Part shown: one piece after another, positions 1 to 64,000 of the stretch
Layout: every line of letters begins with the position of its first letter
Position numbering within the stretch: position 1 is the stretch's first letter
DNA from: Allotamlana fucoidanivorans
GTDB lineage: Bacteria; Bacteroidota; Bacteroidia; Flavobacteriales; Flavobacteriaceae
Assembly (NCBI RefSeq): GCF_006265225.1
Contig: NZ_VDCS01000014.1
Location: 51,539-115,538 of the forward strand
DNA: 64,000 nt
Direction: 5' to 3'
Translations under genes and position numbers: made by a program
Notes under the pieces: model-generated
What the model was told of the DNA's origin: nothing
Databases searched by the model: none
The model's input: the letters and a program-made list of their open reading frames with translations, nothing else

Positions 1-123
1 AGGATAATGATACCCTCTTTAGAAAATAATAACGCTTTGGCAACGTTTTTGATTATATATTGAAAACCTCAAAAAATTCTGAACATTATGAAACACGAAA
101 AAACAGTTTACAATCGTCAAAAC

Positions 124-723
124 ATGCAGAGACATTCCGTAAAACTATTATTTAGCTTTCTTTTACTTACAGCTTTTCCTAGTTTTTTAATAGCTCAAGA
201 AGCCCAAGGGTTTGGCTTAAAAGGTGGTTTAAATTATAATGCTAATGGAAATTATTTTGAATCTATTGAAAGTAGCGCCGAAAAGCCTAGCGCCAACGCA
301 GGATTCCATTTGGGTATATTTGGAAAAGTAGGTTCTAAAGTTTTTTTAAAACCTGAATTAGTATATACCAGCACCAAGAGTAGATATGATAGTGGTACGC
401 TTAAGCTTCAAAAACTTGATGCTCCCGTACTTGTTGGTATAGATGTTATAGGCCCTTTAAGTGTTTTTGGCGGACCATCCTTTCAATATATTGTTGACTC
501 TGATTTTAATGGTATCACCTTAGGAGATATAGAAAATGATTTTACAGTTGGACTCAATTTTGGGATTGGTTTTAACCTTAATAAAGTAGGTATAGATTTA
601 AGATATGAACGCGGATTTAACGAAAATGAAGCTACTTTTATAAACAATAACATTATAAACACCAAAAGCCGCATTGATACTAGGCCCAATCAATTAATTT
701 TGAGTTTATCGCTTATTTTATAA
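124..723 (+). CDS. Outer-membrane beta-barrel protein (PorT-like)
   Basis: A secreted protein of about 199 residues, probably a small outer-membrane beta-barrel. From the ATG at 124 the protein opens with a classical signal peptide (positive start, run of Leu/Phe, cleavage after ..LIAQ). Alternating strands rich in Gly and aromatic residues follow, including GGLNYNANGNYF, a Gly-rich mid part and a final strand ending in ILSLSLIL, as in the PorT/OMP_b-brl_2 families. An in-frame ATG at 88 would add 12 hydrophilic residues before the signal peptide and is less likely. Function beyond membrane insertion cannot be read from the sequence. Confidence 0.75.
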   Translation: MQRHSVKLLFSFLLLTAFPSFLIAQEAQGFGLKGGLNYNANGNYFESIESSAEKPSANAGFHLGIFGKVGSKVFLKPELVYTSTKSRYDSGTLKLQKLDAPVLVGIDVIGPLSVFGGPSFQYIVDSDFNGITLGDIENDFTVGLNFGIGFNLNKVGIDLRYERGFNENEATFINNNIINTKSRIDTRPNQLILSLSLIL

Positions 724-731
724 ACTTTAAA

Positions 732-757
732 AAAAGCCTCCACATCGGGAGGCTTTT
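732..757. terminator. Bidirectional intrinsic terminator
   Basis: A perfect stem (AAAAGCCTCC with GGAGGCTTTT, 6-nt loop) lies between two convergent genes, the barrel gene ending at 723 and the FKBP gene ending at 763. The A-run and T-run let it act on both strands. Confidence 0.85.
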
Positions 758-762
758 ATATT

Positions 763-1713
763 TTAGTTAAGATTAGACTCTGTTTCTTCTGGATCTAAAT
801 ACTTAGGAATTCCATTTTTACCAATGTCGTTTGTAGGATCTCCATCCCCTTTTCCATCAGGTCCATCAAGATCTTCATTTATTGTATTTACACCATCACC
901 GTCATCATCAGGATCGAAAAAATCAGGTATACGATCACCATCTGTATCATCATTTGTAAGTTCGCCATCACCATCAATATCTTCTTTATAAGACGGCACA
1001 TTATCTTCATCATGATCATTTTCAGACATCTGATACAAATCAAACTTGAAAATAATAGGAGAATACGCTGGAATCCCGGCTGTTCCACTTGAAAAATAGG
1101 CCAATCCAGAAGGTATAAACATAACACCTACCCCATGGTTTAAAAAGTCAACCGTTCCATCCTCATTTTCTACAAAATCTTCTGCCGTTCTAAACTCAGG
1201 TACTACTTTTCTCCATCCAGGTATTAATGAGGTTAAATCAAAAGTTACTGGTGTAGCAGCACTATCAAAAACCTTATTATCTAAAGTAAACCCTTCATAA
1301 TTCACCACCACATTATCAGCAAAAGTTGGTGATGGTGCCTCTGGGTTTACATTCGTATTTAAGTCTAAATAATAAACTTCATATTTGGTTTCCGCAAAAG
1401 TCACCAGCTTCATCAATGTATCATTTACTAACAATCTGCTTCCTTCAGGAACACTCTCTCCCTCTTCTAATTTAGTAATAATAAGGTCTGAAATACTAGG
1501 ATTGGGATTAGGGTTAGTCCCATCAAAATCACTGGCATTATAATAATGGGTCTCTAAATAGTCTATTAACAACTGTTTATCCTCCTCTTGCTGTTCTGTT
1601 CTATCTCGTTCTGGAATTACAGGAATATCATTATCATCTTTTTTACATGATACAACACATAGGTTAAAACACAAGAAAACTAAACTTAATATCTTGAACT
1701 TCATTCTTTTCAA
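763..1713 (-). CDS. FKBP-type peptidyl-prolyl isomerase lipoprotein with Asp-rich C-terminal repeats
   Basis: A lipoprotein: the signal segment ends in a lipobox with Cys23 (..VVSC). The central part (about residues 110-235) looks like an FKBP domain, with strands around VNYEGFTLDNKVFDS and GVGVMFIPSGLAYFSSG, so it would catalyse proline isomerisation of secreted proteins in the envelope. The last 70 residues are Asp/Gly-rich repeats (DIDGDGE, DDDGDGV, DLDGPDG) like calcium-binding thrombospondin type 3 or EF-hand loops. Other flavobacterial FKBP lipoproteins include the gliding factor GldI, but this one cannot be equated with it. Met4 is an alternative start. Confidence 0.8.
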   Translation of the reverse strand: MKRMKFKILSLVFLCFNLCVVSCKKDDNDIPVIPERDRTEQQEEDKQLLIDYLETHYYNASDFDGTNPNPNPSISDLIITKLEEGESVPEGSRLLVNDTLMKLVTFAETKYEVYYLDLNTNVNPEAPSPTFADNVVVNYEGFTLDNKVFDSAATPVTFDLTSLIPGWRKVVPEFRTAEDFVENEDGTVDFLNHGVGVMFIPSGLAYFSSGTAGIPAYSPIIFKFDLYQMSENDHDEDNVPSYKEDIDGDGELTNDDTDGDRIPDFFDPDDDGDGVNTINEDLDGPDGKGDGDPTNDIGKNGIPKYLDPEETESNLN

Positions 1714-1872
1714 TATTTATTTTTGCCTAAAATTTATTGCTATTTTAGCCTGCAAATTTTGAATTTAGATTTATAGGCAGGAATCTATATTATTCCTTAT
1801 TTTTGAGGTCGCAAGATACAATATAATTGTAAAGTTGTGCAACAAGATTAACTAAGTTTTATTAATAATTAC

Positions 1873-2244
1873 ATGCGGGTAGACAAGTACTTATGGTGCG
1901 TTAGATATTATAAAACCAGAACACAAGCAACTGCGGCTTGCAAAAAAGGACAAGTACGTGTAAATGAAGATGTTGCAAAACCTAGCAGAGAAGTTTATGC
2001 TACAGACGTTATTGAACTACGCAAAGACCAAATTAGGTATAAACTTAAGATTAATGACTTACCGCCTAATCGTGTAGGAGCCAAACTGGTAGATATTTAT
2101 AGAACCGATCAAACCCCTAAAGAAGCCTTTGAAGCCAAAGAATTATTAAAATATTCTAAAGACTATTACAGAAAAAAAGGTACCGGACGACCTACAAAAA
2201 AAGATAGACGAGATATTGATGATTTTACGAATGAAAATGAGTAA
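1873..2244 (+). CDS. S4-domain RNA-binding protein (Hsp15-like)
   Basis: A 123-residue basic protein. Residues 1-60 form an S4 RNA-binding fold (MRVDKYLWCVRYYKTRTQA, then the KKGQVRVN turn). The C-terminal tail is Lys/Arg-rich. This matches HslR/Hsp15-type proteins, which bind the large ribosomal subunit and help recycle stalled subunits. It lies 29 bp before a phosphoribosyltransferase gene in the same direction, so the two are probably co-transcribed. The family assignment is firm; the ribosome-rescue role is by analogy. Confidence 0.85.
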   Translation: MRVDKYLWCVRYYKTRTQATAACKKGQVRVNEDVAKPSREVYATDVIELRKDQIRYKLKINDLPPNRVGAKLVDIYRTDQTPKEAFEAKELLKYSKDYYRKKGTGRPTKKDRRDIDDFTNENE

Positions 2245-2273
2245 TTTTATCTTTTAATTTTACAACGAACACT

Positions 2274-2777
2274 ATGGATGTTGAAAATAACGTCATACTA
2301 AATCACCAGCAGATTAATCATAAAATAAGACGTATTGCCTTTCAGATATATGAAAGTAATGTGGACGAAAAGGAAGTTATATTGGCAGGAATTAGTACCA
2401 ATGGCTATATGTTAGCTAAAAAATTAAAGCAGGTGCTTCAAAAGATTTCAGATATAACGCCTATTCTTTGTGAGGTTCATGTTGATAAAAAACAACCTTG
2501 GACAGAAATTACAACGTCTTTATCCTCTGAAGCGTATCAAAACAAATCATTAGTTCTCGTTGATGACGTTTTAAATTCTGGGACTACCCTCATTTATGGT
2601 GTAAGACATTTTTTGGATGTACCTTTAAAACAATTCAAAACAGCCGTACTAGTAAATAGAAATCATAAAAAATATCCAGTAAAAGCTGATTTCAAAGGAA
2701 TATCGCTATCAACTTCTTTACATGAACACGTTAATGTCATCTTAGACGGAAAAATATTTGAGGCCGTATTAGAATAG
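2274..2777 (+). CDS. Phosphoribosyltransferase (PyrR/HPRT-like)
   Basis: A 167-residue type I phosphoribosyltransferase. The PRPP-binding signature is VDDVLNSGTT at residues 96-105, followed by a hydrophobic core and a C-terminal hood. The overall plan resembles PyrR, which transfers ribose-phosphate to uracil or acts as an RNA-binding attenuator. No PyrR-type leader or pyrimidine gene is adjacent, so the substrate base cannot be assigned. Its 3' end overlaps the convergent shikimate kinase gene by 9 bp. Confidence 0.8.
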   Translation: MDVENNVILNHQQINHKIRRIAFQIYESNVDEKEVILAGISTNGYMLAKKLKQVLQKISDITPILCEVHVDKKQPWTEITTSLSSEAYQNKSLVLVDDVLNSGTTLIYGVRHFLDVPLKQFKTAVLVNRNHKKYPVKADFKGISLSTSLHEHVNVILDGKIFEAVLE

Positions 2778-3290
2778 CTCTAATAGAATGTCTTCAATAA
2801 TATCATCTTTTTCCTTTCCATCAATTGAGACATGAATTTCGGCTTGATTGTAAAACGATATACGCTCAAAAAGATGCTTACCTATAAACTCGGTCATCTC
2901 TTCTAAAGTTTTGATATGAGCAATTAAAGGACGTTTTGCTTTTTTTCTTAAAAGCTTTTCTGCAAGCGTTGGAATTGTGGCTTTTAAATAAATGCTTTTT
3001 ACATGAGGGGCTTCTAAAATAGTATTCATATTGTTGCTATAACAAGGCGTTCCTCCTCCCACTGACAAAATGATATCTTCTTTAGATTTTAAAACCTCTT
3101 TTAAATAATAAGCTTCCTGCTTTCTAAAATATACTTCACCTTTAGTTTTAAAAACATTGGTAACAGACATATCTTCTTTTTCTTCAATTAAATCATCTAA
3201 ATCAATAAAATTGTAATTTAATTTATCTTTTAGTTTTTTTCCAATTGATGTCTTTCCTGAGGCCATATAGCCTATTAATACAATGATCAT
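2769..3290 (-). CDS. aroK: Shikimate kinase
   Basis: Phosphorylates shikimate to shikimate-3-phosphate in the chorismate pathway. The P-loop is GYMASGKT at residues 7-14. The shikimate-binding Asp (IDLDDLIEE) and the Gly-Gly-Gly motif (LSVGGGTPCY) follow, and an Arg-containing lid (KRPLIA) lies in the second half. The length of 173 residues is normal for the family. It is convergent with and slightly overlaps the upstream phosphoribosyltransferase gene. Confidence 0.93.
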   Translation of the reverse strand: MIIVLIGYMASGKTSIGKKLKDKLNYNFIDLDDLIEEKEDMSVTNVFKTKGEVYFRKQEAYYLKEVLKSKEDIILSVGGGTPCYSNNMNTILEAPHVKSIYLKATIPTLAEKLLRKKAKRPLIAHIKTLEEMTEFIGKHLFERISFYNQAEIHVSIDGKEKDDIIEDILLELF

Positions 3291-3366
3291 TATTACCTTA
3301 CAAATTGATTATTAAAAACATAGATTAAAGCGGTGCAAAAAAACAAAAATTTCTTCAAAAAAAGCA

Positions 3367-3396
3367 TTGTTTTATTAATTAAAGATTATATATTTG
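3367..3396 (+). promoter_or_regulatory. Promoter of first tRNA-Lys
   Basis: TTG at 3367-3369, a 19-nt spacer and TATATTTG at 3389-3396 match the Bacteroidota consensus TTG-N17-23-TAnnTTTG. The tRNA begins 37 nt after the -7 box. Confidence 0.8.
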
Positions 3397-3432
3397 CACC
3401 CGCTAACCGCACTAGGATAGTGAAAAAATATT

Positions 3433-3508
3433 GACCTGGTAGCTCAGTTGGTAGAGCATCTCCCTTTTAAGGAGAGGGTCCTGGGTTCGAGCCCCAGCCC
3501 GGTCACCA
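3433..3508 (+). tRNA. tRNA-Lys(UUU), copy 1
   Basis: A 76-nt cloverleaf with encoded CCA. The anticodon loop is CTTTTAA, giving anticodon UUU between perfectly paired TCTCC/GGAGA arms. The T arm is CTGGG TTCGAGC CCCAG. The acceptor stem is GACCTGG paired with CCCGGTC with one T-C mismatch. An identical copy lies 260 bp downstream. Confidence 0.96.
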
Positions 3509-3510
3509 AA

Positions 3511-3540
3511 AGCCTGAAACTCTAGTTTCGGGCTTTTTTA
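3511..3540 (+). terminator. Terminator of first tRNA-Lys
   Basis: The stem AGCCTGAAAC/GTTTCGGGCT with loop TCTA is followed by a T-run. It begins 3 nt after the tRNA CCA end. Confidence 0.85.
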
Positions 3541-3626
3541 TTCTACAAACAACCCAAACAAAACACTAATTATCAACACGTTAACCTCAACTTTTAAAAT
3601 GGGTTAAAATTTCGATTATCAAAGCC

Positions 3627-3656
3627 TTGTTTTATTGATTAAAGGTTTTATATTTG
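3627..3656 (+). promoter_or_regulatory. Promoter of second tRNA-Lys
   Basis: TTG at 3627-3629, 19-nt spacer, TATATTTG at 3649-3656. It has the same architecture as the promoter of copy 1 and diverges at only a few positions, so the promoter was duplicated with the tRNA. Confidence 0.8.
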
Positions 3657-3692
3657 CACCCGCTAACCGCAATAGGATAGCGAAAAAATATT

Positions 3693-3768
3693 GACCTGGT
3701 AGCTCAGTTGGTAGAGCATCTCCCTTTTAAGGAGAGGGTCCTGGGTTCGAGCCCCAGCCCGGTCACCA
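3693..3768 (+). tRNA. tRNA-Lys(UUU), copy 2
   Basis: All 76 nt are identical to the copy at 3433-3508, including encoded CCA and anticodon UUU. It has its own promoter and terminator, so the tandem unit (period 260 bp) is two independent transcription units rather than one operon. Confidence 0.96.
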
Positions 3769-3770
3769 AA

Positions 3771-3800
3771 AGCCTAAAACGTTAGTTTTGGGCTTTTTTA
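3771..3800. terminator. Terminator shared by tRNA-Lys copy 2 and the convergent glycosidase-like gene
   Basis: The stem AGCCTAAAAC/GTTTTGGGCT with loop GTTA has a T-run on the plus strand. The stop codon of the minus-strand gene lies at 3798-3800, so the hairpin also sits directly behind that gene. Confidence 0.8.
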
Positions 3801-6245
3801 TTTTGATTTAGTTTTTAATTTAACATACCCAATTATAAGCTCTCCCGATGTAGTTTTACCTAGCAATTTTCCTGCAAAATTAGCGTTCGTAATACCATTT
3901 CCTTGTCCATTAAATTCAATTATTAAGTCGTTACCTTGTTTTCTCACTTTTTTTACAGAAGCTCCTTTTCCAAAATCTACAACTTCTGGTGCTCCAAATT
4001 TTAAGGAGGCTAAATTTATATCATTTTGAGCATCAAATCCGTCTTCAGAAATTACAAGAATTTTTATGGTCTTTGTAGTATTCGTTATCAAGTCTTTATT
4101 TAATAATTTTAATCGCTTATGTTTAGTTAAGGGTACTATTATATTCTTTGAATTATGGTTGTCTCTCGCCAAATCATCAGCCTTTGGAACATCAATAACT
4201 GCCAGTGATAAATGGGTTGCTCTACCAAATTCATCTTGAAGTATATGAGGTCTTTCTAATTTATACCAATATGTTTTTGTACCGTCTTCATACATTGTGC
4301 TATTAGCAGTGTAGGCCGTACCTGGATTAAATTTCCAATTTACTCCATCTGGAGATCTTAAATAAATAGCCCTATAATCCCAAAACGCATTTATAATCAT
4401 ATGAAATTGCACATCATCCTTCCACAAAACAGGATCTTCATAATTTGAATTTCTATATTTCTCGGGTATTATTATATTGCCTTGTATTGGCTTGGTAATA
4501 ACTTTATAAGGCCCCAATGGGTTGCTTCCCTTACTCTTCATAATGGCTCCTCCTTTGGTTACAAATAAAAAAGTATCATCTAACAATTGCACTCCAGACA
4601 AGTTTCTATAAAAGCGATAAAAAAGTTCTGGTTTTTCAGGAGCCCCCTCAGTATCTACTTCCATAATACCTAAATGTTTCCATGGTCCGTTCATAGTGTT
4701 TGATTTAAACAAATGTGCTTCCCAATCGATTAAAGAATACAGCAAATAAGACCCATCATTTAAAAGAACAATATCTGGATTATGACCAAAACCGTCAGCA
4801 AATTGATAAGCGATACTATCTTTAACTTTGTATGGACCAGTAGGTTCGTTAGACTCGACATGGGCAACTGTTGAGTTTGGCCACTCCCAATGTCCTTTTG
4901 TAGCATTTGCTGGCCATCTGGTAACACACATATGGTATTTGCCGTCTTTATCTTTAACAGGTCTTCCTCCCCAATAGCTCCAGTTTGGATCTTCAATACC
5001 ATTGTCTATATCTCTTGGTACAACACCTGGTGCTCCCCAAGTATTAGCGCTCAACTTTTTAAATATGGGCATGGGTTTAATTAAATCACTAAATGAAGCG
5101 CCTTTTACCATTTTCACTTTGGCTTTACTTAATTTAGAAGCCTCACTTCTATTTCCGCTGTAATCATGTGCATAAATCCAATATGTATTTTCAACACCTT
5201 TGGATGGTGTAAAATCTAAATAACTCGTTGCATTCAAATGATAGGCAATGGGTTCCTTATTTTGTCCATGTGCATCACCTCGATATACCGAATAATAGGA
5301 GACATCTTTACTGAGACTTTTATCCCAAGAAACTTTTACTTCTGCATCAAAACTTTCAGTAGCTACATTTAATGGAGGGAGCGGTTGACTACCATCTTTA
5401 AGCCTAATTGTCAATTTATTAGAACCAACAGACTCTTCTTTATTAAGCCGCGTTACCACATAAGTATATTCTACTCCTGGTATAAAACTACTATCAATAA
5501 GCGAGTTATTGGGTGTTTCTCCAATTACATGGTAGACCATATTTCCTTTTAAACTGGCCTGGCCTCTATAAACTTTAAATATAGAACTACTATCTGCATT
5601 AACATCAGTCCAACTTAAAGCAATAGTTTCCTGCTTTTGTTTTCCGTTAAGTTTTGGCCCCGCAAACTCTGGTGCTTGAACCGCTATATTGACATAGTTT
5701 AAATAAACCTTTATATCTTTTTGAGAATAAAACCTTACTCTAACAAAAGGAAGTCCTTGTGAGGCATCCTGATTATTAATCCTATAAATACCTTGAAAAT
5801 GTTCTGTGATCTTATCTGATCCTTTTAATTTTACTTTTTTTGCCAATACCCGCTCATAATCACCAAAAACTAAACTTAATGATAACGTACCTTCACTAAT
5901 ATATTCTAAATCGGCACCAAAGCTCCAATTAATAATATCACCAACTTTTGGCTCTTGATATTTTGGATTAGAATTTAAAACCTTAGATTCCGCAATGGAC
6001 TCTTCACACATTGAAAACAAGCTACCTTGATGAAGCCCAATAGCTTTTTCATCTTCTCCTTTGATGATGGAAGTTTTCCAATATGGCGATTGCTCTGCTC
6101 GTCTCCAATATCCCCAAACCATTGAAAAATCACCGTCATAAACATTATCAAAAGGTGCGTTATCTCCTAACAATACTATTTGAGCCATTGATAGTGAATG
6201 TATAAAACATATAAAAAGTATACCTAAGAGGTTTTTAACTGCCAT
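3798..6245 (-). CDS. Secreted FN3-containing five-bladed beta-propeller glycoside hydrolase-like protein
   Basis: An 815-residue exported protein with a signal peptide cleaved near residue 22 (..SLSMAQ). About residues 30-180 form a carbohydrate-binding-like jelly roll. Two fibronectin III repeats (about 190-285 and 290-375) follow, then a C-terminal propeller (about 400-720) with GH43/GH117-like blade motifs: WSYWGGRPVKDKDGKYHM, HNPDIVLLNDGSYLLY, YEDPVLWKDDVQFHM and LERPHILQD. The repeated acidic residues in these motifs fit a GH43-clan catalytic centre. It probably cleaves or binds an algal polysaccharide outside the cell. No SusC/SusD pair is adjacent, so the substrate is unknown. Confidence 0.7.
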   Translation of the reverse strand: MAVKNLLGILFICFIHSLSMAQIVLLGDNAPFDNVYDGDFSMVWGYWRRAEQSPYWKTSIIKGEDEKAIGLHQGSLFSMCEESIAESKVLNSNPKYQEPKVGDIINWSFGADLEYISEGTLSLSLVFGDYERVLAKKVKLKGSDKITEHFQGIYRINNQDASQGLPFVRVRFYSQKDIKVYLNYVNIAVQAPEFAGPKLNGKQKQETIALSWTDVNADSSSIFKVYRGQASLKGNMVYHVIGETPNNSLIDSSFIPGVEYTYVVTRLNKEESVGSNKLTIRLKDGSQPLPPLNVATESFDAEVKVSWDKSLSKDVSYYSVYRGDAHGQNKEPIAYHLNATSYLDFTPSKGVENTYWIYAHDYSGNRSEASKLSKAKVKMVKGASFSDLIKPMPIFKKLSANTWGAPGVVPRDIDNGIEDPNWSYWGGRPVKDKDGKYHMCVTRWPANATKGHWEWPNSTVAHVESNEPTGPYKVKDSIAYQFADGFGHNPDIVLLNDGSYLLYSLIDWEAHLFKSNTMNGPWKHLGIMEVDTEGAPEKPELFYRFYRNLSGVQLLDDTFLFVTKGGAIMKSKGSNPLGPYKVITKPIQGNIIIPEKYRNSNYEDPVLWKDDVQFHMIINAFWDYRAIYLRSPDGVNWKFNPGTAYTANSTMYEDGTKTYWYKLERPHILQDEFGRATHLSLAVIDVPKADDLARDNHNSKNIIVPLTKHKRLKLLNKDLITNTTKTIKILVISEDGFDAQNDINLASLKFGAPEVVDFGKGASVKKVRKQGNDLIIEFNGQGNGITNANFAGKLLGKTTSGELIIGYVKLKTKSK

Positions 6246-6411
6246 ATTTTACGTTTAGTTTAATTAGTCTAGTTTAAACTTAACCTCCTACATGAATAGT
6301 CATGCATGATTAAGCATTTATATTTTTCCCGAAAATAATGTTTATAAAGAAAATAGACAATTATGAACTTGCACTAAGTTTCCATAAAACAAGGAGAGTC
6401 TAAAAACAAAA

Positions 6412-6440
6412 AAAGCCCTTCAATAAAAATTGAAAGGCTT
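6412..6440 (-). terminator. Terminator downstream of tRNA-His
   Basis: On the minus strand, AAGCC-TTCAAT pairs with ATTGAA-GGCTT across a short loop and runs into a T tract, about 10 nt beyond the tRNA-His 3' end. Confidence 0.75.
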
Positions 6441-6450
6441 GGTATTTTTG

Positions 6451-6525
6451 GGTGGAAGATCGGTCTCGAACCGACGACCTCCTGAACCACAATCAGGCGC
6501 TCTAACCAACTGAGCTACAACCACC
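6451..6525 (-). tRNA. tRNA-His(GUG)
   Basis: Cloverleaf on the minus strand. The anticodon loop TTGTGGT between CCTGA and TCAGG gives GUG. An extra 5' G (G-1 at 6525) faces C73, the histidine identity pair. The acceptor stem carries two U-U oppositions. CCA is not encoded. Confidence 0.93.
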
Positions 6526-6638
6526 ATTTTGGCATTTTTGCAATGCGTGTGCAAATGTAAACGATTTCAACGTTATCTACAAAGACTTTTTTCAATATTT
6601 TATTTAAAAAAGTAAATTTAAAATTCTAGTGTTCATAA

Positions 6639-7355
6639 CTACTTCAAATCAAATAAACTATCAACAGCCACATAACGTTCAGCCGAAAAACCTTCAGCAT
6701 ATTCCACACCTATTAATCTACCCAAATCTCTAGCTCGATAGATAACACTATCGGTAAAATTTTTACTTGAAATTGGGGTTTCAGGTTCCTTACTATTGGC
6801 ATCGTAAAACTGTGTTTTATAAGCCAGGACGGCCTTCATTTTAATATCCATAAATCCAGAAACATCAACCACAAAATCGGGCTCTATATTCTTCCATTGC
6901 ATATAATGATATACTTGTTTTGGCCGCCAAGATTGCTGTAATTTATCTTCTAAATAGGTTTCTATTTTTATTAATCCGCTTAAGAAACAAGCATCACTAG
7001 CTAGCCTACTTCCTTTAGGGTGATCAATATGCCTGTCATCAATAGCATTACACAATACAATGTCTGGTTGGTATTTTCTTAAAACTTTTATAACTTCTAA
7101 TTGATGCGATTTATCATTAATAAAAAACCCATCAGCAAAGCCTAAATTTTCTCTAACACATACACCCAATATATCAGCTGCTTCCTTAGCTTCTTTTTTT
7201 CTGGTTTCGGCAGTACCTCTAGTACCTAACTCTCCCTGTGTTAAATCTAAAATACCTACTTTTTTTCCCTTGGTCACTTCTTTGGCTATTATGGCCGCAC
7301 AGCCTAATTCAACATCATCAGGATGAGCCCCTATTGCCAGAATATCTAATTTCAT
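6639..7355 (-). CDS. bshB1: Bacillithiol biosynthesis deacetylase BshB1
   Basis: Zinc-dependent LmbE/PIG-L family deacetylase that removes the acetyl group from GlcNAc-malate on the way to bacillithiol. The metal-binding motif is AHPDD (His11, Asp13, Asp14). The second half of the site is DDRHIDHPKGS. Length (238) and the QGELGTRGT segment match BshB1 closely. The gene stands alone here, with a tRNA-His downstream and a divergent transporter upstream. Confidence 0.92.
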   Translation of the reverse strand: MKLDILAIGAHPDDVELGCAAIIAKEVTKGKKVGILDLTQGELGTRGTAETRKKEAKEAADILGVCVRENLGFADGFFINDKSHQLEVIKVLRKYQPDIVLCNAIDDRHIDHPKGSRLASDACFLSGLIKIETYLEDKLQQSWRPKQVYHYMQWKNIEPDFVVDVSGFMDIKMKAVLAYKTQFYDANSKEPETPISSKNFTDSVIYRARDLGRLIGVEYAEGFSAERYVAVDSLFDLK

Positions 7356-7652
7356 ATTTCTACAATTTCGTATGTTTTTTTAATAAAATTTAGATGAATT
7401 ACGTTAATTACAAAAATCTAAATCATAAAAATGTGTGCTTTTTTATGAATATCTAAATAAGCAAAATTACTATCACGTTTTCGCTTATGTCATTTATAAA
7501 TAAAATTGTAAAAATATCACAATTATTAAAAAATGAGCGCTTCGCAAAAATAATGACTAATATCATAATAATTGGAGATTATCGCATGTAGTTTTACACC
7601 GTAAACAATCAAGCACTCTTAGGGAGTGTATTAGCTAAAAGAATTATATATT

Positions 7653-9494
7653 ATGATCTATTTAATGCTCACTATTTTAGTCATTACAATTGGGCTTTTT
7701 ATTTGGGGAAAATTCACCCCAGATATTGTTGCACTCATGTCTATGCTAGCCCTATTCTTAACAGGTATTTTAACTCCTACAGAAACCTTAAGTGGTTTTA
7801 GCAACCCCACAGTTATTATGATTGCTGCCTTATTTATTGTAGGAGAGGGCATTGCCCAAACTGGCTGGACCGCTATGGCTGGTAAAAAGTTTGTAGAATG
7901 GGCAGGCAAAAGTGTCCCTAAACTTCTGGTTATTGTATCACTTGGAGCTGGTGTTTTATCTGGATTTGTAAGTAATACAGGTACTGTTGCAACCTTGATG
8001 CCTTTAACCATATCATCTGCATGGAGCATAGGTACTTTGCCTTCAAAAATGCTTATGCCGGTGGCCTTTGGATCTAATACTGGTGGACTTTTAACCTTAA
8101 CAGGAACACCACCAAATATTATTGCTAGTAATGCTTTGGTTGAAGCTGGATTTGAGGGCTTTTCATTCTTTGAATTCTCATTAATTGGTGTGCCTTTATT
8201 AATTGTTGCCCTACTCTATTTTAGATATGTTGGTTACAAACTATTACCTAGTAACAGAACAAATAATAAACCTGTAAATATTGAATCTACACTTCACAAT
8301 TGGATTGGAGCTTATAAAGTTGATGACGGGTATTACCGCCTAAGAATAAGAAGTCTTTCACCGCTTATCAATACAAAACTTGAAGATTGGCATTTTGAAA
8401 GAGATTATGATGTTATCATCATTCGATTAAAAAGAAGACATCCAAATATTCTAAAAGGTATTCCAGCTTATGAAGAGTTTCCTAGCATGGGAACAGAGTT
8501 ACGCTATCACGATATCATAACTGTAAAAGGTGAAACTGAAGCAATTAATAAATTGATGATTAAATTCAGATTGGGGCTGCTACCGTTAGAACCCATTACA
8601 GATGAACTTAAAAACAATCTCATTAACCAAGAGGTAGGAATGACAGAAGTTATTGTAAACCCTAATTCTATCTTGGTAGGGAGAAAATATAAACTTGGAG
8701 ACTATTTCCGTAGATTTGGAATCCAGTTACTTGCTGCTTCAAGAAATAATACCCCTTTACAAGACAAAGAAATTACAGTTAAAGCTGGGGATGCATTTCT
8801 ATTAAGAGGTACCTGGGAAAACATTGATGACCTGAAAAAACAACATGAAAACCTTGTAATAATAGGTAGTCCTGAGGGGATGGCTAAAAATGTAGACAGC
8901 TTGAATTCAAAGTCTTATATTGCAATGGGCGCCTTATTACTTATGATTTTGCTCATGGTATTCAAGATTGTACCAGGTTCAATTGCCGCATTAATTTCAG
9001 CAGGTGTTGTTTTGCTTACTGGTTGTGTGCCTATTTCAAAAGCATATAAAGGTATTAGCTGGACAAGTGTTGTTATGATTGCCGCTATGATTCCTATGGG
9101 TGTGGCTCTACAAAAAACAGGAACGGCGCAATTAATTGCCAACACACTAGTTGAGCACCTAGGTGCTATTCACCCTGTTTTATTACTTGGAGGCGTATTT
9201 TTATTAACCACGACCTTTAGTCAGGTTATTAGTAATTCTGCAACAGCTGTTTTGATGGCACCAATTGCTATTTTGGCTGCCGAATCATTAAACCTCTCTC
9301 CTGCTCCATTCATGATTGTTGTTGCTATTAGTGCTTCAACAGCATTTTTAACACCAATTGGTACCACAACAAATGCTATGGTGATGACAGCTGGTGGCTA
9401 TAAATTTATGGATTACTTAAAAGTTGGTGCACCACTACTATTTGTATTCTTCTTAATTTCATTACTCATTGTACCACTTATATGGCCATTTTAA
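7653..9494 (+). CDS. SLC13/DASS-family transporter with two TrkA-C domains
   Basis: A 613-residue inner-membrane permease. The N-terminal transmembrane half (about 1-195) holds an SNTGTVATLMPL hairpin motif. A cytoplasmic middle (about 205-400) has two TrkA_C/RCK_C-like domains, and a second transmembrane half contains VISNSATAVLMAPIA. Duplicated SNT motifs are the substrate and sodium sites of the divalent anion:sodium symporter family. Proteins with inserted TrkA-C domains are often annotated as sulfate or dicarboxylate carriers; the substrate is not visible here. About 300 bp of AT-rich divergent promoter DNA precedes it. Confidence 0.88.
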   Translation: MIYLMLTILVITIGLFIWGKFTPDIVALMSMLALFLTGILTPTETLSGFSNPTVIMIAALFIVGEGIAQTGWTAMAGKKFVEWAGKSVPKLLVIVSLGAGVLSGFVSNTGTVATLMPLTISSAWSIGTLPSKMLMPVAFGSNTGGLLTLTGTPPNIIASNALVEAGFEGFSFFEFSLIGVPLLIVALLYFRYVGYKLLPSNRTNNKPVNIESTLHNWIGAYKVDDGYYRLRIRSLSPLINTKLEDWHFERDYDVIIIRLKRRHPNILKGIPAYEEFPSMGTELRYHDIITVKGETEAINKLMIKFRLGLLPLEPITDELKNNLINQEVGMTEVIVNPNSILVGRKYKLGDYFRRFGIQLLAASRNNTPLQDKEITVKAGDAFLLRGTWENIDDLKKQHENLVIIGSPEGMAKNVDSLNSKSYIAMGALLLMILLMVFKIVPGSIAALISAGVVLLTGCVPISKAYKGISWTSVVMIAAMIPMGVALQKTGTAQLIANTLVEHLGAIHPVLLLGGVFLLTTTFSQVISNSATAVLMAPIAILAAESLNLSPAPFMIVVAISASTAFLTPIGTTTNAMVMTAGGYKFMDYLKVGAPLLFVFFLISLLIVPLIWPF

Positions 9495-9553
9495 CAGTAA
9501 TTTATCATAAATAAAGAAAATCATTTATATATACTTAGCAGAAATTCAATCTG

Positions 9554-9583
9554 AAAAAGGGACTCTTTAATGGGTTCCTTTTT
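9554..9583. terminator. Putative terminator after the SLC13 gene
   Basis: An imperfect stem, AAAAAGG...CCTTTTT, lies between the convergent transporter and rlmF genes. The pairing is less clean than in the other terminators of the window. Confidence 0.5.
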
Positions 9584-9600
9584 CTTTAAGTATAAACCCT

Positions 9601-10467
9601 TTAGTTAAACGTCCAAGCCACAAATCTAGACACCTTATTCCCTTGCCCCATATTTATAACGTTTACTTCTGTTGCTCCTAATTTTTTTAGTGATACCCTA
9701 ATACCTCTCACCAAGTCTTTTTTAGACACTAAAGTAGTAAACCATTTAAACTGCTTAGAATGCAGCATACTCTCAAACAAATAGTTATGTATAAAAGCTT
9801 TTTCTCCTCCCTTATACCACAATTCATTATGTTTCCCTGAAAAATTTCTAGTGAATTCTTCTGAATTTTTTCCTAAACCTTTTAGTTTTCTTTGCGTGGC
9901 CTCTAAAGCTTCTTGTTCAGATTTATAAAATGGCGGATTACACATAGATGAAGTAAATAACTCATTTGTATTTACAATATGTTTTAAAATACAATCAACT
10001 TCGGGTTGATGTCTCAACTCAATAGTATCCTTCAAATGATTTTTAGCAACAATACGTTGTGCCCATTTCAATGACATGTTGTCCACATCTGTAGCTACAA
10101 AAGTCCATTGATATTCCGCTTGACCTAGCAACGGATAAATACAACTTGCTCCAGTACCAACATCTAAAACCCTTATACCTTTTGTTATGCCTTTTGTTTT
10201 TAAAAAATCGGCTAAATGATGGATATAATCAGCTCTTCCTGGAATTGGCGGACACAAATTATCATCAGGAAAATCCCAATACCTAATATTATAATCTTTA
10301 AATAATAAAGCGGTATTAAGAGCCTTCACAGCTTTAGGATTTGAAAAATCAATACTCAAATTTCCATAAGCATTCTCAAAAACAAATGGTTTTAATGGCA
10401 GATATTCACTACTTAAAGCCTTTAAATTATATCCGTTTTTATGCTTATTGTTTCTATGGAGATTTAT
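9601..10467 (-). CDS. rlmF: 23S rRNA (adenine-1618-N6)-methyltransferase RlmF, non-canonical start
   Basis: Methylates N6 of A1618 in 23S rRNA. From the TTG at 10359 the protein has a SAM-binding motif (VLDVGTGASCIYPLL, residues 64-78) and the N6-adenine signature NPPF (141-144). The frame stays open upstream and encodes family-like N-terminal sequence (LHRNNKHKNGYN ... FENAYGNLSIDF), so the true gene starts before 10359. No ATG, GTG or TTG precedes that conserved segment: the first candidate is ATA at 10465-10467, and a TAG lies at 10486-10488. With ATA the product is 288 residues, near the family length of about 300. The start is inferred. Confidence 0.8.
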   Translation of the reverse strand: MNLHRNNKHKNGYNLKALSSEYLPLKPFVFENAYGNLSIDFSNPKAVKALNTALLFKDYNIRYWDFPDDNLCPPIPGRADYIHHLADFLKTKGITKGIRVLDVGTGASCIYPLLGQAEYQWTFVATDVDNMSLKWAQRIVAKNHLKDTIELRHQPEVDCILKHIVNTNELFTSSMCNPPFYKSEQEALEATQRKLKGLGKNSEEFTRNFSGKHNELWYKGGEKAFIHNYLFESMLHSKQFKWFTTLVSKKDLVRGIRVSLKKLGATEVNVINMGQGNKVSRFVAWTFN

Positions 10468-10590
10468 ATGTTGTTTGATAACAGCCTAATGTATTTTTAA
10501 AATTATCATTTGTAAAAGTACAAAATTACTATTCATAATACCGATTGGGTAGTTGCCTTGAAATCTATATCTTCGCAAAAAAAATATAAA

Positions 10591-11247
10591 ATGCTAAAGG
10601 CTGTTATTTTTGATATGGATGGGGTAATTATTGATAGTGAACCCATGCATAATAAAGCTTACCACGATATGTTTGATGAGGTTGGCATTGAAGTATCTCC
10701 AGAACTTTATGAGTCTTTTACAGGGCAATCAACTATAAATATATGTAAGCGACTTTGCGATCATTTTAATTTAGAAGAAAACCCTGAAACATTAGTAGAG
10801 ATCAAGCGTAAGCATTACAAACATTTTTTTGATCATAATTCGGATTTGGGGTTAATTGATGGTGTTTTAGATTTAATAAAAGATTATCACAATAACGGAC
10901 TTACATTAGTCTTAGCCTCATCGGCCGCGATGATTAGTATTAATCAAATTTTTGATCGGTTTGATTTAAATCAATATTTTGTTGCAAAACTTAGTGGTGG
11001 TGATTTAAAGGACTCAAAACCTCATCCTGAAATTTTTATCAAAGCTGCAGAAGCCTCTGGTTTTTCACAAAATGAATGCATGGTTATTGAAGACTCTACA
11101 AATGGCATTGAAGCTGCAAAAGGGGCGGGTATTTACTGTGTGGGATATGACAGTTTTCATTCTAAAAATCAAGATTACAGCAAAGCTGATTTAGTTATAA
11201 AAGATTTTAATGAAATACGCTATCAAAATCTAGTAAACATATTATAA
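10591..11247 (+). CDS. HAD-superfamily phosphatase (beta-phosphoglucomutase-like)
   Basis: A haloacid-dehalogenase subfamily I hydrolase. Motif I is FDMDGVIIDSE, with the nucleophile Asp and acid/base Asp two residues apart. Motif II is the Ser of LVLASSAA, motif III is the Lys of KPHPEIF, and motif IV is MVIEDSTNG. A helical cap lies between motifs I and II. It dephosphorylates a small phosphorylated metabolite or isomerises a sugar phosphate; the substrate is not deducible. The ATG at 10591 directly precedes the core strand and is preferred over the ATG at 10558, which adds 11 basic residues. Confidence 0.85.
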   Translation: MLKAVIFDMDGVIIDSEPMHNKAYHDMFDEVGIEVSPELYESFTGQSTINICKRLCDHFNLEENPETLVEIKRKHYKHFFDHNSDLGLIDGVLDLIKDYHNNGLTLVLASSAAMISINQIFDRFDLNQYFVAKLSGGDLKDSKPHPEIFIKAAEASGFSQNECMVIEDSTNGIEAAKGAGIYCVGYDSFHSKNQDYSKADLVIKDFNEIRYQNLVNIL

Positions 11248-11250
11248 ATA

Positions 11251-11281
11251 AAAAAGAGTCGCTTAAAAAACGACTCTTTTT
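11251..11281. terminator. Bidirectional intrinsic terminator
   Basis: A perfect stem (AAAAAGAGTCG/CGACTCTTTTT) sits between the convergent HAD and DUF2167 genes, with A- and T-runs on both sides. Confidence 0.9.
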
Positions 11282-11290
11282 TATTTAGGT

Positions 11291-12175
11291 TCAGCTCTTT
11301 TTTCCAAAAAGTTTCTTTCTAAAACCGCTGAATAAAGCAACAGCTCCAATGGCTATAAATTTCCAAAACTTTAAGAGCAATGCAAAAAAGCCCGCTTTTG
11401 CTAAAATTTTTCCAGCTATTAACCCTCCTATTCCATAGGCTGCCACTTGGTCAATATCAGGATTGAAATCAGAATACCTATTTCCCGGAGAAAACTCGAC
11501 ACTTTGAATAATTTCATCTCTATCCTGATTAAAAGTCTCAAGCATATTAATATCTCCAATGGCATTAAGATTTAAATAGCCTTTACGCCCAAGCACTCTA
11601 ATATTATAATTTAGTGTATTCACCTCTGCATCTTCAAACTTCAATTCTTTAGCCCAATGTAATTTTTTGTTTTCTTGATCGTAATATGGTGCAGATGCCC
11701 ACCTTATTAACTCCATAGTAGGGTAACCTTGCTCGATACGCTGTGGATTAGCCGAAATGATATCGGCCTGCATCTCTTCAAGTAAATCATCATAGTCAAG
11801 ATCTTCAGCATCTTCATCATCAATATAGCCTTCCTCTGCATATTCAATCTCTACGGCATAAGTAAAAGCATCATGCATAGGTGTCATATTATCAGGGAAT
11901 AAAAGACCTAAGGTTTCTCCTGGCGGATTTCCCCATAAATCTGTTAACACATACTTGCTCTGTTTGCTATCTAAGAACTTAAACCCTTTTGGAACATTTA
12001 TTGTTGCTAGCCCATCCTTCAGCTCTACGGTTCCTGTTTGATACGTAAACGAATTATTGATACTATCTATAATTTTTTGATACTGGTTAGTATCAAAACT
12101 AATGGAGTCTAAGTCATTTTGAGCATAAGTTTGCGTTGCAAAAAACAACACCAAAGTAATAATAAGTCGGTTCAT
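11291..12175 (-). CDS. DUF2167 family membrane protein
   Basis: A 294-residue exported protein with a signal peptide (cleavage after ..QTYAQ). The body contains the DUF2167 hallmark LWGNPPGETLGLLFP at about residues 80-95, preceded by GLATINVPKGFKFL. A C-terminal membrane helix (about 255-280) is followed by a basic tail (GFRKKLFGKKS), so the protein is probably anchored in the inner membrane with the DUF2167 part outside. No function is known for the family. Confidence 0.85.
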   Translation of the reverse strand: MNRLIITLVLFFATQTYAQNDLDSISFDTNQYQKIIDSINNSFTYQTGTVELKDGLATINVPKGFKFLDSKQSKYVLTDLWGNPPGETLGLLFPDNMTPMHDAFTYAVEIEYAEEGYIDDEDAEDLDYDDLLEEMQADIISANPQRIEQGYPTMELIRWASAPYYDQENKKLHWAKELKFEDAEVNTLNYNIRVLGRKGYLNLNAIGDINMLETFNQDRDEIIQSVEFSPGNRYSDFNPDIDQVAAYGIGGLIAGKILAKAGFFALLLKFWKFIAIGAVALFSGFRKKLFGKKS

Positions 12176-12215
12176 AGTTTTAGGTTTAGTAGGTTATAAA
12201 ACCTAAAAATACCCT

Positions 12216-12377
12216 TTATTTTGAATTAGATGAATTTTCTTTCGACTTTTTAATAATATTTCTAAGCCTTTCTTTTCTGGAATGCACTTCATCGCGCTTT
12301 TTATTTTTCTTCTGCGCTACTAGTCTGGCATGTTTAGCCTTATTCTTTGTGTTCTTTTCTTTGCCCGTTTTAGCCAT
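12216..12377 (-). CDS. Small very basic protein (53 residues) downstream of mscL
   Basis: An ATG at 12375-12377 opens a 53-codon frame ending at TAA 12216-12218. The product (MAKTGKEKNTKNKAKHARLV.. then KKNKKRDEVHSRKERLRN) is over one third Lys/Arg with no hydrophobic core, as in small ribosome- or nucleic-acid-associated proteins. It begins 4 nt after the mscL stop codon in the same direction, consistent with translation from the mscL mRNA. The family was not recognised. Coding status rests on compactness, spacing and composition. Confidence 0.6.
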   Translation of the reverse strand: MAKTGKEKNTKNKAKHARLVAQKKNKKRDEVHSRKERLRNIIKKSKENSSNSK

Positions 12378-12381
12378 TATT

Positions 12382-12828
12382 TCATGTGTTATTTGACTTT
12401 AATAGTTGATTTTGCTCCTCCATTAAATCATTAAGCTTAGTAAGTAATTCTATGTCTTTAGGTGTAGCCACGGTTTTATTTTTGGGATCTTGCGCCTTAT
12501 TTCTTAAGCGATTCATAAACTTAACCACTATAAAAACCGTAAATCCTATAATTAAAAAATCTAAAAATGCTTCAGCTAATGCGCCATAGCCAATAGCCAC
12601 CTCATCGGTAAGTACAGTACCACTACCATCTTTTACTACTTCTTTTAATATGATTTTTCTATCTTGAAAGTTAACGCCATCCGTTAACAACGATAAAGGA
12701 GGTAAAAACACTTTTTTCACCAATACATCAATAACCTTGTTAAAGGAAGCACCTATAATAATTCCTATGGCCATATCCATCATATTTCCTTTTACTGCAA
12801 ACTCTTTAAATTCTTTGATTAACTTCAT
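12382..12828 (-). CDS. mscL: Large-conductance mechanosensitive channel MscL
   Basis: Forms the pentameric inner-membrane channel that opens under membrane tension during hypo-osmotic shock. The N-terminus KEFKEFAVKGNMMDMAIGIIIGASF is the amphipathic helix plus first transmembrane helix. The second helix is FLDFLIIGFTVFIVVKF, and a charged C-terminal bundle ends the protein. Length 148 is normal. A small basic gene follows directly. Confidence 0.95.
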   Translation of the reverse strand: MKLIKEFKEFAVKGNMMDMAIGIIIGASFNKVIDVLVKKVFLPPLSLLTDGVNFQDRKIILKEVVKDGSGTVLTDEVAIGYGALAEAFLDFLIIGFTVFIVVKFMNRLRNKAQDPKNKTVATPKDIELLTKLNDLMEEQNQLLKSNNT

Positions 12829-12979
12829 ACATCTTGTTTTTAACTGTAAAGATAATTAGTTTCATTATTTAATAAACTTGCATTAACTACATGTTCATTA
12901 TTATTTGCTCAAATATTAATTTTTTAAAATATTATTCAAATAACTAATAATTTAAAATATTAGCTTTTTTAATAATAAT

Positions 12980-13010
12980 TTGATTTTTTACATTAAAAGT
13001 TTTACATTTG
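12980..13010 (+). promoter_or_regulatory. Promoter of the SatD/DUF3307 pair
   Basis: TTG at 12980-12982, 20-nt spacer and TACATTTG at 13003-13010 match the Bacteroidota consensus. The start codon is 23 nt downstream of the -7 box. Confidence 0.7.
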
Positions 13011-13032
13011 AATATAACACTGATTTTTTTGT

Positions 13033-13635
13033 ATGACTAGCATCATAACTGGTGACATTATTAACTCTAAAGGAAGTTCTCCTGAACCATGGCTTAAGGC
13101 TTTAAAACTTGTGTTTAGTCAATATGGTGATCCTCCAAAAATCTGGGAGATTTATAGGGGTGATAGCTTTCAATTAGAAGTCTCCCCCAAACAAGCTTTA
13201 AAAACTTGCATATTAATAAAGGCAACTGTTAAACAATTTAAAACCATGGATGTGCGATTAGCCATAGGTATTGGCGAAAAAACCTATGCTGCCAATTCAA
13301 TTACCGAATCGAACGGTAGTGCCTTTATTCATTCTGGAGAATGTTTTGAAAATTTAAAAAAAACGACTTTAGCTATACGTTCTCCTTTTAGTACTTTTGA
13401 TACCACCATCAATATTATGCTAGACCTCGCTCAATTAACAATAAATCATTGGACCAGCACCACTGCCACACTTGTTAAAACTGCTTTAGAGCACCCTGAT
13501 TTAAACCAAATAGAACTGGCAAACTTATTAAACAAAACACAAGGCAACATCAGCCAAGGTTTAAAGCGTGCGGGGTTTGATGAAGTATCAAAACTCATAA
13601 CCTATTATAATACCCAAATACGTACTTTATGCTAG
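13033..13635 (+). CDS. SatD-family protein
   Basis: A 200-residue protein beginning MTSIITGDIINSK, typical of SatD-like proteins. A GDSFQLEV motif lies near residue 40. The C-terminal part (about 150-195) reads like a winged or HTH segment (LNQIELANLLNKTQGNISQGLKRAGFDEV), suggesting a DNA-binding role. It overlaps the DUF3307 gene by 7 nt, the usual pairing for this family, so the two act together. SatD was named from acid tolerance in streptococci; the role here is not known. Confidence 0.75.
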   Translation: MTSIITGDIINSKGSSPEPWLKALKLVFSQYGDPPKIWEIYRGDSFQLEVSPKQALKTCILIKATVKQFKTMDVRLAIGIGEKTYAANSITESNGSAFIHSGECFENLKKTTLAIRSPFSTFDTTINIMLDLAQLTINHWTSTTATLVKTALEHPDLNQIELANLLNKTQGNISQGLKRAGFDEVSKLITYYNTQIRTLC

Positions 13636-14345
13636 CTCTAGCCATTAAACTTTTCCTTGCTCACATTATTGGAGATTTTTTATTTCAGCCCCAAAGATGG
13701 GTGATTCATAAAGAAACCTACAAACACAAATCAAAGTACCTCTACTGGCATATTCTTATACACATTATAACCTTGATAGTTGTATTACAATTTAGCTTTA
13801 AATACTGGTTAGGTATTATTATTATTGGTATTTCTCATTTTTTTATTGATGCGCTAAAAGTTAATCTTCAATCAAAAATGAATAACCGATTATTGTTTGG
13901 TCTAGACCAGTTAGCACATATAGTAATCTTAGTTGTTGTAGTAAAAATTTACGAACCCTATTCCTTTAATTTCAATCAACTTTTTAATTCGAAAACCCTA
14001 CTCCTACTAACCTGCATCATCTGCCTTACAAAGGTATCTTCCATCATTATGAAAACCTTAATATCTAAATGGGATTTAAAAGAATACACCAACGAAGCCT
14101 CTCTAAACAACGCCGGTGCTTATATTGGTATGCTAGAGCGCTTATTTGTATTTGCCTTTATTATAACCAACCATTGGGAGGGTGTAGGTTTTTTAATTGC
14201 GGCTAAATCTGTGTTCCGTTTTGGCGATTTATCAAAAGCAAAAGACCGAAAACTAACAGAATACATACTTATTGGTACCTTGCTCAGTTTCGGCCTTGCT
14301 ATCCTTTTTAGTTTAGGATACAACTATTTAGTGAGGTATATTTAA
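13629..14345 (+). CDS. DUF3307 membrane protein
   Basis: An integral membrane protein of 238 residues with about six transmembrane segments. The start MLALAIKLFLAHIIGDFLFQ followed by a conserved HILIHIIT segment is the DUF3307 pattern. It is translationally coupled (7-nt overlap) to the SatD-family gene. It may be a membrane sensor or transporter whose partner is the cytoplasmic SatD-like protein, but this is inference. It converges with ccsBA with only 3 bp between stops. Confidence 0.8.
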   Translation: MLALAIKLFLAHIIGDFLFQPQRWVIHKETYKHKSKYLYWHILIHIITLIVVLQFSFKYWLGIIIIGISHFFIDALKVNLQSKMNNRLLFGLDQLAHIVILVVVVKIYEPYSFNFNQLFNSKTLLLLTCIICLTKVSSIIMKTLISKWDLKEYTNEASLNNAGAYIGMLERLFVFAFIITNHWEGVGFLIAAKSVFRFGDLSKAKDRKLTEYILIGTLLSFGLAILFSLGYNYLVRYI

Positions 14346-14348
14346 GTC

Positions 14349-17300
14349 TTATTTTTTATAAAACTTAGCATATCCACGGTAGGCAAAAAACCCTACAACC
14401 GCTAAAATAGCACAGGCTATACCAATAAACTTAACACTTACTATTTGATCGCCACTAGCATAACTGTGTAATCCTGCCAAGTAAAAATTCACCCCAAAAT
14501 AGGTCATTAAAATACTACCATAAGCCACAATAGACATTAAATTGAAGAACCATCGGCTTCTTAAACCTGGTACTAATCGCATATGGATAACAAAAGCATA
14601 AACCATAATACTAATAAGTGCCCATGTTTCTTTAGGATCCCAACCCCAATAACGTCCCCAACTTTCATTGGCCCACATACCGCCTAAAAAGTTTCCAATG
14701 GTTAGCATGACTAAACCAACGGTTAAAGACATTTCATTGATTATGGTTAACTCTTTAATATTCAAATCCATTTTAATTTTATTGGATTTGTTAGTAAAAA
14801 TCATCAAAAATAACGATACAATACCCAAAATCATACCGAGGGTAAACGGCCCATAACTGGCTACAATAACCGCCACATGAATCATCAGCCAATAACTATT
14901 TAAAACAGGTTGTAAATTGGCAATAGCAGGGTCCATCCAATTCCAATGGGCAACCATTAAAATCATAGCCGTAACAAAAGCCGTTGAGGCTAAAGTTAAG
15001 TTACTTTTTCTTCCAAAGGCCAAACCAAAAAACATAGTAGCCCAAGCCACATAAATCATGGACTCATAAGCATCACTCCATGGGGCATGCCCTGAGATAT
15101 ACCAGCGTACAATTAAGCCTGCAGTGTGCAACAAAAATAACCCAGCTATTATCCACTTAAACACATTTACAGATATATCAAGGGTTTTATTTTTATCCCT
15201 AAATATTTGAACAACAAGTAAAACAAACATAATGCTACCCGCATACAAATACCAACTGAATAATTTTTTAAAAATATCATATTTGTTATACAAAATCTCA
15301 GTTTTCACCTTATCGTCACTAATCATCACCTCACTACCATAGCGTTGTTGAGTCTTTTTAAAGGCTTCTAAAAGTTTTTCAGCTTCACTAAAATCACCTG
15401 TTTTTTTCGCTTGATTTAAGGTGTATAAATAGGCATTAAACCCATTTTTAACAAAATTAGCATACAAAGAATCTTTTATTATGGCTATATTTTGTCTGTA
15501 ATCTTGAATAGAAATCCACTTATTATTGGAATCTTCAGGAATTGGAAATATTCGCAATGAAGAGCCCTCAATAGCATTAAACAACAAGCTCACACGTTGA
15601 TCTGTTTCTTTATACTCCTTTTGAAAACCATTGGGCACTTGAGCCTTATAAGCTTCATCTAAAAAAGGACCTAATTTATACTGACCTTTTTCATTAAAAA
15701 AGTCTGTAAATGCTACATATTTTTGTGTTTTAGGCACCCCGATTAAACTTCTTATAGAATCGCCTTTTTTAGGTTTTAAGTAGATAACAGGAAGGCTTTG
15801 CCATAGCATAGGGTTTTCATGAATGGATAGAAAAACCTGATTCGCATCAAACTCCAAATACGTATCTTTTTTACTTAGCTTCCGAAGCATTTCAGAAGCA
15901 TAGGTATTTACAGGCATCATTCTACCGCTTAAATCCTGAATGACTAAATGACCAAACTTATCGGCATGTTCCTTAGGTGTAATATTGGCCTTTAAAACAG
16001 AATCAAGCTGTTCTACCGAAGGTCTTTCAAAATGATTGTGTCCATCATTTTCACCGTGGTCTGCATGGTTATGCTCTTGTGCTATAGCAGACAAACCAAA
16101 ACACAATACTATTACAGAAATTAACTTAGCTTTTTTAGCTTTTACATTTTCTAAATGCCTCTTTAAATCACCAAATCTAGATCCTTTAACAAATAGTATA
16201 GCCATTAAACCAAAATACAGCAAAAGATAACCTATATAAGTAATTAAAGTGCCCCAATAATCATGATTTACTGACAAGACGGTACCTTTTTCATCCGGAT
16301 CAAAACTCGACTGAAAAAAGCGATAGCCATCATGATCTAGAATATTATTCATGTAAATTTTATAATCGAAATCTCCAGTTCTATCATCAATCACGGTAAC
16401 CTCACTAGAATAGGCCGAAAATCCACGTTCTGTACCTGGGTAGCGCTCAGCTTCAAAATCATTCAGTTTGATAGAAAAAGGAAGTTCTAATACTTTTGAA
16501 CCATACTTAAAGGCAAAATCTAAACCCCCAACATGGATTTGCTTAAACATACCGCTACTTCCCTGATTTCCCAGTAGACTCACACTTTTAGTTTCTCCTC
16601 CCGTAGTAATGTTTAATTTCACACCATCTTGATTACTGCTTTTAAGCATACCCGAAGGCTTAACGATATCAAAAACCCCTTTTACTACTGGGTTTGGCAT
16701 CACTAATTGCATATTACCAATTACATACCGTGACCTTAAATGCAACGGCTGTAAGCTATCCTTATAGAGTTTTCCTTGTGCTCTGGTTGCCATAGTCATA
16801 TACTCTCCCTCAAAAGGTGAATTTATCTTTAATTCTCCCTTATCATAAGTAATATTAATAGCTCCGTCTGTAGGCTTGTTTAGGGTGAATAAAATATTAT
16901 GAATATTCTGTATTTGCCCCACTTTTAAAAAATGTGAATGCGGACCACTGCCACCTGCTTCCACAATTTTTAGGTATTCCTCTCCATTTTCATCTGGAAC
17001 AATGTCTTCTTCTGCTCCTACAATAAATTTTTCTAATTCAATCGTTACAGCTTGCTGATCGTATTTTGTTTCAACTTTAAATTCATTCTCCAAGCGCCCA
17101 GAAAAGTCCACCTCTCGCTCAATAGGCAAGCGTTGTGGCACACCATTTATTTTATAATCGCCATCAATAAGTGCGGTGATATATGTTTTTTGTGATAAAA
17201 AGGTATTTTCTGTAGCACCTTCACGAATGGCCATCATCCCCTCAAAACTTGCATATCTGGTAATAAAAGCACCTAATAAAATAAAAATGAAAGCCACATG

Positions 17301-17555
17301 TAAAACAAGGGTAGCCCATTTTTCTTTACTAAATAATCTGTAACGGTAAATATTGCCTAAGAAATTTATTAAAAAAAATGCCATAATGGCTTCAAACCAC
17401 CAGGCATTATAAATAAGATTTCTAGTGTAAGGTGTTGGTGAGGTGTCCTGTCCTGCATCTAAAAAAGTACCTATAGCCATAGCGGCAGCAAAAGCAATAA
17501 ATAAGACGGCAGTTAGACGCGTAGAAAAAAGAATGTTAGCGATTTTTTTTTGCAT
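14349..17555 (-). CDS. Fused cytochrome c biogenesis protein (ResB/CcsB-CcsA)
   Basis: System II cytochrome c synthetase in one chain: it carries heme across the membrane and attaches it to apocytochromes. The N-terminal ResB part has transmembrane helices near residues 10-90 and a long periplasmic domain. The C-terminal CcsA/CcmC-like part has the heme-handling WWD segment WGRYWGWDPKETW and conserved His residues in flanking helices. The start at 17555 (MQKKIANILFSTRLTAV..) is chosen because the first helix begins there; an in-frame ATG at 17639 adds 28 residues. Fusions of CcsB and CcsA are typical of Bacteroidota. A truncated globin gene lies upstream in the same direction. Confidence 0.92.
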   Translation of the reverse strand: MQKKIANILFSTRLTAVLFIAFAAAMAIGTFLDAGQDTSPTPYTRNLIYNAWWFEAIMAFFLINFLGNIYRYRLFSKEKWATLVLHVAFIFILLGAFITRYASFEGMMAIREGATENTFLSQKTYITALIDGDYKINGVPQRLPIEREVDFSGRLENEFKVETKYDQQAVTIELEKFIVGAEEDIVPDENGEEYLKIVEAGGSGPHSHFLKVGQIQNIHNILFTLNKPTDGAINITYDKGELKINSPFEGEYMTMATRAQGKLYKDSLQPLHLRSRYVIGNMQLVMPNPVVKGVFDIVKPSGMLKSSNQDGVKLNITTGGETKSVSLLGNQGSSGMFKQIHVGGLDFAFKYGSKVLELPFSIKLNDFEAERYPGTERGFSAYSSEVTVIDDRTGDFDYKIYMNNILDHDGYRFFQSSFDPDEKGTVLSVNHDYWGTLITYIGYLLLYFGLMAILFVKGSRFGDLKRHLENVKAKKAKLISVIVLCFGLSAIAQEHNHADHGENDGHNHFERPSVEQLDSVLKANITPKEHADKFGHLVIQDLSGRMMPVNTYASEMLRKLSKKDTYLEFDANQVFLSIHENPMLWQSLPVIYLKPKKGDSIRSLIGVPKTQKYVAFTDFFNEKGQYKLGPFLDEAYKAQVPNGFQKEYKETDQRVSLLFNAIEGSSLRIFPIPEDSNNKWISIQDYRQNIAIIKDSLYANFVKNGFNAYLYTLNQAKKTGDFSEAEKLLEAFKKTQQRYGSEVMISDDKVKTEILYNKYDIFKKLFSWYLYAGSIMFVLLVVQIFRDKNKTLDISVNVFKWIIAGLFLLHTAGLIVRWYISGHAPWSDAYESMIYVAWATMFFGLAFGRKSNLTLASTAFVTAMILMVAHWNWMDPAIANLQPVLNSYWLMIHVAVIVASYGPFTLGMILGIVSLFLMIFTNKSNKIKMDLNIKELTIINEMSLTVGLVMLTIGNFLGGMWANESWGRYWGWDPKETWALISIMVYAFVIHMRLVPGLRSRWFFNLMSIVAYGSILMTYFGVNFYLAGLHSYASGDQIVSVKFIGIACAILAVVGFFAYRGYAKFYKK

Positions 17556-17675
17556 AATTACAACCCATTGTTTGAGGTCGTGCAAATTTAAGGATTTAAG
17601 TTTATTGGCAAATGTTAAAGTAGTGAAAAAAGCCAGCATTGAAAAGCTATGCTATTACGGCTAGAATACTAAGCA

Positions 17676-18065
17676 TCATTGCTGTCTTGCTTCAAAAATC
17701 TTCATATATAAGAAGGTACCCATTTTACGCGCACGATGCTTTGCGTTTTCAGCATAATCACCTTCAAAAAGTTCATTAATGGTTTCAAACCACAAGTTTA
17801 ACCATAAACCAAAATGCCTTTCTGTAATACAATGATTGTTCTCTCGATCTACCTTAACATGAGCTTCAAGAGGATTTCCTAAATAGCGTGTTTTTAAAAA
17901 CAAACTCGATTCCCAAAAGTCGGTAAGGTTTTCAATATGAGCAGGCCAATCCTGAATGAGATTATTAAAAAAAGGGCCTAATTCTTTATCTTCTCTTATC
18001 TTATCATAAAATGAAGACACTAACAAATAAACATCAGCTCTGGTTTTTAAATCTTTTTTCTCCAT
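17676..18065 (-). CDS. Group III truncated hemoglobin
   Basis: A 129-residue globin of the 2-over-2 type. The segment SFYDKIREDKELGPFFNN is helix B/C with TyrB10-like and Phe positions. The proximal heme ligand is in the HFGLWLNLWFETI region, preceded by HCITERH. Such proteins bind O2 or NO and are linked to oxidative or nitrosative stress. It lies 120 bp upstream of ccsBA in the same direction, so heme handling may be common to both. Confidence 0.88.
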   Translation of the reverse strand: MEKKDLKTRADVYLLVSSFYDKIREDKELGPFFNNLIQDWPAHIENLTDFWESSLFLKTRYLGNPLEAHVKVDRENNHCITERHFGLWLNLWFETINELFEGDYAENAKHRARKMGTFLYMKIFEARQQ

Positions 18066-18124
18066 ACCAACAAAGATAAAATAATAGGTTTTTAAATAGG
18101 CTATTTATGACTATTTTAGCGGTT

Positions 18125-18892
18125 ATGATTTCAGTAGTAATATTGGGCGCAGGCAATGTAGCCACGCATTTTTTTAAAGCTTTACGCAAAAGCGAAGAAG
18201 CCTCTGTCATTCAATGGTATAACAGAAGTTTAGACACTATTAAACATTTTGAAAACACGGTTGCTATTACTAATGACCTAGCACAACTTAAACAGGCCGA
18301 TGTTTACATATTAGCCGTAAGTGATGATGTTGTGGCAAAACTCTCCTCACAATTACCTTTTAATGATAGGTTGGTGGTACATACCTCGGGCTGTGTTAAT
18401 GTTTCAGATTTAGATAAAAAACACAAACGTGGCGTTTTATACCCATTACAAAGTTTAAGTAAAGACGCAGCAATAGATTTTTCTAACGTCCCTATTTGTA
18501 TTGAAACCCTTGATAAAAAAAGTTATCCGTTACTAAAAAAATTAGCGGCAAGTATGGGAAGCCCTACTAAACGTGTAAACAGTCCGCAACGCCGCGTTTT
18601 ACATTTGGCTGCCGTTTTTGTAAATAATTTTACCAACCAATTATACCGTATTGGTCATGAAATTACAGAAAGTGAAGGCGCAGAATTTGACTTGCTAAAA
18701 CCGCTTATCTTAGAAACAGCAAACAAAATTCAGACCATGTCGCCATACATGGCGCAAACAGGTCCTGCCCTGCGCAATGACAAAAAAACAATTAATGTAC
18801 ATTTAAAATTATTGAACAACCCACAGCATAAAGACATTTATAATTTGCTAACAGATGCAATTCAACAAACCCATGGAAGAAAAAAGTTATAA
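18125..18892 (+). CDS. Rossmann-like/DUF2520 oxidoreductase-like protein
   Basis: A 255-residue protein with an N-terminal NAD(P)-binding fold (VVILGAGNVATHF, residues 3-15) and a C-terminal DUF2520 helical domain (about 130-250) with the LHLAAVFVNNFTNQLYRIG segment. The architecture resembles F420-dependent NADP oxidoreductase or pyrroline-5-carboxylate reductase, but the substrate is unknown. The ATG at 18125 is preferred to 18107 because the beta strand starts immediately after it. The 3' end overlaps kdsC, making it the first gene of a four- to five-gene operon. Confidence 0.82.
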   Translation: MISVVILGAGNVATHFFKALRKSEEASVIQWYNRSLDTIKHFENTVAITNDLAQLKQADVYILAVSDDVVAKLSSQLPFNDRLVVHTSGCVNVSDLDKKHKRGVLYPLQSLSKDAAIDFSNVPICIETLDKKSYPLLKKLAASMGSPTKRVNSPQRRVLHLAAVFVNNFTNQLYRIGHEITESEGAEFDLLKPLILETANKIQTMSPYMAQTGPALRNDKKTINVHLKLLNNPQHKDIYNLLTDAIQQTHGRKKL

Positions 18893-19403
18893 AGAATATT
18901 TAGAACACATTACCACCTTTATTTTTGATGTAGATGGGGTGTTAACCGACGGCTCTGTAACCGTAACAACTTCGGGTGAGATGCTACGAACCATGAATAT
19001 AAAGGATGGGTATGCTTTAAAAACAGCGGTTGACAAAGGATTTAATGTTTGTATTATTTCAGGAGGTTCTAATGAAGGCGTGAGAAAACGTTTGCAAGGT
19101 CTTGGAATTTCTGATATTTACCTAGGGGCTCATAATAAAATAGAGCAATTGGATGATTATTTTACTAAAAAAGACATTAAATCGGAAAATGTACTTTATA
19201 TGGGTGATGACATCCCTGATTACCCTGTTATGAAAGGCATTGGTTTACCTTGTTGCCCACAGGATGCTGTACCTGAGATAAAAACTATATCAAAATATAT
19301 TTCACATAAAAAAGGCGGTAAAGGTGCCGTGCGCGATGTTATAGAACAAGTACTAAAAGTTCAAAATAAATGGAGCGGTAATTTTGGGGCTAAATACGAT
19401 TAA
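18873..19403 (+). CDS. kdsC: KdsC-type HAD phosphatase (3-deoxy-manno-octulosonate-8-phosphate phosphatase family)
   Basis: A cap-less HAD-IIIA phosphatase. Motif I is FIFDVDGVLTDG, followed by the small GEMLRTMNIKDGYALK loop typical of KdsC, then CIISGGSNEG and MGDDIPDYPVM. The family dephosphorylates KDO-8-phosphate for lipopolysaccharide core synthesis; some members act on other keto-sugar acids. The ATG at 18873 overlaps the upstream gene by 20 nt. No kdsA or kdsB lies in the window. Confidence 0.85.
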   Translation: MEEKSYKEYLEHITTFIFDVDGVLTDGSVTVTTSGEMLRTMNIKDGYALKTAVDKGFNVCIISGGSNEGVRKRLQGLGISDIYLGAHNKIEQLDDYFTKKDIKSENVLYMGDDIPDYPVMKGIGLPCCPQDAVPEIKTISKYISHKKGGKGAVRDVIEQVLKVQNKWSGNFGAKYD

Positions 19404-19429
19404 TCATACCCCTTAGAGGATTAAATATT

Positions 19430-20350
19430 ATGGTTTTAAACGTGCTCAACCTTATCCGTTGGAAAAACCTTTTAATGATTGCTTTTGTGCAATTATTAAT
19501 TAAGTATGCGTTTTTAGAACCTTTTGGTGTTGCTACCGCTTTAAATTGTTTAGGTATTAGTATCTTGATTTTAGCCACAATATGCATTGCCGCAGCGGGG
19601 AATATTATCAATGACATCTATGACATAGAGACTGATTTGGTCAATAAACCGCATCGTGTAATTATTGGTAAATCTATTTCAGAGAAATGTGCTTTTAATT
19701 TGTTTTTCAGCTTAAATATTATTGGCGTTGGCTTAGGCTTTTACCTTTCTCATTTGGTAGAAAAGCCAGCGTTTTTTACCATATTTGTTTTAATCTCTGC
19801 GCTACTATTCCTCTATGCTAGCTATTTAAAACGAACTTTTTTTATAGGTAATCTTATCATTTCTATTCTAGTTGGGTTAAGTCTTCTTATTGTGGGCGTT
19901 TTTGAATTAGTACCCTCAATGACCCATATAAACCATACAACTCAAATGGTGTTTTTCAAGACTATTTTTGATTATGCTCTTTTTGCTTTCCTAATTAATG
20001 TATTACGCGAAATATCAAAAGATATTGAAGATATTGATGGTGATTACAAAACAGGAATGCATACACTTCCTATTATTTTAGGGAGAGATCGTACCAAGCA
20101 TATGTTATGCGTATTGAACATTATTCCTCTGGCTCTTATTACCCGTTATGTGATTATTAATTTATATAACCAGTATTGGGTAGTTACTTATTTTTTGGTG
20201 TGTATTATTGGCCCTCTCATTTACACATCCATAAAAACCTTTAGTGCCAAAACAAAAAAAGACTTTAAGCATATTAGCAATATGTATAAATTGGTGATGC
20301 TTTTTGGTATGCTTTCTTTACTTTTATACAAGTATGTAATACTTTCATAA
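19430..20350 (+). CDS. UbiA-family prenyltransferase
   Basis: An integral membrane prenyltransferase of 306 residues with about eight or nine helices. The two Asp-rich catalytic loops are visible: NDIYDIETDLVNKP near residue 62 and DIEDIDGDYKTGM near residue 198. They bind the Mg-diphosphate of a polyprenyl donor. In Bacteroidota the gene in this operon position is often annotated geranylgeranylglycerol-phosphate geranylgeranyltransferase; that acceptor is not provable from sequence. Its stop overlaps the Maf start by one base. Confidence 0.85.
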   Translation: MVLNVLNLIRWKNLLMIAFVQLLIKYAFLEPFGVATALNCLGISILILATICIAAAGNIINDIYDIETDLVNKPHRVIIGKSISEKCAFNLFFSLNIIGVGLGFYLSHLVEKPAFFTIFVLISALLFLYASYLKRTFFIGNLIISILVGLSLLIVGVFELVPSMTHINHTTQMVFFKTIFDYALFAFLINVLREISKDIEDIDGDYKTGMHTLPIILGRDRTKHMLCVLNIIPLALITRYVIINLYNQYWVVTYFLVCIIGPLIYTSIKTFSAKTKKDFKHISNMYKLVMLFGMLSLLLYKYVILS

Positions 20351-20943
20351 TGCTAAAAGACACGCTAAAACACCACCATATTATTTTGGCTTCAGGTTCG
20401 CCAAGAAGGCAAGCATTTTTCAGGCATTTAGGTTTAGATTTTGAAATAAGGTTAAAGCCTGTTAAGGAGGAATACCCAACGCGATTAACACATTTTGAAA
20501 TCAGCAATTACCTAGCTCAGTTAAAAGCCTTACCTTTTAAAAATGAACTCAAACCCAATGACATTCTTATTACGAGTGACACTATTGTTTGGCATCAAGA
20601 TAAGGCCTTAGGAAAACCAGCCAACGAAGCTGAAGCTTTTCACATGCTAAAATCATTAAGTAATGCTACTCATGAAGTCATTTCTTCAGTTTGTTTTACA
20701 ACCAACAACTTTGAAAAAACGTTACACAGTATTACCAAAGTAACCTTTAAACCGCTTACCGATGAAGAAATAGCCTACTACATTCAAAAAGACAAACCTT
20801 TTGATAAAGCTGGTGCTTACGGCATTCAAGATTGGATTGGACAAATAGCGGTTACAAAAATTGAAGGCTCTTATTTCAACGTTATGGGGCTACCTACACA
20901 CCTTGTTTATAAAACGTTAAATGCTATTGCAGAAACCATTTAG
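20350..20943 (+). CDS. maf: Maf-family nucleoside triphosphate pyrophosphatase
   Basis: Hydrolyses non-standard or modified nucleoside triphosphates (house-cleaning; dTTP/UTP pyrophosphatase type). The signature is ILASGSPRRQAFF near residue 12, followed by ILITSDTIVW and the DKAGAYGIQDW motif that distinguishes this subfamily. Length 197 is typical. The TAATG overlap with the prenyltransferase gene shows translational coupling. Confidence 0.92.
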   Translation: MLKDTLKHHHIILASGSPRRQAFFRHLGLDFEIRLKPVKEEYPTRLTHFEISNYLAQLKALPFKNELKPNDILITSDTIVWHQDKALGKPANEAEAFHMLKSLSNATHEVISSVCFTTNNFEKTLHSITKVTFKPLTDEEIAYYIQKDKPFDKAGAYGIQDWIGQIAVTKIEGSYFNVMGLPTHLVYKTLNAIAETI

Positions 20944-21002
20944 CTTTGTAATTTTAAGGTATGTATTTACCAAATAAACTTACAAAACATGCAAAAACGA
21001 GC

Positions 21003-21920
21003 ATGCTATCAAAAATTATTTTAAGTTGTATATGCTTTATAGTTTCATGTAAAAATAATACAGAGACATCAAGCTTAGTCAAAAATACAGCGGCGCATGC
21101 TCAGAAAAAAACCATTACCCCAACCTTATCTAAATCATTCAAGGCCTATTGGTATACTGGTGAAGCCGAAATTTCGTCCTATCAATTAGAACAAGCACGC
21201 TATGGCGAACTAAGAACAGGAAAAGCCGTATTAATTTATGTAACCGAAGATTTTTTACCAGATGCTCTGGTTAAAGCTGAGCACCCAAATCCAAACAACA
21301 TTCCCGTTTTAAAATTAAATGCAACTAAAACATTTAATACTGGTATTTATCCGTATAGCATCATGCAAAGTACGTTTTATCCTGTGGCTAATAATGGTCA
21401 CGCCTTAAAAGTATCTAGTTCGGTTCAAGAGTGGTGCGGGCATGCCTACACTCAATTAAATAACCATGATGCCTTTGAAATCATGTCGCATTCTTATTTT
21501 CAAGGTGAAGCCGATAAAACGTTTACCCTTAAAAAAGCGGTTTTAGAAAACGAATTATGGGTGCAATTAAGAGTAAATCCAAGTACTTTACCTGTTGGTA
21601 ATATAAACATTATTCCTGCCTTTGCTTATACAAGACTCAAACACATCCCTATAAAAGCATTTAAAGCAAACGCCTCACTAAAAACTGGAACTTATACCAT
21701 CACTTACCCCGAACTACAAAGAACATTAAGCATTAATTTCAATCCTGAATTCCCTTATGATATTTTAGGTTGGAAAGAAACGTTTAACAGTGGTTTTGGA
21801 ACTACGTCCAAGGTTTTAACCACAAAAGCCACTAAGCTAAAATCTATAAAATCACCATATTGGAAAAAGAACAGAAATCAAGATAAAATTTTAAGAGAAA
21901 CCTTAATGCTAAACGAATAA
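21003..21920 (+). CDS. Conserved lipoprotein of unknown function in the maf operon
   Basis: From the ATG at 21003 the product (305 residues) starts with a lipoprotein signal (..CICFIVSC). The mature part begins with a polar linker, then a conserved-looking region SFKAYWYTGEAEISSYQLEQARYGE and an Ig-like body with many beta strands. Flavobacterial homologues in this position tend to be mislabelled as septum-formation inhibitor because of the adjacent maf gene; no Maf motif is present. It is probably anchored in the envelope. The ATG at 20961 is possible but would add 14 residues ahead of the signal peptide. Confidence 0.7.
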   Translation: MLSKIILSCICFIVSCKNNTETSSLVKNTAAHAQKKTITPTLSKSFKAYWYTGEAEISSYQLEQARYGELRTGKAVLIYVTEDFLPDALVKAEHPNPNNIPVLKLNATKTFNTGIYPYSIMQSTFYPVANNGHALKVSSSVQEWCGHAYTQLNNHDAFEIMSHSYFQGEADKTFTLKKAVLENELWVQLRVNPSTLPVGNINIIPAFAYTRLKHIPIKAFKANASLKTGTYTITYPELQRTLSINFNPEFPYDILGWKETFNSGFGTTSKVLTTKATKLKSIKSPYWKKNRNQDKILRETLMLNE

Positions 21921-21967
21921 ACTATTAGTTTTGAATGTATCTTTGTACCTGATTTAATTCACAATAT

Positions 21968-22519
21968 ATGACATCAGATTTTTTTACCTCTTATAAAGAC
22001 CAACTTATAATATCAGGAATTGTTCTACTATCGTTACTTATTATTCGATACATCGTCAACTTTACCATTACAAAAGTGGCAAAGAAAAATGGAATTAATG
22101 AAGCTAGAATCCGATTGATATGTAGATATGTTACCGTTACTTTATTCCTATTGGCTATGCTCATTGAGGCATTTATTTTTGGTACTGATGCCAAAGAATT
22201 GGCCGTGGTTTTTTCCTCAGTTTTTGCGGTACTTGGCATTGCATTGTTCGCCATCTGGTCTATTTTAAGTAATGTAACATCAGGCATCATAATGTTTTTC
22301 TCTTTTCCTTATAAAGTGGGAGATAAAATAAACATTATGGACAAAGAGTTTCCTATTGAAGCGATTATTGAAGATATTAGAGCCTTTCAGTTGCATTTAA
22401 GATTAGATAATGGCGATTTAATTACCTACCCCAATAATTTAATGCTTCAAAAAGCGGTAAAACTGGTTGAAAAAGATGCCATAGACGAGATTCATGAAGA
22501 TGATGGTGAAGCTGTATAA
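21968..22519 (+). CDS. Small MscS-family mechanosensitive channel
   Basis: A 183-residue protein with three transmembrane helices. The third (SSVFAVLGIALFAIWSILSNVTSGIIMFF) is the Gly/Ala-rich pore helix of MscS. A shortened beta domain follows (FPYKVGDKINIMD). The large C-terminal cage of E. coli MscS is missing, as in other short flavobacterial homologues. It probably opens under membrane tension. It lies just before corA in the same direction. Confidence 0.85.
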   Translation: MTSDFFTSYKDQLIISGIVLLSLLIIRYIVNFTITKVAKKNGINEARIRLICRYVTVTLFLLAMLIEAFIFGTDAKELAVVFSSVFAVLGIALFAIWSILSNVTSGIIMFFSFPYKVGDKINIMDKEFPIEAIIEDIRAFQLHLRLDNGDLITYPNNLMLQKAVKLVEKDAIDEIHEDDGEAV

Positions 22520-22551
22520 ATTTCCATATCTTTAGGATATAATTATTCTTA

Positions 22552-23619
22552 ATGCCAAGAAAAAGACTTTACCGTTCAAAGAAAAAACTAGGACAAGTTC
22601 CAGGCAGTGTCATCTACACAGGGGAACGATCAAAAGACAAACTCTTTATTGAAACGTTCGATTATAATAAAGATTATGTTTTTGAAAAAGAACTCCCAAC
22701 CGTTGAAGACACCTTTAAATTTAAATTTACCGACAGCGTTACCTGGATAAATTTGAACGGACTCAATCATGTGGCCTCAATTGAAAAACTAGGGACACAT
22801 TTTGGTCTACACCCTTTAGTACTTGAAGATATTGTAAATATAGCACAGCGTCCTAAAATTGATGAATATGAAGGCTACATTTTTGTGGTTTTAAAAATGT
22901 TGTATTATGACACCAAGCAAAACATTGTTTCAGAGCAAGTAAGTTTTATTTTAGGCAGTAACTATGTATTTTCATTTCAGGAATCTGAAGGAGATGTTTT
23001 TGATACCATAAGAGAACGCATTCGTTTAGCCAAAGGCAGAATTAGAACCATGCAGGCCGATTATTTATTGTATGCCCTTATGGATGCGATTGTAGATCAT
23101 TACTTTAGTATAGTAGAAGTTTTAGGAGACAAGATTGAAGATTTTGAAACCGCCGTATTTGAAGGTCAAACAAAAGATGACGCGAGTAAAAACATTCAAG
23201 ACTTAAAACGCGAAGTATTGCGACTACGTCGGGCTATTTTTCCACTGAAAGAAGTTTTGAATCGCATTGATAGAAACGAAAACAACCTCATACAGAAGAA
23301 AACAATTACGTATTTTAGTGATATTGCAGATCATCTTACCCAAGTAACTGAAAACATAGAAATTTACCGTGAAATGACCTGGAGTTTAATGGATATGTAC
23401 ATGACTACCATTAGTAATAAAATGAATGAGGTCATGAAAGTACTTACCATTATGGCTTCTATATTTATACCTCTTACCTTTATTGCAGGTATTTACGGTA
23501 TGAATTTTGAAAACATCCCTGAACTACATTATAAAAACGCTTATTTTATTGTTTGGGGTATCATGATTCTTATTGTATTAGGGATGCTTTATTACTTTAA
23601 AAAGAAAAAGTGGTTGTAA
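22552..23619 (+). CDS. corA: CorA-family magnesium/cobalt transporter
   Basis: A homopentameric Mg2+ channel. The large N-terminal cytoplasmic funnel occupies about residues 1-290. The two C-terminal membrane helices follow, with the diagnostic YGMNF motif at the end of the first (IPLTFIAGIYGMNFENIPEL) and a basic KKKKWL tail. Length 355 is normal. The start has a basic RKRLYRSKKK leader, common in Bacteroidota CorA. Confidence 0.94.
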   Translation: MPRKRLYRSKKKLGQVPGSVIYTGERSKDKLFIETFDYNKDYVFEKELPTVEDTFKFKFTDSVTWINLNGLNHVASIEKLGTHFGLHPLVLEDIVNIAQRPKIDEYEGYIFVVLKMLYYDTKQNIVSEQVSFILGSNYVFSFQESEGDVFDTIRERIRLAKGRIRTMQADYLLYALMDAIVDHYFSIVEVLGDKIEDFETAVFEGQTKDDASKNIQDLKREVLRLRRAIFPLKEVLNRIDRNENNLIQKKTITYFSDIADHLTQVTENIEIYREMTWSLMDMYMTTISNKMNEVMKVLTIMASIFIPLTFIAGIYGMNFENIPELHYKNAYFIVWGIMILIVLGMLYYFKKKKWL

Positions 23620-23682
23620 TTTTTAATGAGCTTAAAAGGGTAACGTATTAATCTCGTTAAATAAATTTTAGCGCTTTATACC

Positions 23683-24222
23683 ATGAGTGCATCATTGAAT
23701 ATTGATTTTACAAATATTACATATCTAAAAAATGGAAATAAGCGCCAACAATAAGCCTATTCTTGCCTAAGAGAACTCGGCATTTTTGAAACTCTAGCAG
23801 AATACCATCCTATTTTAACAGGCACCATCCCTATTGGTATTGACTTATCCGAAAGTGATTTAGATATTATTTGTGAATGTTCTAACCATTTCAAATTTGC
23901 TAAAACACTAACTACCTTATATTCAGATAAGATTGATTTTAACATTAAAACTAAACCCCAGAATAATGTGCTATCAACTATTGCAACATTTTACAGTAGC
24001 GATTTTAAAATTGAGGTGTTCGGACAAAATTGCTCAACTACACATCAAAATGCTTACAAGCATATGATTGTTGAGCATAAAATTTTAAAAGCGTATGGTA
24101 AAAAATTTAAAGAAGAAGTTATCCGACTTAAGCGGGAAGGGATAAAAACGGAACCCGCATTTGCAACATTACTTGGCTTAAAAGGAAATCCTTATGAAGC
24201 ATTATTACACATTGACATTTAA
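23683..24222 (+). pseudogene. DUF4269 protein gene interrupted by one in-frame stop
   Basis: The frame starting at ATG 23683 reads MSASLNIDFTNITYLKNGNKRQQ, then TAA at 23752-23754, and continues without further stops to 24222 as AYSCLRELGIFETLAEYHP.. GTIPIGIDLSESDLDIICEC. This is the nucleotidyltransferase-like DUF4269 pattern, including a G-x-D/E-x-D style site. Only one codon prevents a 179-residue product; no shift is needed. Restart at an internal GTG (23968) would lose the active-site half. I read it as a recent nonsense mutation, or a base error that needs re-reading. Confidence 0.8.
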
Positions 24223-24486
24223 AAAAACAGAAAATGTATTGGCAATATGTTTTCCTGAATGACAGATCTAATCTTGAGAGTAAAAAGAATATCATCAAGA
24301 AAAACTTGCAAATAAGCCGACGCATTAGGCTCTTGATAATAGTTAAAAAAAAGTTTTTAGTTATTACATAAATTATTGACCTTCCAACCAACCTTCAAAA
24401 TACGTGCTGTCAATTTGGCATTTTTTTCCAATGGTATATTTTTTGAAAAATTAATACTATCGTATAACTTTTAAAATATATAACCG

Positions 24487-24972
24487 ATGAAAACATTGAA
24501 ATATATGCCTTTGTTTTGTTTGTTGTTATTTTTTAACTGTTCTGGACAAAACAAAGACTCTAAAGCCAAAAATGGTAATTCTCCAGATGAAAATATTTCT
24601 GTAAACAAAGAATATGATGAACACGGAAACCTCATCAAGTATGATTCCATTTATTCATACAGCTATTCTTCAAATGGAAAAACACCTGATAGTTTAAAAC
24701 TAAAATTCCAGAAGCATTTCAACAGCCACTCTTTTTTTAATGATGCCTTCTTTGATGATTTCTTTCAAAAAGATTCCATTTCAAACCATTTTGATTATGA
24801 AAATTTCTTTTATGATGGTTTTATGAATCAAGATGAACACATAAAAAACATGATGCGTCGCATGGACTCTATTCAGCAACTCTTCTTCAACCAACAACAA
24901 AAACCAATCATTCCTGCCGAGCCAGAAAAAAGTCGTTCAAACACTAAAAACATGGCACTCAAACAAATATAA
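24487..24972 (+). CDS. Small lipoprotein of unknown function
   Basis: A 161-residue protein with a lipoprotein signal (..LLLFFNCSGQ, Cys after FN). The mature part is polar and Asp/Phe-rich, with a repeated pattern of FF and D (FFNDAFFDDFFQK, DYENFFYDGF), then a Gln-rich end. No family recognised. It is monocistronic, ending 32 nt before a strong terminator. Confidence 0.65.
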   Translation: MKTLKYMPLFCLLLFFNCSGQNKDSKAKNGNSPDENISVNKEYDEHGNLIKYDSIYSYSYSSNGKTPDSLKLKFQKHFNSHSFFNDAFFDDFFQKDSISNHFDYENFFYDGFMNQDEHIKNMMRRMDSIQQLFFNQQQKPIIPAEPEKSRSNTKNMALKQI

Positions 24973-25003
24973 ACCGCCCCTTGTAACCGTTAAATAAAAA
25001 TTA

Positions 25004-25032
25004 AAACCAGCTGTTCTGCTGGTTTCTTTTTT
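25004..25032 (+). terminator. Intrinsic terminator
   Basis: AAACCAGC/GCTGGTTT stem with a 6-nt loop, followed by CTTTTTT, between the small lipoprotein and the PIG-L operon. Confidence 0.88.
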
Positions 25033-25059
25033 ATATTTGATTTTAGCTAACAAAACATT

Positions 25060-27585
25060 ATGAACAAAACACTACTTTCCTTAACCATAGCTATATTTAG
25101 CTTATGTTATGGTATAGCTCAAAAACCCACTACCCCATCATCAGTTCAAATTTATGAATCCATTCAAAAATTAAATTTTTTGGGTTCTGTTCTTTACGTA
25201 GCCGCGCACCCCGACGATGAAAACACGCGCTTAATTTCTTATATGTCTAATCATGTAAAGGCAAGAACAGCCTATTTATCATTAACTCGTGGTGATGGTG
25301 GCCAAAATTTAATTGGTCCTGAAATCAGAGAATTACTTGGTGTTATAAGAACTCAAGAACTTTTGGCTGCCCGAAGAGTTGATGGTGGCGAGCAACTATT
25401 CACAAGAGCTAATGATTTTGGATATTCAAAACACCCTGAGGAAACCTTAAATATTTGGAATAAAAATGAGGTATTGGGTGATGTTGTTTTGGCCATCAGG
25501 AAATTTAAACCTGACGTGATTATTAACAGGTTTGATCATAGAACACCTGGAACTACTCATGGACATCATACTACTTCGGCTATGTTAAGCATGGAGGCTT
25601 TTGATTTAGCAAACGATAATTCGGCTTATACTGACCAGTTAAACCAAACTAGCTTATGGCAACCCAAGCGTATATTTTACAACACCAGTTGGTGGCGCTA
25701 TGGAAGTGTAGAAGCCTTTGAAAAAATTGATAAAAGTCAAATGCTACATTTTAATATTGGAACCTACTACCCTTTAAAGGGGTTATCAAACAATGAGTTG
25801 GCGGCTTTGGCTAGTAGTCAACATTTATGTCAAGGCTTTGGCCGCTTGTCCCAACGTGGTTCGGAAAGAGAATACATTGAGTTTTTAAAGGGTAAACCTA
25901 TTCAAAATAAAGCGGATATTTTTGATGGCATTGATACCTCATGGAATCGTATAAAAGGCGGACAAAACATAGGCACTATTTTAGAACAAGTTGAAAAGAA
26001 TTTCAATTTCACAGATCCATCTACCCATATTCCAGAATTACTCAATGCCTACCAATTACTCCAAAATATTGATGATGAACACTGGAAAACTCAGAAATCT
26101 AAGGAGCTTAAAACGATTATAGCCATGTGTGCAGGCTTGTATTTAGAGGCTTCAGCAGAGAACAATTGGGCTTCACCAAATGAGCAAGTAAAGGTAACAC
26201 TAGAAGCCTTAAACCGTAGCAATGTTACAATCACCTTAGTTAGTATTAATAGCGCCAATGGTTTAAATATTTCTAAAAACATGGCGCTAAAAAATAACAT
26301 CAAACACACCTTTGAAACGTCTTTAAAAGTAAAGGCTCATCAAAAGCCAACCTCTCCCTATTGGTTGAATGAAAAAGGATCTTTAGGTATGTACACCGTA
26401 AATAATCCTGAGCTTATTGGGCAACCTGAAACCCCCAGAGCATACAGCATAGCATTTAATTTAACCATTAATGAGGTGCCGCTTACTATTTCAAAAGCCA
26501 TAGTTCACCGTTTTTCAAAACCAGATAAAGGAGAGTTATACCGCCCCTTTGAAATCATTCCAGAGGCTTCGGCCAAAATCAATGAAAAGGTTATCATTTT
26601 CAATTCAGACAAAAGCCATGATATAAATATGATAATAAAGGCTGGTAAAGACCATTTGAAAGGTACTGTTGAATTATGTCTTCCAAACCACTGGAACGTT
26701 TTTCCAAAACATCAAAAGGTTGATATCACACATAAAGGCGAAGAACAAACCTTTACTTTCAATGTTACACCACCTAAAGATGAAAGCGAAGGTTATATAA
26801 GTCCGTTAGTACGTATTGAAGGAAAAACATTTACCAAGGAACTTATTGAAATTGATTACGACCATATTCCTTTTCAAACGGTATTGCTACCAAGCGAAAG
26901 TAAAGTGGTGCGTTTAAACATAAAGAAAAGCGGCGAAAACATTGCCTATATTCAAGGTGCAGGCGATGTAGTCCCTGAAAGTTTAGAGCAAATTGGTTAT
27001 CATGTTAGGGTGATATCTCCTGAAGACATTTCGCCAGAAACCCTAAGCAAATTTGATGCTATTGTTATTGGTGTTAGAGCTTATAATGTTATTGAGGATC
27101 TTGAATACAAACACGATGACTTATTTAATTTTGTGGCACATGGCGGAAATATGATTGTGCAATACAATACAAGCTACAGGTTAAAAACAGAAGCATTAGC
27201 CCCGTATCACTTACACCTTTCTAGAGATCGGGTAACCGACGAAAAGGCCGAGGTTAGATTTTTAACCCCAAACCATCCTGTTTTGAATTACCCCAATAAA
27301 ATCACAAAACAAGATTTTGATGGATGGACTCAAGAACGCGGTTTGTATTTTCCTGATTCCTGGGCTAAAGAATTTACGCCTATTCTATCCATGAATGATA
27401 AAAACGAAACGCCTAAAGAAGGTAGTTTATTGGTAGCCAAATATGGAGAAGGCCATTACATATATACTGGTTTAAGTTTTTTTAGAGAGTTTCCTGCAGG
27501 TGTTTCAGGCGCTTATCGCTTATTCGCTAATATGCTCTCTCTTGGTAAAGACAAGATGCTTCAAGACAAACAATTTAATGACTAA
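25060..27585 (+). CDS. Large secreted PIG-L family deacetylase
   Basis: An 841-residue exported protein (signal peptide to about residue 20, ..LCYGIAQ). The N-terminal domain is a LmbE/PIG-L deacetylase with the metal motif AAHPDDE near residue 48, the conserved SLTRGDGGQN loop and a late His motif (HGHHTTS). The middle is beta-rich (NEW3-like), and the C-terminus (about 620-830) resembles a glutamine-amidotransferase or ThuA-like fold (DAIVIGVRAYN). It probably deacetylates an N-acetylated sugar outside the cytoplasm. It heads an operon with a small membrane protein, a symporter and a Gfo/Idh/MocA enzyme. Confidence 0.85.
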   Translation: MNKTLLSLTIAIFSLCYGIAQKPTTPSSVQIYESIQKLNFLGSVLYVAAHPDDENTRLISYMSNHVKARTAYLSLTRGDGGQNLIGPEIRELLGVIRTQELLAARRVDGGEQLFTRANDFGYSKHPEETLNIWNKNEVLGDVVLAIRKFKPDVIINRFDHRTPGTTHGHHTTSAMLSMEAFDLANDNSAYTDQLNQTSLWQPKRIFYNTSWWRYGSVEAFEKIDKSQMLHFNIGTYYPLKGLSNNELAALASSQHLCQGFGRLSQRGSEREYIEFLKGKPIQNKADIFDGIDTSWNRIKGGQNIGTILEQVEKNFNFTDPSTHIPELLNAYQLLQNIDDEHWKTQKSKELKTIIAMCAGLYLEASAENNWASPNEQVKVTLEALNRSNVTITLVSINSANGLNISKNMALKNNIKHTFETSLKVKAHQKPTSPYWLNEKGSLGMYTVNNPELIGQPETPRAYSIAFNLTINEVPLTISKAIVHRFSKPDKGELYRPFEIIPEASAKINEKVIIFNSDKSHDINMIIKAGKDHLKGTVELCLPNHWNVFPKHQKVDITHKGEEQTFTFNVTPPKDESEGYISPLVRIEGKTFTKELIEIDYDHIPFQTVLLPSESKVVRLNIKKSGENIAYIQGAGDVVPESLEQIGYHVRVISPEDISPETLSKFDAIVIGVRAYNVIEDLEYKHDDLFNFVAHGGNMIVQYNTSYRLKTEALAPYHLHLSRDRVTDEKAEVRFLTPNHPVLNYPNKITKQDFDGWTQERGLYFPDSWAKEFTPILSMNDKNETPKEGSLLVAKYGEGHYIYTGLSFFREFPAGVSGAYRLFANMLSLGKDKMLQDKQFND

Positions 27586-27589
27586 GCCT

Positions 27590-27700
27590 ATGTCTGAGCA
27601 GCAACCACCTAAACAAACCTGGCTTAAGTTGTATTCCATAGTCTTGATAGCGAATGCCATATATTTTATCATCTTTTACATAATCACCAAATCATTTTAA
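27590..27700 (+). CDS. 36-residue single-helix membrane protein preceding a sodium:solute symporter
   Basis: The ATG at 27590 encodes MSEQQPPKQTWLKLYSIVLI.. followed by a hydrophobic run and IITKSF: a soluble N-tail and one transmembrane helix. It is 4 nt from the symporter start and just after the deacetylase stop. An ATG at 27578 would add four residues. Other sodium:solute symporters have short accessory membrane proteins encoded immediately upstream (for example YhdT with PanF, YjcH with ActP), so a symporter subunit is a reasonable inference. Confidence 0.7.
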   Translation: MSEQQPPKQTWLKLYSIVLIANAIYFIIFYIITKSF

Positions 27701-27704
27701 AACC

Positions 27705-29426
27705 ATGCAAATTTTAAATTGGGTAGATTGGATAGTGCTCGGCGTTACGTTAGTCACTATTGTAACGTATGGCACCATTCAAACCAGAGGTAGTAAAAAT
27801 GTAAAAGATTATCTAAGGGGTGGCAACACATCAAAATGGTGGACGATTGGTTTATCGGTTATGGCTACCCAAGCTAGTGCAATCACCTTTCTATCTACAC
27901 CTGGGCAAGCGTTTCATGACGGCATGGGGTTTGTTCAATTTTATTTTGGTTTACCCATTGCTATGGTAGTGATTTGCATGGTGTTTATCCCCTTGTATTA
28001 TCGGTTGAAAGTATATACAGCTTATGAATTTTTAGAAAACCGTTTTGATTTAAAAACCAGAACACTGGCAGCAGTATTGTTCTTGATTCAACGTGGTTTA
28101 GCCGCTGGAATAACTATTTTTGCTCCCGCAATTATTCTTTCGGTGGTGCTTGGTTGGGATCTTTTAACGCTTAATATTGTGATAGGATTACTGGTAATTA
28201 TTTACACTGTTTCGGGTGGTACCAGAGCGGTGAATGTCACCCAAAAACATCAAATGGTTGTCATCTTTATAGGAATGCTTGTTGCGTTTTTCCTGATTGT
28301 AAGTCAACTTCCCCAAGATATTACCTTTTCAAAAGCGCTTCAAATTGCTGGCGCTAGTGGCAAAATGGAAGTTCTTGATTTTTCATTTGACCTGAATAAC
28401 CGATATACGTTTTGGAGTGGCATTATTGGTGGTACTTTTTTAATGTTGTCTTATTTTGGAACAGATCAAAGTCAGGTACAACGCTATTTATCGGGTAAAT
28501 CTGTTAAAGAAATGCAACTCGGGTTAATTTTCAATGGTATTTTAAAAGTACCCATGCAATTCTTTATTTTACTTGTAGGCGTTATGGTTTTTGTGTTTTA
28601 TCAGTTTAATGAGGCACCAATAAACTTTAATCCAACCGCCACAGAACTGGTTTTAAATTCAGAGTATGCCGAAGACTATAAAAGCCTTCAAGAAGAACAA
28701 AAAACCCTATTTAAAGAACGTCAACAATCTATTAACGCCTTGATTCATTCTGAAAATCAAGACGCTTCCATACAATTAGCTGAAAGCGCTATCACTTATG
28801 AAGCATTGCGATTAAAGGCGCAAGACCTTATTAACAAAGTTTCAGAAAAAAAAGATATAAAAGTAGAAAGTAATGATAAAGACTATGTGTTCATCCATTT
28901 TATCTTAAACAATTTACCTAGAGGATTAATTGGTTTATTATTAGCTGTTATTTTAAGTGCTGCCATGTCTAGTACGGCTAGTGAACTCAATGCTTTGGGG
29001 TCAACAACAACCATTGATTTATACAAGCGAAATGTTAGTGAAAAATCTGAAGCTCAGATGGTAAACACTTCAAAATGGTTTACCTTTGCTTGGGGCATCA
29101 TGGCTATTGGTGTGGCTTGTGTTGCCAATTTAGCCGAAAACTTAATTCAGTTGGTAAATATTATCGGTTCCATTTTTTATGGCAACGTTTTAGGTATTTT
29201 TCTTCTGGCCTTTTTCTTTAAATTTGTACAAGGTAATGCGGTTTTTATTGCGGCTTTAATCACTCAAGTTGTTGTGATAGGTCTATTCTTTCTCAATGAA
29301 TATGGTATCATCAACCTGCCATTTCTTTGGTTAAATTTTGTAGGCTGTATTATTGTTATTGCCGCCGCTTGTTTGATTCAAATATTACATCCAAATGACA
29401 AAACAATCACAAAAGCAAATCATTAA
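27705..29426 (+). CDS. Sodium:solute symporter (SSS family)
   Basis: A 573-residue inner-membrane transporter with about 13-14 helices. Characteristic segments are the WWTIGLSVMATQASAITFLSTPGQAFHDG helix-1/2 region (sodium site), YSVSGGTRAVNVT-like loops and the AILSAAMSSTASELNALGSTTTIDLYK signature. A charged 80-residue insertion at about 320-390 is cytoplasmic. In this operon it probably imports the sugar or sugar amine released by the deacetylase. The next gene starts inside its 3' end (32-nt overlap). Confidence 0.9.
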   Translation: MQILNWVDWIVLGVTLVTIVTYGTIQTRGSKNVKDYLRGGNTSKWWTIGLSVMATQASAITFLSTPGQAFHDGMGFVQFYFGLPIAMVVICMVFIPLYYRLKVYTAYEFLENRFDLKTRTLAAVLFLIQRGLAAGITIFAPAIILSVVLGWDLLTLNIVIGLLVIIYTVSGGTRAVNVTQKHQMVVIFIGMLVAFFLIVSQLPQDITFSKALQIAGASGKMEVLDFSFDLNNRYTFWSGIIGGTFLMLSYFGTDQSQVQRYLSGKSVKEMQLGLIFNGILKVPMQFFILLVGVMVFVFYQFNEAPINFNPTATELVLNSEYAEDYKSLQEEQKTLFKERQQSINALIHSENQDASIQLAESAITYEALRLKAQDLINKVSEKKDIKVESNDKDYVFIHFILNNLPRGLIGLLLAVILSAAMSSTASELNALGSTTTIDLYKRNVSEKSEAQMVNTSKWFTFAWGIMAIGVACVANLAENLIQLVNIIGSIFYGNVLGIFLLAFFFKFVQGNAVFIAALITQVVVIGLFFLNEYGIINLPFLWLNFVGCIIVIAAACLIQILHPNDKTITKANH

Positions 29427-30381
29427 TTGGGGCATTATGGGTCTGGGAAGTATTGCCCATAAATTTGCTACTGATTTACTTACTGTTGAAGGCGCTAACT
29501 TGTATGCCGTAGCTTCAAGGTCTGCCGAAAAAGCTAATGCCTTTAGTACTAAATTTAAGGCTAATAAAGCCTATAGTAGTTATGAAGCGCTTGTTAAAGA
29601 CAAAACGATTGATGCCGTTTACATAGCTACACCACACGCTCTACATAAAGAAAATACACTTTTATGTTTAGAACATGGTATTGCGGTTTTATGTGAAAAA
29701 CCATTTGCTATGAATGCTACTGAAGTCTCTGAAATGCTGGCAGTAGCAAAGGAAAAAAATGTCTTATTAATGGAAGCACTTTGGACGTATTTCTTACCGC
29801 ATTATCAATATGTTTTAAAGGCTTTAAACACTAAAATGTTTGGTGATATAAAAAAAGTTGAAGCTGATTTTGGATTTTACAGAGCTTTCAATAATGACGC
29901 TCGTTTGTTCAACAAATCCCTTGGTGGAGGTAGTTTGTTAGATATTGGCATCTACCCTATTTTTGTTGCATTATCAACCTTAGGCCTACCAGAAAATATC
30001 TCCGCTCATGCTACGTATTTTGATAATGGTGCTGATGCTTCATGTGACATGATGTTTACTTACCCAAAGGAAGCAAAAGCCTTCCTAAAAAGTACACTTT
30101 TAGAAGACACACCCACCCAAGCTATTTTTTATTGTGAGCGCGGTACGATTAAAATAAATACTATGTTTCATCAGCCTTCTACAGTCACACTTATTTCTGA
30201 AGATAAAGAAGAAACCATCCATTTTGGATACGAAACTATTGGTTACAACTTTGAAGTGATTCATTTTAACACATTACTTCGCGAAGGTAAAACAGAAAGT
30301 GATGTGATGACTTTTCAGTTTAGTGAGCAACTTATTGCCTTGCTCGACGATGTTAGAGGCTTAATTAATTTAAAATACTAG
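29395..30381 (+). CDS. Gfo/Idh/MocA family oxidoreductase
   Basis: NAD(P)-dependent sugar or inositol dehydrogenase of 328 residues. The nucleotide fold starts IINWGIMGLGSIAHKFATDL, and the EKPFAMN motif (catalytic Lys in CEKP) lies near residue 100. The second domain contains the GGGSLLDIGIYP segment with the conserved Asp. It probably oxidises the cytoplasmic sugar brought in by the symporter. It is translationally coupled to the symporter (32-nt overlap) and ends the operon. Confidence 0.9.
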   Translation: MTKQSQKQIINWGIMGLGSIAHKFATDLLTVEGANLYAVASRSAEKANAFSTKFKANKAYSSYEALVKDKTIDAVYIATPHALHKENTLLCLEHGIAVLCEKPFAMNATEVSEMLAVAKEKNVLLMEALWTYFLPHYQYVLKALNTKMFGDIKKVEADFGFYRAFNNDARLFNKSLGGGSLLDIGIYPIFVALSTLGLPENISAHATYFDNGADASCDMMFTYPKEAKAFLKSTLLEDTPTQAIFYCERGTIKINTMFHQPSTVTLISEDKEETIHFGYETIGYNFEVIHFNTLLREGKTESDVMTFQFSEQLIALLDDVRGLINLKY

Positions 30382-30477
30382 TTTAAGATCCTTTTTGTAT
30401 AAATAACGATTTATAGCTTTTAGATGCACACAGCGCAACCTTTTTGGTTGCGCTAGTTGTTTTGTAGAAGTCGCTTT

Positions 30478-31020
30478 CTATTGAATAAACGTTCCATCAG
30501 CATGCATTTTAATCTTTTTAATGTCCGATCCTTTTCCTATTTTTACATAATACAGCTTTTCAACACTTCCGTTTTTGTAATTCACCAAATAGTCTGAATC
30601 TAACAAAATGAATCCTTCGTAAGTTTTAAATAAACTAATTCTAACCGCTCTGGGAAGCTTTACCTCTTTATATCGCCCTTTAGACTCTATTACCGTTCCA
30701 TCTTTATCATAGAATACTTCCACGTAGCCTTTTTCAGTTTTAAATTTTACCTTAAAAGGATGTGCTTTACTCTTTTTAAAGCCTCTAGATTTAGTGACAT
30801 CAAAAAAAGCAACTCGGTTTTCAAGCGCACTTACATGCACCGCCATGGAGTGATCTAAAACTTTATCTAAGTAATTTGCATTTAAAGCTCGTGAAGAAGT
30901 CTTTGTTTTAAATGCCTCCACATCAGATGTTTTTAACACAGCATATTGTGTATGCCCAATTTGAGACTGTCCGCTAAACATCATAAATACTGCGACCAGT
31001 GTTAATACAATTGTTTTCAT
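30478..31020 (-). CDS. Secreted protein of unknown function
   Basis: From the ATG at 31020 the product is 180 residues with a signal peptide (MKTIVLTLVAVFMMFSGQSQ). The body is Lys-rich with alternating beta strands (VKFKTEKGYVEVFYDKDGTVIES, YEGFILLDSDYLVNY), like a small periplasmic beta-sheet protein. No family recognised. An ATG at 31071 would add 17 residues and hide the signal peptide. It lies alone between the sugar operon and the AraC-type regulator. Confidence 0.65.
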   Translation of the reverse strand: MKTIVLTLVAVFMMFSGQSQIGHTQYAVLKTSDVEAFKTKTSSRALNANYLDKVLDHSMAVHVSALENRVAFFDVTKSRGFKKSKAHPFKVKFKTEKGYVEVFYDKDGTVIESKGRYKEVKLPRAVRISLFKTYEGFILLDSDYLVNYKNGSVEKLYYVKIGKGSDIKKIKMHADGTFIQ

Positions 31021-31185
31021 GATTATAGTAGTTTTGATTAATATTAAAATCTTTACACAAAGATGAAACAATAGTAAGCACAGTACTTAACAGCAATGTT
31101 GCAATAGTTTTAAAGTTTTATTTTAAGTATGACAAACATTATTTAAAGCGTTTAAATCATGTTGTTTGAAGTGTGAATCGGCATT

Positions 31186-33168
31186 TTAAATGATGTGATG
31201 GTTTTCATAACCACCTAAATTCATTTTTTTCAGAAATTCAATAAACTCAGGATGTGTACGCATGCCTTTAAAAAAGTGATTAAATTTCACAGAATATAAT
31301 TGAGAGTTTCTTTTGTTGTAAGCTATATGTAGCCATTTCATGGTATTTTCCCGGTCATTTAACACAGCAAATTTTTCGGCAATCCAATACGCGTTATGAA
31401 ATGTTCTATCATCTTCAGCATACTCAATATCTAGATAATTAATCCATTTAAAAACGCCAGGTATCCCATCCTTTTGATAAACCGCCAACATAGGGTCTAT
31501 ATTAACTCGCGTATTGGGAAGTAGCCCCCAACTATACACCAATTGTTTTATAGCTAAATCATTTTTTCCTTGATTAACATAAACTAAAAACTTAATCCAA
31601 TAGCCCCATAAGTTTTCGGGGTTAATTTCAATAGTTTCATTAGCGTCTTGAAGCGCCAAAGTATATTCTCCTGTTAACAAATAGGCCTCAGCACTCACAA
31701 TGTACATAAAATAGGCTACTGGAGCCAGTTTTTTAGCCCTTTCAATAAACTCACGCCCTTTTTTAAAATCGCCTTTTACATGTATCAAATAGCGGGCGTA
31801 CTCAATATTTACACTGGCATTGGTTGGGTCAATCTCTAATGCTTTAAGGAGTTCCTTTTCGGCCTCTTTCCAATCCCATTCATACTCCATGTTGATGAGC
31901 CCCATAACACGGTGAGGTTCTGCTAAACTACTATCTAATTGCAAGGCTTGAGCGGCATAATACTTAGCTTTTAAATAATCTGCTTCTGACACCGATGGAT
32001 ACCCCTTACACAAGAGCAACTCTGCCAAACCAGCATAAGACAATACGAAAGTGGGATCTTTCTCAATACTTTCTTTAAAATACTTTTCCGAAAGCTCATA
32101 ATTCTCTTCAGGGTTTTTATACTCGCCCATTTCTAAATAGGTAAAGTATTTTCCTTTTAGATAAAGATTATAAGCTTCTTTGTTATTCGTGGGTATTTTT
32201 TCAATTTTCTGAATTTCAATAGGCGATAACACTACATCCAACTCTGAGGCTATTTGTGTTGAAATATCTTTTTCTAAATTAAAAACATCTTCAAAGGGGC
32301 GATCAAAATCTTTAGACCATAAATGGGTATCGTTTTTAGCATTGATGAGATGCACAATAACCTTTATTCTATCTCCATTTTTTTGCACACTCCCGTCAAT
32401 CATATAATCAACATTGAGCGCTTTTCCTATTTCAAGACCAGACAAATCACTACTGCCATAGCGGTCTGCCGACTGTCTTGATTTCACTACAATACTTTTA
32501 ACTTTTGAAAGATGATTAATAATATCATCACGCATGCCATCAACAAAATATTGATTCTCCTCATCATTACTTAAATTTTCAAAAGGCATAACAGCTATTG
32601 CGGTGTGCCCGAGGTCATAAGCTCCAACAGATGTTAGGCTGTTTTCTTTGGGCATATTAAAGAAAAAATAGAATAAAGCACTAACTGTAATCAATAGAAT
32701 TAAAACAACAAGAATATTAAGTTTTGAAAACACGTTGCCATAGTTCCGGGCAAATGTTCCAGAATAACTTGATGCGCTAACGCCATTTATCCCAACATGT
32801 GACTCATTATTATGCTCGGTAGGTATTGAACTTCTGTATTTTACTTCACCAGGCGGATACCCAAAATAATCTTTAAAACTTGAATTAAAATATGTAGGGC
32901 TACTAAAGCCCACACGATAGGCTATCTCTGAAGCCGTGGCCTCATTATTCTTTAACATATCCATAGCTTTACCCAGTCTATACTCTCGTATAAACTGCGT
33001 AGTTGATTTACCAACAACCGCATTTAATTTTCTATGAAGCTGCGATCTGCTCACGCCAAGCGCTTTTGCTAAGTCATTAACGCCAAACTGTTCATTGCCT
33101 AAATTATCGTCAATAAGCCTGATAATGTTTTCAACAAAAGAATCTTTGATGGATGCTGGACCTGACAT
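31186..33168 (-). CDS. AraC-type regulator fused to a membrane-anchored FlgO/TolB-like and TPR domain
   Basis: A 660-residue one-component regulator. Residues 10-110 form an AraC HTH pair (FGVNDLAKALGVSRSQLHRKL and ASEIAYRVGFSSPTYFNSSFKDYFGYPPGEVK). A single transmembrane helix lies near 148-168. A periplasmic domain of the TolB/FlgO-like type found in adenylate cyclases (IAVMPFENLSNDEENQYFVDGM) follows, then about six TPR repeats to the C-terminus. It would bind DNA on the inside and sense a ligand or partner outside. The target gene is not visible; nearby candidates are the DUF2911 gene and the unknown secreted protein. Confidence 0.88.
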   Translation of the reverse strand: MSGPASIKDSFVENIIRLIDDNLGNEQFGVNDLAKALGVSRSQLHRKLNAVVGKSTTQFIREYRLGKAMDMLKNNEATASEIAYRVGFSSPTYFNSSFKDYFGYPPGEVKYRSSIPTEHNNESHVGINGVSASSYSGTFARNYGNVFSKLNILVVLILLITVSALFYFFFNMPKENSLTSVGAYDLGHTAIAVMPFENLSNDEENQYFVDGMRDDIINHLSKVKSIVVKSRQSADRYGSSDLSGLEIGKALNVDYMIDGSVQKNGDRIKVIVHLINAKNDTHLWSKDFDRPFEDVFNLEKDISTQIASELDVVLSPIEIQKIEKIPTNNKEAYNLYLKGKYFTYLEMGEYKNPEENYELSEKYFKESIEKDPTFVLSYAGLAELLLCKGYPSVSEADYLKAKYYAAQALQLDSSLAEPHRVMGLINMEYEWDWKEAEKELLKALEIDPTNASVNIEYARYLIHVKGDFKKGREFIERAKKLAPVAYFMYIVSAEAYLLTGEYTLALQDANETIEINPENLWGYWIKFLVYVNQGKNDLAIKQLVYSWGLLPNTRVNIDPMLAVYQKDGIPGVFKWINYLDIEYAEDDRTFHNAYWIAEKFAVLNDRENTMKWLHIAYNKRNSQLYSVKFNHFFKGMRTHPEFIEFLKKMNLGGYENHHII

Positions 33169-33266
33169 TTTTTGATTATAATTTGGTTTGATTGTGATCT
33201 ACACATACTAAGATACTTATTTTTAAACAATTAAAATAAAACCTAACTTTTTCATTTACAAATAAA

Positions 33267-33293
33267 AAGGCGCAATCCTAAGAATTGCGCCTT
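33267..33293 (-). terminator. Terminator after the DUF2911 gene
   Basis: Perfect stem AAGGCGCAAT/ATTGCGCCTT with a 7-nt loop. On the minus strand it is followed by a T-run (TTTTTATTTG). Confidence 0.88.
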
Positions 33294-33317
33294 AAAATAG
33301 TTTTGCAAACCACTAAA

Positions 33318-34169
33318 TTACATAGCCCCCCACTCTTTTAAGGAGTCCTTATTCATTTTTACATAATCATCATTACCTGCTTTTTCAGCATGTTCTAATG
33401 AGGCCTTTGCAGCAGCAATAGCCCCCTCTGTATCCCCTGCTTTAGCGTGAATTAATGACTGTTGTCTTAAAATCCAAAATTTTGGCTCACCAGAAGTCAT
33501 CTCAACCGCTTTATCAACCCACTCTTTAGCTTGATTTATATCTTTACTCTCTTGAAGATAATATAACGCTGAATAAAAATAATCATTAGCAGTAGGTGTT
33601 CCATTTAACGCATCATTAATACTTGCTAAAACCGCATCATCTGTAGGCACAGTAAAAGGAATGCCCAAATAGGTTTTTTCCCAAATCAAATCAATTGTAG
33701 CACTACTATTTGTAATATTATTGATATCTAAAGTAAAGGTTTCTACGTTAAACGGTACCGGATGAGATGGTACTTCTCCCATGGCCATTACTTTGCTATC
33801 ATCCCATTTTTGAGGGGTTCCCCAGTTTTCTGTATCTCCATAAAAATATACTTCCCAGGCTGTTTTACCCGGTTTTGTAAATATCGCATATGATCCTGCT
33901 TTTAATTTAGATCCAAAAACTGTTGCGTCTGTACTAAATGTAATCACAGTATTCTTGTTTGCTCCTGTTCTCCAAAGTTTTTCAAACGGCACTAAATCGC
34001 CAAAAACTTTACGATCTTTTACACTTGGTCTAGAGTATTCTAATGTCACATCAGTCAAGCCAACCTTCTGCTCCAATTTCGAAAAAGGACTAGGTTGCGG
34101 TGTTTTCACTTGCGCAGACACCATGTAAGTAGAAGCACAAGCCATAAAAAGTAATAGTAGTTTTTTCAT
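33318..34169 (-). CDS. DUF2911 domain protein
   Basis: A 283-residue secreted protein with a signal peptide (..TYMVSAQ). The DUF2911 part (about residues 25-180) begins with QPSPFSKLEQKVGLTDV and contains VFGDLVPFEKLWRTGANKNTVITF. The C-terminal 90 residues are helical and TPR-like (KEWVDKAVEMTSGEPKFW, AIAAAKASLEHAEKAG). The family is common in Bacteroidota periplasm and has no established function. A strong terminator follows. Confidence 0.88.
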   Translation of the reverse strand: MKKLLLLFMACASTYMVSAQVKTPQPSPFSKLEQKVGLTDVTLEYSRPSVKDRKVFGDLVPFEKLWRTGANKNTVITFSTDATVFGSKLKAGSYAIFTKPGKTAWEVYFYGDTENWGTPQKWDDSKVMAMGEVPSHPVPFNVETFTLDINNITNSSATIDLIWEKTYLGIPFTVPTDDAVLASINDALNGTPTANDYFYSALYYLQESKDINQAKEWVDKAVEMTSGEPKFWILRQQSLIHAKAGDTEGAIAAAKASLEHAEKAGNDDYVKMNKDSLKEWGAM

Positions 34170-34260
34170 TTTGAAAGATATTAAATTATTGGTTTTATAA
34201 ATCTAAAATTAAACAACCTAAATCTGTTTATTGTTAACAAAAGCTTAAAATAAGACATTG

Positions 34261-34268
34261 TATATTTG
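34261..34268 (+). promoter_or_regulatory. -7 element of the aquaporin transcript
   Basis: TATATTTG matches TAnnTTTG exactly. A clear -33 TTG at the usual distance is not evident. It would place the RNA start near 34275, giving a leader of about 100 nt before the aquaporin ATG. Confidence 0.6.
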
Positions 34269-34280
34269 CCATTAGATTAT

Positions 34281-34365
34281 TTAGGCGTTCCCTAACGGTC
34301 AGGATTTCGGCAGTAGCTCTTTTCAAGGAGCTCCAACACAGGCCTCAATCCTTAACGGTAAACTG
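34281..34365 (+). ncRNA. Structured 5' leader RNA upstream of aquaporin (candidate regulatory element)
   Basis: Three nested or adjacent helices can be drawn. TTAGG (34281-34285) pairs with CCTAA (34291-34295). AGGATT (34301-34306) pairs with AATCCT (34347-34352), enclosing a second helix AGCTC (34315-34319) with GAGCT (34328-34332). The two internal loops are asymmetric (TCGGCAGT and a purine/C-rich strand), and TAACGGT is repeated on both sides (34293 and 34353 areas). This is the geometry of a riboswitch-like leader, but I do not recognise a known class. The transcript and ligand are unproven. Confidence 0.5.
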
Positions 34366-34373
34366 ACAAAAAA

Positions 34374-35030
34374 ATGAAACAGTATATTTCAGAAAGCATA
34401 GGTACCTTCGGTTTAATATTTTGTGGCTGTGGCGCCATGACCATCAACGAAATTACAAATGGGGCCATATCGCATGTGGGCGTGGCGGCAACTTGGGGAC
34501 TCATTGTTATGGGTATGATTTATGCCTTCGGAGAAATTTCAGGGGCCCATTTTAACCCCGCAGTAACAATAAGTTTTGCGGTAGCTAAAAAATTTCCTTG
34601 GCAAAAAGTACCACCTTACATTTTAGCACAAGCTATAGGCGCCATCGCCGCCATAGCACTATTGTGGTTCCTGTTTCCCCAAAGCCAATATTTAGGAGAA
34701 ACCACGCCTGCCGATAATTTCCCTGCTTACAAAGCAGCAATTTTAGAGTTTATATTAACCTTCTTTTTAATGGTTGTTATTATAAACGTATCTACCGGAA
34801 GTAAAGAAATAGGTACTATGGCCGGCATAGCCATTGGTGCTGTTATTCTTTTAGAAGCCATGTTTGCAGGCCCCATGACCAAAGCTTCTATGAACCCCAT
34901 TCGCTCCTTAGCTCCAGCCCTTTTTACAGGTAATTTTCAATATTTATGGCTCTATATTTTAGCTCCTATCTCTGGCGCTATAGCAGCAGTTTCCAGTTGC
35001 AAACTGGTAAAAGACAACAATTGTTGTTAA
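34374..35030 (+). CDS. Aquaporin/glycerol facilitator (MIP family)
   Basis: A 218-residue channel with six membrane helices and the two half-helix motifs: NPA in SGAHFNPAVTISF, and a variant NPI in ASMNPIRSLAPALFTG. It conducts water or small uncharged solutes such as glycerol or arsenite; the second motif change from NPA to NPI occurs in some bacterial MIP proteins. A Cys pair closes the C-terminus (DNNCC). It has an unusually long, foldable leader. Confidence 0.88.
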   Translation: MKQYISESIGTFGLIFCGCGAMTINEITNGAISHVGVAATWGLIVMGMIYAFGEISGAHFNPAVTISFAVAKKFPWQKVPPYILAQAIGAIAAIALLWFLFPQSQYLGETTPADNFPAYKAAILEFILTFFLMVVIINVSTGSKEIGTMAGIAIGAVILLEAMFAGPMTKASMNPIRSLAPALFTGNFQYLWLYILAPISGAIAAVSSCKLVKDNNCC

Positions 35031-35055
35031 CCGCAAAAATATTAATAAAAATTTT

Positions 35056-35098
35056 TGTTTAACTTTTTTCTTTTTTTGTTAAACATTTTGTATCTTTA
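35056..35098 (+). promoter_or_regulatory. Operator and promoter of the light-stress cluster, site 1
   Basis: TGTTTAAC (35056-35063) and GTTAAACA (35078-35085) form an inverted repeat with a 14-nt spacer (22 bp centre to centre, two helical turns). A -7-like box TATCTTTA begins 13 nt after the start of the right half-site. The same arrangement occurs at 39460-39502. Confidence 0.7.
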
Positions 35099-35114
35099 CC
35101 ATAAATAAAGAATT

Positions 35115-35771
35115 ATGGCAAAGAAGAAAGCACCCTCAAAACATGATTTATTATCGGCTTACATTGATTTTGTGCTCACACACAATGAGAATCCAAAGTC
35201 TGTGTATGGGTTCACCAAAATGAATAATACAGACGAAAGCGAGTTTTACAAATATTTTGCCTCCTTTCAAGCCATAGAAAGTGCAGTATTCACATCGTTT
35301 TTTGAAAACAGTATGACCGTTTTGGAACAAACTGAACAATACCAAACATTTGATGCCAGAAATAAGCTATTAGCTTTCTACTTTACTTTTTTTGAAATCT
35401 TATCAGTGAATAGAAGTTTTGTACTCTATGTATTGAAAAAATACGACAACAGTTTAAAATTTGCACCAGCGCTAAAGGGGTTAAAACTTGTATTTATACA
35501 ATATGTAGCATCACTTGGTATCCAAATGATAGACATAAAACAAGCACAATTAGAGCGTATGCAACAGCGAACCTTAAAAGAATCGGCTTGGATCCAACTG
35601 CTTATTACCATGAAATTCTGGAAAGAGGATCATTCTAATGCCTTTGAAAAAACCGACATTTTTATTGAGAAATCGGTGAATACCACTTTTGATATTCTTA
35701 ACGTTGCTCCCCTTGAAAGTATGATGGACTTAGGTAAATTTCTTTTTAAAGAAACCTTTAGCATGAATTAA
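35115..35771 (+). CDS. TetR-like transcriptional regulator
   Basis: A 218-residue helical protein. Residues 10-60 look like a TetR HTH in divergent form (KHDLLSAYIDFVLTHNENPKSVYGFTKMNNTDESEFYKYFASFQAIES), with the typical F-Y-KYF helix end. The remainder is an all-helical ligand-binding domain. It is the first gene of the cluster and has the inverted-repeat operator directly upstream, so autoregulation is likely. The same operator at 39.5 kb suggests it also controls the downstream half of the cluster. Confidence 0.75.
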   Translation: MAKKKAPSKHDLLSAYIDFVLTHNENPKSVYGFTKMNNTDESEFYKYFASFQAIESAVFTSFFENSMTVLEQTEQYQTFDARNKLLAFYFTFFEILSVNRSFVLYVLKKYDNSLKFAPALKGLKLVFIQYVASLGIQMIDIKQAQLERMQQRTLKESAWIQLLITMKFWKEDHSNAFEKTDIFIEKSVNTTFDILNVAPLESMMDLGKFLFKETFSMN

Positions 35772-35783
35772 AACCCCTGTTGC

Positions 35784-37097
35784 ATGAAAACCATAGATTC
35801 CATACCCACAAGCAAAATACAAAGAGCCACTAAACTGGTTTCAACTGGAGCAAAAGTTGGTGTGAATTACTTAAAATATTACGGTGATAAGCTTGTAAAC
35901 GATAATGTTATTGCCAAATCCAGACTGGATGCTAATAATGCCAATGACATATACAATGGTTTGAAACAACTTAAGGGAAGTGCTTTAAAAGTAGCGCAAA
36001 TGCTAAGCATGGAAAAAAGTATATTACCGCAAGCTTATGTTGAAAAATTTTCATTAGCTCAGTTTTCCGTGCCTCCTTTATCGCCACCTTTAGTCTTCAA
36101 AACTTTTAAAAAATATTTAGGAAAATCCCCTTATGAACTATTTGATACTTTCAATGCAACTTCTGTAAACGCTGCAAGCATCGGTCAGGTGCATCAGGCA
36201 GAAAAATATGGGAGAAAACTTGCTGTGAAAATCCAATATCCAGGAGTTGCAGAAAGTATCGCTTCAGATTTGGCTATGGTAAAACCCGTGGCAATAAGCA
36301 TGTTCAATATCAAGGGTAAAGATTCTGATAAATATTTCCAAGAAGTAGAAGACAAATTAACGGAAGAAACAAATTATTTGTTAGAAATAGCGCAAAGCAA
36401 AGAAATTTCTAAAGCTTGTGCTCATATTCCTAATCTAGAGTTTCCAAATTATTATGATGAGCTTTCTTCAGAGCGTATAATAACGATGGATTTTATGGAT
36501 GGTGAACATCTTTCAGAATTTACAAAGCGTAACAAAAATCAAGAATTGGCTAACTTGTTAGGTCAAGCACTATGGGATTTTTATATGTTTCAAATTCATG
36601 AACTTAAAAAAGTACATGCCGATCCGCATCCGGGTAACTTCCTCATTTCTAATGACGGTAAATTAATAGCTCTTGATTTTGGGTGTATGAAACAAATACC
36701 CAACACGTTTTATAACCCTTATTTTGAATTGGCAAAAAAAGAAAACTTAGAAAACAAGAGATACTTCAAACAAAAACTTTTTGAATTAGAAATTTTAAAA
36801 GAAGAAGATTCTGAAGATGAAAAGGCTTTTTTCACTACCATGTTTCATGATATGCTGAGCGTATTTACACAGCCCTTTCACAAAGACACTTTTGATTTTT
36901 CAGACCAAGATTTTTTCTCTCAAATAGTCCAACTTGGTGAACGATATTCAAAAAGTGCCAATTTAAAAAAGATGAATGGTAACAGAGGTTCTAAACATTT
37001 CATTTACATCAACCGAACTTTCTTTGGTTTGTATAACCTGATGTTTGATTTGAAAGCAGATGACATAACAATCAATAACTACATCACTTTACAATGA
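35784..37097 (+). CDS. ABC1/AarF/UbiB-family atypical kinase
   Basis: A 437-residue protein of the ABC1 family. It has the Ala-rich nucleotide loop NAASIGQVHQA, the KxGQ-like motif as LKGSALKVAQMLSM, the catalytic-loop VHADPHPGNF and the metal motif ALDFGCMKQIP. Family members act as ATPases or kinases supporting isoprenoid-quinone or lipid metabolism. In flavobacterial light-stress clusters this gene commonly follows the regulator. It is 12 bp behind the TetR gene and overlaps the flavin reductase start by 4 nt. Confidence 0.88.
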   Translation: MKTIDSIPTSKIQRATKLVSTGAKVGVNYLKYYGDKLVNDNVIAKSRLDANNANDIYNGLKQLKGSALKVAQMLSMEKSILPQAYVEKFSLAQFSVPPLSPPLVFKTFKKYLGKSPYELFDTFNATSVNAASIGQVHQAEKYGRKLAVKIQYPGVAESIASDLAMVKPVAISMFNIKGKDSDKYFQEVEDKLTEETNYLLEIAQSKEISKACAHIPNLEFPNYYDELSSERIITMDFMDGEHLSEFTKRNKNQELANLLGQALWDFYMFQIHELKKVHADPHPGNFLISNDGKLIALDFGCMKQIPNTFYNPYFELAKKENLENKRYFKQKLFELEILKEEDSEDEKAFFTTMFHDMLSVFTQPFHKDTFDFSDQDFFSQIVQLGERYSKSANLKKMNGNRGSKHFIYINRTFFGLYNLMFDLKADDITINNYITLQ

Positions 37098-37726
37098 CAT
37101 TCTTTTCAGATTCAGATATACAGGCGCTTAACCATATATACAGAATTAACCTAATTAACAGTTGTTCTGGTTATAAATCGGCAAATCTTATTGGCACAAA
37201 ATCCTTAGATAATATTGAAAATGTAGCTGTTTTTAGTTCAGTAACGCATTTAGGATCAAGCCCGGCACTCCTAGGCTTTTTTCTCAGGCCAACCACTGTG
37301 TTACGCAACACCTATGAAAACATAAAAGCCACAGGCTCATACACCATCAATCACATTTTTGAAGGGGTTCTACAAGAGGCACACCATACCTCTGCAAAAT
37401 ATGATGCCAATGTTTCTGAATTTGAAGTCACCCATCTCCAAGCCGAATATAAAATAGGATACTCTGCACCTTTTGTAAAATACAGTCCAGTACAAATGGC
37501 CATGCAGTATGTGGAAGAATATCCCATTAAAGCGAATAACACCATACTAGTTGTAGGTAAAATAACAGGATTGTTTGTTGAAGATAGACTAATTACTGAA
37601 GATGGGTTTGTAAACCTATCAGAAGGGAATATTGCAGCGATAAACGGTCTTGATGGTTATGCCATTCCAAAGAGCAACAAACGTTTTGGCTATCAAAGAC
37701 CCAAAGCACTAAGTTCAATGTTATGA
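37094..37726 (+). CDS. Flavin reductase family protein
   Basis: A 210-residue FMN-binding split-barrel protein. The FMN-binding region is FSSVTHLGSSPALLGFFLRPTTVLRNTYENIKATGSYTINHI. These proteins reduce flavin with NAD(P)H or use FMN as cofactor. It is coupled by ATGA overlaps to both neighbours. In the context of photolyases, reduced flavin supply is a plausible but unproven role. Confidence 0.85.
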   Translation: MTFFSDSDIQALNHIYRINLINSCSGYKSANLIGTKSLDNIENVAVFSSVTHLGSSPALLGFFLRPTTVLRNTYENIKATGSYTINHIFEGVLQEAHHTSAKYDANVSEFEVTHLQAEYKIGYSAPFVKYSPVQMAMQYVEEYPIKANNTILVVGKITGLFVEDRLITEDGFVNLSEGNIAAINGLDGYAIPKSNKRFGYQRPKALSSML

Positions 37727-39147
37727 CTATTTTAGTAACAGGAGCCACGGGCTACATAGGTAAGCGACTTATCCCCATGTTATTACACCATGGACATACA
37801 GTGGTTTGTGCCATAAGAGACCGCATGCGTGCAGATAAACATTACAGTGACGAAGAAAATATTTTTTTCATAGAAGTTGACTTTTTAAAACCAGAAACTC
37901 TTAAAAACATTCCTCATGCTATTGATGTAGCCTATTACCTCATTCATTCTATGTCAAACTCTTCAAGAGATTTTAAATCTTTAGAAGCCCAATGTGCAAA
38001 AAATTTTAAAACATATATAGAACAAACAGATGTTAAACAGGTCATATACTTAAGTGGTATTACCAACGATAATAATTTATCTGAACACCTTAGCTCAAGA
38101 CAACAGGTAGAACAACTTTTAAAGTCTGAAACATATGCCTTAACAACATTTAAGGCAGGTATAATTGTGGGTTCTGGAAGTTCCTCTTTTGAAATTATTA
38201 GAGATTTGGTTGAAAAACTCCCTTTTATGATTGCTCCTAAATGGCTCAATACAAAAACACAACCTATTGCTGTTCGGGATGTACTTCATTTTTTACATCG
38301 AGCGGCTGGCCATCAAGAACTGTATAATAAAGCCTATGATATTTTTGGACCAGAAACCCTGACCTACAAACAAATGCTTTTACAATTTGCCGAGGTAAGG
38401 CATTTAAAAAGACGCATTTTAACCGTCCCAGTTATGACTCCAAAATTATCATCGTATTGGCTATATTTTGTTACCTCAACCTCTTACAAATTAGCCTCCG
38501 CCTTGGTAGATAGTATGGGCGTAGAAATAATTGGCAACCCCAGCAGCATTAATCAACTACTAAATATAAAGCCTCTAACTTATAAAAAATCTGTAGCCTT
38601 AGCGTTTGAAAAAATAGAACAAAATGGTATTATCTCCAGCTGGAAAGACTCTATCGTGAGTAGTGGCAGACTAAATAAAAACCTTCACAAATACATTAAT
38701 GTGCCAAAATTTGGCTGTTTCAAAGATTACAAAGAGCTCCCTGTAAATAATGCCGAAAAAACTCTTGATAAAATTTGGGCGATTGGAGGAAAAACAGGCT
38801 GGTATTACGGTAACATTTTATGGAGAATGAGAGGGTATGTAGACAAGGCATTTGGCGGAATTGGTTTACGACGAGGAAGAACCAATCCAGTAGATTTAGA
38901 TGCTGGTGATGCGCTTGATTTTTGGCGAGTCATTTTTGCGGATAAAACACAACAAAAACTACTATTATATGCTGAAATGCGTTTGCCTGGTGAAGCCTGG
39001 CTTGAATTTAAAATTGAAAACAATGTATTAAAGCAAACAGCAACCTTTAGGCCGCGAGGTATATGGGGCAGATTATACTGGTTTGGAGTCTTGCCATTTC
39101 ATGGTCTAATCTTTAATGGTATGATTAATAAATTAGTTGCTGTTTGA
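37723..39147 (+). CDS. SDR-family NAD(P)-binding protein with DUF2867 C-terminus
   Basis: A 474-residue extended SDR. The nucleotide motif is TGATGYIGKRLIPML at residues 6-20. The NmrA/atypical SDR fold runs to about residue 290. The C-terminal 170 residues match DUF2867 (WAIGGKTGWYYGNILWRMRG, then RPRGIWGRLYWFGVLPFH). The function is unknown; it co-occurs with photolyase and flavin reductase genes. It starts within an ATGA overlap and is followed at once by the DUF2256 remnant. Confidence 0.85.
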   Translation: MTILVTGATGYIGKRLIPMLLHHGHTVVCAIRDRMRADKHYSDEENIFFIEVDFLKPETLKNIPHAIDVAYYLIHSMSNSSRDFKSLEAQCAKNFKTYIEQTDVKQVIYLSGITNDNNLSEHLSSRQQVEQLLKSETYALTTFKAGIIVGSGSSSFEIIRDLVEKLPFMIAPKWLNTKTQPIAVRDVLHFLHRAAGHQELYNKAYDIFGPETLTYKQMLLQFAEVRHLKRRILTVPVMTPKLSSYWLYFVTSTSYKLASALVDSMGVEIIGNPSSINQLLNIKPLTYKKSVALAFEKIEQNGIISSWKDSIVSSGRLNKNLHKYINVPKFGCFKDYKELPVNNAEKTLDKIWAIGGKTGWYYGNILWRMRGYVDKAFGGIGLRRGRTNPVDLDAGDALDFWRVIFADKTQQKLLLYAEMRLPGEAWLEFKIENNVLKQTATFRPRGIWGRLYWFGVLPFHGLIFNGMINKLVAV

Positions 39148-39148
39148 T

Positions 39149-39277
39149 TTGAGAAAACAACATTTACCACAAAAAATTTGTCCAGCTTGCAAGCGTCCGT
39201 TTTCATGGCGAAAGAAATGGGATAAAAATTGGTCTAATGTAAATGTCCAAAATGGAACAAGCGTTTTATCAATTTAA
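39149..39277 (+). pseudogene. Truncated DUF2256 gene
   Basis: A TTG at 39149, 2 nt after the upstream stop, opens RKQHLPQKICPACKRPFSWRKKWDKNWSNV. These are the first 30 residues of the DUF2256 zinc-ribbon family. The family then continues with a second Cys pair (K-Y-C-S-x-x-C-R). Here the sequence instead switches to unrelated residues and stops at 39277. The second zinc ligand pair is therefore missing. The break coincides with a photolyase-like fragment in another frame. Confidence 0.75.
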
Positions 39278-39407
39278 ACTAGGTCATGACTACCCTTTTC
39301 CCATTATAGATTTAGAGGCGGCACGTAAAACAGCTAGCAATACCTTTTGGAATTTAAGAAAACACACCTTAAATAGGTCGGTAACCAACAGTAAAAGTAT
39401 CAAGTAA
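39243..39407 (+). pseudogene. C-terminal remnant of a photolyase/cryptochrome-family gene
   Basis: The frame at 39243-39407 encodes MEQAFYQFKLGHDYPFPIID.. followed by LEAARKTASNTFWNLRKH, the pattern at the extreme C-terminus of class I photolyases/cryptochromes (DYPxPIxD then AR..A...W.LRK). The upstream catalytic 400+ residues are absent, and a TAA sits at 39240-39242. DUF2256 genes are frequently found directly before such photolyase genes, so this looks like a deletion joining the two. The match is by eye. Confidence 0.65.
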
Positions 39408-39459
39408 TACAGGGTTAATCCAAAATTATAAGTTTTTCTAATAGTGCTATTACATATTT

Positions 39460-39502
39460 TGTTTAATTTTTTTTATTATTTATTAAACATTTTGTAGTTT
39501 TG
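39460..39502 (+). promoter_or_regulatory. Operator and promoter of the light-stress cluster, site 2
   Basis: TGTTTAAT (39460-39467) and ATTAAACA (39482-39489) with a 14-nt spacer, and a perfect -7 box TAGTTTTG at 39495-39502 starting 13 nt after the right half-site. Spacer and distance to the -7 box equal those at 35056-35098. Confidence 0.75.
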
Positions 39503-39519
39503 AGTAATATGGAAAACGT

Positions 39520-39948
39520 ATGATACTCAATTCAACATTTTACAATAAGGAAGAAAAGCAAATTTTAAAAGATCTGGTCGGTGATTCTTTTTCATTCTTT
39601 GAGTCAATTAAAATAGGTGGTATAGGATCAAAACGAATGATCATTAATGATGTTAGTCCGAACCTAAAGCCATACATAAATAAAGTGGCCGATATCAATT
39701 ATGCCAATATTGAATTAAGAAAAAAAGGCATTTTAATATACATTAATAAAGGCCTGAAAAATTTCACTTGGGCCATTCCCTTTTTTCAATTGGTTATTTA
39801 CAAAACCAATGGTTCAAGCATTCATGCGCAAGGAAAGTTTATTAATTTTTTGAATAACAAAACCTTTAAAGAGAATAAAAAGTTTTTCACCAAGTTGATG
39901 GATTTAAAAACTGAATACGATTTACAATATAATTTTCAAAATTTATGA
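39520..39948 (+). CDS. Unknown 142-residue protein of the photolyase-associated cluster
   Basis: A compact alpha/beta protein with no signal or membrane segment. It is Lys/Asn/Ile-rich, with a possible beta core (KGILIYINKGLKNFTWAIPFFQLVIYKTNG). Not recognised. It has its own operator-promoter, and its stop codon overlaps the start of the TIGR03643-type pseudogene (ATGA), so it belonged to the same transcription unit as that DNA-repair-associated gene. Confidence 0.65.
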   Translation: MILNSTFYNKEEKQILKDLVGDSFSFFESIKIGGIGSKRMIINDVSPNLKPYINKVADINYANIELRKKGILIYINKGLKNFTWAIPFFQLVIYKTNGSSIHAQGKFINFLNNKTFKENKKFFTKLMDLKTEYDLQYNFQNL

Positions 39949-40210
39949 TTCAGCAGGCTACAGATAGAATTATTGAAATGGCTTGGGAAGATTGCACTCC
40001 ATTTGAAGCCATCTCCTTTCAGTTTGGGTTGGCTGAAAAAGAGGTCATAAAACGGATGCGTACCGAATTAAAACCTTCAAGTTTTAAGTTATGAAGAAAA
40101 CGTGTTCAGAATAGAAAAACGAAACACCAAAAAAACGAGACTTTAAATTAGGGTGTTTTAAATGTACTCGTCAAAGATATATTTCAATTAATAAAATATC
40201 AAAACGCTAA
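39945..40210 (+). pseudogene. TIGR03643-type gene with a stop codon and a frameshift
   Basis: Starts in an ATGA overlap and reads MIQQATDRIIEMAWEDCTPF.. then ..KRMRTELKPSSFKL, the TIGR03643 pattern found near photolyase genes. At 40092-40094 TGA replaces the family Trp (SSFKL-W-RKRV). Reading resumes as RKRVQNRKTKHQ. At the seven-A run 40129-40135 one base is missing; in the next frame the end is restored as RDFKLGCFKCTRQRYISINK then ISKR-stop at 40210. Two independent lesions show real decay rather than a read error. Confidence 0.8.
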
Positions 40211-40253
40211 GGTGCTTTGATTAGCTATCAATAATACAGCACAAAAAGAAACT

Positions 40254-40949
40254 ATGGAACTAGAAACATTAAAAACAAAAAAAAACGGACATAAATTAAA
40301 CGGTTTTACAATAGATGATATTGGAGATGACCATCTTTACACTGGTGTTGAAACTCCTTTAAAGGCAGATGCCTTCAAAATTTCCGATACAGAAAAAAAA
40401 GAGCGTATTGCCATACTGTTTCAAGAAATTATGGATGTTATGGGCTTAGATCTGACAGACGATTCCTTGAAAGGTACTCCTGAACGCGTAGCCAAAATGT
40501 ATATTGATGAGATTTTTTCTGGTTTAAATCCAAAAAACAAACCAAAAATTGCATTGTTTGATAATAAATATAACTATAACCAAATGCTGGTAGAAAAAAA
40601 TATTTCGTTTTATTCAAATTGCGAGCATCATTTTGTTCCCATTATAGGTAAAGCGCATGTAGCATATATCTCGTCGGGTAAGGTTATTGGCTTATCTAAG
40701 CTCAATAGAATGGTGCAATATTACGCCAAACGACCTCAGGTTCAAGAACGTTTAACCAACCAAATAGCTAAAGATCTGCAAGATATTTTAAACACCAATG
40801 ATATTGCTGTAATAATAGATGCAAAACACCTGTGTGTTTCATCACGAGGTATAAAAGATGACACATCTTCAACGGTTACTGCCTTTTATAGTGGAAAATT
40901 TAAAAGCCCTGAAAAAATTAGAGAATTACAAAACTTTTTAAATAATTAA
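40254..40949 (+). CDS. folE: GTP cyclohydrolase I
   Basis: Converts GTP to 7,8-dihydroneopterin triphosphate, the entry to folate and pterin synthesis. Residues from about 50 to 231 match FolE: GLDLTDDSLKGTPERVAKMY, the zinc Cys/His SNCEHHFVPI, GLSKLNRMVQYYAKRPQVQERLTNQI and the second zinc Cys in HLCVSSRGIKD. A 45-residue N-terminal extension is variable. In photolyase clusters it may supply the pterin antenna or another reduced pterin; this is inference. Confidence 0.95.
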   Translation: MELETLKTKKNGHKLNGFTIDDIGDDHLYTGVETPLKADAFKISDTEKKERIAILFQEIMDVMGLDLTDDSLKGTPERVAKMYIDEIFSGLNPKNKPKIALFDNKYNYNQMLVEKNISFYSNCEHHFVPIIGKAHVAYISSGKVIGLSKLNRMVQYYAKRPQVQERLTNQIAKDLQDILNTNDIAVIIDAKHLCVSSRGIKDDTSSTVTAFYSGKFKSPEKIRELQNFLNN

Positions 40950-40953
40950 AATT

Positions 40954-41172
40954 ATGGACGTAATAAACAGAGCTTTAGAGTTTGAGCAAAGAAAGACAAA
41001 ATCACTCTCAACCAGTGATCGCGTAAAACTATCAAGAGAAGCCAAAACCTTGATTTTAGACCTCAACCAAATCTATAAACAAAAAAAAGACGAACGTATT
41101 ATGGACATCATGAAAAGGCTAACAGTAATAAAACGCAAGGTGGAAAAGCGATTAAAAGGGCGTTTGTTATAA
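40954..41172 (+). CDS. Small helical basic protein, paralogue A
   Basis: A 72-residue charged protein, predicted as two or three helices. It shares long stretches with the protein encoded at 41332-41547 (ALEFEQRK, S-R-E-x-K-x-L-I-L-x-L-N, and DIMKRLT-x-IK-x-KVEKRLKGR). The family was not named with confidence. It is 4 bp behind folE, so probably co-transcribed. Confidence 0.75.
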   Translation: MDVINRALEFEQRKTKSLSTSDRVKLSREAKTLILDLNQIYKQKKDERIMDIMKRLTVIKRKVEKRLKGRLL

Positions 41173-41331
41173 TGGTAATGGGACCTCTTTTTTTCTTTAA
41201 AGTATTAAATTTTACTTAATTAAACATTGTAAAAATTAATAATAACATAGTTTTTGTTATATTGTCCGATTATGAAAGGAACCAATCTCTGTTCCGACAT
41301 AAAACATTGGTATAAAGATTAAACAAACACT

Positions 41332-41547
41332 ATGGAGCTTATTGAACGTGCTTTAGAATTTGAGCAGCGCAAACACACTTTTAAAACAACTAGCGAACGC
41401 ATTGAATCTTCTAGAGAAGTTAAAGACTTAATACTTAGTTTAAACACTATTTATAAAGAGAATAAAGATCCTGAAATCATGGATCTTATGAAACGCTTAA
41501 CCGCGATAAAACAAAAAATAGAGAAAAGGCTTAAGGGCAGGCCATAA
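41332..41547 (+). CDS. Small helical basic protein, paralogue B
   Basis: A 71-residue paralogue of the protein at 40954-41172, about two thirds identical by eye, with the same ending (KRLTAIKQKIEKRLKGRP). A 159-bp AT-rich gap separates the two, containing an ATTAAACA half-site (41219-41226) but no complete operator. This suggests a local duplication that created a new transcription start. Confidence 0.75.
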   Translation: MELIERALEFEQRKHTFKTTSERIESSREVKDLILSLNTIYKENKDPEIMDLMKRLTAIKQKIEKRLKGRP

Positions 41548-41570
41548 CGAAAATAATGCCCTGAAACCAT

Positions 41571-42254
41571 ATGAAAACAGTAATTCTTGTAGGTGGTAGT
41601 AAGGGCATTGGAAATGCCATTCTAAACAAACTTGTTGGCACTCATCAAGTTATAAACATCAGCAGAACCGCACCTGCTGAATCACATCACAATTTAACAC
41701 ACCATACGTGTGATATACTCAATGATGAATTGCCTGTAATTAATAATGCCGATCAGCTTATTTATTGCCCCGGAAGCATCAATCTTAAGCCCATTTCAAA
41801 ATTAAGCTTAGAAGACTTTAAGAACGATTTTGAAATAAACGTTTTGGGGGCTGTGAAAACGATTCAACAATATCTGCCCCTTTTAAAAGATGGGCAAAAT
41901 CCCTCTATATTATTATTCAGCACCGTAGCCGCAAAATTAGGTATGCCTTACCACGCCAGTATTGCCGCTTCTAAAGGAGGGGTTGAAGGCTTGGTTAAAT
42001 CTTTGGGGGCTGAATTAGCACCATCTATAAGAATAAATGCCATAGCGCCTACTGTGACTAACACAGATTTGGCTGCAAGGCTTTTAAGAAATGAAAAAAT
42101 GATAGCAAACATAACAGAAAGACACCCTCTGAAAAAATTTCTATCACCAGAAGAAGTTGCAGACATGGCAATTTTTTTAATTTCTGAAAACGCGAATTCT
42201 ATTTCAGGTCAGGTTTTTGAAATGGATTGCGGTATTGTAAGTTTCAAAATATAA
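41571..42254 (+). CDS. SDR-family protein lacking the catalytic tyrosine
   Basis: A 227-residue classical-type SDR. The cofactor motif is GGSKGIGNAI (residues 8-17), and the NNAD..YCPGS region replaces NNAG. The Ser of the catalytic triad is Ser117 (LLFSTVA) and Lys is Lys135 (IAASKGG). The Tyr expected four residues before this Lys is Ile131. The substrate is unknown; the missing Tyr argues for a changed reaction or a non-enzymatic role. It is 24 bp after paralogue B and 4 bp before glutathione peroxidase. Confidence 0.82.
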   Translation: MKTVILVGGSKGIGNAILNKLVGTHQVINISRTAPAESHHNLTHHTCDILNDELPVINNADQLIYCPGSINLKPISKLSLEDFKNDFEINVLGAVKTIQQYLPLLKDGQNPSILLFSTVAAKLGMPYHASIAASKGGVEGLVKSLGAELAPSIRINAIAPTVTNTDLAARLLRNEKMIANITERHPLKKFLSPEEVADMAIFLISENANSISGQVFEMDCGIVSFKI

Positions 42255-42258
42255 TATT

Positions 42259-42795
42259 ATGAGTTTAAATGCTATACTTCGTCCAAAACTAAATCGAAAT
42301 CAATCTAATGACGCTTCAAATGAGATTAACCTTTATGATATTGAAATAAACGCGCTGAATGGCCAGCCTGTTCATTTAGAAACCTTTCGTGGTAAATATC
42401 TTTTATTTGTAAATGTAGCTTCACAATGCGGCTTTACCAAGCAATATAAAGCGCTTCAAGACTTGCAAAACAAATACAATGATAAATTACAAATTATAGG
42501 CGTGCCTTGTAATCAATTTGGTGGTCAAGAGCCCGGAAATGCCGAAGATATAAAAAACTTTTGCTCGGTTAATTACGGGGTTTCGTTCTTAATAACCGAA
42601 AAAATTGAAGTAAAAGGAAATAACCAGCACCCTTTGTATCAATGGCTTACCCAGAAAAAATATAATAAGGTTAAATCTTCCTCGATACGCTGGAATTTTC
42701 AAAAATACTTGATAAGCCCAGACGGGAAATTAATCGATTATTATTACTCCATAACCCAACCTAATAGTTCAAAAATTTTAAAACACCTAAATTAA
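42259..42795 (+). CDS. Glutathione peroxidase-family thiol peroxidase
   Basis: A 178-residue peroxidase reducing H2O2 or lipid peroxides. The active-site motif is NVASQCGFTKQY with Cys, not selenocysteine. The Gln of CNQFGGQEPG and Trp/Asn of RWNFQKYLI complete the tetrad. Homologues with Cys usually use thioredoxin. Placement between an SDR and TspO fits a light- and oxygen-stress operon. Confidence 0.92.
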   Translation: MSLNAILRPKLNRNQSNDASNEINLYDIEINALNGQPVHLETFRGKYLLFVNVASQCGFTKQYKALQDLQNKYNDKLQIIGVPCNQFGGQEPGNAEDIKNFCSVNYGVSFLITEKIEVKGNNQHPLYQWLTQKKYNKVKSSSIRWNFQKYLISPDGKLIDYYYSITQPNSSKILKHLN

Positions 42796-42801
42796 ATTGC
42801 T

Positions 42802-42978
42802 ATGTTCGGATTTTTAAAAAGACAATCAAAAAAACAAAAATTAGAAAAAAAGTTCAAACAACTTATGCAGGAGTGGCATGCCTTATCGCAAATAGATAGA
42901 TCTGAAAGTGACAAAAAATTTGCCGAAGCACAAGCGATTGCAAAAATATTAAACAAACTAAAACATGAAGTTGCTTAA
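42802..42978 (+). CDS. Lacal_2735-type small protein (58 residues)
   Basis: An ATG at 42802 encodes MFGFLKRQSKKQKLEKKFKQ.. then WHALSQIDRSESDKKFAEAQAIAKILNKL: a charged helical hairpin. The MFG(L/F)(F/L)K start and the SDKK(F/Y)AEA segment recall the flavobacterial Lacal_2735 family. It overlaps the tspO start by 14 nt and lies 6 nt behind the peroxidase, consistent with membership in the operon. Function unknown. Confidence 0.72.
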   Translation: MFGFLKRQSKKQKLEKKFKQLMQEWHALSQIDRSESDKKFAEAQAIAKILNKLKHEVA

Positions 42979-43423
42979 ATATAGTGTTGTATTCTTAATT
43001 ATAAATTTTTTAGCCTTGTATCTAGGCAACCTGCTAATGGCCAATGGCCCGCGAACAGATTGGTATAAAAACCTGAATCAAGCGTCTTGGACGCCTCCCG
43101 GTTGGGTATTTGGTGCAGCCTGGACCATTATTATGATTTGCTTCTCCATATATATGGCCTGGCTATATGATAGCATACAACATAAAGTTATTCTCTTGTT
43201 TTCTATTCAGTTTATACTCAATGTAATATGGAACTACGTATTTTTCAACCAACACCTAGTAGGTACCGGATTAATTGTAATAACCCTGTTAACGGCAGTA
43301 GTAACTATATTTCTTTTCAAATATTTTCATGTGCTCAAATACAAGTCACTATTCATTGCCCCGTACTTTATTTGGCTTTGTATTGCTACTTCACTTAATA
43401 TGTATATTTACATACACAACTAA
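42965..43423 (+). CDS. tspO: TspO/MBR family protein
   Basis: A 152-residue five-helix membrane protein. The hallmark is WYKNLNQASWTPPGWVFGAAWTIIM, with conserved Trp, Pro and aromatic residues lining the tetrapyrrole pocket. TspO binds or degrades porphyrins and responds to light and oxygen stress. It overlaps the preceding small gene by 14 nt. Confidence 0.93.
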   Translation: MKLLKYSVVFLIINFLALYLGNLLMANGPRTDWYKNLNQASWTPPGWVFGAAWTIIMICFSIYMAWLYDSIQHKVILLFSIQFILNVIWNYVFFNQHLVGTGLIVITLLTAVVTIFLFKYFHVLKYKSLFIAPYFIWLCIATSLNMYIYIHN

Positions 43424-43425
43424 CC

Positions 43426-43893
43426 ATGAAAATTTACAGATTACACAAAACGCAAAAATTGCCCATTTCTGTTGATGACGCTTGGACATTTCTTTCAAAT
43501 CCGGCAAACCTAAAAATCATAACCCCAGATTATATGGGATTCAATATCTTATCTGGTGCAGACAGACCCATGTTTGCAGGGCAAATCATTCAATACATAG
43601 TTACCCCCGTATTGGGTATTAAAACCACATGGGTAACCGAGATTACCCATTGTATTAACAGAGAATATTTTGTAGATGAACAGCGTTTTGGCCCTTACGC
43701 TTTATGGCATCACAAGCATTTTATAAAGAAAATTGATGGCGGTGTTGAAATGGAAGATATTATTGATTACAAAATGCCAATGGGAATGCTTGGTCAATGT
43801 GTGCATCCCTTCTTAGTGAAACCCAAGCTTGAAAATATTTTTAACTACAGAATGGCAAAATTAGAAGCCCTCTTTGGAACCTACAAAAGATAA
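43426..43893 (+). CDS. SRPBCC (START-like) protein
   Basis: A 155-residue helix-grip protein. The N-terminus KLPISVDDAWTFLSNPANLKIITPDYM is the polyketide cyclase/SRPBCC start, and a late DIIDYKMPMG strand precedes the long C-terminal helix. It binds a hydrophobic ligand in a deep cavity. It shares one base with the photolyase start, a pairing common in flavobacteria. Confidence 0.87.
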   Translation: MKIYRLHKTQKLPISVDDAWTFLSNPANLKIITPDYMGFNILSGADRPMFAGQIIQYIVTPVLGIKTTWVTEITHCINREYFVDEQRFGPYALWHHKHFIKKIDGGVEMEDIIDYKMPMGMLGQCVHPFLVKPKLENIFNYRMAKLEALFGTYKR

Positions 43894-45200
43894 TGAAAGA
43901 CACTATAGCAATTTTTTGGTTCAGGAGAGACCTGAGGCTTGATGATAATCACGGCTTTTATAAAGCACTTATAGGAGATTACAAAGTGCTTCCTATATTT
44001 ATTTTTGATTCTGAAATTTTAAATGAATTACCAAAAGATGACGCTAGGGTTTCCTTTATATATGACACTCTAAATGCATTAAACAAAACACTTAAAACAA
44101 AATGGAATAGCCAGATTCACCTATTTTATGGTACTCCCATAGATGTTTACAAGCAAATTGTAAAAGACTACAACGTGGCCTCGGTATTTACCAATCATGA
44201 TTACGAACCCTATGCTAAGCAACGCGATGAAGAAATTAAAATATTTTTGAAATCGAAACGCATCACATTTCTAAGCTTTAAAGATCAGGTAGTCTTTGAA
44301 AAAAATGAAGTTTCTAAAGCGGATGGAACCCCCTATTTAGTATACACCCCATACTTGAAGGCATGGAAAAACAAATTTAAGGACGTAAATTTAAAACCCT
44401 TCCCTTCAAAAAATCACCTTAATAACCTTATTTCTAATATTGAAACTGCACCAATTGAGTTAAAAGATATTGGATTTAAACCATCCTCGCAAACTATTGC
44501 TCCTTATGAATTGAATCCGTCTTTAATTCAAAACTATGAAGCGCTTAGAAACTTTCCAGCGAAACATGCCACATCAAGAATTGGTCCGCACTTACGTTTT
44601 GGTACAATCAGCATCAGGAAAACCATGAAACAAGCCATATCTGAGACGAATGAAATATTCTGGCAAGAGCTAATTTGGCGTGAATTTTTCATGCAGATAC
44701 TTTGGCATTTTCCTAATACAACGCACGACAGTTTTAAGCCTAAATATGATAGAATTGTATGGCGTAATAATAACGATGAGTTTAAGTTATGGTGTGAAGG
44801 AAAAACAGGATATCCGCTGGTTGACGCTGGGATGCGAGAATTAAATGAAACGGGCTTTGTGCACAACCGAGTGCGCATGCTTGTGGGCAGTTTTTTATGT
44901 AAACACCTGCTTATTGATTGGCGTTGGGGAGAGGCTTATTTTGCTAAAAAACTTCATGATTATGAGATGGCAAGTAACATAGGCAACTGGCAATGGGTAG
45001 CAGGTTGCGGTGTTGATGCAGCCCCTTATTTTAGAATTTTCAATCCTACAACGCAAATCAAAAAATTTGACAAAGATTTAAAATACATTAAGCGATGGAT
45101 TCCTGAGTTTGATGAGCTAACCTACCCTAACCCCATAGTAGACCATAAATTTGCTAGAGAACGTTGTTTAAATACTTATAAAGTTGCTCTAAATAATTAA
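43893..45200 (+). CDS. phrB: Deoxyribodipyrimidine photolyase/cryptochrome (class I type)
   Basis: Repairs UV-induced pyrimidine dimers using light and FAD. The N-terminal photolyase alpha/beta domain starts IAIFWFRRDLRLDDNHGF. The C-terminal FAD domain has RIGPHLRFGTIS, FWQELIWREFFMQILWHFP, the KTGYPLVDAGMREL loop, and NWQWVAGCGVDAAPYFRIFNP with the Trp chain region. Length 435 is normal. As the only complete photolyase in the cluster it probably carries the repair load after loss of the module near 39.2 kb. Confidence 0.93.
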   Translation: MKDTIAIFWFRRDLRLDDNHGFYKALIGDYKVLPIFIFDSEILNELPKDDARVSFIYDTLNALNKTLKTKWNSQIHLFYGTPIDVYKQIVKDYNVASVFTNHDYEPYAKQRDEEIKIFLKSKRITFLSFKDQVVFEKNEVSKADGTPYLVYTPYLKAWKNKFKDVNLKPFPSKNHLNNLISNIETAPIELKDIGFKPSSQTIAPYELNPSLIQNYEALRNFPAKHATSRIGPHLRFGTISIRKTMKQAISETNEIFWQELIWREFFMQILWHFPNTTHDSFKPKYDRIVWRNNNDEFKLWCEGKTGYPLVDAGMRELNETGFVHNRVRMLVGSFLCKHLLIDWRWGEAYFAKKLHDYEMASNIGNWQWVAGCGVDAAPYFRIFNPTTQIKKFDKDLKYIKRWIPEFDELTYPNPIVDHKFARERCLNTYKVALNN

Positions 45201-45319
45201 TTCTATATACATAAATGAGTTATAAAATAATATTTGCGGCCATGACTAACGTATGATATATATCACCTGTAATCGATTATAAATTTCATATTTTTAGGAT
45301 AGAGATAAAAACAACTTAT

Positions 45320-46987
45320 ATGACCGATTTACAAATAGCAAAAACCATAACACTTCAACCCATAACAAACATATCCCAAAAATTTGGCATTGACCCCGAT
45401 GATATAGAAATGTATGGCAAATACAAAGCGAAACTGCCCTTAACCGCTATTGACAGGGAAAAAGCCAATAAAAGCAATCTTATTTTAGTTTCAGCCATTT
45501 CACCCACACCCGCTGGTGAAGGTAAAACCACTATGTCTATTGGCTTATCGGAAGCCCTAAATCAGCTCAATAAAAAAACAACCGTGGTATTAAGAGAGCC
45601 ATCTTTAGGTCCTGTTTTTGGCATAAAAGGTGGCGCCACGGGTGGAGGATATTCACAGGTGTTACCTATGGAAGATATTAACCTTCATTTTACTGGTGAT
45701 TTTGCTGCCATTGAAAAAGCGCACAATTTATTATCAGCCCTTATAGATAATAATATTCAAAGTAAAACCAACTCGTTACGAATTGACCCACGAACCATAG
45801 GTTGGAAACGTGTAGTAGACTTAAATGATCGTGCTTTAAGGCATGTTATTGTGGGGTTAGGAGGCACAAGTTCTGGAGTTCCAAGAGAAACAGGGTTTGA
45901 CATTACAGCGGCTTCTGAAATCATGGCCATACTCTGCTTAGCTGAAAGCTTGACAGATTTAAAAAACCGATTGGGCCATATTTTTATTGGTTATACTTAT
46001 GATAAAGTTCCCGTTTTTGCGAGAGATTTAAAGGCAGAAGGTGCTATGGCTGTATTACTCAAAGATGCTATAAAACCCAACTTAGTGCAAACCATTGAAG
46101 GGAATCCTGCTATAATACACGGTGGTCCCTTTGCTAATATTGCCCAAGGCACCAATACGGTATTAGGTACTTTAATGGGTATGTCGCACTCAGAATATAC
46201 GGTTACAGAAGCTGGATTTGGATTTGATTTAGGCGCAGAAAAGTTTTTTGACATCAAATGCCAAAGTGCAGGCCTAAACCCAAAAGCTGTAGTTTTAACT
46301 ACAACCATAAGAGCTCTAAAATATCATGGTGGTTCAGATTTAAAATCGCTTACAACTCCTGATTTAAAGGCTTTAAAAAAGGGATTACCTAATCTTGAAA
46401 AACATCTGGAAAACATCACAAAGTTTAACGTACTACCTGTTATTGCGATTAACCGCTTTACATCTGACAGTGACGACGAAATTGAACTTATTAAAGCTTT
46501 TGCTCAACTTAAAGACATAAAAGTAGCCTTAGCTAATGTATGGGCAGAAGGTGGAAAGGGCGCAATTGAACTTGCAAAACATGTTATTGATATCGTAGAA
46601 TCAAAAGCGTCTAATTTTAAACCACTCTATAATTGGAAAGCAGATGTAAAGGCTAAAATTGAAACGATTGCTACTGAAATTTATGGAGCTGAACATGTTG
46701 ATTACAGCTCAAAAGCTAAGACTCAATTGAACCAAATATCGGCCTTAGGGTTAAATGATTTACCGGTGTGCATTGCTAAAACGCAAAAGTCTCTATCAGA
46801 TAACCCGAAATTATTAGGGCGCCCAAAAGATTTTATAATCACCGTAAGAGAGATTGAAATAGCAGCTGGTGCAGGATTTCTAATTCCCATTACTGGCGAC
46901 ATTATGCGTATGCCCGGACTCCCAGTTCATCCTTCATCTGAAGGTATTGATATTAATGATGCCGGTGAAATTACGGGGTTATTCTAA
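45320..46987 (+). CDS. fhs: Formate-tetrahydrofolate ligase
   Basis: Makes 10-formyl-THF from formate, THF and ATP in one-carbon metabolism. The P-loop is TPAGEGKTT, near residue 63. The family sequence SLGPVFGIKGGATGGGYSQV follows, and the end has PGLPVHPSSEGIDI. Length 555 is normal. It sits downstream of the stress cluster after 119 bp with its own AT-rich promoter region. Confidence 0.96.
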   Translation: MTDLQIAKTITLQPITNISQKFGIDPDDIEMYGKYKAKLPLTAIDREKANKSNLILVSAISPTPAGEGKTTMSIGLSEALNQLNKKTTVVLREPSLGPVFGIKGGATGGGYSQVLPMEDINLHFTGDFAAIEKAHNLLSALIDNNIQSKTNSLRIDPRTIGWKRVVDLNDRALRHVIVGLGGTSSGVPRETGFDITAASEIMAILCLAESLTDLKNRLGHIFIGYTYDKVPVFARDLKAEGAMAVLLKDAIKPNLVQTIEGNPAIIHGGPFANIAQGTNTVLGTLMGMSHSEYTVTEAGFGFDLGAEKFFDIKCQSAGLNPKAVVLTTTIRALKYHGGSDLKSLTTPDLKALKKGLPNLEKHLENITKFNVLPVIAINRFTSDSDDEIELIKAFAQLKDIKVALANVWAEGGKGAIELAKHVIDIVESKASNFKPLYNWKADVKAKIETIATEIYGAEHVDYSSKAKTQLNQISALGLNDLPVCIAKTQKSLSDNPKLLGRPKDFIITVREIEIAAGAGFLIPITGDIMRMPGLPVHPSSEGIDINDAGEITGLF

Positions 46988-46994
46988 TAGAATT

Positions 46995-48305
46995 TTAATC
47001 GATTCGTTCAATATGTGCGCCTATAGCGCGTAAACGTTCGTCAATATTTTCATACCCGCGATCAATCTGTTCTATATTCTGAATAGTTGATGTCCCTTTC
47101 GCCGATAAGGCAGCAATTAATAATGATACCCCAGCACGAATATCTGGAGATGTCATGGTTGTAGCTTTTAAAGTTGATTTAAAATCATGGCCTATAACCG
47201 TAGCTCTGTGCGGATCACAAAGAATAATCTTCGCGCCCATATCAATCAGTTTATCCACAAAAAACAATCTACTCTCAAACATTTTTTGATGCACTAAAAC
47301 ACTGCCTCGGGCTTGTGTAGCTACTACTAGTATAATACTTAACAAATCGGGCGTAAATCCAGGCCAAGGCGCATCTGCAATGGTTAAAATAGAACCATCA
47401 ATAAAACTTTGAATCTCATACCCGTCATTATGCGCAGGAATATGAATATCATCTCCTCTCCTTTCAACGGTTATTCCTAATTTTCTAAATGTTTCAGGAA
47501 TCAACCCTAAATCATTCCAAGATACATTGGTGATGGTCAGTTCGCTTTTTGTCATCGCTGCCAAACCTATCCAACTTCCTATTTCAATCATATCAGGAAG
47601 CATTGTATGCTCGGTACCACCTAAACGGTCTACCCCTTCAATAACCAACATATTAGACCCTACTCCACTAATTTTTGCCCCCATTCTATTGAGCATTTTA
47701 CATAACTGTTGCAGGTATGGTTCACAGGCTGCATTATAAATAGTGGTTTTACCTTCAGCAAGAACAGCGGCCATTAATATATTTGCTGTTCCCGTTACAG
47801 AAGCCTCTTCAAGCAACATGTACGTTCCTTTCAGCCGTTCAGCTTCTACACCGTAAAACTGTTCTTCTTTACTGTAGCCAAATTTAGCGCCAAGTTTTAT
47901 TAAACCTTCAAAATGGGTATCTAATCGGCGGCGACCAATTTTATCTCCCCCTGGTTTTGGGATGTAGCCTCTACCAAAACGTGCTAAAAGCGGTCCTACA
48001 ATCATGATAGACCCACGTAAACCGCGACCATCAATCTTAAATTGATCAGATTCTAAATATGCTAAATTAACCTGATCTGCCTGAAACGTGTAAACACCTT
48101 TGCTTAATTTTTCAACCTTAACCCCTAACTTTTTAAGTAAGGCAATGAGTTTATTTACATCAACAATATCAGGAATGTTGTTAATGGTTATTTTTTCTGA
48201 AGTTAATAAAACTGCGCATAAAATCTGTAAGGCTTCGTTTTTGGCACCCTGCGGCTGAATGCTTCCTTTTAGTTGATGCCCGCCTTCAATTTTAAATGTT
48301 CCCAT
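46995..48305 (-). CDS. murA: UDP-N-acetylglucosamine 1-carboxyvinyltransferase, Cys-to-Asp variant
   Basis: First committed step of peptidoglycan synthesis: transfers enolpyruvate from PEP to UDP-GlcNAc. It has the two-domain fold with QGAKNEALQILCAVLLT at the N-terminus, IDGRGLRGSIMI, and GTANILMAAVLAEGKT. In the active-site loop (KPGGDKIGRRRLDTHF) residue 121 is Asp where E. coli has Cys115, the residue alkylated by fosfomycin. Asp at this site is known to keep activity and give fosfomycin insensitivity. It overlaps nothing and is 6 bp from the DUF4290 gene, likely in one transcript. Confidence 0.96.
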   Translation of the reverse strand: MGTFKIEGGHQLKGSIQPQGAKNEALQILCAVLLTSEKITINNIPDIVDVNKLIALLKKLGVKVEKLSKGVYTFQADQVNLAYLESDQFKIDGRGLRGSIMIVGPLLARFGRGYIPKPGGDKIGRRRLDTHFEGLIKLGAKFGYSKEEQFYGVEAERLKGTYMLLEEASVTGTANILMAAVLAEGKTTIYNAACEPYLQQLCKMLNRMGAKISGVGSNMLVIEGVDRLGGTEHTMLPDMIEIGSWIGLAAMTKSELTITNVSWNDLGLIPETFRKLGITVERRGDDIHIPAHNDGYEIQSFIDGSILTIADAPWPGFTPDLLSIILVVATQARGSVLVHQKMFESRLFFVDKLIDMGAKIILCDPHRATVIGHDFKSTLKATTMTSPDIRAGVSLLIAALSAKGTSTIQNIEQIDRGYENIDERLRAIGAHIERID

Positions 48306-48311
48306 GAAATA

Positions 48312-48956
48312 CTAGAAGCGTTTTCTTTGTCGGTTATTTGAATTCTTTTTCTGGTGTCCCTTTTTATTACTAGAAAATTTATTTTTTGAACGCATCAAGC
48401 TTGTAGCGTCTGATAATTCTTCTGTAGAATTTTTTAAATTTATCTTGCCTTCTGAAAGTTCATACAAGTGATCATAAATTACAGCATCTTCAACCGTATC
48501 TTTGTTCCAATTTAAGAAACACTTTTTCATATGATTGGCAATAGTAAAAGATAGCGCCTCTTTCATATCACCTTCTTCCCAAGTATTGGCCACATCTATC
48601 ATCGTTTTAATATTATTTCCGTAGAAACGATATTTTGGAAAATTCTGCGGATACTTCAAGGGCTCTGGGCGCGCATAAATTAAGTCCTTTGTTGGTTTTT
48701 CATAAGGTGAATCAACATCTAATTCAAAATTTGACATGATAAACAACTGATCCCAAAGCTTGTGCTGAAAATCAGGCACATCTCTTAAATGTGGCTGCAT
48801 ATTTCCCATCACAGAAATTATGGCCTTGGCTAATTTATTGCGTTCTTCTTTACTTTCTATAGTTTTGGCATGATTAATCATTTTCTGCATATGTCTTCCA
48901 TATTCTGGAATGATTAAATGTTCACGCTCTGTGTTGTATTCTAAATTATCAATCAA
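48312..48956 (-). CDS. DUF4290 family protein
   Basis: A 214-residue cytoplasmic protein, helical at first (MIDNLEYNTEREHLIIPEYGRHMQKMINHAK), with YRFYGNNIKTMIDVA in the middle and a disordered basic tail (KKGHQKKNSNNRQRKRF). The tail suggests nucleic-acid contact. The DUF4290 family is restricted to Bacteroidota, commonly next to murA. Function unknown. Confidence 0.88.
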   Translation of the reverse strand: MIDNLEYNTEREHLIIPEYGRHMQKMINHAKTIESKEERNKLAKAIISVMGNMQPHLRDVPDFQHKLWDQLFIMSNFELDVDSPYEKPTKDLIYARPEPLKYPQNFPKYRFYGNNIKTMIDVANTWEEGDMKEALSFTIANHMKKCFLNWNKDTVEDAVIYDHLYELSEGKINLKNSTEELSDATSLMRSKNKFSSNKKGHQKKNSNNRQRKRF

Positions 48957-49024
48957 AATAAATGTGTAGAGTTAAAAAATGTAATGCATGAAGTATTTCT
49001 GCATGCGCAAAATACAAAAAAAAA

Positions 49025-49318
49025 CTAAAGACTTATGACGCCGTCAATTTTTTCTGCAACTTCTTTGTATTTGGCAATTACCGCATCAGGATTTTTCATA
49101 GTTACATTAATGGAAACACTTGTATATTTTCCATTTTTAGAGGCTTTGGTATCAATAACAGCTCCCAAATTATTAAAAAGGTTTTCAATTTTATTGATTT
49201 TTTCAGGATCTGAAACTACAATAAATTTATAAAGATATTCTGAAGGCCAAAGGGCAGTATCCTGTAATTGCTTTTTTAATTTTTTATAAAATTCTTCTGA
49301 ATTCGGTGTATCGTTCAT
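49025..49318 (-). CDS. DUF493 family protein (YbeD-like)
   Basis: A 97-residue ferredoxin-like alpha/beta protein. Strands such as YLYKFIVVSDPEKINKIENLF and YTSVSINVTMKNPDAVIAKY fit DUF493/YbeD. The E. coli homologue has a regulatory-domain fold related to ACT. It is transcribed toward the DUF4290-murA pair with a 68-bp gap. Confidence 0.85.
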   Translation of the reverse strand: MNDTPNSEEFYKKLKKQLQDTALWPSEYLYKFIVVSDPEKINKIENLFNNLGAVIDTKASKNGKYTSVSINVTMKNPDAVIAKYKEVAEKIDGVISL

Positions 49319-49495
49319 AATTCATTTTTGTATTGCAAATATACAGTTTCATCTGTTTATTTAGTGTCTTTTTAACAGTATCGCTAAACATAATTAACAT
49401 GAAAGCCGAACTAGAATAGGTAAAAGAAATTATTGACAAAACCTTCATTTTTTTTATCGCTTGTAAATTCCGATTTTTACAGCAAATTTTAAAAT

Positions 49496-50035
49496 TTGAC
49501 CACAAATAAAATTGTAATAACGGGTGGCCCTGGAACAGGCAAATCATCTCTTATCAATGAACTGATAAAAAGGAATCATATTTGCTTGGAAGAAATTTCA
49601 AGAGCGGTTACCTTAAAAGCTCAAAAAGAAGGCATTGAACAGTTGTTTTTAACAAACCCGTTGTTGTTTAGTGACTTACTTTTAAAAGGACGTCTAGAAC
49701 AATATAAACTTGCTGAAAAACATGCCGATAAAACGGTTTTTTTTGACCGTGGAGTGCATGATGTTTTAGCGTATATGGACTATATTGGAGATACCTATCC
49801 GCAACGATTTAAGGAGGCTTGCTCGCATTCAAAATACGATGCTGTTTTCATTTTAAAACCATGGAAAGACATCTATACCAGTGATAATGAACGTTATGAA
49901 AATTTTGAACAAGCACAGCATATTCACAAACATCTGGTAAACACTTATGAAGCTTATAACTATACGTTAATTGATGTCCCTTTTGATACTGTTGAAAACA
50001 GAACAGATTTTATATTGAATACCTTGGGTTTATAA
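49496..50035 (+). CDS. AAA/NadR-type ATP-binding protein
   Basis: A 179-residue P-loop protein. The Walker A is GGPGTGKSS at residues 10-18, followed by CLEEISRAVTLK, the Walker B-like VFFDRGVHD and a C-terminal Rossmann part. This is the AAA_28 group (NadR/Ttd14-like kinases). Substrate unknown. The start must be TTG at 49496: no ATG exists before the P-loop. Its stop is 2 nt from the recQ start. Confidence 0.85.
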   Translation: MTTNKIVITGGPGTGKSSLINELIKRNHICLEEISRAVTLKAQKEGIEQLFLTNPLLFSDLLLKGRLEQYKLAEKHADKTVFFDRGVHDVLAYMDYIGDTYPQRFKEACSHSKYDAVFILKPWKDIYTSDNERYENFEQAQHIHKHLVNTYEAYNYTLIDVPFDTVENRTDFILNTLGL

Positions 50036-50037
50036 AC

Positions 50038-51945
50038 ATGACACACCCCATTAACATATTAGAACGTTATTGGAATTTTACAAGCTTCAGGCCAAAACAA
50101 GAAGCTATTATTAACGCCGTAATCAATGGCGAAGACACCTTTGTTTTACTGCCTACTGGTGGTGGAAAATCGTTGTGTTTTCAAATACCAGCCCTTGCCA
50201 AAACAGGCATTTGCATTGTTATTTCCCCACTCATTGCTTTAATGCAAGATCAGGTTGAAAGACTAAAGGAAAAGGGTATAAAAGCTATGGCAATTACAAG
50301 TGGTATTAGCAATAGCCAACTTGATACATTGCTTGACAACTGTATATATGGTAATTATAAATTCTTATACTTATCACCAGAACGCTTGCAACAAGAACTG
50401 GTTCAGGATCGTATTAGGCAAATGAACGTTAACTTAATAGCTGTAGATGAAGCGCATTGTATTTCGCAATGGGGTAATGACTTCAGACCCGCCTATAAAA
50501 ACATTGCTATACTGCGTAGGCTACAACCTAGTACTAATGTAGTAGCCCTTACCGCCTCGGCCACACCTCTAGTAGTTGAAGATATTATAACTGAACTTGA
50601 TTTTATTCAACCCCAAATATTCAAAACTTCGTTTTCAAGACCCAACCTTGCATATATGGTGTTTCATGAAGATGATAAATATTATAAGCTAGAAGCCATT
50701 TTAAAGAAGAATACAGCGTCATCAATTATATATGTTAGAAACAGGAAGCTTACTAAAGAGATTACATTGTTTTTAGAATCAAAAGGCATATCAGCCACCT
50801 ACTATCACGGCGGTTTATCATCTGAAGAAAAACAAAAGCACATGACCTCCTGGCTACACAATCAAAACCAAGTTATGGTGGCCACCAATGCTTTTGGCAT
50901 GGGCATTGACAAACCCGATGTAAAAACGGTGATTCATTTAAATCTGCCAGAAAGCATAGAAAGTTACTTTCAGGAAGCAGGTAGAGCTGGCAGGAATAAT
51001 GAAAAAGCTTTTGCTATTATCCTAAAAAACAAAAATGATGAAGCTTTAGTTAAAAATCAGTTTTTAAGCGTATTACCAGATGTTAACCTCATAAAACAGG
51101 TGTATAGAAAGTTGTGTAATTATTTTCAAATATCTTATGGAGAAGGCGCTTATACAACATTTGACTTTGATTTCAGTTCATTTTGTAAAACCTATAATTT
51201 CCCTTCAATACTATGCTACAATGCACTTTTGGTGTTAGACAGAAATAGCATTATTAATTTATCAAAACAGTTTAAAAATAAAGTTACGGTTCAATTTATT
51301 ACATCAAACCATAATCTTTTTAATTATTTAGACAGGCATCAAAATTCAAATATTATTGTAAAATCTATATTAAGAATGTATGGCGGTGTTTTTGACCATT
51401 TAACAAAAATTGAATTAAAAAAAGTCGCATCAAAAGCCTCGGTTACTGAAGACACCCTTGTAAACACATTAAAACAATTAGAACACGATAACGTTATCAC
51501 ACTGCATTTAACCAAAACTGATGCACAAGTTACCTTTGTTGAACCCCGAGAAGATGATAACACCATTAATAGAATTGCTGCTGTTATCAATCAACAGAAT
51601 CAATTAAAAGCAAAACAAGTTCAGGCCGTGTTGCGCTATGTTTCAAATGAAGATACCTGTAAAAGCATTCAACTACTCGTCTACTTTGGCGAAACAGATA
51701 TAAAACCCTGTGGGATCTGTTCTGTGTGTATATCTCAAAAACCATCGGAAATAAACCCAGTTAATCAAGATATCATAAAAAAAGATATTATTGATTATTT
51801 AGCCTTTGGCGAACAATCATCAAGAGCTCTTGTAGCACATTTGAATGCTCCTGAAAACCAGGTAAAACAGGTTTTAAAACTATTATTGGAACATCAAATC
51901 ATTGTATTAACACCAAAAAACACATACAAACTAAGCCATATGTAA
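50038..51945 (+). CDS. recQ: ATP-dependent DNA helicase RecQ
   Basis: A 3'-5' DNA helicase for recombination and repair. Motifs: GGGKSLCFQIPAL (I), DEAHCISQWGNDFRP (II with RecQ loop), ALTASATP (III), then MVATNAFGMGIDKPDV and ESYFQEAGRAGR (V, VI). A zinc-binding Cys set (EDTCKSIQLLVYFGE..CGICSVC) and winged helix follow. At 635 residues it lacks a long HRDC extension. The 2-nt gap from the AAA gene suggests co-translation. Confidence 0.94.
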   Translation: MTHPINILERYWNFTSFRPKQEAIINAVINGEDTFVLLPTGGGKSLCFQIPALAKTGICIVISPLIALMQDQVERLKEKGIKAMAITSGISNSQLDTLLDNCIYGNYKFLYLSPERLQQELVQDRIRQMNVNLIAVDEAHCISQWGNDFRPAYKNIAILRRLQPSTNVVALTASATPLVVEDIITELDFIQPQIFKTSFSRPNLAYMVFHEDDKYYKLEAILKKNTASSIIYVRNRKLTKEITLFLESKGISATYYHGGLSSEEKQKHMTSWLHNQNQVMVATNAFGMGIDKPDVKTVIHLNLPESIESYFQEAGRAGRNNEKAFAIILKNKNDEALVKNQFLSVLPDVNLIKQVYRKLCNYFQISYGEGAYTTFDFDFSSFCKTYNFPSILCYNALLVLDRNSIINLSKQFKNKVTVQFITSNHNLFNYLDRHQNSNIIVKSILRMYGGVFDHLTKIELKKVASKASVTEDTLVNTLKQLEHDNVITLHLTKTDAQVTFVEPREDDNTINRIAAVINQQNQLKAKQVQAVLRYVSNEDTCKSIQLLVYFGETDIKPCGICSVCISQKPSEINPVNQDIIKKDIIDYLAFGEQSSRALVAHLNAPENQVKQVLKLLLEHQIIVLTPKNTYKLSHM

Positions 51946-51996
51946 CATGACTAGTTTTATCACAAAAAACATTAAATAGAAAAGCATACCTAAAAA

Positions 51997-52944
51997 ATGA
52001 GAGATTTAAGAATTGTATTTATGGGAACTCCAGATTTTGCTGTGACTACCCTAAAAGGATTGGTTGAAAACAATTATACTATTGTGGGTGTTATTACAGC
52101 TCCAGACAAACCCGCTGGTCGTGGCCGAAAGCTCAATGAAAGTGCTGTAAAAAAATATGCGCAATCACAAAACTTAAATGTATTGCAACCCACCAATCTA
52201 AAAGATGACACCTTTTTAAAAGCACTTAAGAACCTAAATGCCAATCTTCAAGTTGTTGTAGCCTTTAGGATGCTGCCCAAAGTAGTATGGCAAATGCCTG
52301 AATATGGCACTTTTAATTTACACGCTTCTTTATTACCGCAATACCGAGGTGCTGCTCCTATCAATTGGGCTATTATAAACGGGGAAACAGAAACAGGCGT
52401 ATCTACTTTCTTTATAGATGAGAAGATTGACACAGGTGATATGATTCTGCAAGAACGCATCTCAATTGATCCTGATGAAAATGCAGGAAGTTTACATGAT
52501 AAATTAATGTATTTAGGAAGTCATCTTGTTTTAGAAACGGTAGCATTAGTTGCAAATGATACGGTAAGAACAAAGCCACAAACAGACAATCAAGAGATAA
52601 AAACGGCGTACAAACTAAATAAAGAAAACTGCAAAATTAACTGGGATGCACCTATTGATCAGATTTATAATCACATTAGGGGGTTGAGTCCGTATCCTGC
52701 TGCATGGACGCGTTTAATTAATGGAGATGACCAACTAGATATTAAAATTTACAATGCCCAAAAAGAGTATGAAACACATCATTTTGCGAATGGCACCTTA
52801 TTTTCAACTAAAAAAGAATTAAAGGTATCTGTAACAAATGGTTATATTCATTTAAAGGAAATTAAGCTTCCAGGAAAACGTGCCATGGATATTCCATCAC
52901 TTTTAAATGGATTTACTTTAGAACCCCAAGCCAAAGTCTTGTAA
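51997..52944 (+). CDS. fmt: Methionyl-tRNA formyltransferase
   Basis: Formylates initiator Met-tRNA with 10-formyl-THF. The N-terminal domain has IVFMGTPDFAVTTLKGL and the catalytic stretch FNLHASLLPQYRGAAPINWAIINGETETGVS (Asn/His/Asp triad region). The C-terminal OB-like domain starts near residue 205 (KINWDAPIDQIYNHIRGLSPYPAAW). Length 315 is typical. It separates recQ from hupB-like HU. Confidence 0.95.
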   Translation: MRDLRIVFMGTPDFAVTTLKGLVENNYTIVGVITAPDKPAGRGRKLNESAVKKYAQSQNLNVLQPTNLKDDTFLKALKNLNANLQVVVAFRMLPKVVWQMPEYGTFNLHASLLPQYRGAAPINWAIINGETETGVSTFFIDEKIDTGDMILQERISIDPDENAGSLHDKLMYLGSHLVLETVALVANDTVRTKPQTDNQEIKTAYKLNKENCKINWDAPIDQIYNHIRGLSPYPAAWTRLINGDDQLDIKIYNAQKEYETHHFANGTLFSTKKELKVSVTNGYIHLKEIKLPGKRAMDIPSLLNGFTLEPQAKVL

Positions 52945-53048
52945 ACCCTTATTATTATTGATATTACAAAATATTCGATAAAACGCACCACCTTTATTAA
53001 CAAATGCTCAAAGTTATCAACAAATATAAGCATTTCCCCCGCTGTTAC

Positions 53049-53078
53049 TTGCATGGTTTCATAATCCGTATAAATTTG
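53049..53078 (+). promoter_or_regulatory. Promoter of the HU gene
   Basis: TTG at 53049-53051, 19-nt spacer and TAAATTTG at 53071-53078 match the Bacteroidota consensus. The ATG is 55 nt downstream. Confidence 0.75.
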
Positions 53079-53133
53079 TAGAGGATTTAACAAAAAAGTT
53101 TAACCATTTTTATTAATAATTAAAATTTATATT

Positions 53134-53406
53134 ATGAACAAAACAGATTTAATCGACGCAATGGCAGAACACGCAGGAATCACTAAAGCGGCTGCAAAGA
53201 AAGCTTTAGAGTGTGCGCTAATTGAAATTGAAGGAGCTTTACAAAAAGGTAACAGAGTTTCTTTAGTTGGATTTGGATCTTGGTCAGTATCTAAAAGAGC
53301 TGCCAGAGAAGGAAGAAATCCTCAAACAGGAGAAACAATCAAAATCAAAGCTAAAAACATTGTTAAGTTTAAAGCTGGAGCTGATTTATCAAATGCAGTA
53401 AACTAA
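53134..53406 (+). CDS. HU-family DNA-binding protein
   Basis: A 90-residue nucleoid protein that bends DNA as a dimer. The helical body MNKTDLIDAMAEHAGITKAAAKKALECALIEI is followed by GFGSWSVSKRAAREGRNPQTGETIKIKAKNIVKFKAG, the HU beta arm and tail. Own promoter and terminator, so monocistronic. Confidence 0.95.
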   Translation: MNKTDLIDAMAEHAGITKAAAKKALECALIEIEGALQKGNRVSLVGFGSWSVSKRAAREGRNPQTGETIKIKAKNIVKFKAGADLSNAVN

Positions 53407-53429
53407 TCATTTACTTCTTTATAATTTAA

Positions 53430-53460
53430 AAAAGTCTTCACCATGTGAAGGCTTTTTTTT
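53430..53460 (+). terminator. Terminator of the HU gene
   Basis: A 12-bp stem (AAAAGTCTTCAC with GTGAAGGCTTTT, one G-T pair, CAT loop) followed by eight or more T. Confidence 0.85.
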
Positions 53461-53527
53461 ATATCCATCACTAAAATGTTGCATTTTAGCGAAATAAACA
53501 TTAGATTTAATTAAAAATTCCTCACTT

Positions 53528-54088
53528 ATGGTTAAGATTAAACCCAAAAAAGGAGATTTATTGATTGCAGAACCTGCAATTATTGGAGATGTTTCATTTA
53601 ACCGTTCTATTGTTTTATTAGCTGATCATTCCACTGAAGGTTCTATTGGCTTTATTCTCAACAAGCCTTTAGAATATACTATTAATGATTTGATTCCTGA
53701 GTTAGAAGCAGATTTTAAAGTATACAATGGCGGTCCTGTAGAACAAGATAACCTATACTTTATTCACAAAATTCCAGATTTAATTCCGAATAGTATAGAA
53801 ATTTCACTAGGTATTTATTGGGGTGGCGATTTTGATAAGGTTGCAGAACTCATAAAAGATCATACCATTAGCGAACACGATATCAAGTTTTTTCTGGGTT
53901 ATTCTGGGTGGGAATCTAGTCAGTTAGACAACGAATTAAAATCTAACTCTTGGGTTGTCTCTGAAAATATTTATAAAAACAGTATTATAGAAAAAGATTA
54001 TGAATCGTTTTGGAAAGAAAAGATGATTGAATTTGGTGGCGAATATAGTATTTGGTCTAATGCGCCAGAAGACCCAAGTTACAACTAG
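53528..54088 (+). CDS. YqgE/AlgH family protein
   Basis: A 186-residue protein. The start KPKKGDLLIAEPAIIGDVSFNRSIVLLADHSTEGSIGFILNKPL is the AlgH signature, with the late FFLGYSGWESSQLDNELKSNSW motif. Family function is not settled. It converges with the class IV aminotransferase gene with a 4-bp overlap. Confidence 0.92.
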   Translation: MVKIKPKKGDLLIAEPAIIGDVSFNRSIVLLADHSTEGSIGFILNKPLEYTINDLIPELEADFKVYNGGPVEQDNLYFIHKIPDLIPNSIEISLGIYWGGDFDKVAELIKDHTISEHDIKFFLGYSGWESSQLDNELKSNSWVVSENIYKNSIIEKDYESFWKEKMIEFGGEYSIWSNAPEDPSYN

Positions 54089-54927
54089 GTTAATCTTATT
54101 TTTACATTCAGCTTTTGTAATAGCATCTTAGCAACCTCTGTATTAAACACTTTCTTTCTATATTTTGTGATAGGTTGTATTCCTGAAATAACATTCGTTA
54201 AAAAGAATTCATCCGATTTTTGTATTTCAAATGGAGAAATAGAACTTTCTTCCAACTCATAATCATCCATGGTTTTGATTATGTTTATCAATTGCGTTCT
54301 CATAACTCCTTTTAAACAACCATCACTTAATGGTGGTGTTTTTATAACATTTCCTTTTATTAAAAATACATTTCCGTTTAAAGCTTCAATAACTTTTTTA
54401 TCTGTATTTAAAATCAAACAGTTGTTAAGCTTATTTTCCTTTGCATAAACACTCCCTACTACATGCAACACTTTATTGTTTGTTTTTAAAGTAGAGAGTA
54501 AACTTGGAGAGACGTAATAATCTTTAAACAAATCGACTTCATAAACATCATCATGTATATGATAGAAATCATCTTTAAGAGGTTTTACAGTTATTATAAA
54601 ACTTACAGCGTTAGAATTTGGTGTATATAACCCGCCTTCATTCCTATGAACTATAAGTTTTACTCTGGCAGATTTAGTGTTCAATTGATTTTTCTCAAGC
54701 GTTTTTAGGATTTGATCTTCTAAAAATTCCATAGTAAACTGCATTGGAATTTCCATACGAAGTATACGCATAGAGGCCATTAATCTGAAATAGTGATCCT
54801 CCCAAAAAAGTACTTTGCCTAAACTACATTTTATCGTTTCAAAAACTGCATCGCCATAATTATACCCTCGGTTGTTTACAGATAAAACATTGGTGTTTTC
54901 TACAAGGTTTCCATTAAAATTTATCAT
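54085..54927 (-). CDS. Class IV PLP-dependent aminotransferase-family enzyme
   Basis: A 280-residue fold-type IV PLP protein (branched-chain or D-amino-acid aminotransferase, or aminodeoxychorismate lyase). Motifs: NNRGYNYGDAVFETIKCSLGKVLFWEDHYFRLMASM and the phosphate-loop region LSDGCLKGVMRTQLI. The PLP lysine expected in the middle is in the LKTNNKVLHVVGSVYAKENKLNN segment. The ATG begins directly after the T-run of an upstream terminator, leaving no room for a normal leader between the two. Confidence 0.85.
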   Translation of the reverse strand: MINFNGNLVENTNVLSVNNRGYNYGDAVFETIKCSLGKVLFWEDHYFRLMASMRILRMEIPMQFTMEFLEDQILKTLEKNQLNTKSARVKLIVHRNEGGLYTPNSNAVSFIITVKPLKDDFYHIHDDVYEVDLFKDYYVSPSLLSTLKTNNKVLHVVGSVYAKENKLNNCLILNTDKKVIEALNGNVFLIKGNVIKTPPLSDGCLKGVMRTQLINIIKTMDDYELEESSISPFEIQKSDEFFLTNVISGIQPITKYRKKVFNTEVAKMLLQKLNVKIRLT

Positions 54928-54963
54928 AAAAAATCCCGCTTGCTACTTTTGGTGCAAGCGGGA
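54928..54963 (-). terminator. Terminator of the START-like gene, abutting the next start codon
   Basis: On the minus strand a perfect 10-bp stem (TCCCGCTTGC/GCAAGCGGGA, 10-nt loop) is followed by six T and then immediately the ATG of the aminotransferase gene at 54927. It can end the upstream transcript and control read-through into the next gene. Confidence 0.85.
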
Positions 54964-54993
54964 CAAATATAATTTAAATAATAGGATTCTTAA

Positions 54994-55398
54994 TTAAGCT
55001 GAACCTAATACTTTTTTAAGACTTGATATTTGATTAACCCAAAGCATTTTGGCTTCATCTATTTCATCTTCATCAGCAAAATCAGTAACCATTAAAGATA
55101 CATCTTTTGTGATTTCATCTACTTGAATTCTGATTTCAAAATAACATGACAGTCCATCTTCTTCATCCTCAAGCCATCTAAATTTTACACGTTCACCACT
55201 TTTTTTGTTTAAAAGTTTCGCCTGTTCTTCACTCCCATCCCAAATAAATGTAAATAATTCGCCACGCGAGTTAACATTGTCTGAAAACCATTCAGAAAGA
55301 CCAGAAGGTGTTGAAATATATTGATATAGTAATTGTGGTGATGCATGTATTGGAAATTCAATATCAAATCTAGTTTTATCGTCCATAAACAATTTCAA
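54994..55398 (-). CDS. START-like/AHSA1-type SRPBCC protein
   Basis: A 134-residue helix-grip protein. The sequence FPIHASPQLLYQYISTPSGLSEWFSDNVNSRGELFTFIWDGSEEQAKLL is the START-like domain family of Bacteroidota, ending with a long helix (MLWVNQISSLKKVLGSA). Ligand unknown. A strong terminator follows. Confidence 0.85.
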   Translation of the reverse strand: MKLFMDDKTRFDIEFPIHASPQLLYQYISTPSGLSEWFSDNVNSRGELFTFIWDGSEEQAKLLNKKSGERVKFRWLEDEEDGLSCYFEIRIQVDEITKDVSLMVTDFADEDEIDEAKMLWVNQISSLKKVLGSA

Positions 55399-55474
55399 AA
55401 TTTATTTTGCCCAATATATACATTAATTGCTAAGTTTAACAACAATTTTTAATAATATTTTCTTCAACTAATGT

Positions 55475-55504
55475 TTGGTTAAACTATAATTGTTTTTATA
55501 TTTG
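55475..55504 (+). promoter_or_regulatory. Promoter of tRNA-Met
   Basis: TTG at 55475-55477, 19-nt spacer, TATATTTG at 55497-55504. The tRNA begins 12 nt later. Confidence 0.8.
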
Positions 55505-55515
55505 CAGCCTCAAAT

Positions 55516-55589
55516 GGCGAGGTAGCTCAGTTGGTTAGAGCGTCGGATTCATAACCCGGAGGTCTCGAGTTCAAATCTCGATCTCGCTA
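55516..55589 (+). tRNA. tRNA-Met(CAU), elongator type
   Basis: A 74-nt cloverleaf. The anticodon loop TTCATAA gives CAU. The acceptor stem GGCGAGG pairs with TCTCGCT (two G-U pairs); it lacks the C1-A72 mismatch of the initiator. CCA is not encoded. A tyrosine integrase gene starts 55 bp downstream, so the 3' end is a candidate attachment site. Confidence 0.94.
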
Positions 55590-55614
55590 CGAAACGCAAA
55601 TCACGCATAATCAG

Positions 55615-55643
55615 CGGTTTAGTCTTCACTAAACCGTTTTTTT
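55615..55643 (+). terminator. Terminator of tRNA-Met, abutting the integrase ATG
   Basis: A perfect 9-bp stem CGGTTTAGT/ACTAAACCG with loop CTTC is followed by seven T. The first base after the T-run is the A of the integrase ATG at 55644. Confidence 0.85.
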
Positions 55644-56978
55644 ATGCTTAGTTCAAAACAAATTCATAGATTTGCATACGATTTTGAATACGAAAGTGCA
55701 TACGATTTGCCCAAAACACCAAAATTTTCCAATCCAAAAATCTATTCCGCCAAAGGCGACTTATCCAAACGCTGGTATGTGTATTTTTCCTATGAACATC
55801 CTGAAACAGGAAAGTTAAAACGCTTAACCCCATTTTACGGACAAGCCAACAAGTACCAAACCAAAGAAGAACGTATGGAAGTTTTGGTGGTTTATAGAAA
55901 AGCACTGCTGCAGTTACTAAAACAAGGTTACAATCCTTTTTCAGACAATACCGAACTTCATAATAAGTTAAACGGAACATCGGAGCCTAATACCAAACCA
56001 ACCGAACAAGGGGCAACATCAACAGAAAAAACAACGGCTACAACCCCAACAGCGCATCAAGAGCCAAGCATGTCTACCAAGGCGGCTTTTGATTTTGCCT
56101 TGCAACTAAAAGAAAAAGAAGTAAGCCCGCGTACCTTCAAAGACTACTCGTATAAAGCCAAATACTTTTTAAATTGGATTACTGAAACCCATTCAGATAT
56201 AACAAGTATTGACCAACTGACCAAAAAACTTTTGGTTGAATTCTTAAATCAAATCCTTTTAAAAACATCAGCTAGAAATAGAAACAACTACCGTGTTGAG
56301 TTGGGCAGTTTATTGCAGGTTTTAGAAAATAATGAACTTATAACCACCAATCCTGTAAAACACATTACCATACTTAAATCTCAACCAAAGCGCAATAAAA
56401 CCTATTCGCAAACTACACAAGAAAGCATATTTAAGCATTTAGAAGTTAACGACCCTATATTGCTGTTGTATATCAAATTTTTGTCTTATAACTTTTTACG
56501 TCCTGTAGAACTGTGTCGTTTAAAAATTGGTGACATCAACCTAAAAACTCATATCCTAGAGTTTAAAGCCAAAAACAGTCCTTTAAAAACTAAAATCATT
56601 CCTGATATTTTATGGCAAGATTTACCTGATTTATCTCAGATGAATAAGGATGACTATTTGTTTACCCCAAAAAAACTTGGTGGGCAATGGGCTATTGATG
56701 AGGTTAACAAGCGCGATTATTTTACCAAGCGTTTTAAAAAAGTGGTGAAGGATGTGTTTAAATTAGAACAAGATTACACCTTGTATAGTTTCCGTCATAC
56801 CTTTATTACCAAGCTCTACCGTGCCTTAAGTGAAGAAAACACACCCTTTGAAGCCAAGAGTAAACTCATGCTTATTACAGGTCACAGTTCTATGAAAGCT
56901 TTAGAGAAGTATTTACGTGATATTGATGCGGAATTACCTGCTGATTATTCCAACCTATTAAGTCCAACAAATGGCTGA
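55644..56978 (+). CDS. Tyrosine recombinase (phage-type integrase)
   Basis: A 444-residue site-specific recombinase. About residues 20-100 form an arm-type DNA-binding domain (KRWYVYFSYEHPETGKLKRLTPFYG). A Thr/Glu-rich linker (about 110-150), a SAM-like core-binding domain (150-245) and a catalytic domain follow. Catalytic residues: Arg in FLRPVELCRL, Lys in the beta hairpin, the HxxR box as YSFRHTF (Tyr replaces the first His, common in this group), GHSSMKALEKYLRD with His and Tyr. The position 55 bp after tRNA-Met indicates insertion of an element at that tRNA. It overlaps the next gene by 8 nt. Confidence 0.9.
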   Translation: MLSSKQIHRFAYDFEYESAYDLPKTPKFSNPKIYSAKGDLSKRWYVYFSYEHPETGKLKRLTPFYGQANKYQTKEERMEVLVVYRKALLQLLKQGYNPFSDNTELHNKLNGTSEPNTKPTEQGATSTEKTTATTPTAHQEPSMSTKAAFDFALQLKEKEVSPRTFKDYSYKAKYFLNWITETHSDITSIDQLTKKLLVEFLNQILLKTSARNRNNYRVELGSLLQVLENNELITTNPVKHITILKSQPKRNKTYSQTTQESIFKHLEVNDPILLLYIKFLSYNFLRPVELCRLKIGDINLKTHILEFKAKNSPLKTKIIPDILWQDLPDLSQMNKDDYLFTPKKLGGQWAIDEVNKRDYFTKRFKKVVKDVFKLEQDYTLYSFRHTFITKLYRALSEENTPFEAKSKLMLITGHSSMKALEKYLRDIDAELPADYSNLLSPTNG

Positions 56979-57678
56979 TACCACTTTACATAAATTCTAT
57001 TTGAGTTTATTGCCTAATGTGATTAGGGAATTGTATTTCTATATTCCAGATACAGACTTTGTAAAAGAAGTTTTAAAGGAGGTTGATAACATAGCCCATG
57101 TGCCTGTGAACATAGTATATGTGTTAGATGATTTTGACGGTCCTGTGGTGTATACTTCGGAAAGAAAACCCATAATGGCTTTTTCTCGCTCTGGCAGATT
57201 AGAACGTAATCTGTTTGCATTAGTTGAAAAGAAAGCGAAGGTATCGCCAGAAGCTTTTAAATATACCATTGATAAATACCTTAAACTACTTAAAGCCGTT
57301 TTGTATGTGTTGCAATGGATGGAGCAACATATGGCCGAATATATTAAAGACTCAGAAGCTACAATCGACATGTTTAGATTACAAACTCAAAATACAGAAA
57401 CTCATGTTAAGCAGTTGATAACCGATTTTTATAACGACCCTAATGATGCGCCAAACACAACATTAAAAAATAGTGCAGATATCAATGTATATTACCAAGA
57501 TCTGCAAGACTGTGTTTCGGGTTTGTCTCAGAGTGATACTTCAACGCAACAGATTACTGTAAAAGATAAACCATCAACCCAACACGTAAATAAAACATCT
57601 CAAAAAATTAAAGAGCCACTAATAACTAAGGAAAAGGCAAAAGCACAGTTATTAAGCTACTACTTCAATATCACATAA
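56971..57678 (+). CDS. Unknown protein coupled to the integrase
   Basis: A 235-residue cytoplasmic protein not recognised as a family. The first 160 residues are helical with conserved-looking aromatic patches (HKFYLSLLPNVIRELYFYIPDTDF, KPIMAFSRSGRLERNLFALVEKK). The last 70 are polar and Ser/Thr/Gln-rich, probably flexible. An 8-nt overlap with the integrase shows translational coupling, and the repeat field begins about 20 bp downstream. A recombination-accessory or replication function is possible, but nothing in the sequence proves it. Confidence 0.7.
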   Translation: MADTTLHKFYLSLLPNVIRELYFYIPDTDFVKEVLKEVDNIAHVPVNIVYVLDDFDGPVVYTSERKPIMAFSRSGRLERNLFALVEKKAKVSPEAFKYTIDKYLKLLKAVLYVLQWMEQHMAEYIKDSEATIDMFRLQTQNTETHVKQLITDFYNDPNDAPNTTLKNSADINVYYQDLQDCVSGLSQSDTSTQQITVKDKPSTQHVNKTSQKIKEPLITKEKAKAQLLSYYFNIT

Positions 57679-57698
57679 AGGATGTGTAAAGTACTGCG

Positions 57699-58506
57699 GT
57701 GCACTTTTGGTGCGGTCGTGGTGTGGTATAATATAGCTTTTCCACCCATACCTACGTAAAAGGTTTATTAAGAAACACATAACTAATCACAAAACCCATG
57801 TAAATTCACACCTAATGTAAGTGTTTTGAGTGCTCTTTGAGCGGTTTTTCAGTTTTTTATTCGTCTTTTTAAGTGGTATCTCAGTGCTGGACCGATTAAC
57901 TATGGGTGATATTTAAGTGGTACTTCAGTGGTTATTAAGTGGTTTTGGTGTGGTATAATATTACTTGTTTACCTATACCTAAGTAAAGGCTTTTTAAGAA
58001 ATACGCAACTAATCACATAAACCATGTAAACTCACACTTAATGTAAATGTTGTGAGTGGTTTTTTAGTTTTTCTTGGTCTTTTTAAGTGGTTTTTCAGTG
58101 GTGGCACAGTTGAATATGAGTGGTCTTTAAGTGGTACTTCAGTGGTGTTACATGATCGATAAACCAACCTGCGCATTAAAGTGTGAGGTTGAAGAATTCA
58201 TTGGGTGTGGTTTGGTGCGGTATAATATAGCTTTTCCACCTATACCTACGCAAAGACTTTTTAAGCAACACCTACCTAATCACATAACCCATGTAAACTC
58301 ACACTTAATATAAGTATTGTAAGTGGTGTTTGAGCGGTTTTGTAGTTATTATAAGTGTTATTTCAATGGAACATCAGTGGTCATTGAGTGGTTTTTTAGT
58401 TTTTTATCGTCTTTATAAGAGGTTTCTCAGAGGTGGAAAAGTTAAACAAGAGTGGTCTTTAAGTGGTACTTCATTGGTTATTAAGTGGTTTTGGTGCACT
58501 TTTGGT
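57699..58506. repeat. Field of three degenerate long tandem repeats plus AGTGGT-type short repeats
   Basis: The element GGTATAATAT starts at 57725, 57952 and 58219, giving unit lengths of about 227 and 267 bp. Each unit continues with (C/A)CTATACCTA, TTTTTAAG-AA-AC, CTAATCACA, CATGTAAA-TCACAC and then a run of short motifs of the type AAGTGGT, TTCAGTGGT and GTGGTTTT. The field is bounded by identical GGTGCACTTTTGGT (57699-57712 and 58493-58506). No real gene was found within it: the short open frames here are made of repeat sequence. Confidence 0.85.
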
Positions 58507-58563
58507 TTGGTTTGGCAGGAAGAAAAGCATAAATACAGCTAAAGATAATTAATACATAAACCA

Positions 58564-58977
58564 TTAATCTAAATTCTGAATACGTACAGACCATGGATTG
58601 AATTTTATATTACTCATATAGTCTTGTTTTTGAATAATAAGTAGTTTGTCTTGACCCTTTTCTTGGATGGGCAAATAACCGTAATCGTAACAAAAAAAGT
58701 AAGTGCCTGTTTTAAATGGAAACATATCTGTGAAATATATAAATGAGAACCCTAGTTGATGTAAAACCGATTTTTTAACCGTACTTTTTCCACTGGGGCA
58801 GAACTGCGCTAATAAGCCTCTATTTTTTCTGAGTATTTTATTAATCTCTTGCATCTGCATTTCATGAGGTGCCCTGTTTTTGTTGTGATATATGCTTCTG
58901 CATTGAGCATCGCAAAATTTCTTATCCGATCTTCCCTTTAAAGGTTTGTTACAAGCTAAACATAATGTTAGTTCCAT
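58564..58977 (-). CDS. Zinc-ribbon protein, divergent to the recombinase
   Basis: A 137-residue protein. Residues 1-35 form a treble-clef or zinc ribbon with two Cys pairs: CLACNKPLKGRSDKKFCDAQC. The basic segment RSIYHNKNR and a helix follow. The C-terminal half is a beta-rich domain (YFFCYDYGYLPIQEKGQDKLLIIQKQDYM). It is probably DNA-binding. It starts 81 bp from the divergent recombinase start across a region with a perfect 20-bp palindrome, so it may control itself and the recombinase. Confidence 0.75.
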   Translation of the reverse strand: MELTLCLACNKPLKGRSDKKFCDAQCRSIYHNKNRAPHEMQMQEINKILRKNRGLLAQFCPSGKSTVKKSVLHQLGFSFIYFTDMFPFKTGTYFFCYDYGYLPIQEKGQDKLLIIQKQDYMSNIKFNPWSVRIQNLD

Positions 58978-58993
58978 AAACGTTTTATTACAT

Positions 58994-59013
58994 GTTTATA
59001 TACGTATATAAAC
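58994..59013. promoter_or_regulatory. 20-bp perfect palindrome between divergent genes
   Basis: GTTTATATACGTATATAAAC is its own reverse complement. It sits centrally in the 81-bp region between the zinc-ribbon start (58977) and the recombinase start (59059). Related ACGTATA and ACGTTTAT words occur beside it and again near 60350-60362 in the candidate attI region. It is a likely operator. Confidence 0.7.
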
Positions 59014-59058
59014 GTATAAATATACATTTTTTAATATGATATTTCTGATTTTTGATAC

Positions 59059-60240
59059 ATGAAACCACTTCCTCAAATCCGTCTGAAACGCGTTGCGCAT
59101 CAAAACAAAGATATTTTAATCTTAGAGTTCAGGTATAATGACATGCTTATTCAAAAGGTAAAAGATACGGGCAAGGCCAGATGGAGCGCTACAAAAAAGG
59201 CGTGGTATTTGGTCTTTTCAGAATCCCATATCAACCTAATAAAACGTATTTTTCAGAATGAAGTTACATTTATAGAAGATGCTTCGTTGCTTTCAGTTCC
59301 TAGAGGCTTAAAACCAAAATATACAAAAGTTGGCAGAGTTATTTCCGAAGAAAACAAAACCATGATACGCAATTTTGTGTCTTATTTAAGAGGTAAGCGC
59401 TATAGTAAAAGTACAGTAAAAACTTATTTTACTTTTGTGGCTGACTTTTTTCAATATGCAAACCATATTCCCATAACAGATCTAACCAATCGTGATGTAG
59501 AATTATTTTTAGAAAATGTTTTTGTGCCCAGACAATATAGCATCAGTTCACAAAGGCAGTTTATTAGTGCCATGAAGTTGTTTCTGAAATTTAATACGAG
59601 CACTCAAATTGATGAATTACATTTAATTCGGCCAACGCGATCAAAATTATTACCGACCGTTTTATCTATAGAAGAAGTGGTTGAGATGCTGCGTTGCACT
59701 AAGAATTTAAAGCACAGAGCTATATTAGCTTTAATTTATTCGGCAGGACTCAGGATTAGTGAATTACTGAATTTACAATTGGCGCATATAGATATTGACA
59801 GACGGCAAATTTATGTAAAGAACTCAAAAGGCCGAAAGGATAGAACCATTATATTAGCGGAAAGTTTTTTACCCGTTTTTAAAAACTATTTTCATACGTA
59901 TAAACCTGAATTCTATTTTGCTGAAGGTCAACCCAGACAACGTTATAGTGCAGAAAGTGTACGAGCTTTTTTAAGGCGTTCTTGCCGATTAGCGCGAATT
60001 TCAAAACGGGTGACACCCCATACATTAAGGCATAGCTATGCTACACATTTGTTGGAAAACGGCATTGATTTACGTTATATTCAAGAACTTTTGGGGCATG
60101 CCAAGCCTGAAACTACTATGATTTACACGCATGTAAGTAGAAAGGATTTGCTAAATATTCAAAGTCCGTTAGATATCGCTGTAAAGAAAATAGTTGCTAT
60201 TCAAGAACAAGATACCCCGCGATTATCTAAGAATCTTTAG
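59059..60240 (+). CDS. Xer-like tyrosine recombinase heading the cassette array
   Basis: A 393-residue recombinase. An unusual N-terminal domain (about 1-85, with WSATKKAWYLVF) is followed by a SAM-like core-binding domain (about 95-185) and the catalytic domain. Catalytic residues are Arg232 (GLRISELL), Lys257, His321-x-x-Arg324 (HTLRH), His347 (LGHAKPETT) and Tyr356 (MIYTHV). The ending THVS...NIQSPLD resembles IntI. The segment before HTLRH (about 280-320) seems too short to contain the extra helix of integron integrases. Its direction is the same as the cassettes, and attC-like sites begin 0.8 kb downstream. Presumably it catalyses cassette excision and insertion. Confidence 0.9.
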   Translation: MKPLPQIRLKRVAHQNKDILILEFRYNDMLIQKVKDTGKARWSATKKAWYLVFSESHINLIKRIFQNEVTFIEDASLLSVPRGLKPKYTKVGRVISEENKTMIRNFVSYLRGKRYSKSTVKTYFTFVADFFQYANHIPITDLTNRDVELFLENVFVPRQYSISSQRQFISAMKLFLKFNTSTQIDELHLIRPTRSKLLPTVLSIEEVVEMLRCTKNLKHRAILALIYSAGLRISELLNLQLAHIDIDRRQIYVKNSKGRKDRTIILAESFLPVFKNYFHTYKPEFYFAEGQPRQRYSAESVRAFLRRSCRLARISKRVTPHTLRHSYATHLLENGIDLRYIQELLGHAKPETTMIYTHVSRKDLLNIQSPLDIAVKKIVAIQEQDTPRLSKNL

Positions 60241-60416
60241 CTTACAAAAAACGTAGGAATAATTGTAAGAATTTCTGTTTAATTCAATATATTTGAGCAA
60301 GTGAAACCAGCACGACAGTGGTATTTTGGCTTTTGTATAAACTTAACGTTTATTACGTTTATCCGGAACGGTAAGCCAATAAACAGTATAGTCTGTTGGG
60401 ATATAACGAGTTGTAA
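60241..60416 (+). other. Candidate attI region of the integron-like array
   Basis: The non-coding interval between the recombinase stop and the first cassette junction. The junction is G^TTGTAA at 60410-60416 and is fixed by complementarity with the R'' box of cassette 1 (TTACAAC at 61021-61027). The sequence before it (GGGATATAACGA) has no long hairpin partner, unlike the attC sites, as expected of an attI. It also holds the array promoter. Confidence 0.7.
60263..60295 (+). promoter_or_regulatory. Array promoter (Pc-like)
   Basis: TTG at 60263-60265, 22-nt spacer and TATATTTG at 60288-60295 match the Bacteroidota promoter. It reads into the cassettes from within the recombinase-cassette interval. 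Confidence 0.7.
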
Positions 60417-61147
60417 GTAATTTAACCCAAACCGAGAATGAAGTACCTGACAATAATAATACTTTCCTTATCGATACAATCCTGTGCCCAAGATTGTGAG
60501 AATGTTTATTTTACTGAAAATGATAAAACTTGGTTCTCTAATTACAATATTGGAGACAAACTAATTTTTAAATCTCAAAAGAATGATTTGGATACTATTT
60601 TCATAACTAATAAAGTATTGAAAGAACCAAATGGTAATTGCAAAACCTTCGTTTCTGGTGGATTTGATAGAGAGTTTGCAAGAATTGACTATAAAATTAA
60701 AAAAGACTCTCTGAAAATAATTGAGGACTATTTTATACAAATCAACGCAAATGAAAAAAAGAAAGATGCAAGTCCTGTCATTCGCTTATTAAATTTGGAA
60801 TTTAGCAGTTTCAATAATATTCTTCCGAAAACAAAACAATCTGAATTAAAAACTGAATGGAAAAATGTTTACACGTTTAACAAAAATAATTGTCCTTATT
60901 CGAATCTAAATGGAAAATTTGGACTGACCGAATTTGAATGGGATAAAGAATTTGGACTTATCTCATACACAAATGAAAAGGGAGAAAAATGGACATTAAT
61001 AAAAAAGGAATAAAAACTACTTACAACAATGTATAACCGCAATTACGGCGGATTCGACTACGTCCGAATCCACTCGGAATTGCTAACGTTAGTTCTAAAC
61101 CGAAAATCATTAACCTTAAAACCGTAACGGACGGTTATACGAGACCG
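60411..61147 (+). mobile_element. Gene cassette 1
   Basis: Bounded by G^TT junctions at 60410/60411 and 61147/61148. The start (with preceding G) GTTGTAAGTAAT and the end ACTACTTACAAC are reverse complements in 11 of 12 positions, so the DNA could close into a circle with one attC. It carries one gene. Confidence 0.85.
60438..61013 (+). CDS. Cassette 1 product: secreted/lipoprotein-like protein
   Basis: A 191-residue protein with an export signal ending IQSCAQDC (possible lipobox Cys). The mature part has many beta strands and ends NGKFGLTEFEWDKEFGLISYTNEKGEKWTLIKK, a WD/EF-type strand pattern recurring in Bacteroidota small lipoproteins. No named family. It starts 27 nt after the cassette junction, as is usual for cassette genes, and lies wholly within one cassette. 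Confidence 0.72.
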   Translation: MKYLTIIILSLSIQSCAQDCENVYFTENDKTWFSNYNIGDKLIFKSQKNDLDTIFITNKVLKEPNGNCKTFVSGGFDREFARIDYKIKKDSLKIIEDYFIQINANEKKKDASPVIRLLNLEFSSFNNILPKTKQSELKTEWKNVYTFNKNNCPYSNLNGKFGLTEFEWDKEFGLISYTNEKGEKWTLIKKE

Positions 61148-61153
61148 TTAGGC
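61021..61153 (+). other. attC-like site 1 (133 bp)
   Basis: R'' TTACAAC (61021-61027), L'' GTATAACCG (61031-61039), L' CGGTTATAC (61132-61140), R' GTTAGGC (61147-61153). L'' and L' pair over 9 bp and further inner pairing continues (TTACGG segments). A second inner hairpin GGATTCG/CGAATCC sits in the loop. Confidence 0.85.
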
Positions 61154-62006
61154 AACATTTGACAAACCAATCAACATCTGAATAGAATATGGGATTTTTT
61201 GATTTTTTAAGTTTAAAAACAACTGACGAAAAACTGACAGAAAAATTAGTGAATTTTGTTTACAACAGTATTCAATCTAAAAAAGGGGTTCGAGTAGAAG
61301 ATGCGATATGTTTGATTTCTACAATTGTTGCAGAAAGATGTATTGAAGTTACGAATGAATTTTCAATTAACGAACACGAATTCGAACCTGGTTCAGCAGT
61401 TTTTTCCGAGAAAATTAATGAATTACTTGTTGGAGAAATCGCTGTAGAAAAATGGACTGAATTGCCTGAAGAATGTGTTTTTGCTAGAATTAAAAGTAAA
61501 ATTAATTCTCATTTTGACAATAGTTCTTTTCCTTCTCTAACTGGAATTTTTGAAAATTACGCGAAGAATGTTGGAAAAACGGAATGGGGAAATCTAAATT
61601 TATCAATTCCAGAAGATAACAAACCATTCTTATTGCCATTACGAGTTGGATATGAAACAAGAAAATTCATTGATAATAATATAAATATTGAAAATAACGA
61701 AAAGACATTACAGATAGCGATTAATGCAATTGGAAAAATACTTATAGAAACTAAAATGGCTTTGGACTCATCAATTGCTTTGGTTATGACATTTGAAATT
61801 ATAAATGGAATGTCTAAAACAGCAACAATGACTGACAAAAAAATGGCGGAATTAGAACCTTAAAAAAAATAAAAACGTTGCCTAACACCGTATAAAAAAA
61901 ATTGCTAGTTTTAGCTAAACCAAAGTTAGTTGCTCGTTTGCTTGCTTCTGATTTTCCTTCGGAAAATCCTCGCACACAAACACGCAACTTTCCTTATACA
62001 ACAACG
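61148..62006 (+). mobile_element. Gene cassette 2
   Basis: Start GTTAGGCAAC (from 61147) and end GTTGCCTAAC (61877-61886) are perfect reverse complements over 10 bases. One gene inside, followed by a 133-bp attC-like site. Confidence 0.9.
61189..61863 (+). CDS. Cassette 2 product: unknown cytoplasmic protein
   Basis: A 224-residue soluble helical protein starting MGFFDFLSLKTTDEKLTEKL, with no signal peptide. The mid part WTELPEECVFARIKSKINSHF and the end ALDSSIALVMTFEIINGMSKT contain no motif I recognise. The start lies 42 nt after the cassette junction. The protein is Glu/Lys/Asn-rich and acidic overall. Confidence 0.7.
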   Translation: MGFFDFLSLKTTDEKLTEKLVNFVYNSIQSKKGVRVEDAICLISTIVAERCIEVTNEFSINEHEFEPGSAVFSEKINELLVGEIAVEKWTELPEECVFARIKSKINSHFDNSSFPSLTGIFENYAKNVGKTEWGNLNLSIPEDNKPFLLPLRVGYETRKFIDNNINIENNEKTLQIAINAIGKILIETKMALDSSIALVMTFEIINGMSKTATMTDKKMAELEP

Positions 62007-62012
62007 TTATGC
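61880..62012 (+). other. attC-like site 2 (133 bp)
   Basis: R'' GCCTAAC (61880-61886), L'' GTATAA (61890-61895), L' TTATAC (61994-61999), R' GTTATGC (62006-62012). The stem extends inward beyond the L boxes with mismatches (AAA-TTGC with GCAA-TTT). The loop contains GATTTTCCTTCGGAAAATC. Confidence 0.85.
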
Positions 62013-63051
62013 GTAAACTAAAAAAATGAAGAACCATATTTATACATTTATCCTGTTTCAACTTCTTACCTTTCAATCTTTTTCGCAAGAGATTGAAATG
62101 AACGGAATAATTGCTGATTCTGAAACTGAAAACCCAGTTGAATTTGTAAATATTGGTGTTTTAAATAAAAATAAAGGAACAATTTCAAATCTAAATGGAA
62201 AATTTAAACTGAGCGTTTCAAAGAAGTTTTTAAATGACAGTTTAACCATTAGTCATATAAATTATTATCCTGTTAAAATCCCAATCAAAAATTTTAATAA
62301 TAAAACTATATTTTTAGAACCCAAAATAAATGAACTTTCCGAAGTTATAGTTTCTAATAAAAAGAAAAGGAATAGGAAAATAGGAGTTAAAAGTTATAAC
62401 CCTTTATTATGGCTTGGTGCAATTTCGGAGGATATGGACATTATTGAGAATGCTCAAAGAATTAATATTCCAGATAAAACTGTTAGAGTAAAATATGTTA
62501 ATATCTATTTAAGGGCAGGTTTTAAAGCTGACAGCAGTTTTGTTAGAATAAACTTCTACAAAAATGTGGACAACAAGCCTGATGAAAAAATTATTTTTGA
62601 AAATATAGTTCAGAAAAAAAAGATTGAACCTGGTTGGTTACAAATTGACCTGACAAAACAATATATTTATTTGGAAGAAGATTTTTTTGTTGGTGTGGAA
62701 TTCATACCAAATTTTAAAAATAAACTTGAAGTATATATTGGGGCAATATTGACAAAAGGAAAAGGATATTCAAGAAGAAACAGCCTAGGGAAATGGAATA
62801 AACTTCAAGGAGCATCAACAATAAATGTAGAAATCGAATATTAAACGAGCAAAAGTCTACGCATAACAATGTATAAAAAAAATAGGGCAGAAAAGTGCTT
62901 AAACAAAGTCTTGGGCGTATTTGTGAAGTCGCCAAATCTTTTGATTTGGCTTTTTAAAAAATAAGATAAAAACAAAATGCAAAAGTTTTGGCTTGTGGAT
63001 AATCTGAATGGACACCGTTTACAACCAGCCCTACTTTTCTTATACTAACCG
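62007..63051 (+). mobile_element. Gene cassette 3
   Basis: Start GTTATGCGTAAAC (from 62006) and end GTCTACGCATAAC (62855-62867) are reverse complements except at one base. One gene inside; the attC-like site is long (197 bp). Confidence 0.9.
62026..62844 (+). CDS. Cassette 3 product: secreted carboxypeptidase-regulatory-like domain protein
   Basis: A 272-residue exported protein with a signal peptide (..LLTFQSFSQ). About residues 22-105 match a CarboxypepD_reg-like beta sandwich (NGIIADSETENPVEFVNIGVLNKNKGTISNLNGKFKLSV), the domain found at the start of many Bacteroidota surface proteins and TonB receptors. The remaining beta-rich part has no family I recognise. The gene starts 19 nt after the junction. 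This is a bacteroidotal, envelope-directed cargo. Confidence 0.78.
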   Translation: MKNHIYTFILFQLLTFQSFSQEIEMNGIIADSETENPVEFVNIGVLNKNKGTISNLNGKFKLSVSKKFLNDSLTISHINYYPVKIPIKNFNNKTIFLEPKINELSEVIVSNKKKRNRKIGVKSYNPLLWLGAISEDMDIIENAQRINIPDKTVRVKYVNIYLRAGFKADSSFVRINFYKNVDNKPDEKIIFENIVQKKKIEPGWLQIDLTKQYIYLEEDFFVGVEFIPNFKNKLEVYIGAILTKGKGYSRRNSLGKWNKLQGASTINVEIEY

Positions 63052-63057
63052 TTGTGC
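62861..63057 (+). other. attC-like site 3 (197 bp)
   Basis: R'' GCATAAC (62861-62867), L'' GTATAA (62871-62876), L' TTATAC (63040-63045), R' GTTGTGC (63051-63057). The arm continues for about 20 positions with few mismatches (..AAAATAGGGC with GCCCTACTTTT..). Confidence 0.85.
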
Positions 63058-63630
63058 TTAATTATGACAAACCAAGAAATCATTTCTGAAATCACATCGA
63101 GAGACACACATAAAGTTTGGAACTCATCTTGTAAAATAATTGAAATTGGACAGGACACTGAACGGATTATAGAACTAATTCCTTATTTGGACTTGATTAA
63201 GAACAAAACAAAAGGTTTAAAAATGGGAGGCGGATTAGCACCTAATCAACGATTTGTTGATTTTGCCATCAGAATACTCGAACATTATAAATCTAGTCAA
63301 GAGTGTTCTTGTAATCTATATTTAGAACATAGCATTAATCCCGAAAGAGAAGAAAAAAATGGATTTATAACAATATTAGAAAAAAAGCAAGGAGATTGGG
63401 AAATGGATTATCTTATCGCATGCTCAAAATGCGGAACGGAATACAAAGTTAATAGAAATGATGGCGGACATTTTCCTTATTTTGACTGGAAAAAAAATAA
63501 CTAAGCACAACACCGGCTATAGTTCATTGCTTCTGACTTTCCTATCGGAAAGTCCTCGCAAATTTGCTATCTTCGGTTTACGGCGGAAAATCCTCGCGGA
63601 TTTTCACGCAACGAAACCATAGCCAAACCG
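63052..63630 (+). mobile_element. Gene cassette 4
   Basis: Start GTTGTGCTTA (from 63051) and end TAAGCACAAC (63502-63511) are perfect reverse complements over 10 bases. One gene, whose ATG is 12 nt after the junction. Confidence 0.9.
63064..63504 (+). CDS. Cassette 4 product: unknown protein with two Cys pairs
   Basis: A 146-residue cytoplasmic protein from the ATG at 63064. A helical N-terminal half (TSRDTHKVWNSSCKIIEIGQD.., then KGLKMGGGLAPNQRFVDFAIRIL) precedes a possible zinc site built from ECSC and CSKC. A C-terminal NDGGHFPYFDW segment ends it. Similar unnamed proteins exist in many bacteria to my memory, but I cannot assign a function. The upstream in-frame TTG at 63052 overlaps the junction and is unlikely to be used. 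Confidence 0.72.
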   Translation: MTNQEIISEITSRDTHKVWNSSCKIIEIGQDTERIIELIPYLDLIKNKTKGLKMGGGLAPNQRFVDFAIRILEHYKSSQECSCNLYLEHSINPEREEKNGFITILEKKQGDWEMDYLIACSKCGTEYKVNRNDGGHFPYFDWKKNN

Positions 63631-63636
63631 TTACCA
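63505..63636 (+). other. attC-like site 4 (132 bp)
   Basis: R'' GCACAAC (63505-63511), L'' GGCTAT (63515-63520), L' ATAGCC (63619-63624), R' GTTACCA (63630-63636). Inner pairing continues (TTGC with GCAA), and the loop carries two GC-containing hairpins (GACTTTCC/GGAAAGTC and GGAAAATCC/GGATTTTC). Confidence 0.85.
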
Positions 63637-64000
63637 AATATAGTGCAAGAGCGATATTCGGTGCTTGTTTAAAATATTGGTTTTTTGCCTAAAAATCAGT
63701 TCTAATTTTCAAAGTTTTGGCTCAAGTCCTTTTTTGAGAACTAAACGCCAATGTGTTGTTTTCTCTTTTGCTGTTTTTCGGTTTTTTTAAAATCTTTCAG
63801 GTGCTTTAAAAGGTCATTTCTAAGTCATCGATAATTTAGTTTATCTCAATCTAATCGGATTTTTAAGCAGTTTTCTTTTTGCCCTTTTTCTGGCTGGCGT
63901 TCTGATTCGTTCTGATTTCAAAAAAGGTGTTCGTGCTCAATTTTGTGTTGCAACCTAAATGCCAAAAAAGTCGGTTTCTCTCAGCAAAGTTCATGCTGAT
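63631..64000 (+). mobile_element. Start of cassette 5 (truncated by window edge)
   Basis: The cassette begins TTACCAAATA after the attC-like site 4 junction. The expected closing box TATTTGGTAAC is not reached before the window ends. In 370 bp I find no convincing gene on either strand; a 43-codon minus-strand frame near 63860-63994 is too weak to call. It may be a non-coding cassette or have its gene further right. Confidence 0.55.

Follow-up and report, generated by a model that had tools for sequence, protein, structure and literature searches.

The locus at the end of this contig raises the question of whether a gene-cassette array can be an integron when the tyrosine recombinase heading it is not an integron integrase (IntI). 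The stretch analysed here, referred to as the window, is 64,000 nucleotides of Allotamlana fucoidanivorans DNA and stops where the contig itself ends, at 115538. The initial annotation described one tyrosine recombinase followed by four single-gene units in one orientation, with a fifth unit begun, and both the open reading frames (ORFs) and the sites found with a covariance model (R1) confirm this layout. Positions below are those of the window, and the strand given for each attC-like site is the strand that matches R1, which is the bottom strand.

59059..60240, plus strand: tyrosine recombinase, 393 aa, a single recombinase ORF
60340..60412, plus strand: attI-like site, predicted crossover G^TT at 60410
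60410..61146, plus strand: cassette 1, 737 bp; ORF 60438-61013, 191 aa, without Pfam or NCBIfam match
61020..61154, minus strand: attC-like site 1; R1 86.2 bits, E 1.7e-15; member of the seed set
61147..62005, plus strand: cassette 2, 859 bp; ORF 61189-61863, 224 aa, without Pfam or NCBIfam match
61879..62013, minus strand: attC-like site 2; R1 106.1 bits, E 1.5e-19; outside the seed set
62006..63050, plus strand: cassette 3, 1045 bp; ORF 62026-62844, 272 aa, CarboxypepD_reg-like domain
62860..63058, minus strand: attC-like site 3, long form of 199 bp; R1 54.4 bits, E 5.2e-9; outside the seed set
63051..63629, plus strand: cassette 4, 579 bp; ORF 63064-63504, 146 aa (150 aa if started from the TTG at 63052), without Pfam or NCBIfam match
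63504..63637, minus strand: attC-like site 4; R1 94.7 bits, E 3.1e-17; member of the seed set
63630..64000, plus strand: start of cassette 5, GTT at 63630, cut by the contig end

Cassettes and attC-like sites

In each window cassette a single main ORF lies on the plus strand, and the cassette ends in an attC-like site on the minus strand. The palindromes described earlier stand, while their length becomes 134-199 bp, instead of 132-197 bp, once the R boxes are included. R1 finds them with E values from 1.5e-19 to 5.2e-9, and its next-best match in the 64 kb has an E value of 1.8; Rfam at gathering cut-offs returns 4 tRNAs in the window and nothing else. The proposed G^TT junctions are borne out by the cassette ends, since the first 12 nucleotides match the reverse complement of the last 12 at 11 positions in all four cassettes. 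Beyond the fixed GTT this is 8 of 9 positions per cassette, and the binomial chance of at least 8/9 is 1.1e-4 each. In a larger set, 218 of 252 cassettes show complementarity of at least 6/7 beyond the core, against a mean of 9.5 and a maximum of 18 in 500 random re-pairings. Judged from the sequences, this complementarity is what the insertion of circular cassettes at G^TT would be expected to leave behind. The longest ORF runs in the same direction in 229 of the 252 and in the opposite direction in 5, and 18 lack an ORF of 50 aa.

Simple palindrome scans return many false sites in AT-rich DNA, and an early crude scan of this kind did not distinguish the window sites from background, so a motif scan and then the covariance model were used. 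R1 was built from 37 sequences drawn from recombinase loci and the window; the window contributed 61018-61154 and 63500-63637, and its other two sites stayed outside the model. Most sites measure 117-120 bp between AAC and GTT in the motif scan. They are R′′/L′′/L′/R′ palindromes, as in attC, and their structure is conserved: in G014, a genome of another genus, 13 of 21 base pairs change on both sides, with 314 two-sided cells compared to 97.5 in shuffled data. Conserved G.T wobbles on the bottom strand appear as A.C mismatches on the top strand. The bottom strand is also the more stable one in 86 of 88 sites chosen by a scan crediting no G.T on either strand, and in 102/108, 64/67 and 143/150 sites of the model-chosen sets; by these computations it is the strand predicted to fold. 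When the isolated window sites are folded by free energy, the R/L stem is the minimum-energy structure in two of four, and the two strands differ by only ∼1 kcal/mol in three of four. R1 has no match in 20 IntI loci or in two stretches of E. coli DNA, but the IntI loci hold ∼1.5 kb or less per side, so this null result says little about canonical attC sites.

The attI-like site

Upstream of the G^TT, the attI-like site is marked by three boxes, TTATCCGGAA at 51-42 bp, ATAAA at 31-27 bp and ATATAAC at 9-3 bp. A GTT matching the R′′ box of the first attC is present in 42 of 49 loci, the window included, and a TATAA box stands beside it in 36 of these 42, giving an attI with conserved box in 36 of the 49 loci; the box was not found in the other 13. 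In four other loci (L013, L018, L027 and L028) the box is found 1-7 kb behind the gene, and G014 has the same attI-like site beside its recombinase. The motif TAnnTTTG occurs in 15 of the 36 attI sites, compared to a mean of 0.65 in letter shuffles, and is absent from the attI of the window.

The recombinase

The recombinase is sub-divided into an N-terminal domain (residues ∼1-80), a SAM-like core-binding domain (104-180) and a catalytic domain (203-361). The R-K-HxxR-H-Y residues had been described as intact, and R232, K257, H321, R324, H347 and Y356 are indeed invariant across 29 aligned sequences. Two further readings of the protein, that it lacks the IntI-specific insertion and has gained an N-terminal domain, also hold. 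The distance from the KGxKDR to the HxLRH motif is 63-64 residues in 19 of 20 group members (the motif gave no measurement for the twentieth) and 105 in all eight IntI, with E. coli XerC and XerD at 67 and 71 residues; among eight further relatives, seven have a spacing of 63 residues and one gave a false motif hit. The patch-III insertion is described as IntI-specific in excerpts of two papers (PMC9668308; PMC9024848), and the extra domain is treated, in the portions of the literature available, as what sets an integron integrase apart among recombinases and as a requirement for recombining cassettes.

IntI-based searches would probably miss this protein, as had been suggested: it scores 197.8 bits against the IntI profile TIGR02249, where the cut-off is 265. 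It likewise falls below the cut-offs for XerC (TIGR02224, 172.4 of 335.15 bits) and XerD (TIGR02225, 174.9 of 329.6 bits). All 29 recombinases match NF040815 (XerA/integron integrase), the window protein with 209 bits where the cut-off is 220, and one 66% identical relative bears the name of this family, “site-specific tyrosine recombinase/integron integrase”, in NCBI; this is a generic family label, silent on arrays. XerA functions in chromosome dimer resolution. Among solved structures, archaeal XerA (PDB 4a8e and 5hxy) gives the best sequence and structure matches to the core, and these begin only at residue ∼89. For the N-terminal domain, Pfam searches over the 29 recombinases gave nothing convincing among the best 25 of 39 families listed. 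DNA-binding domains of the HARP/XPB type are a possible candidate for its fold; HARP ranks fourth in Foldseek (E 0.09) and is absent among the best 50 VIA-align rows. The AlphaFold2 model of the recombinase is poor around the catalytic tyrosine.

Distribution and probable cassette movement

The initial annotation proposed searching other flavobacterial genomes for such a recombinase followed by hairpin arrays, and the arrangement recurs in dozens of relatives. The palindromes might have been found scattered without genes between them; instead, they sit between genes in arrays. With R1, the genome of A. fucoidanivorans holds 67 sites in 13 stretches, window included, and G014 holds 109 sites in 180 kb, 108 of them in one direction, in an array of >60 kb that starts at a related recombinase; neither the G014 sites nor those of the own genome beyond the window are among the R1 seeds. 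Near-identical repeats of ∼1345 bp, perhaps insertion sequences, also occur in the G014 array. Across 80 loci of recombinase relatives, the recombinase is on the plus strand and every one of the 237 sites is on the minus strand, a count that is partly circular since the R1 seeds come from these same loci and the window. Downstream of the recombinase lie 226 of the 237, and of the 11 upstream, 9 belong to one locus (L086). Where more than 1.5 kb of downstream DNA is available, 42 of 44 loci have a site; the exceptions, L014 and L026, show none in 4.7 and 2.2 kb, and L168, a related recombinase with the N-terminal domain, has none within the 10 kb read.

Across 40 genomes, recombinase and sites are found together in 22, the recombinase only in 1, sites only in 6 and neither in 11 (Fisher p 5e-5), such that 22 of the 23 genomes with a recombinase have sites. 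G037 has a recombinase and no R1 site, while in G019, which has 38 sites, no recombinase is found at E 1e-60. The profile used for this count also takes in more distant recombinases, some of which adjoin arrays in a divergent layout, and the pairing of enzyme and site is thus not certain.

Cassette content differs between genomes, some cassettes are common to different genera, and the pool includes some genes for phage defence and immunity. One cassette of 704 bp is present in G000 and at three positions in G014 with 99.6-99.7% identity, whereas the recombinases of these two genera are 54% and their backbone DNA 68-71% identical. Each of its four copies has different neighbours, and all have their ends at the predicted crossovers. 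Such near-identity across two genera speaks for recent cassette movement, and the sharing of cassettes at predicted boundaries bears indirectly on the predicted insertion and excision by the recombinase.

Relationship to IntI and alternative explanations

In a tree of 39 rows, IntI forms its own clade (100/100), separate from the group of the window recombinase. The unconstrained tree places IntI weakly beside this group (86/67), and a constraint joining all non-IntI Bacteroidota rows gives a likelihood 8.95 higher (p-AU 0.75), so that the 39-row tree may fit both one origin and separate origins. Other classes of the GTDB phylum frequently carry canonical IntI: TIGR02249 matches in 108 of 395 genomes at E 1e-50 and exceeds its cut-off in 105, and of the 108 only one is listed in the same class, the others sharing just the phylum.

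A canonical IntI supplied in trans, from a plasmid, a phage or a copy since lost, might move the cassettes with the Xer-like recombinase as a bystander. The Polaribacter phage P12002L carries a cluster of attC sites without a recombinase (CALIN), in which R1 finds 11 sites with E values up to 0.0054, several neighbouring ones with start/end complementarity by eye. In the available part of one study, IntI1 recombined attC2 of this phage into attI1 from the bottom strand and not the top, and attC1 did not recombine (PMC9892861). IntI1 may therefore recognise such sites, where attC2 may be any one of the 11, and the 38 sites of G019 would also fit an enzyme acting from elsewhere. On the other side, a TIGR02249 search at E 1e-40, a threshold that also hides the window recombinase's own weak match and at which no control genome gave a match either, found no canonical IntI in the 40 genomes. 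The position of the recombinase ahead of the array, the conserved attI box and the co-occurrence of recombinase and sites make action in trans improbable. An ordinary IntI that has lost its insertion and its activity, with arrays as relics of an older integron, is a little less probable again. The C-terminus of the recombinase (TTMIYTHV...SPLD) is close to that of IntI, and the weak adjacency in the tree fits; the short motif spacing, the invariant catalytic residues, the recently moved cassettes and the separate IntI clade all argue against it.

That the palindromes are other repeats, such as transposon ends or terminators, with a chance island of genes between them, is very improbable. The ∼1345 bp repeats of G014 could be read that way, but the complementarity of unit starts and ends, the single orientation of the sites, the attI box and the shared units ending at predicted crossovers argue against it. 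We give least credence, close to none, to a system resembling pdif modules, in which XerC and XerD of the cell move units through dif-like sites. Such dif sites are short, unlike these long covarying palindromes. The recombinase falls below the XerC and XerD cut-offs, and the tree places a further recombinase of this genome, L004, with XerC and XerD of E. coli.

Very probably, then, the locus is a sedentary chromosomal integron in which a tyrosine recombinase distinct from IntI leads the array and likely breaks and rejoins the cassettes at G^TT. The integron architecture proposed at the outset is upheld by the attI-like site beside the integrase gene, covarying attC-like sites, mostly one-ORF cassettes that share an orientation and bear the imprint of circular forms, cross-genus sharing at cassette boundaries, and arrays dozens of cassettes long. 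What is missing is an IntI with the additional domain around patch III. On the best reading, the arrays reach superintegron size.

Comparison with known systems

Canonical integrons and superintegrons resemble this locus in having an attI by the integrase, cassettes that mostly consist of one gene and a palindrome, crossover at G^TT, folding of the bottom strand and dozens of cassettes per array. They differ in that the recombinase here lacks the patch-III insertion, has an added N-terminal domain and is transcribed toward attI, and in that the sites, mostly 117-120 bp from AAC to GTT, have conserved G.T wobbles. Chromosomal integrons of Treponema, as described in excerpts, likewise have an integrase gene directed toward attI and co-directional cassettes (PMC3607928), but they carry intI. 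The integron-like and Xer subgroups of simple tyrosine recombinases, in the part of their description available (PMC8138268), have the catalytic and core-binding domains in common with this enzyme, while the extra N-terminal domain and the arrays are found here.

Reviews, as excerpted, count Bacteroidota among the integron phyla, and intI was counted in the Bacteroidetes/Chlorobi group in the portion available of one paper (PMC2426708); two others contain no word beginning Bacteroid or Flavobacter (PMC8352920; PMC7370490). IntegronFinder 2.0 run on one Tenacibaculum genome led to no integrons in the sections available (PMC10013915); five of seven Tenacibaculum loci, from four species, have sites, the strain of that study not being among those searched. 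We found no description of arrays of this kind in the partly accessible open-licence PubMed Central literature, preprints excluded, and an earlier report elsewhere is possible.

Proposed mechanism and significance

We propose that the bottom strand of attC would fold into a hairpin, favoured by the conserved G.T wobbles, and that four recombinase subunits would bind its R and L boxes and exchange a single strand. Circular cassettes would be excised and then inserted at attI, directly behind the recombinase gene, where in some relatives the TAnnTTTG motif, a Bacteroidota-type promoter, would express the first cassette. The weakest step is the role of the N-terminal domain, which is predicted either to substitute for the absent IntI insertion or to contact the upstream boxes of attI.

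We lean towards a broader reading, in which integrons of a second kind exist in Flavobacteriaceae and their neighbours, with arrays as large as superintegrons; their Xer-like recombinase, lacking the IntI insertion and having a new N-terminal domain, would recombine single-stranded hairpins. If true, integrons arose twice, or began before the IntI insertion was gained. Arrays headed by an enzyme without this domain make it testable what the use of a folded single strand requires of a tyrosine recombinase, and they bear on how integrons began. In the part available of a large IntegronFinder survey, the only complete integron named for Bacteroidetes proper is that of Salinibacter ruber, and a large mobile gene pool in Flavobacteriaceae has therefore likely been overlooked. 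Since the same arrangement is found in many relatives, an extensive system of gene exchange has probably gone unnoticed among them.

The recombinase and its cassettes

The initial annotation described a tyrosine recombinase followed by four single-gene units and the beginning of a fifth, an arrangement that is found as claimed:

59059-60240 (+), tyrosine recombinase, 393 aa (SAM-like core-binding domain 104-180; catalytic domain 203-361)
60410-61146, cassette 1
61147-62005, cassette 2
62006-63050, cassette 3
63051-63629, cassette 4
from 63630, cassette 5, start only, running into the contig end

Insertion of a circular integron cassette opens its attC at G^TT, so that the cassette then begins with R' and finishes with R''; complementarity between the two ends is therefore expected. 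In each of the four window cassettes, 11 of the first 12 nt agree with the reverse complement of the final 12. We cut out 252 cassettes, comprising 98 from G014 (a genome of another genus with a related recombinase and a large array), 51 from the own genome, and 103 from the best 150 of 237 sites at loci of recombinase relatives. Outside the core, 218 of these show complementarity at 6 or more of the 7 positions, against a mean of 9.5 and a maximum of 18 cassettes when starts and ends are re-paired at random (500 trials). In 229 cassettes the longest ORF has the orientation of the array and in 5 the opposite one; the other 18 contain no ORF of 50 aa. Within the gene-content set (G014 and the own genome), 125 of 154 cassettes contain an ORF of 60 aa. 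Among the Pfam families listed, none matches more than 3 of these 125 (WapI-like immunity, two TPR families and Thioredoxin_2, 3 each); single matches among the families listed are to HamA, Imm33 and EcoO109I in Pfam, and to HamA, PtuA, HerA and SoFic in PADLOC.

Several other features lie near the recombinase. A second tyrosine recombinase (55516-56978, 444 aa, weak Phage_integrase match) begins ∼50 bp after a tRNA-Met gene, a placement like that in a tRNA-targeted island. Between the two recombinase genes are degenerate AGTGGT-rich direct repeats (57680-58520), with one pair of 94 nt (86%, 332 nt apart) and one of 68 nt (84%, 267 nt apart); Tandem Repeats Finder did not call any repeat. Directly upstream of the array recombinase, and divergent from it, a 137-aa ORF (58564-58977, minus strand) resembles the treble-clef family DUF2116 only weakly (E = 0.005, below the cut-off).

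Structure of the attC-like sites

We scanned the window and 80 loci encoding recombinase relatives (the best 80 of 244 passing) for the site motif. The scan places 88 sites downstream (1 in the window), versus 3 upstream and another 3 on the opposite strand, mostly with an AAC-to-GTT spacing of 117-120 bp. From the aligned bottom strands of 37 sites (35 from the loci, 2 from the window) we derived a consensus of 21 pairs, of which 13 show changes on both sides. The resulting covariance model, R1, matches all four sites of the 64-kb window, each on the minus strand, with the next match at E = 1.8. For the 109 sites of G014, pairing holds in 98.1% of cells, and two-sided changes affect 13 pairs and amount to 314 cells, versus 97.5 in shuffles, in an alignment that is biased toward the structure because it was fitted to it.

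Three bottom-strand pairs are nearly always G.T in G014 (102/108, 108/109 and 107/108), and their top-strand equivalents would be A.C mismatches. Of the 88 motif-scan sites, for which the scan gave G.T no credit, 86 fold more stably on the bottom strand; mean folding energies are -21.0 versus -17.8 kcal/mol for the top strand (DNA parameters). The bottom strand is favoured in model-chosen site sets as well (102/108, 64/67 and 143/150). At the four window sites, the strands differ by only 1.0, 5.1, 0.9 and 1.0 kcal/mol, and two of the four have a minimum-energy structure other than the R/L stem.

An attI-like site

Of 49 loci, namely the window and 48 others that have a site downstream, 42 have a GTT matching the R'' of the first attC, preceded in 36 by a TATAA box. 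The consensus of these 36 has TTATCCGGAA, ATAAA and ATATAAC at 51-42, 31-27 and 9-3 bp upstream of the crossover, respectively. The attI-like site lies 1-7 kb behind the recombinase gene at loci L013, L018, L027 and L028. G014 and the more distant locus L167 also have an attI-like site, while the same search was negative at a second array head in the own genome (contig C60) and at loci L162, L163, L164 and L166. The motif TAnnTTTG, known as the -7 promoter motif of Bacteroidota, occurs in 15 of the 36 sites versus 0.65 in letter shuffles, starting 22 bp before the crossover in 13 of the 15; it is absent from the window site.

Distribution across genomes

R1 matches the own genome 68 times at E ≤ 1 and 67 times at E ≤ 0.01, the latter in 13 stretches. 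Many of its contigs start or stop at a site, because repeats break assemblies. The second array head (C60:118-5359) has 6 sites and a recombinase 36% identical, in an open frame of 376 aa whose single flagged stop is apparently the gene's own end.

G014 is a single 3.93-Mb contig, in which a recombinase 54% identical to that of the window (C1:2793664-2794788) heads 58 sites over ∼69 kb. Half a megabase away, another 51 sites form a second array, 50 of them in one orientation; no second recombinase was found in this genome at E 1e-60. Near-identical repeats of 1345-1347 bp (99.3-99.4%) inside the array (L123-L126) are perhaps insertion sequences. Other stretches are duplicated within and between both arrays, with 86 alignment rows above 97% and 350 bp among the array stretches, each pair being listed from both sides.

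The initial annotation pointed to related genomes as a place to look for the recombinase with such sites, and both are present in 22 of 40 (the own genome and 39 relatives). Sites occur in 28 at E 0.01 and a recombinase of the same profile in 23 at E 1e-60; 1 genome has the recombinase only, 6 sites only and 11 neither (Fisher p = 5e-5). Genome G019 has 38 sites, yet no recombinase of this profile at E 1e-60, and its arrays may be without their enzyme or served by another. In a sample of the order under stricter filters, 63 of 196 genomes have an R1 match at E 1e-4.

At the best 80 of 244 recombinase loci, all 237 R1 sites are on the minus strand. With respect to the recombinase, 226 are downstream; of the 11 found upstream, 9 belong to L086, whose contig stops 5 bases past the recombinase match. 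A site is present in 42 of the 44 loci with more than 1.5 kb of downstream DNA, the exceptions being L014 and L026. Arrays of the same site type also lie upstream of related recombinases, in a divergent layout as is usual for intI, in G006:C7 (L163) and G001:C13 (L162); one of these enzymes has the extra N-terminal domain of the window recombinase and one lacks it, so layout and recombinase type vary.

Movement between genera

G014 contains three copies, 99.57-99.72% identical, of a 704-bp cassette from contig C67 of the own genome, and the neighbours differ in all four places. With flanks included, the alignments extend over 709, 718 and 737 bp, the surplus lying within similar ends of neighbouring sites. 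Three more shared cassettes are 95%, 91% and 85% identical across most of their length, and six pairs in total pass the filter. The two genomes share 68-71% identity in their backbone DNA (four aligned pieces, window 20000-28000). Thus there has been recent transfer of single cassettes between genera, each a unit bounded by the predicted crossover. Such sharing demonstrates movement but does not point to the enzyme responsible.

Relation to known integrons

The IntegronFinder 2.0 paper gives one complete integron in Bacteroidetes, in Salinibacter ruber (PMC9024848), and a report on a Tenacibaculum genome run through the same program describes it as without integrons (PMC10013915). In other classes of the GTDB phylum canonical IntI is frequent, with 105 of 395 genomes above the cut-off. 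We found no prior description of such arrays in titles and abstract openings of open-licence PubMed Central papers. One relative is labelled "site-specific tyrosine recombinase/integron integrase" by NCBI, which is a family name and not a report of an array. The nearest experimental fact concerns Polaribacter phage P12002L: of two attC sites tested, IntI1 recombined one, from the bottom and not the top strand (PMC9892861). The phage (NC_028924.1, 14498-39714) has 11 R1 sites, five of only 55-67 bp; several of its neighbouring units, judged by eye, also have complementary starts and ends. These cassettes may travel between hosts in virulent phages.

There is a high likelihood that the window locus works like an integron. 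The usual definition names an IntI with its extra domain; we checked the recombinase for this feature and it is absent, which places the locus outside that definition. We call it an integron run by a non-IntI recombinase, with predicted activity. Integrons of this kind have likely been overlooked so far, because searches look for IntI.
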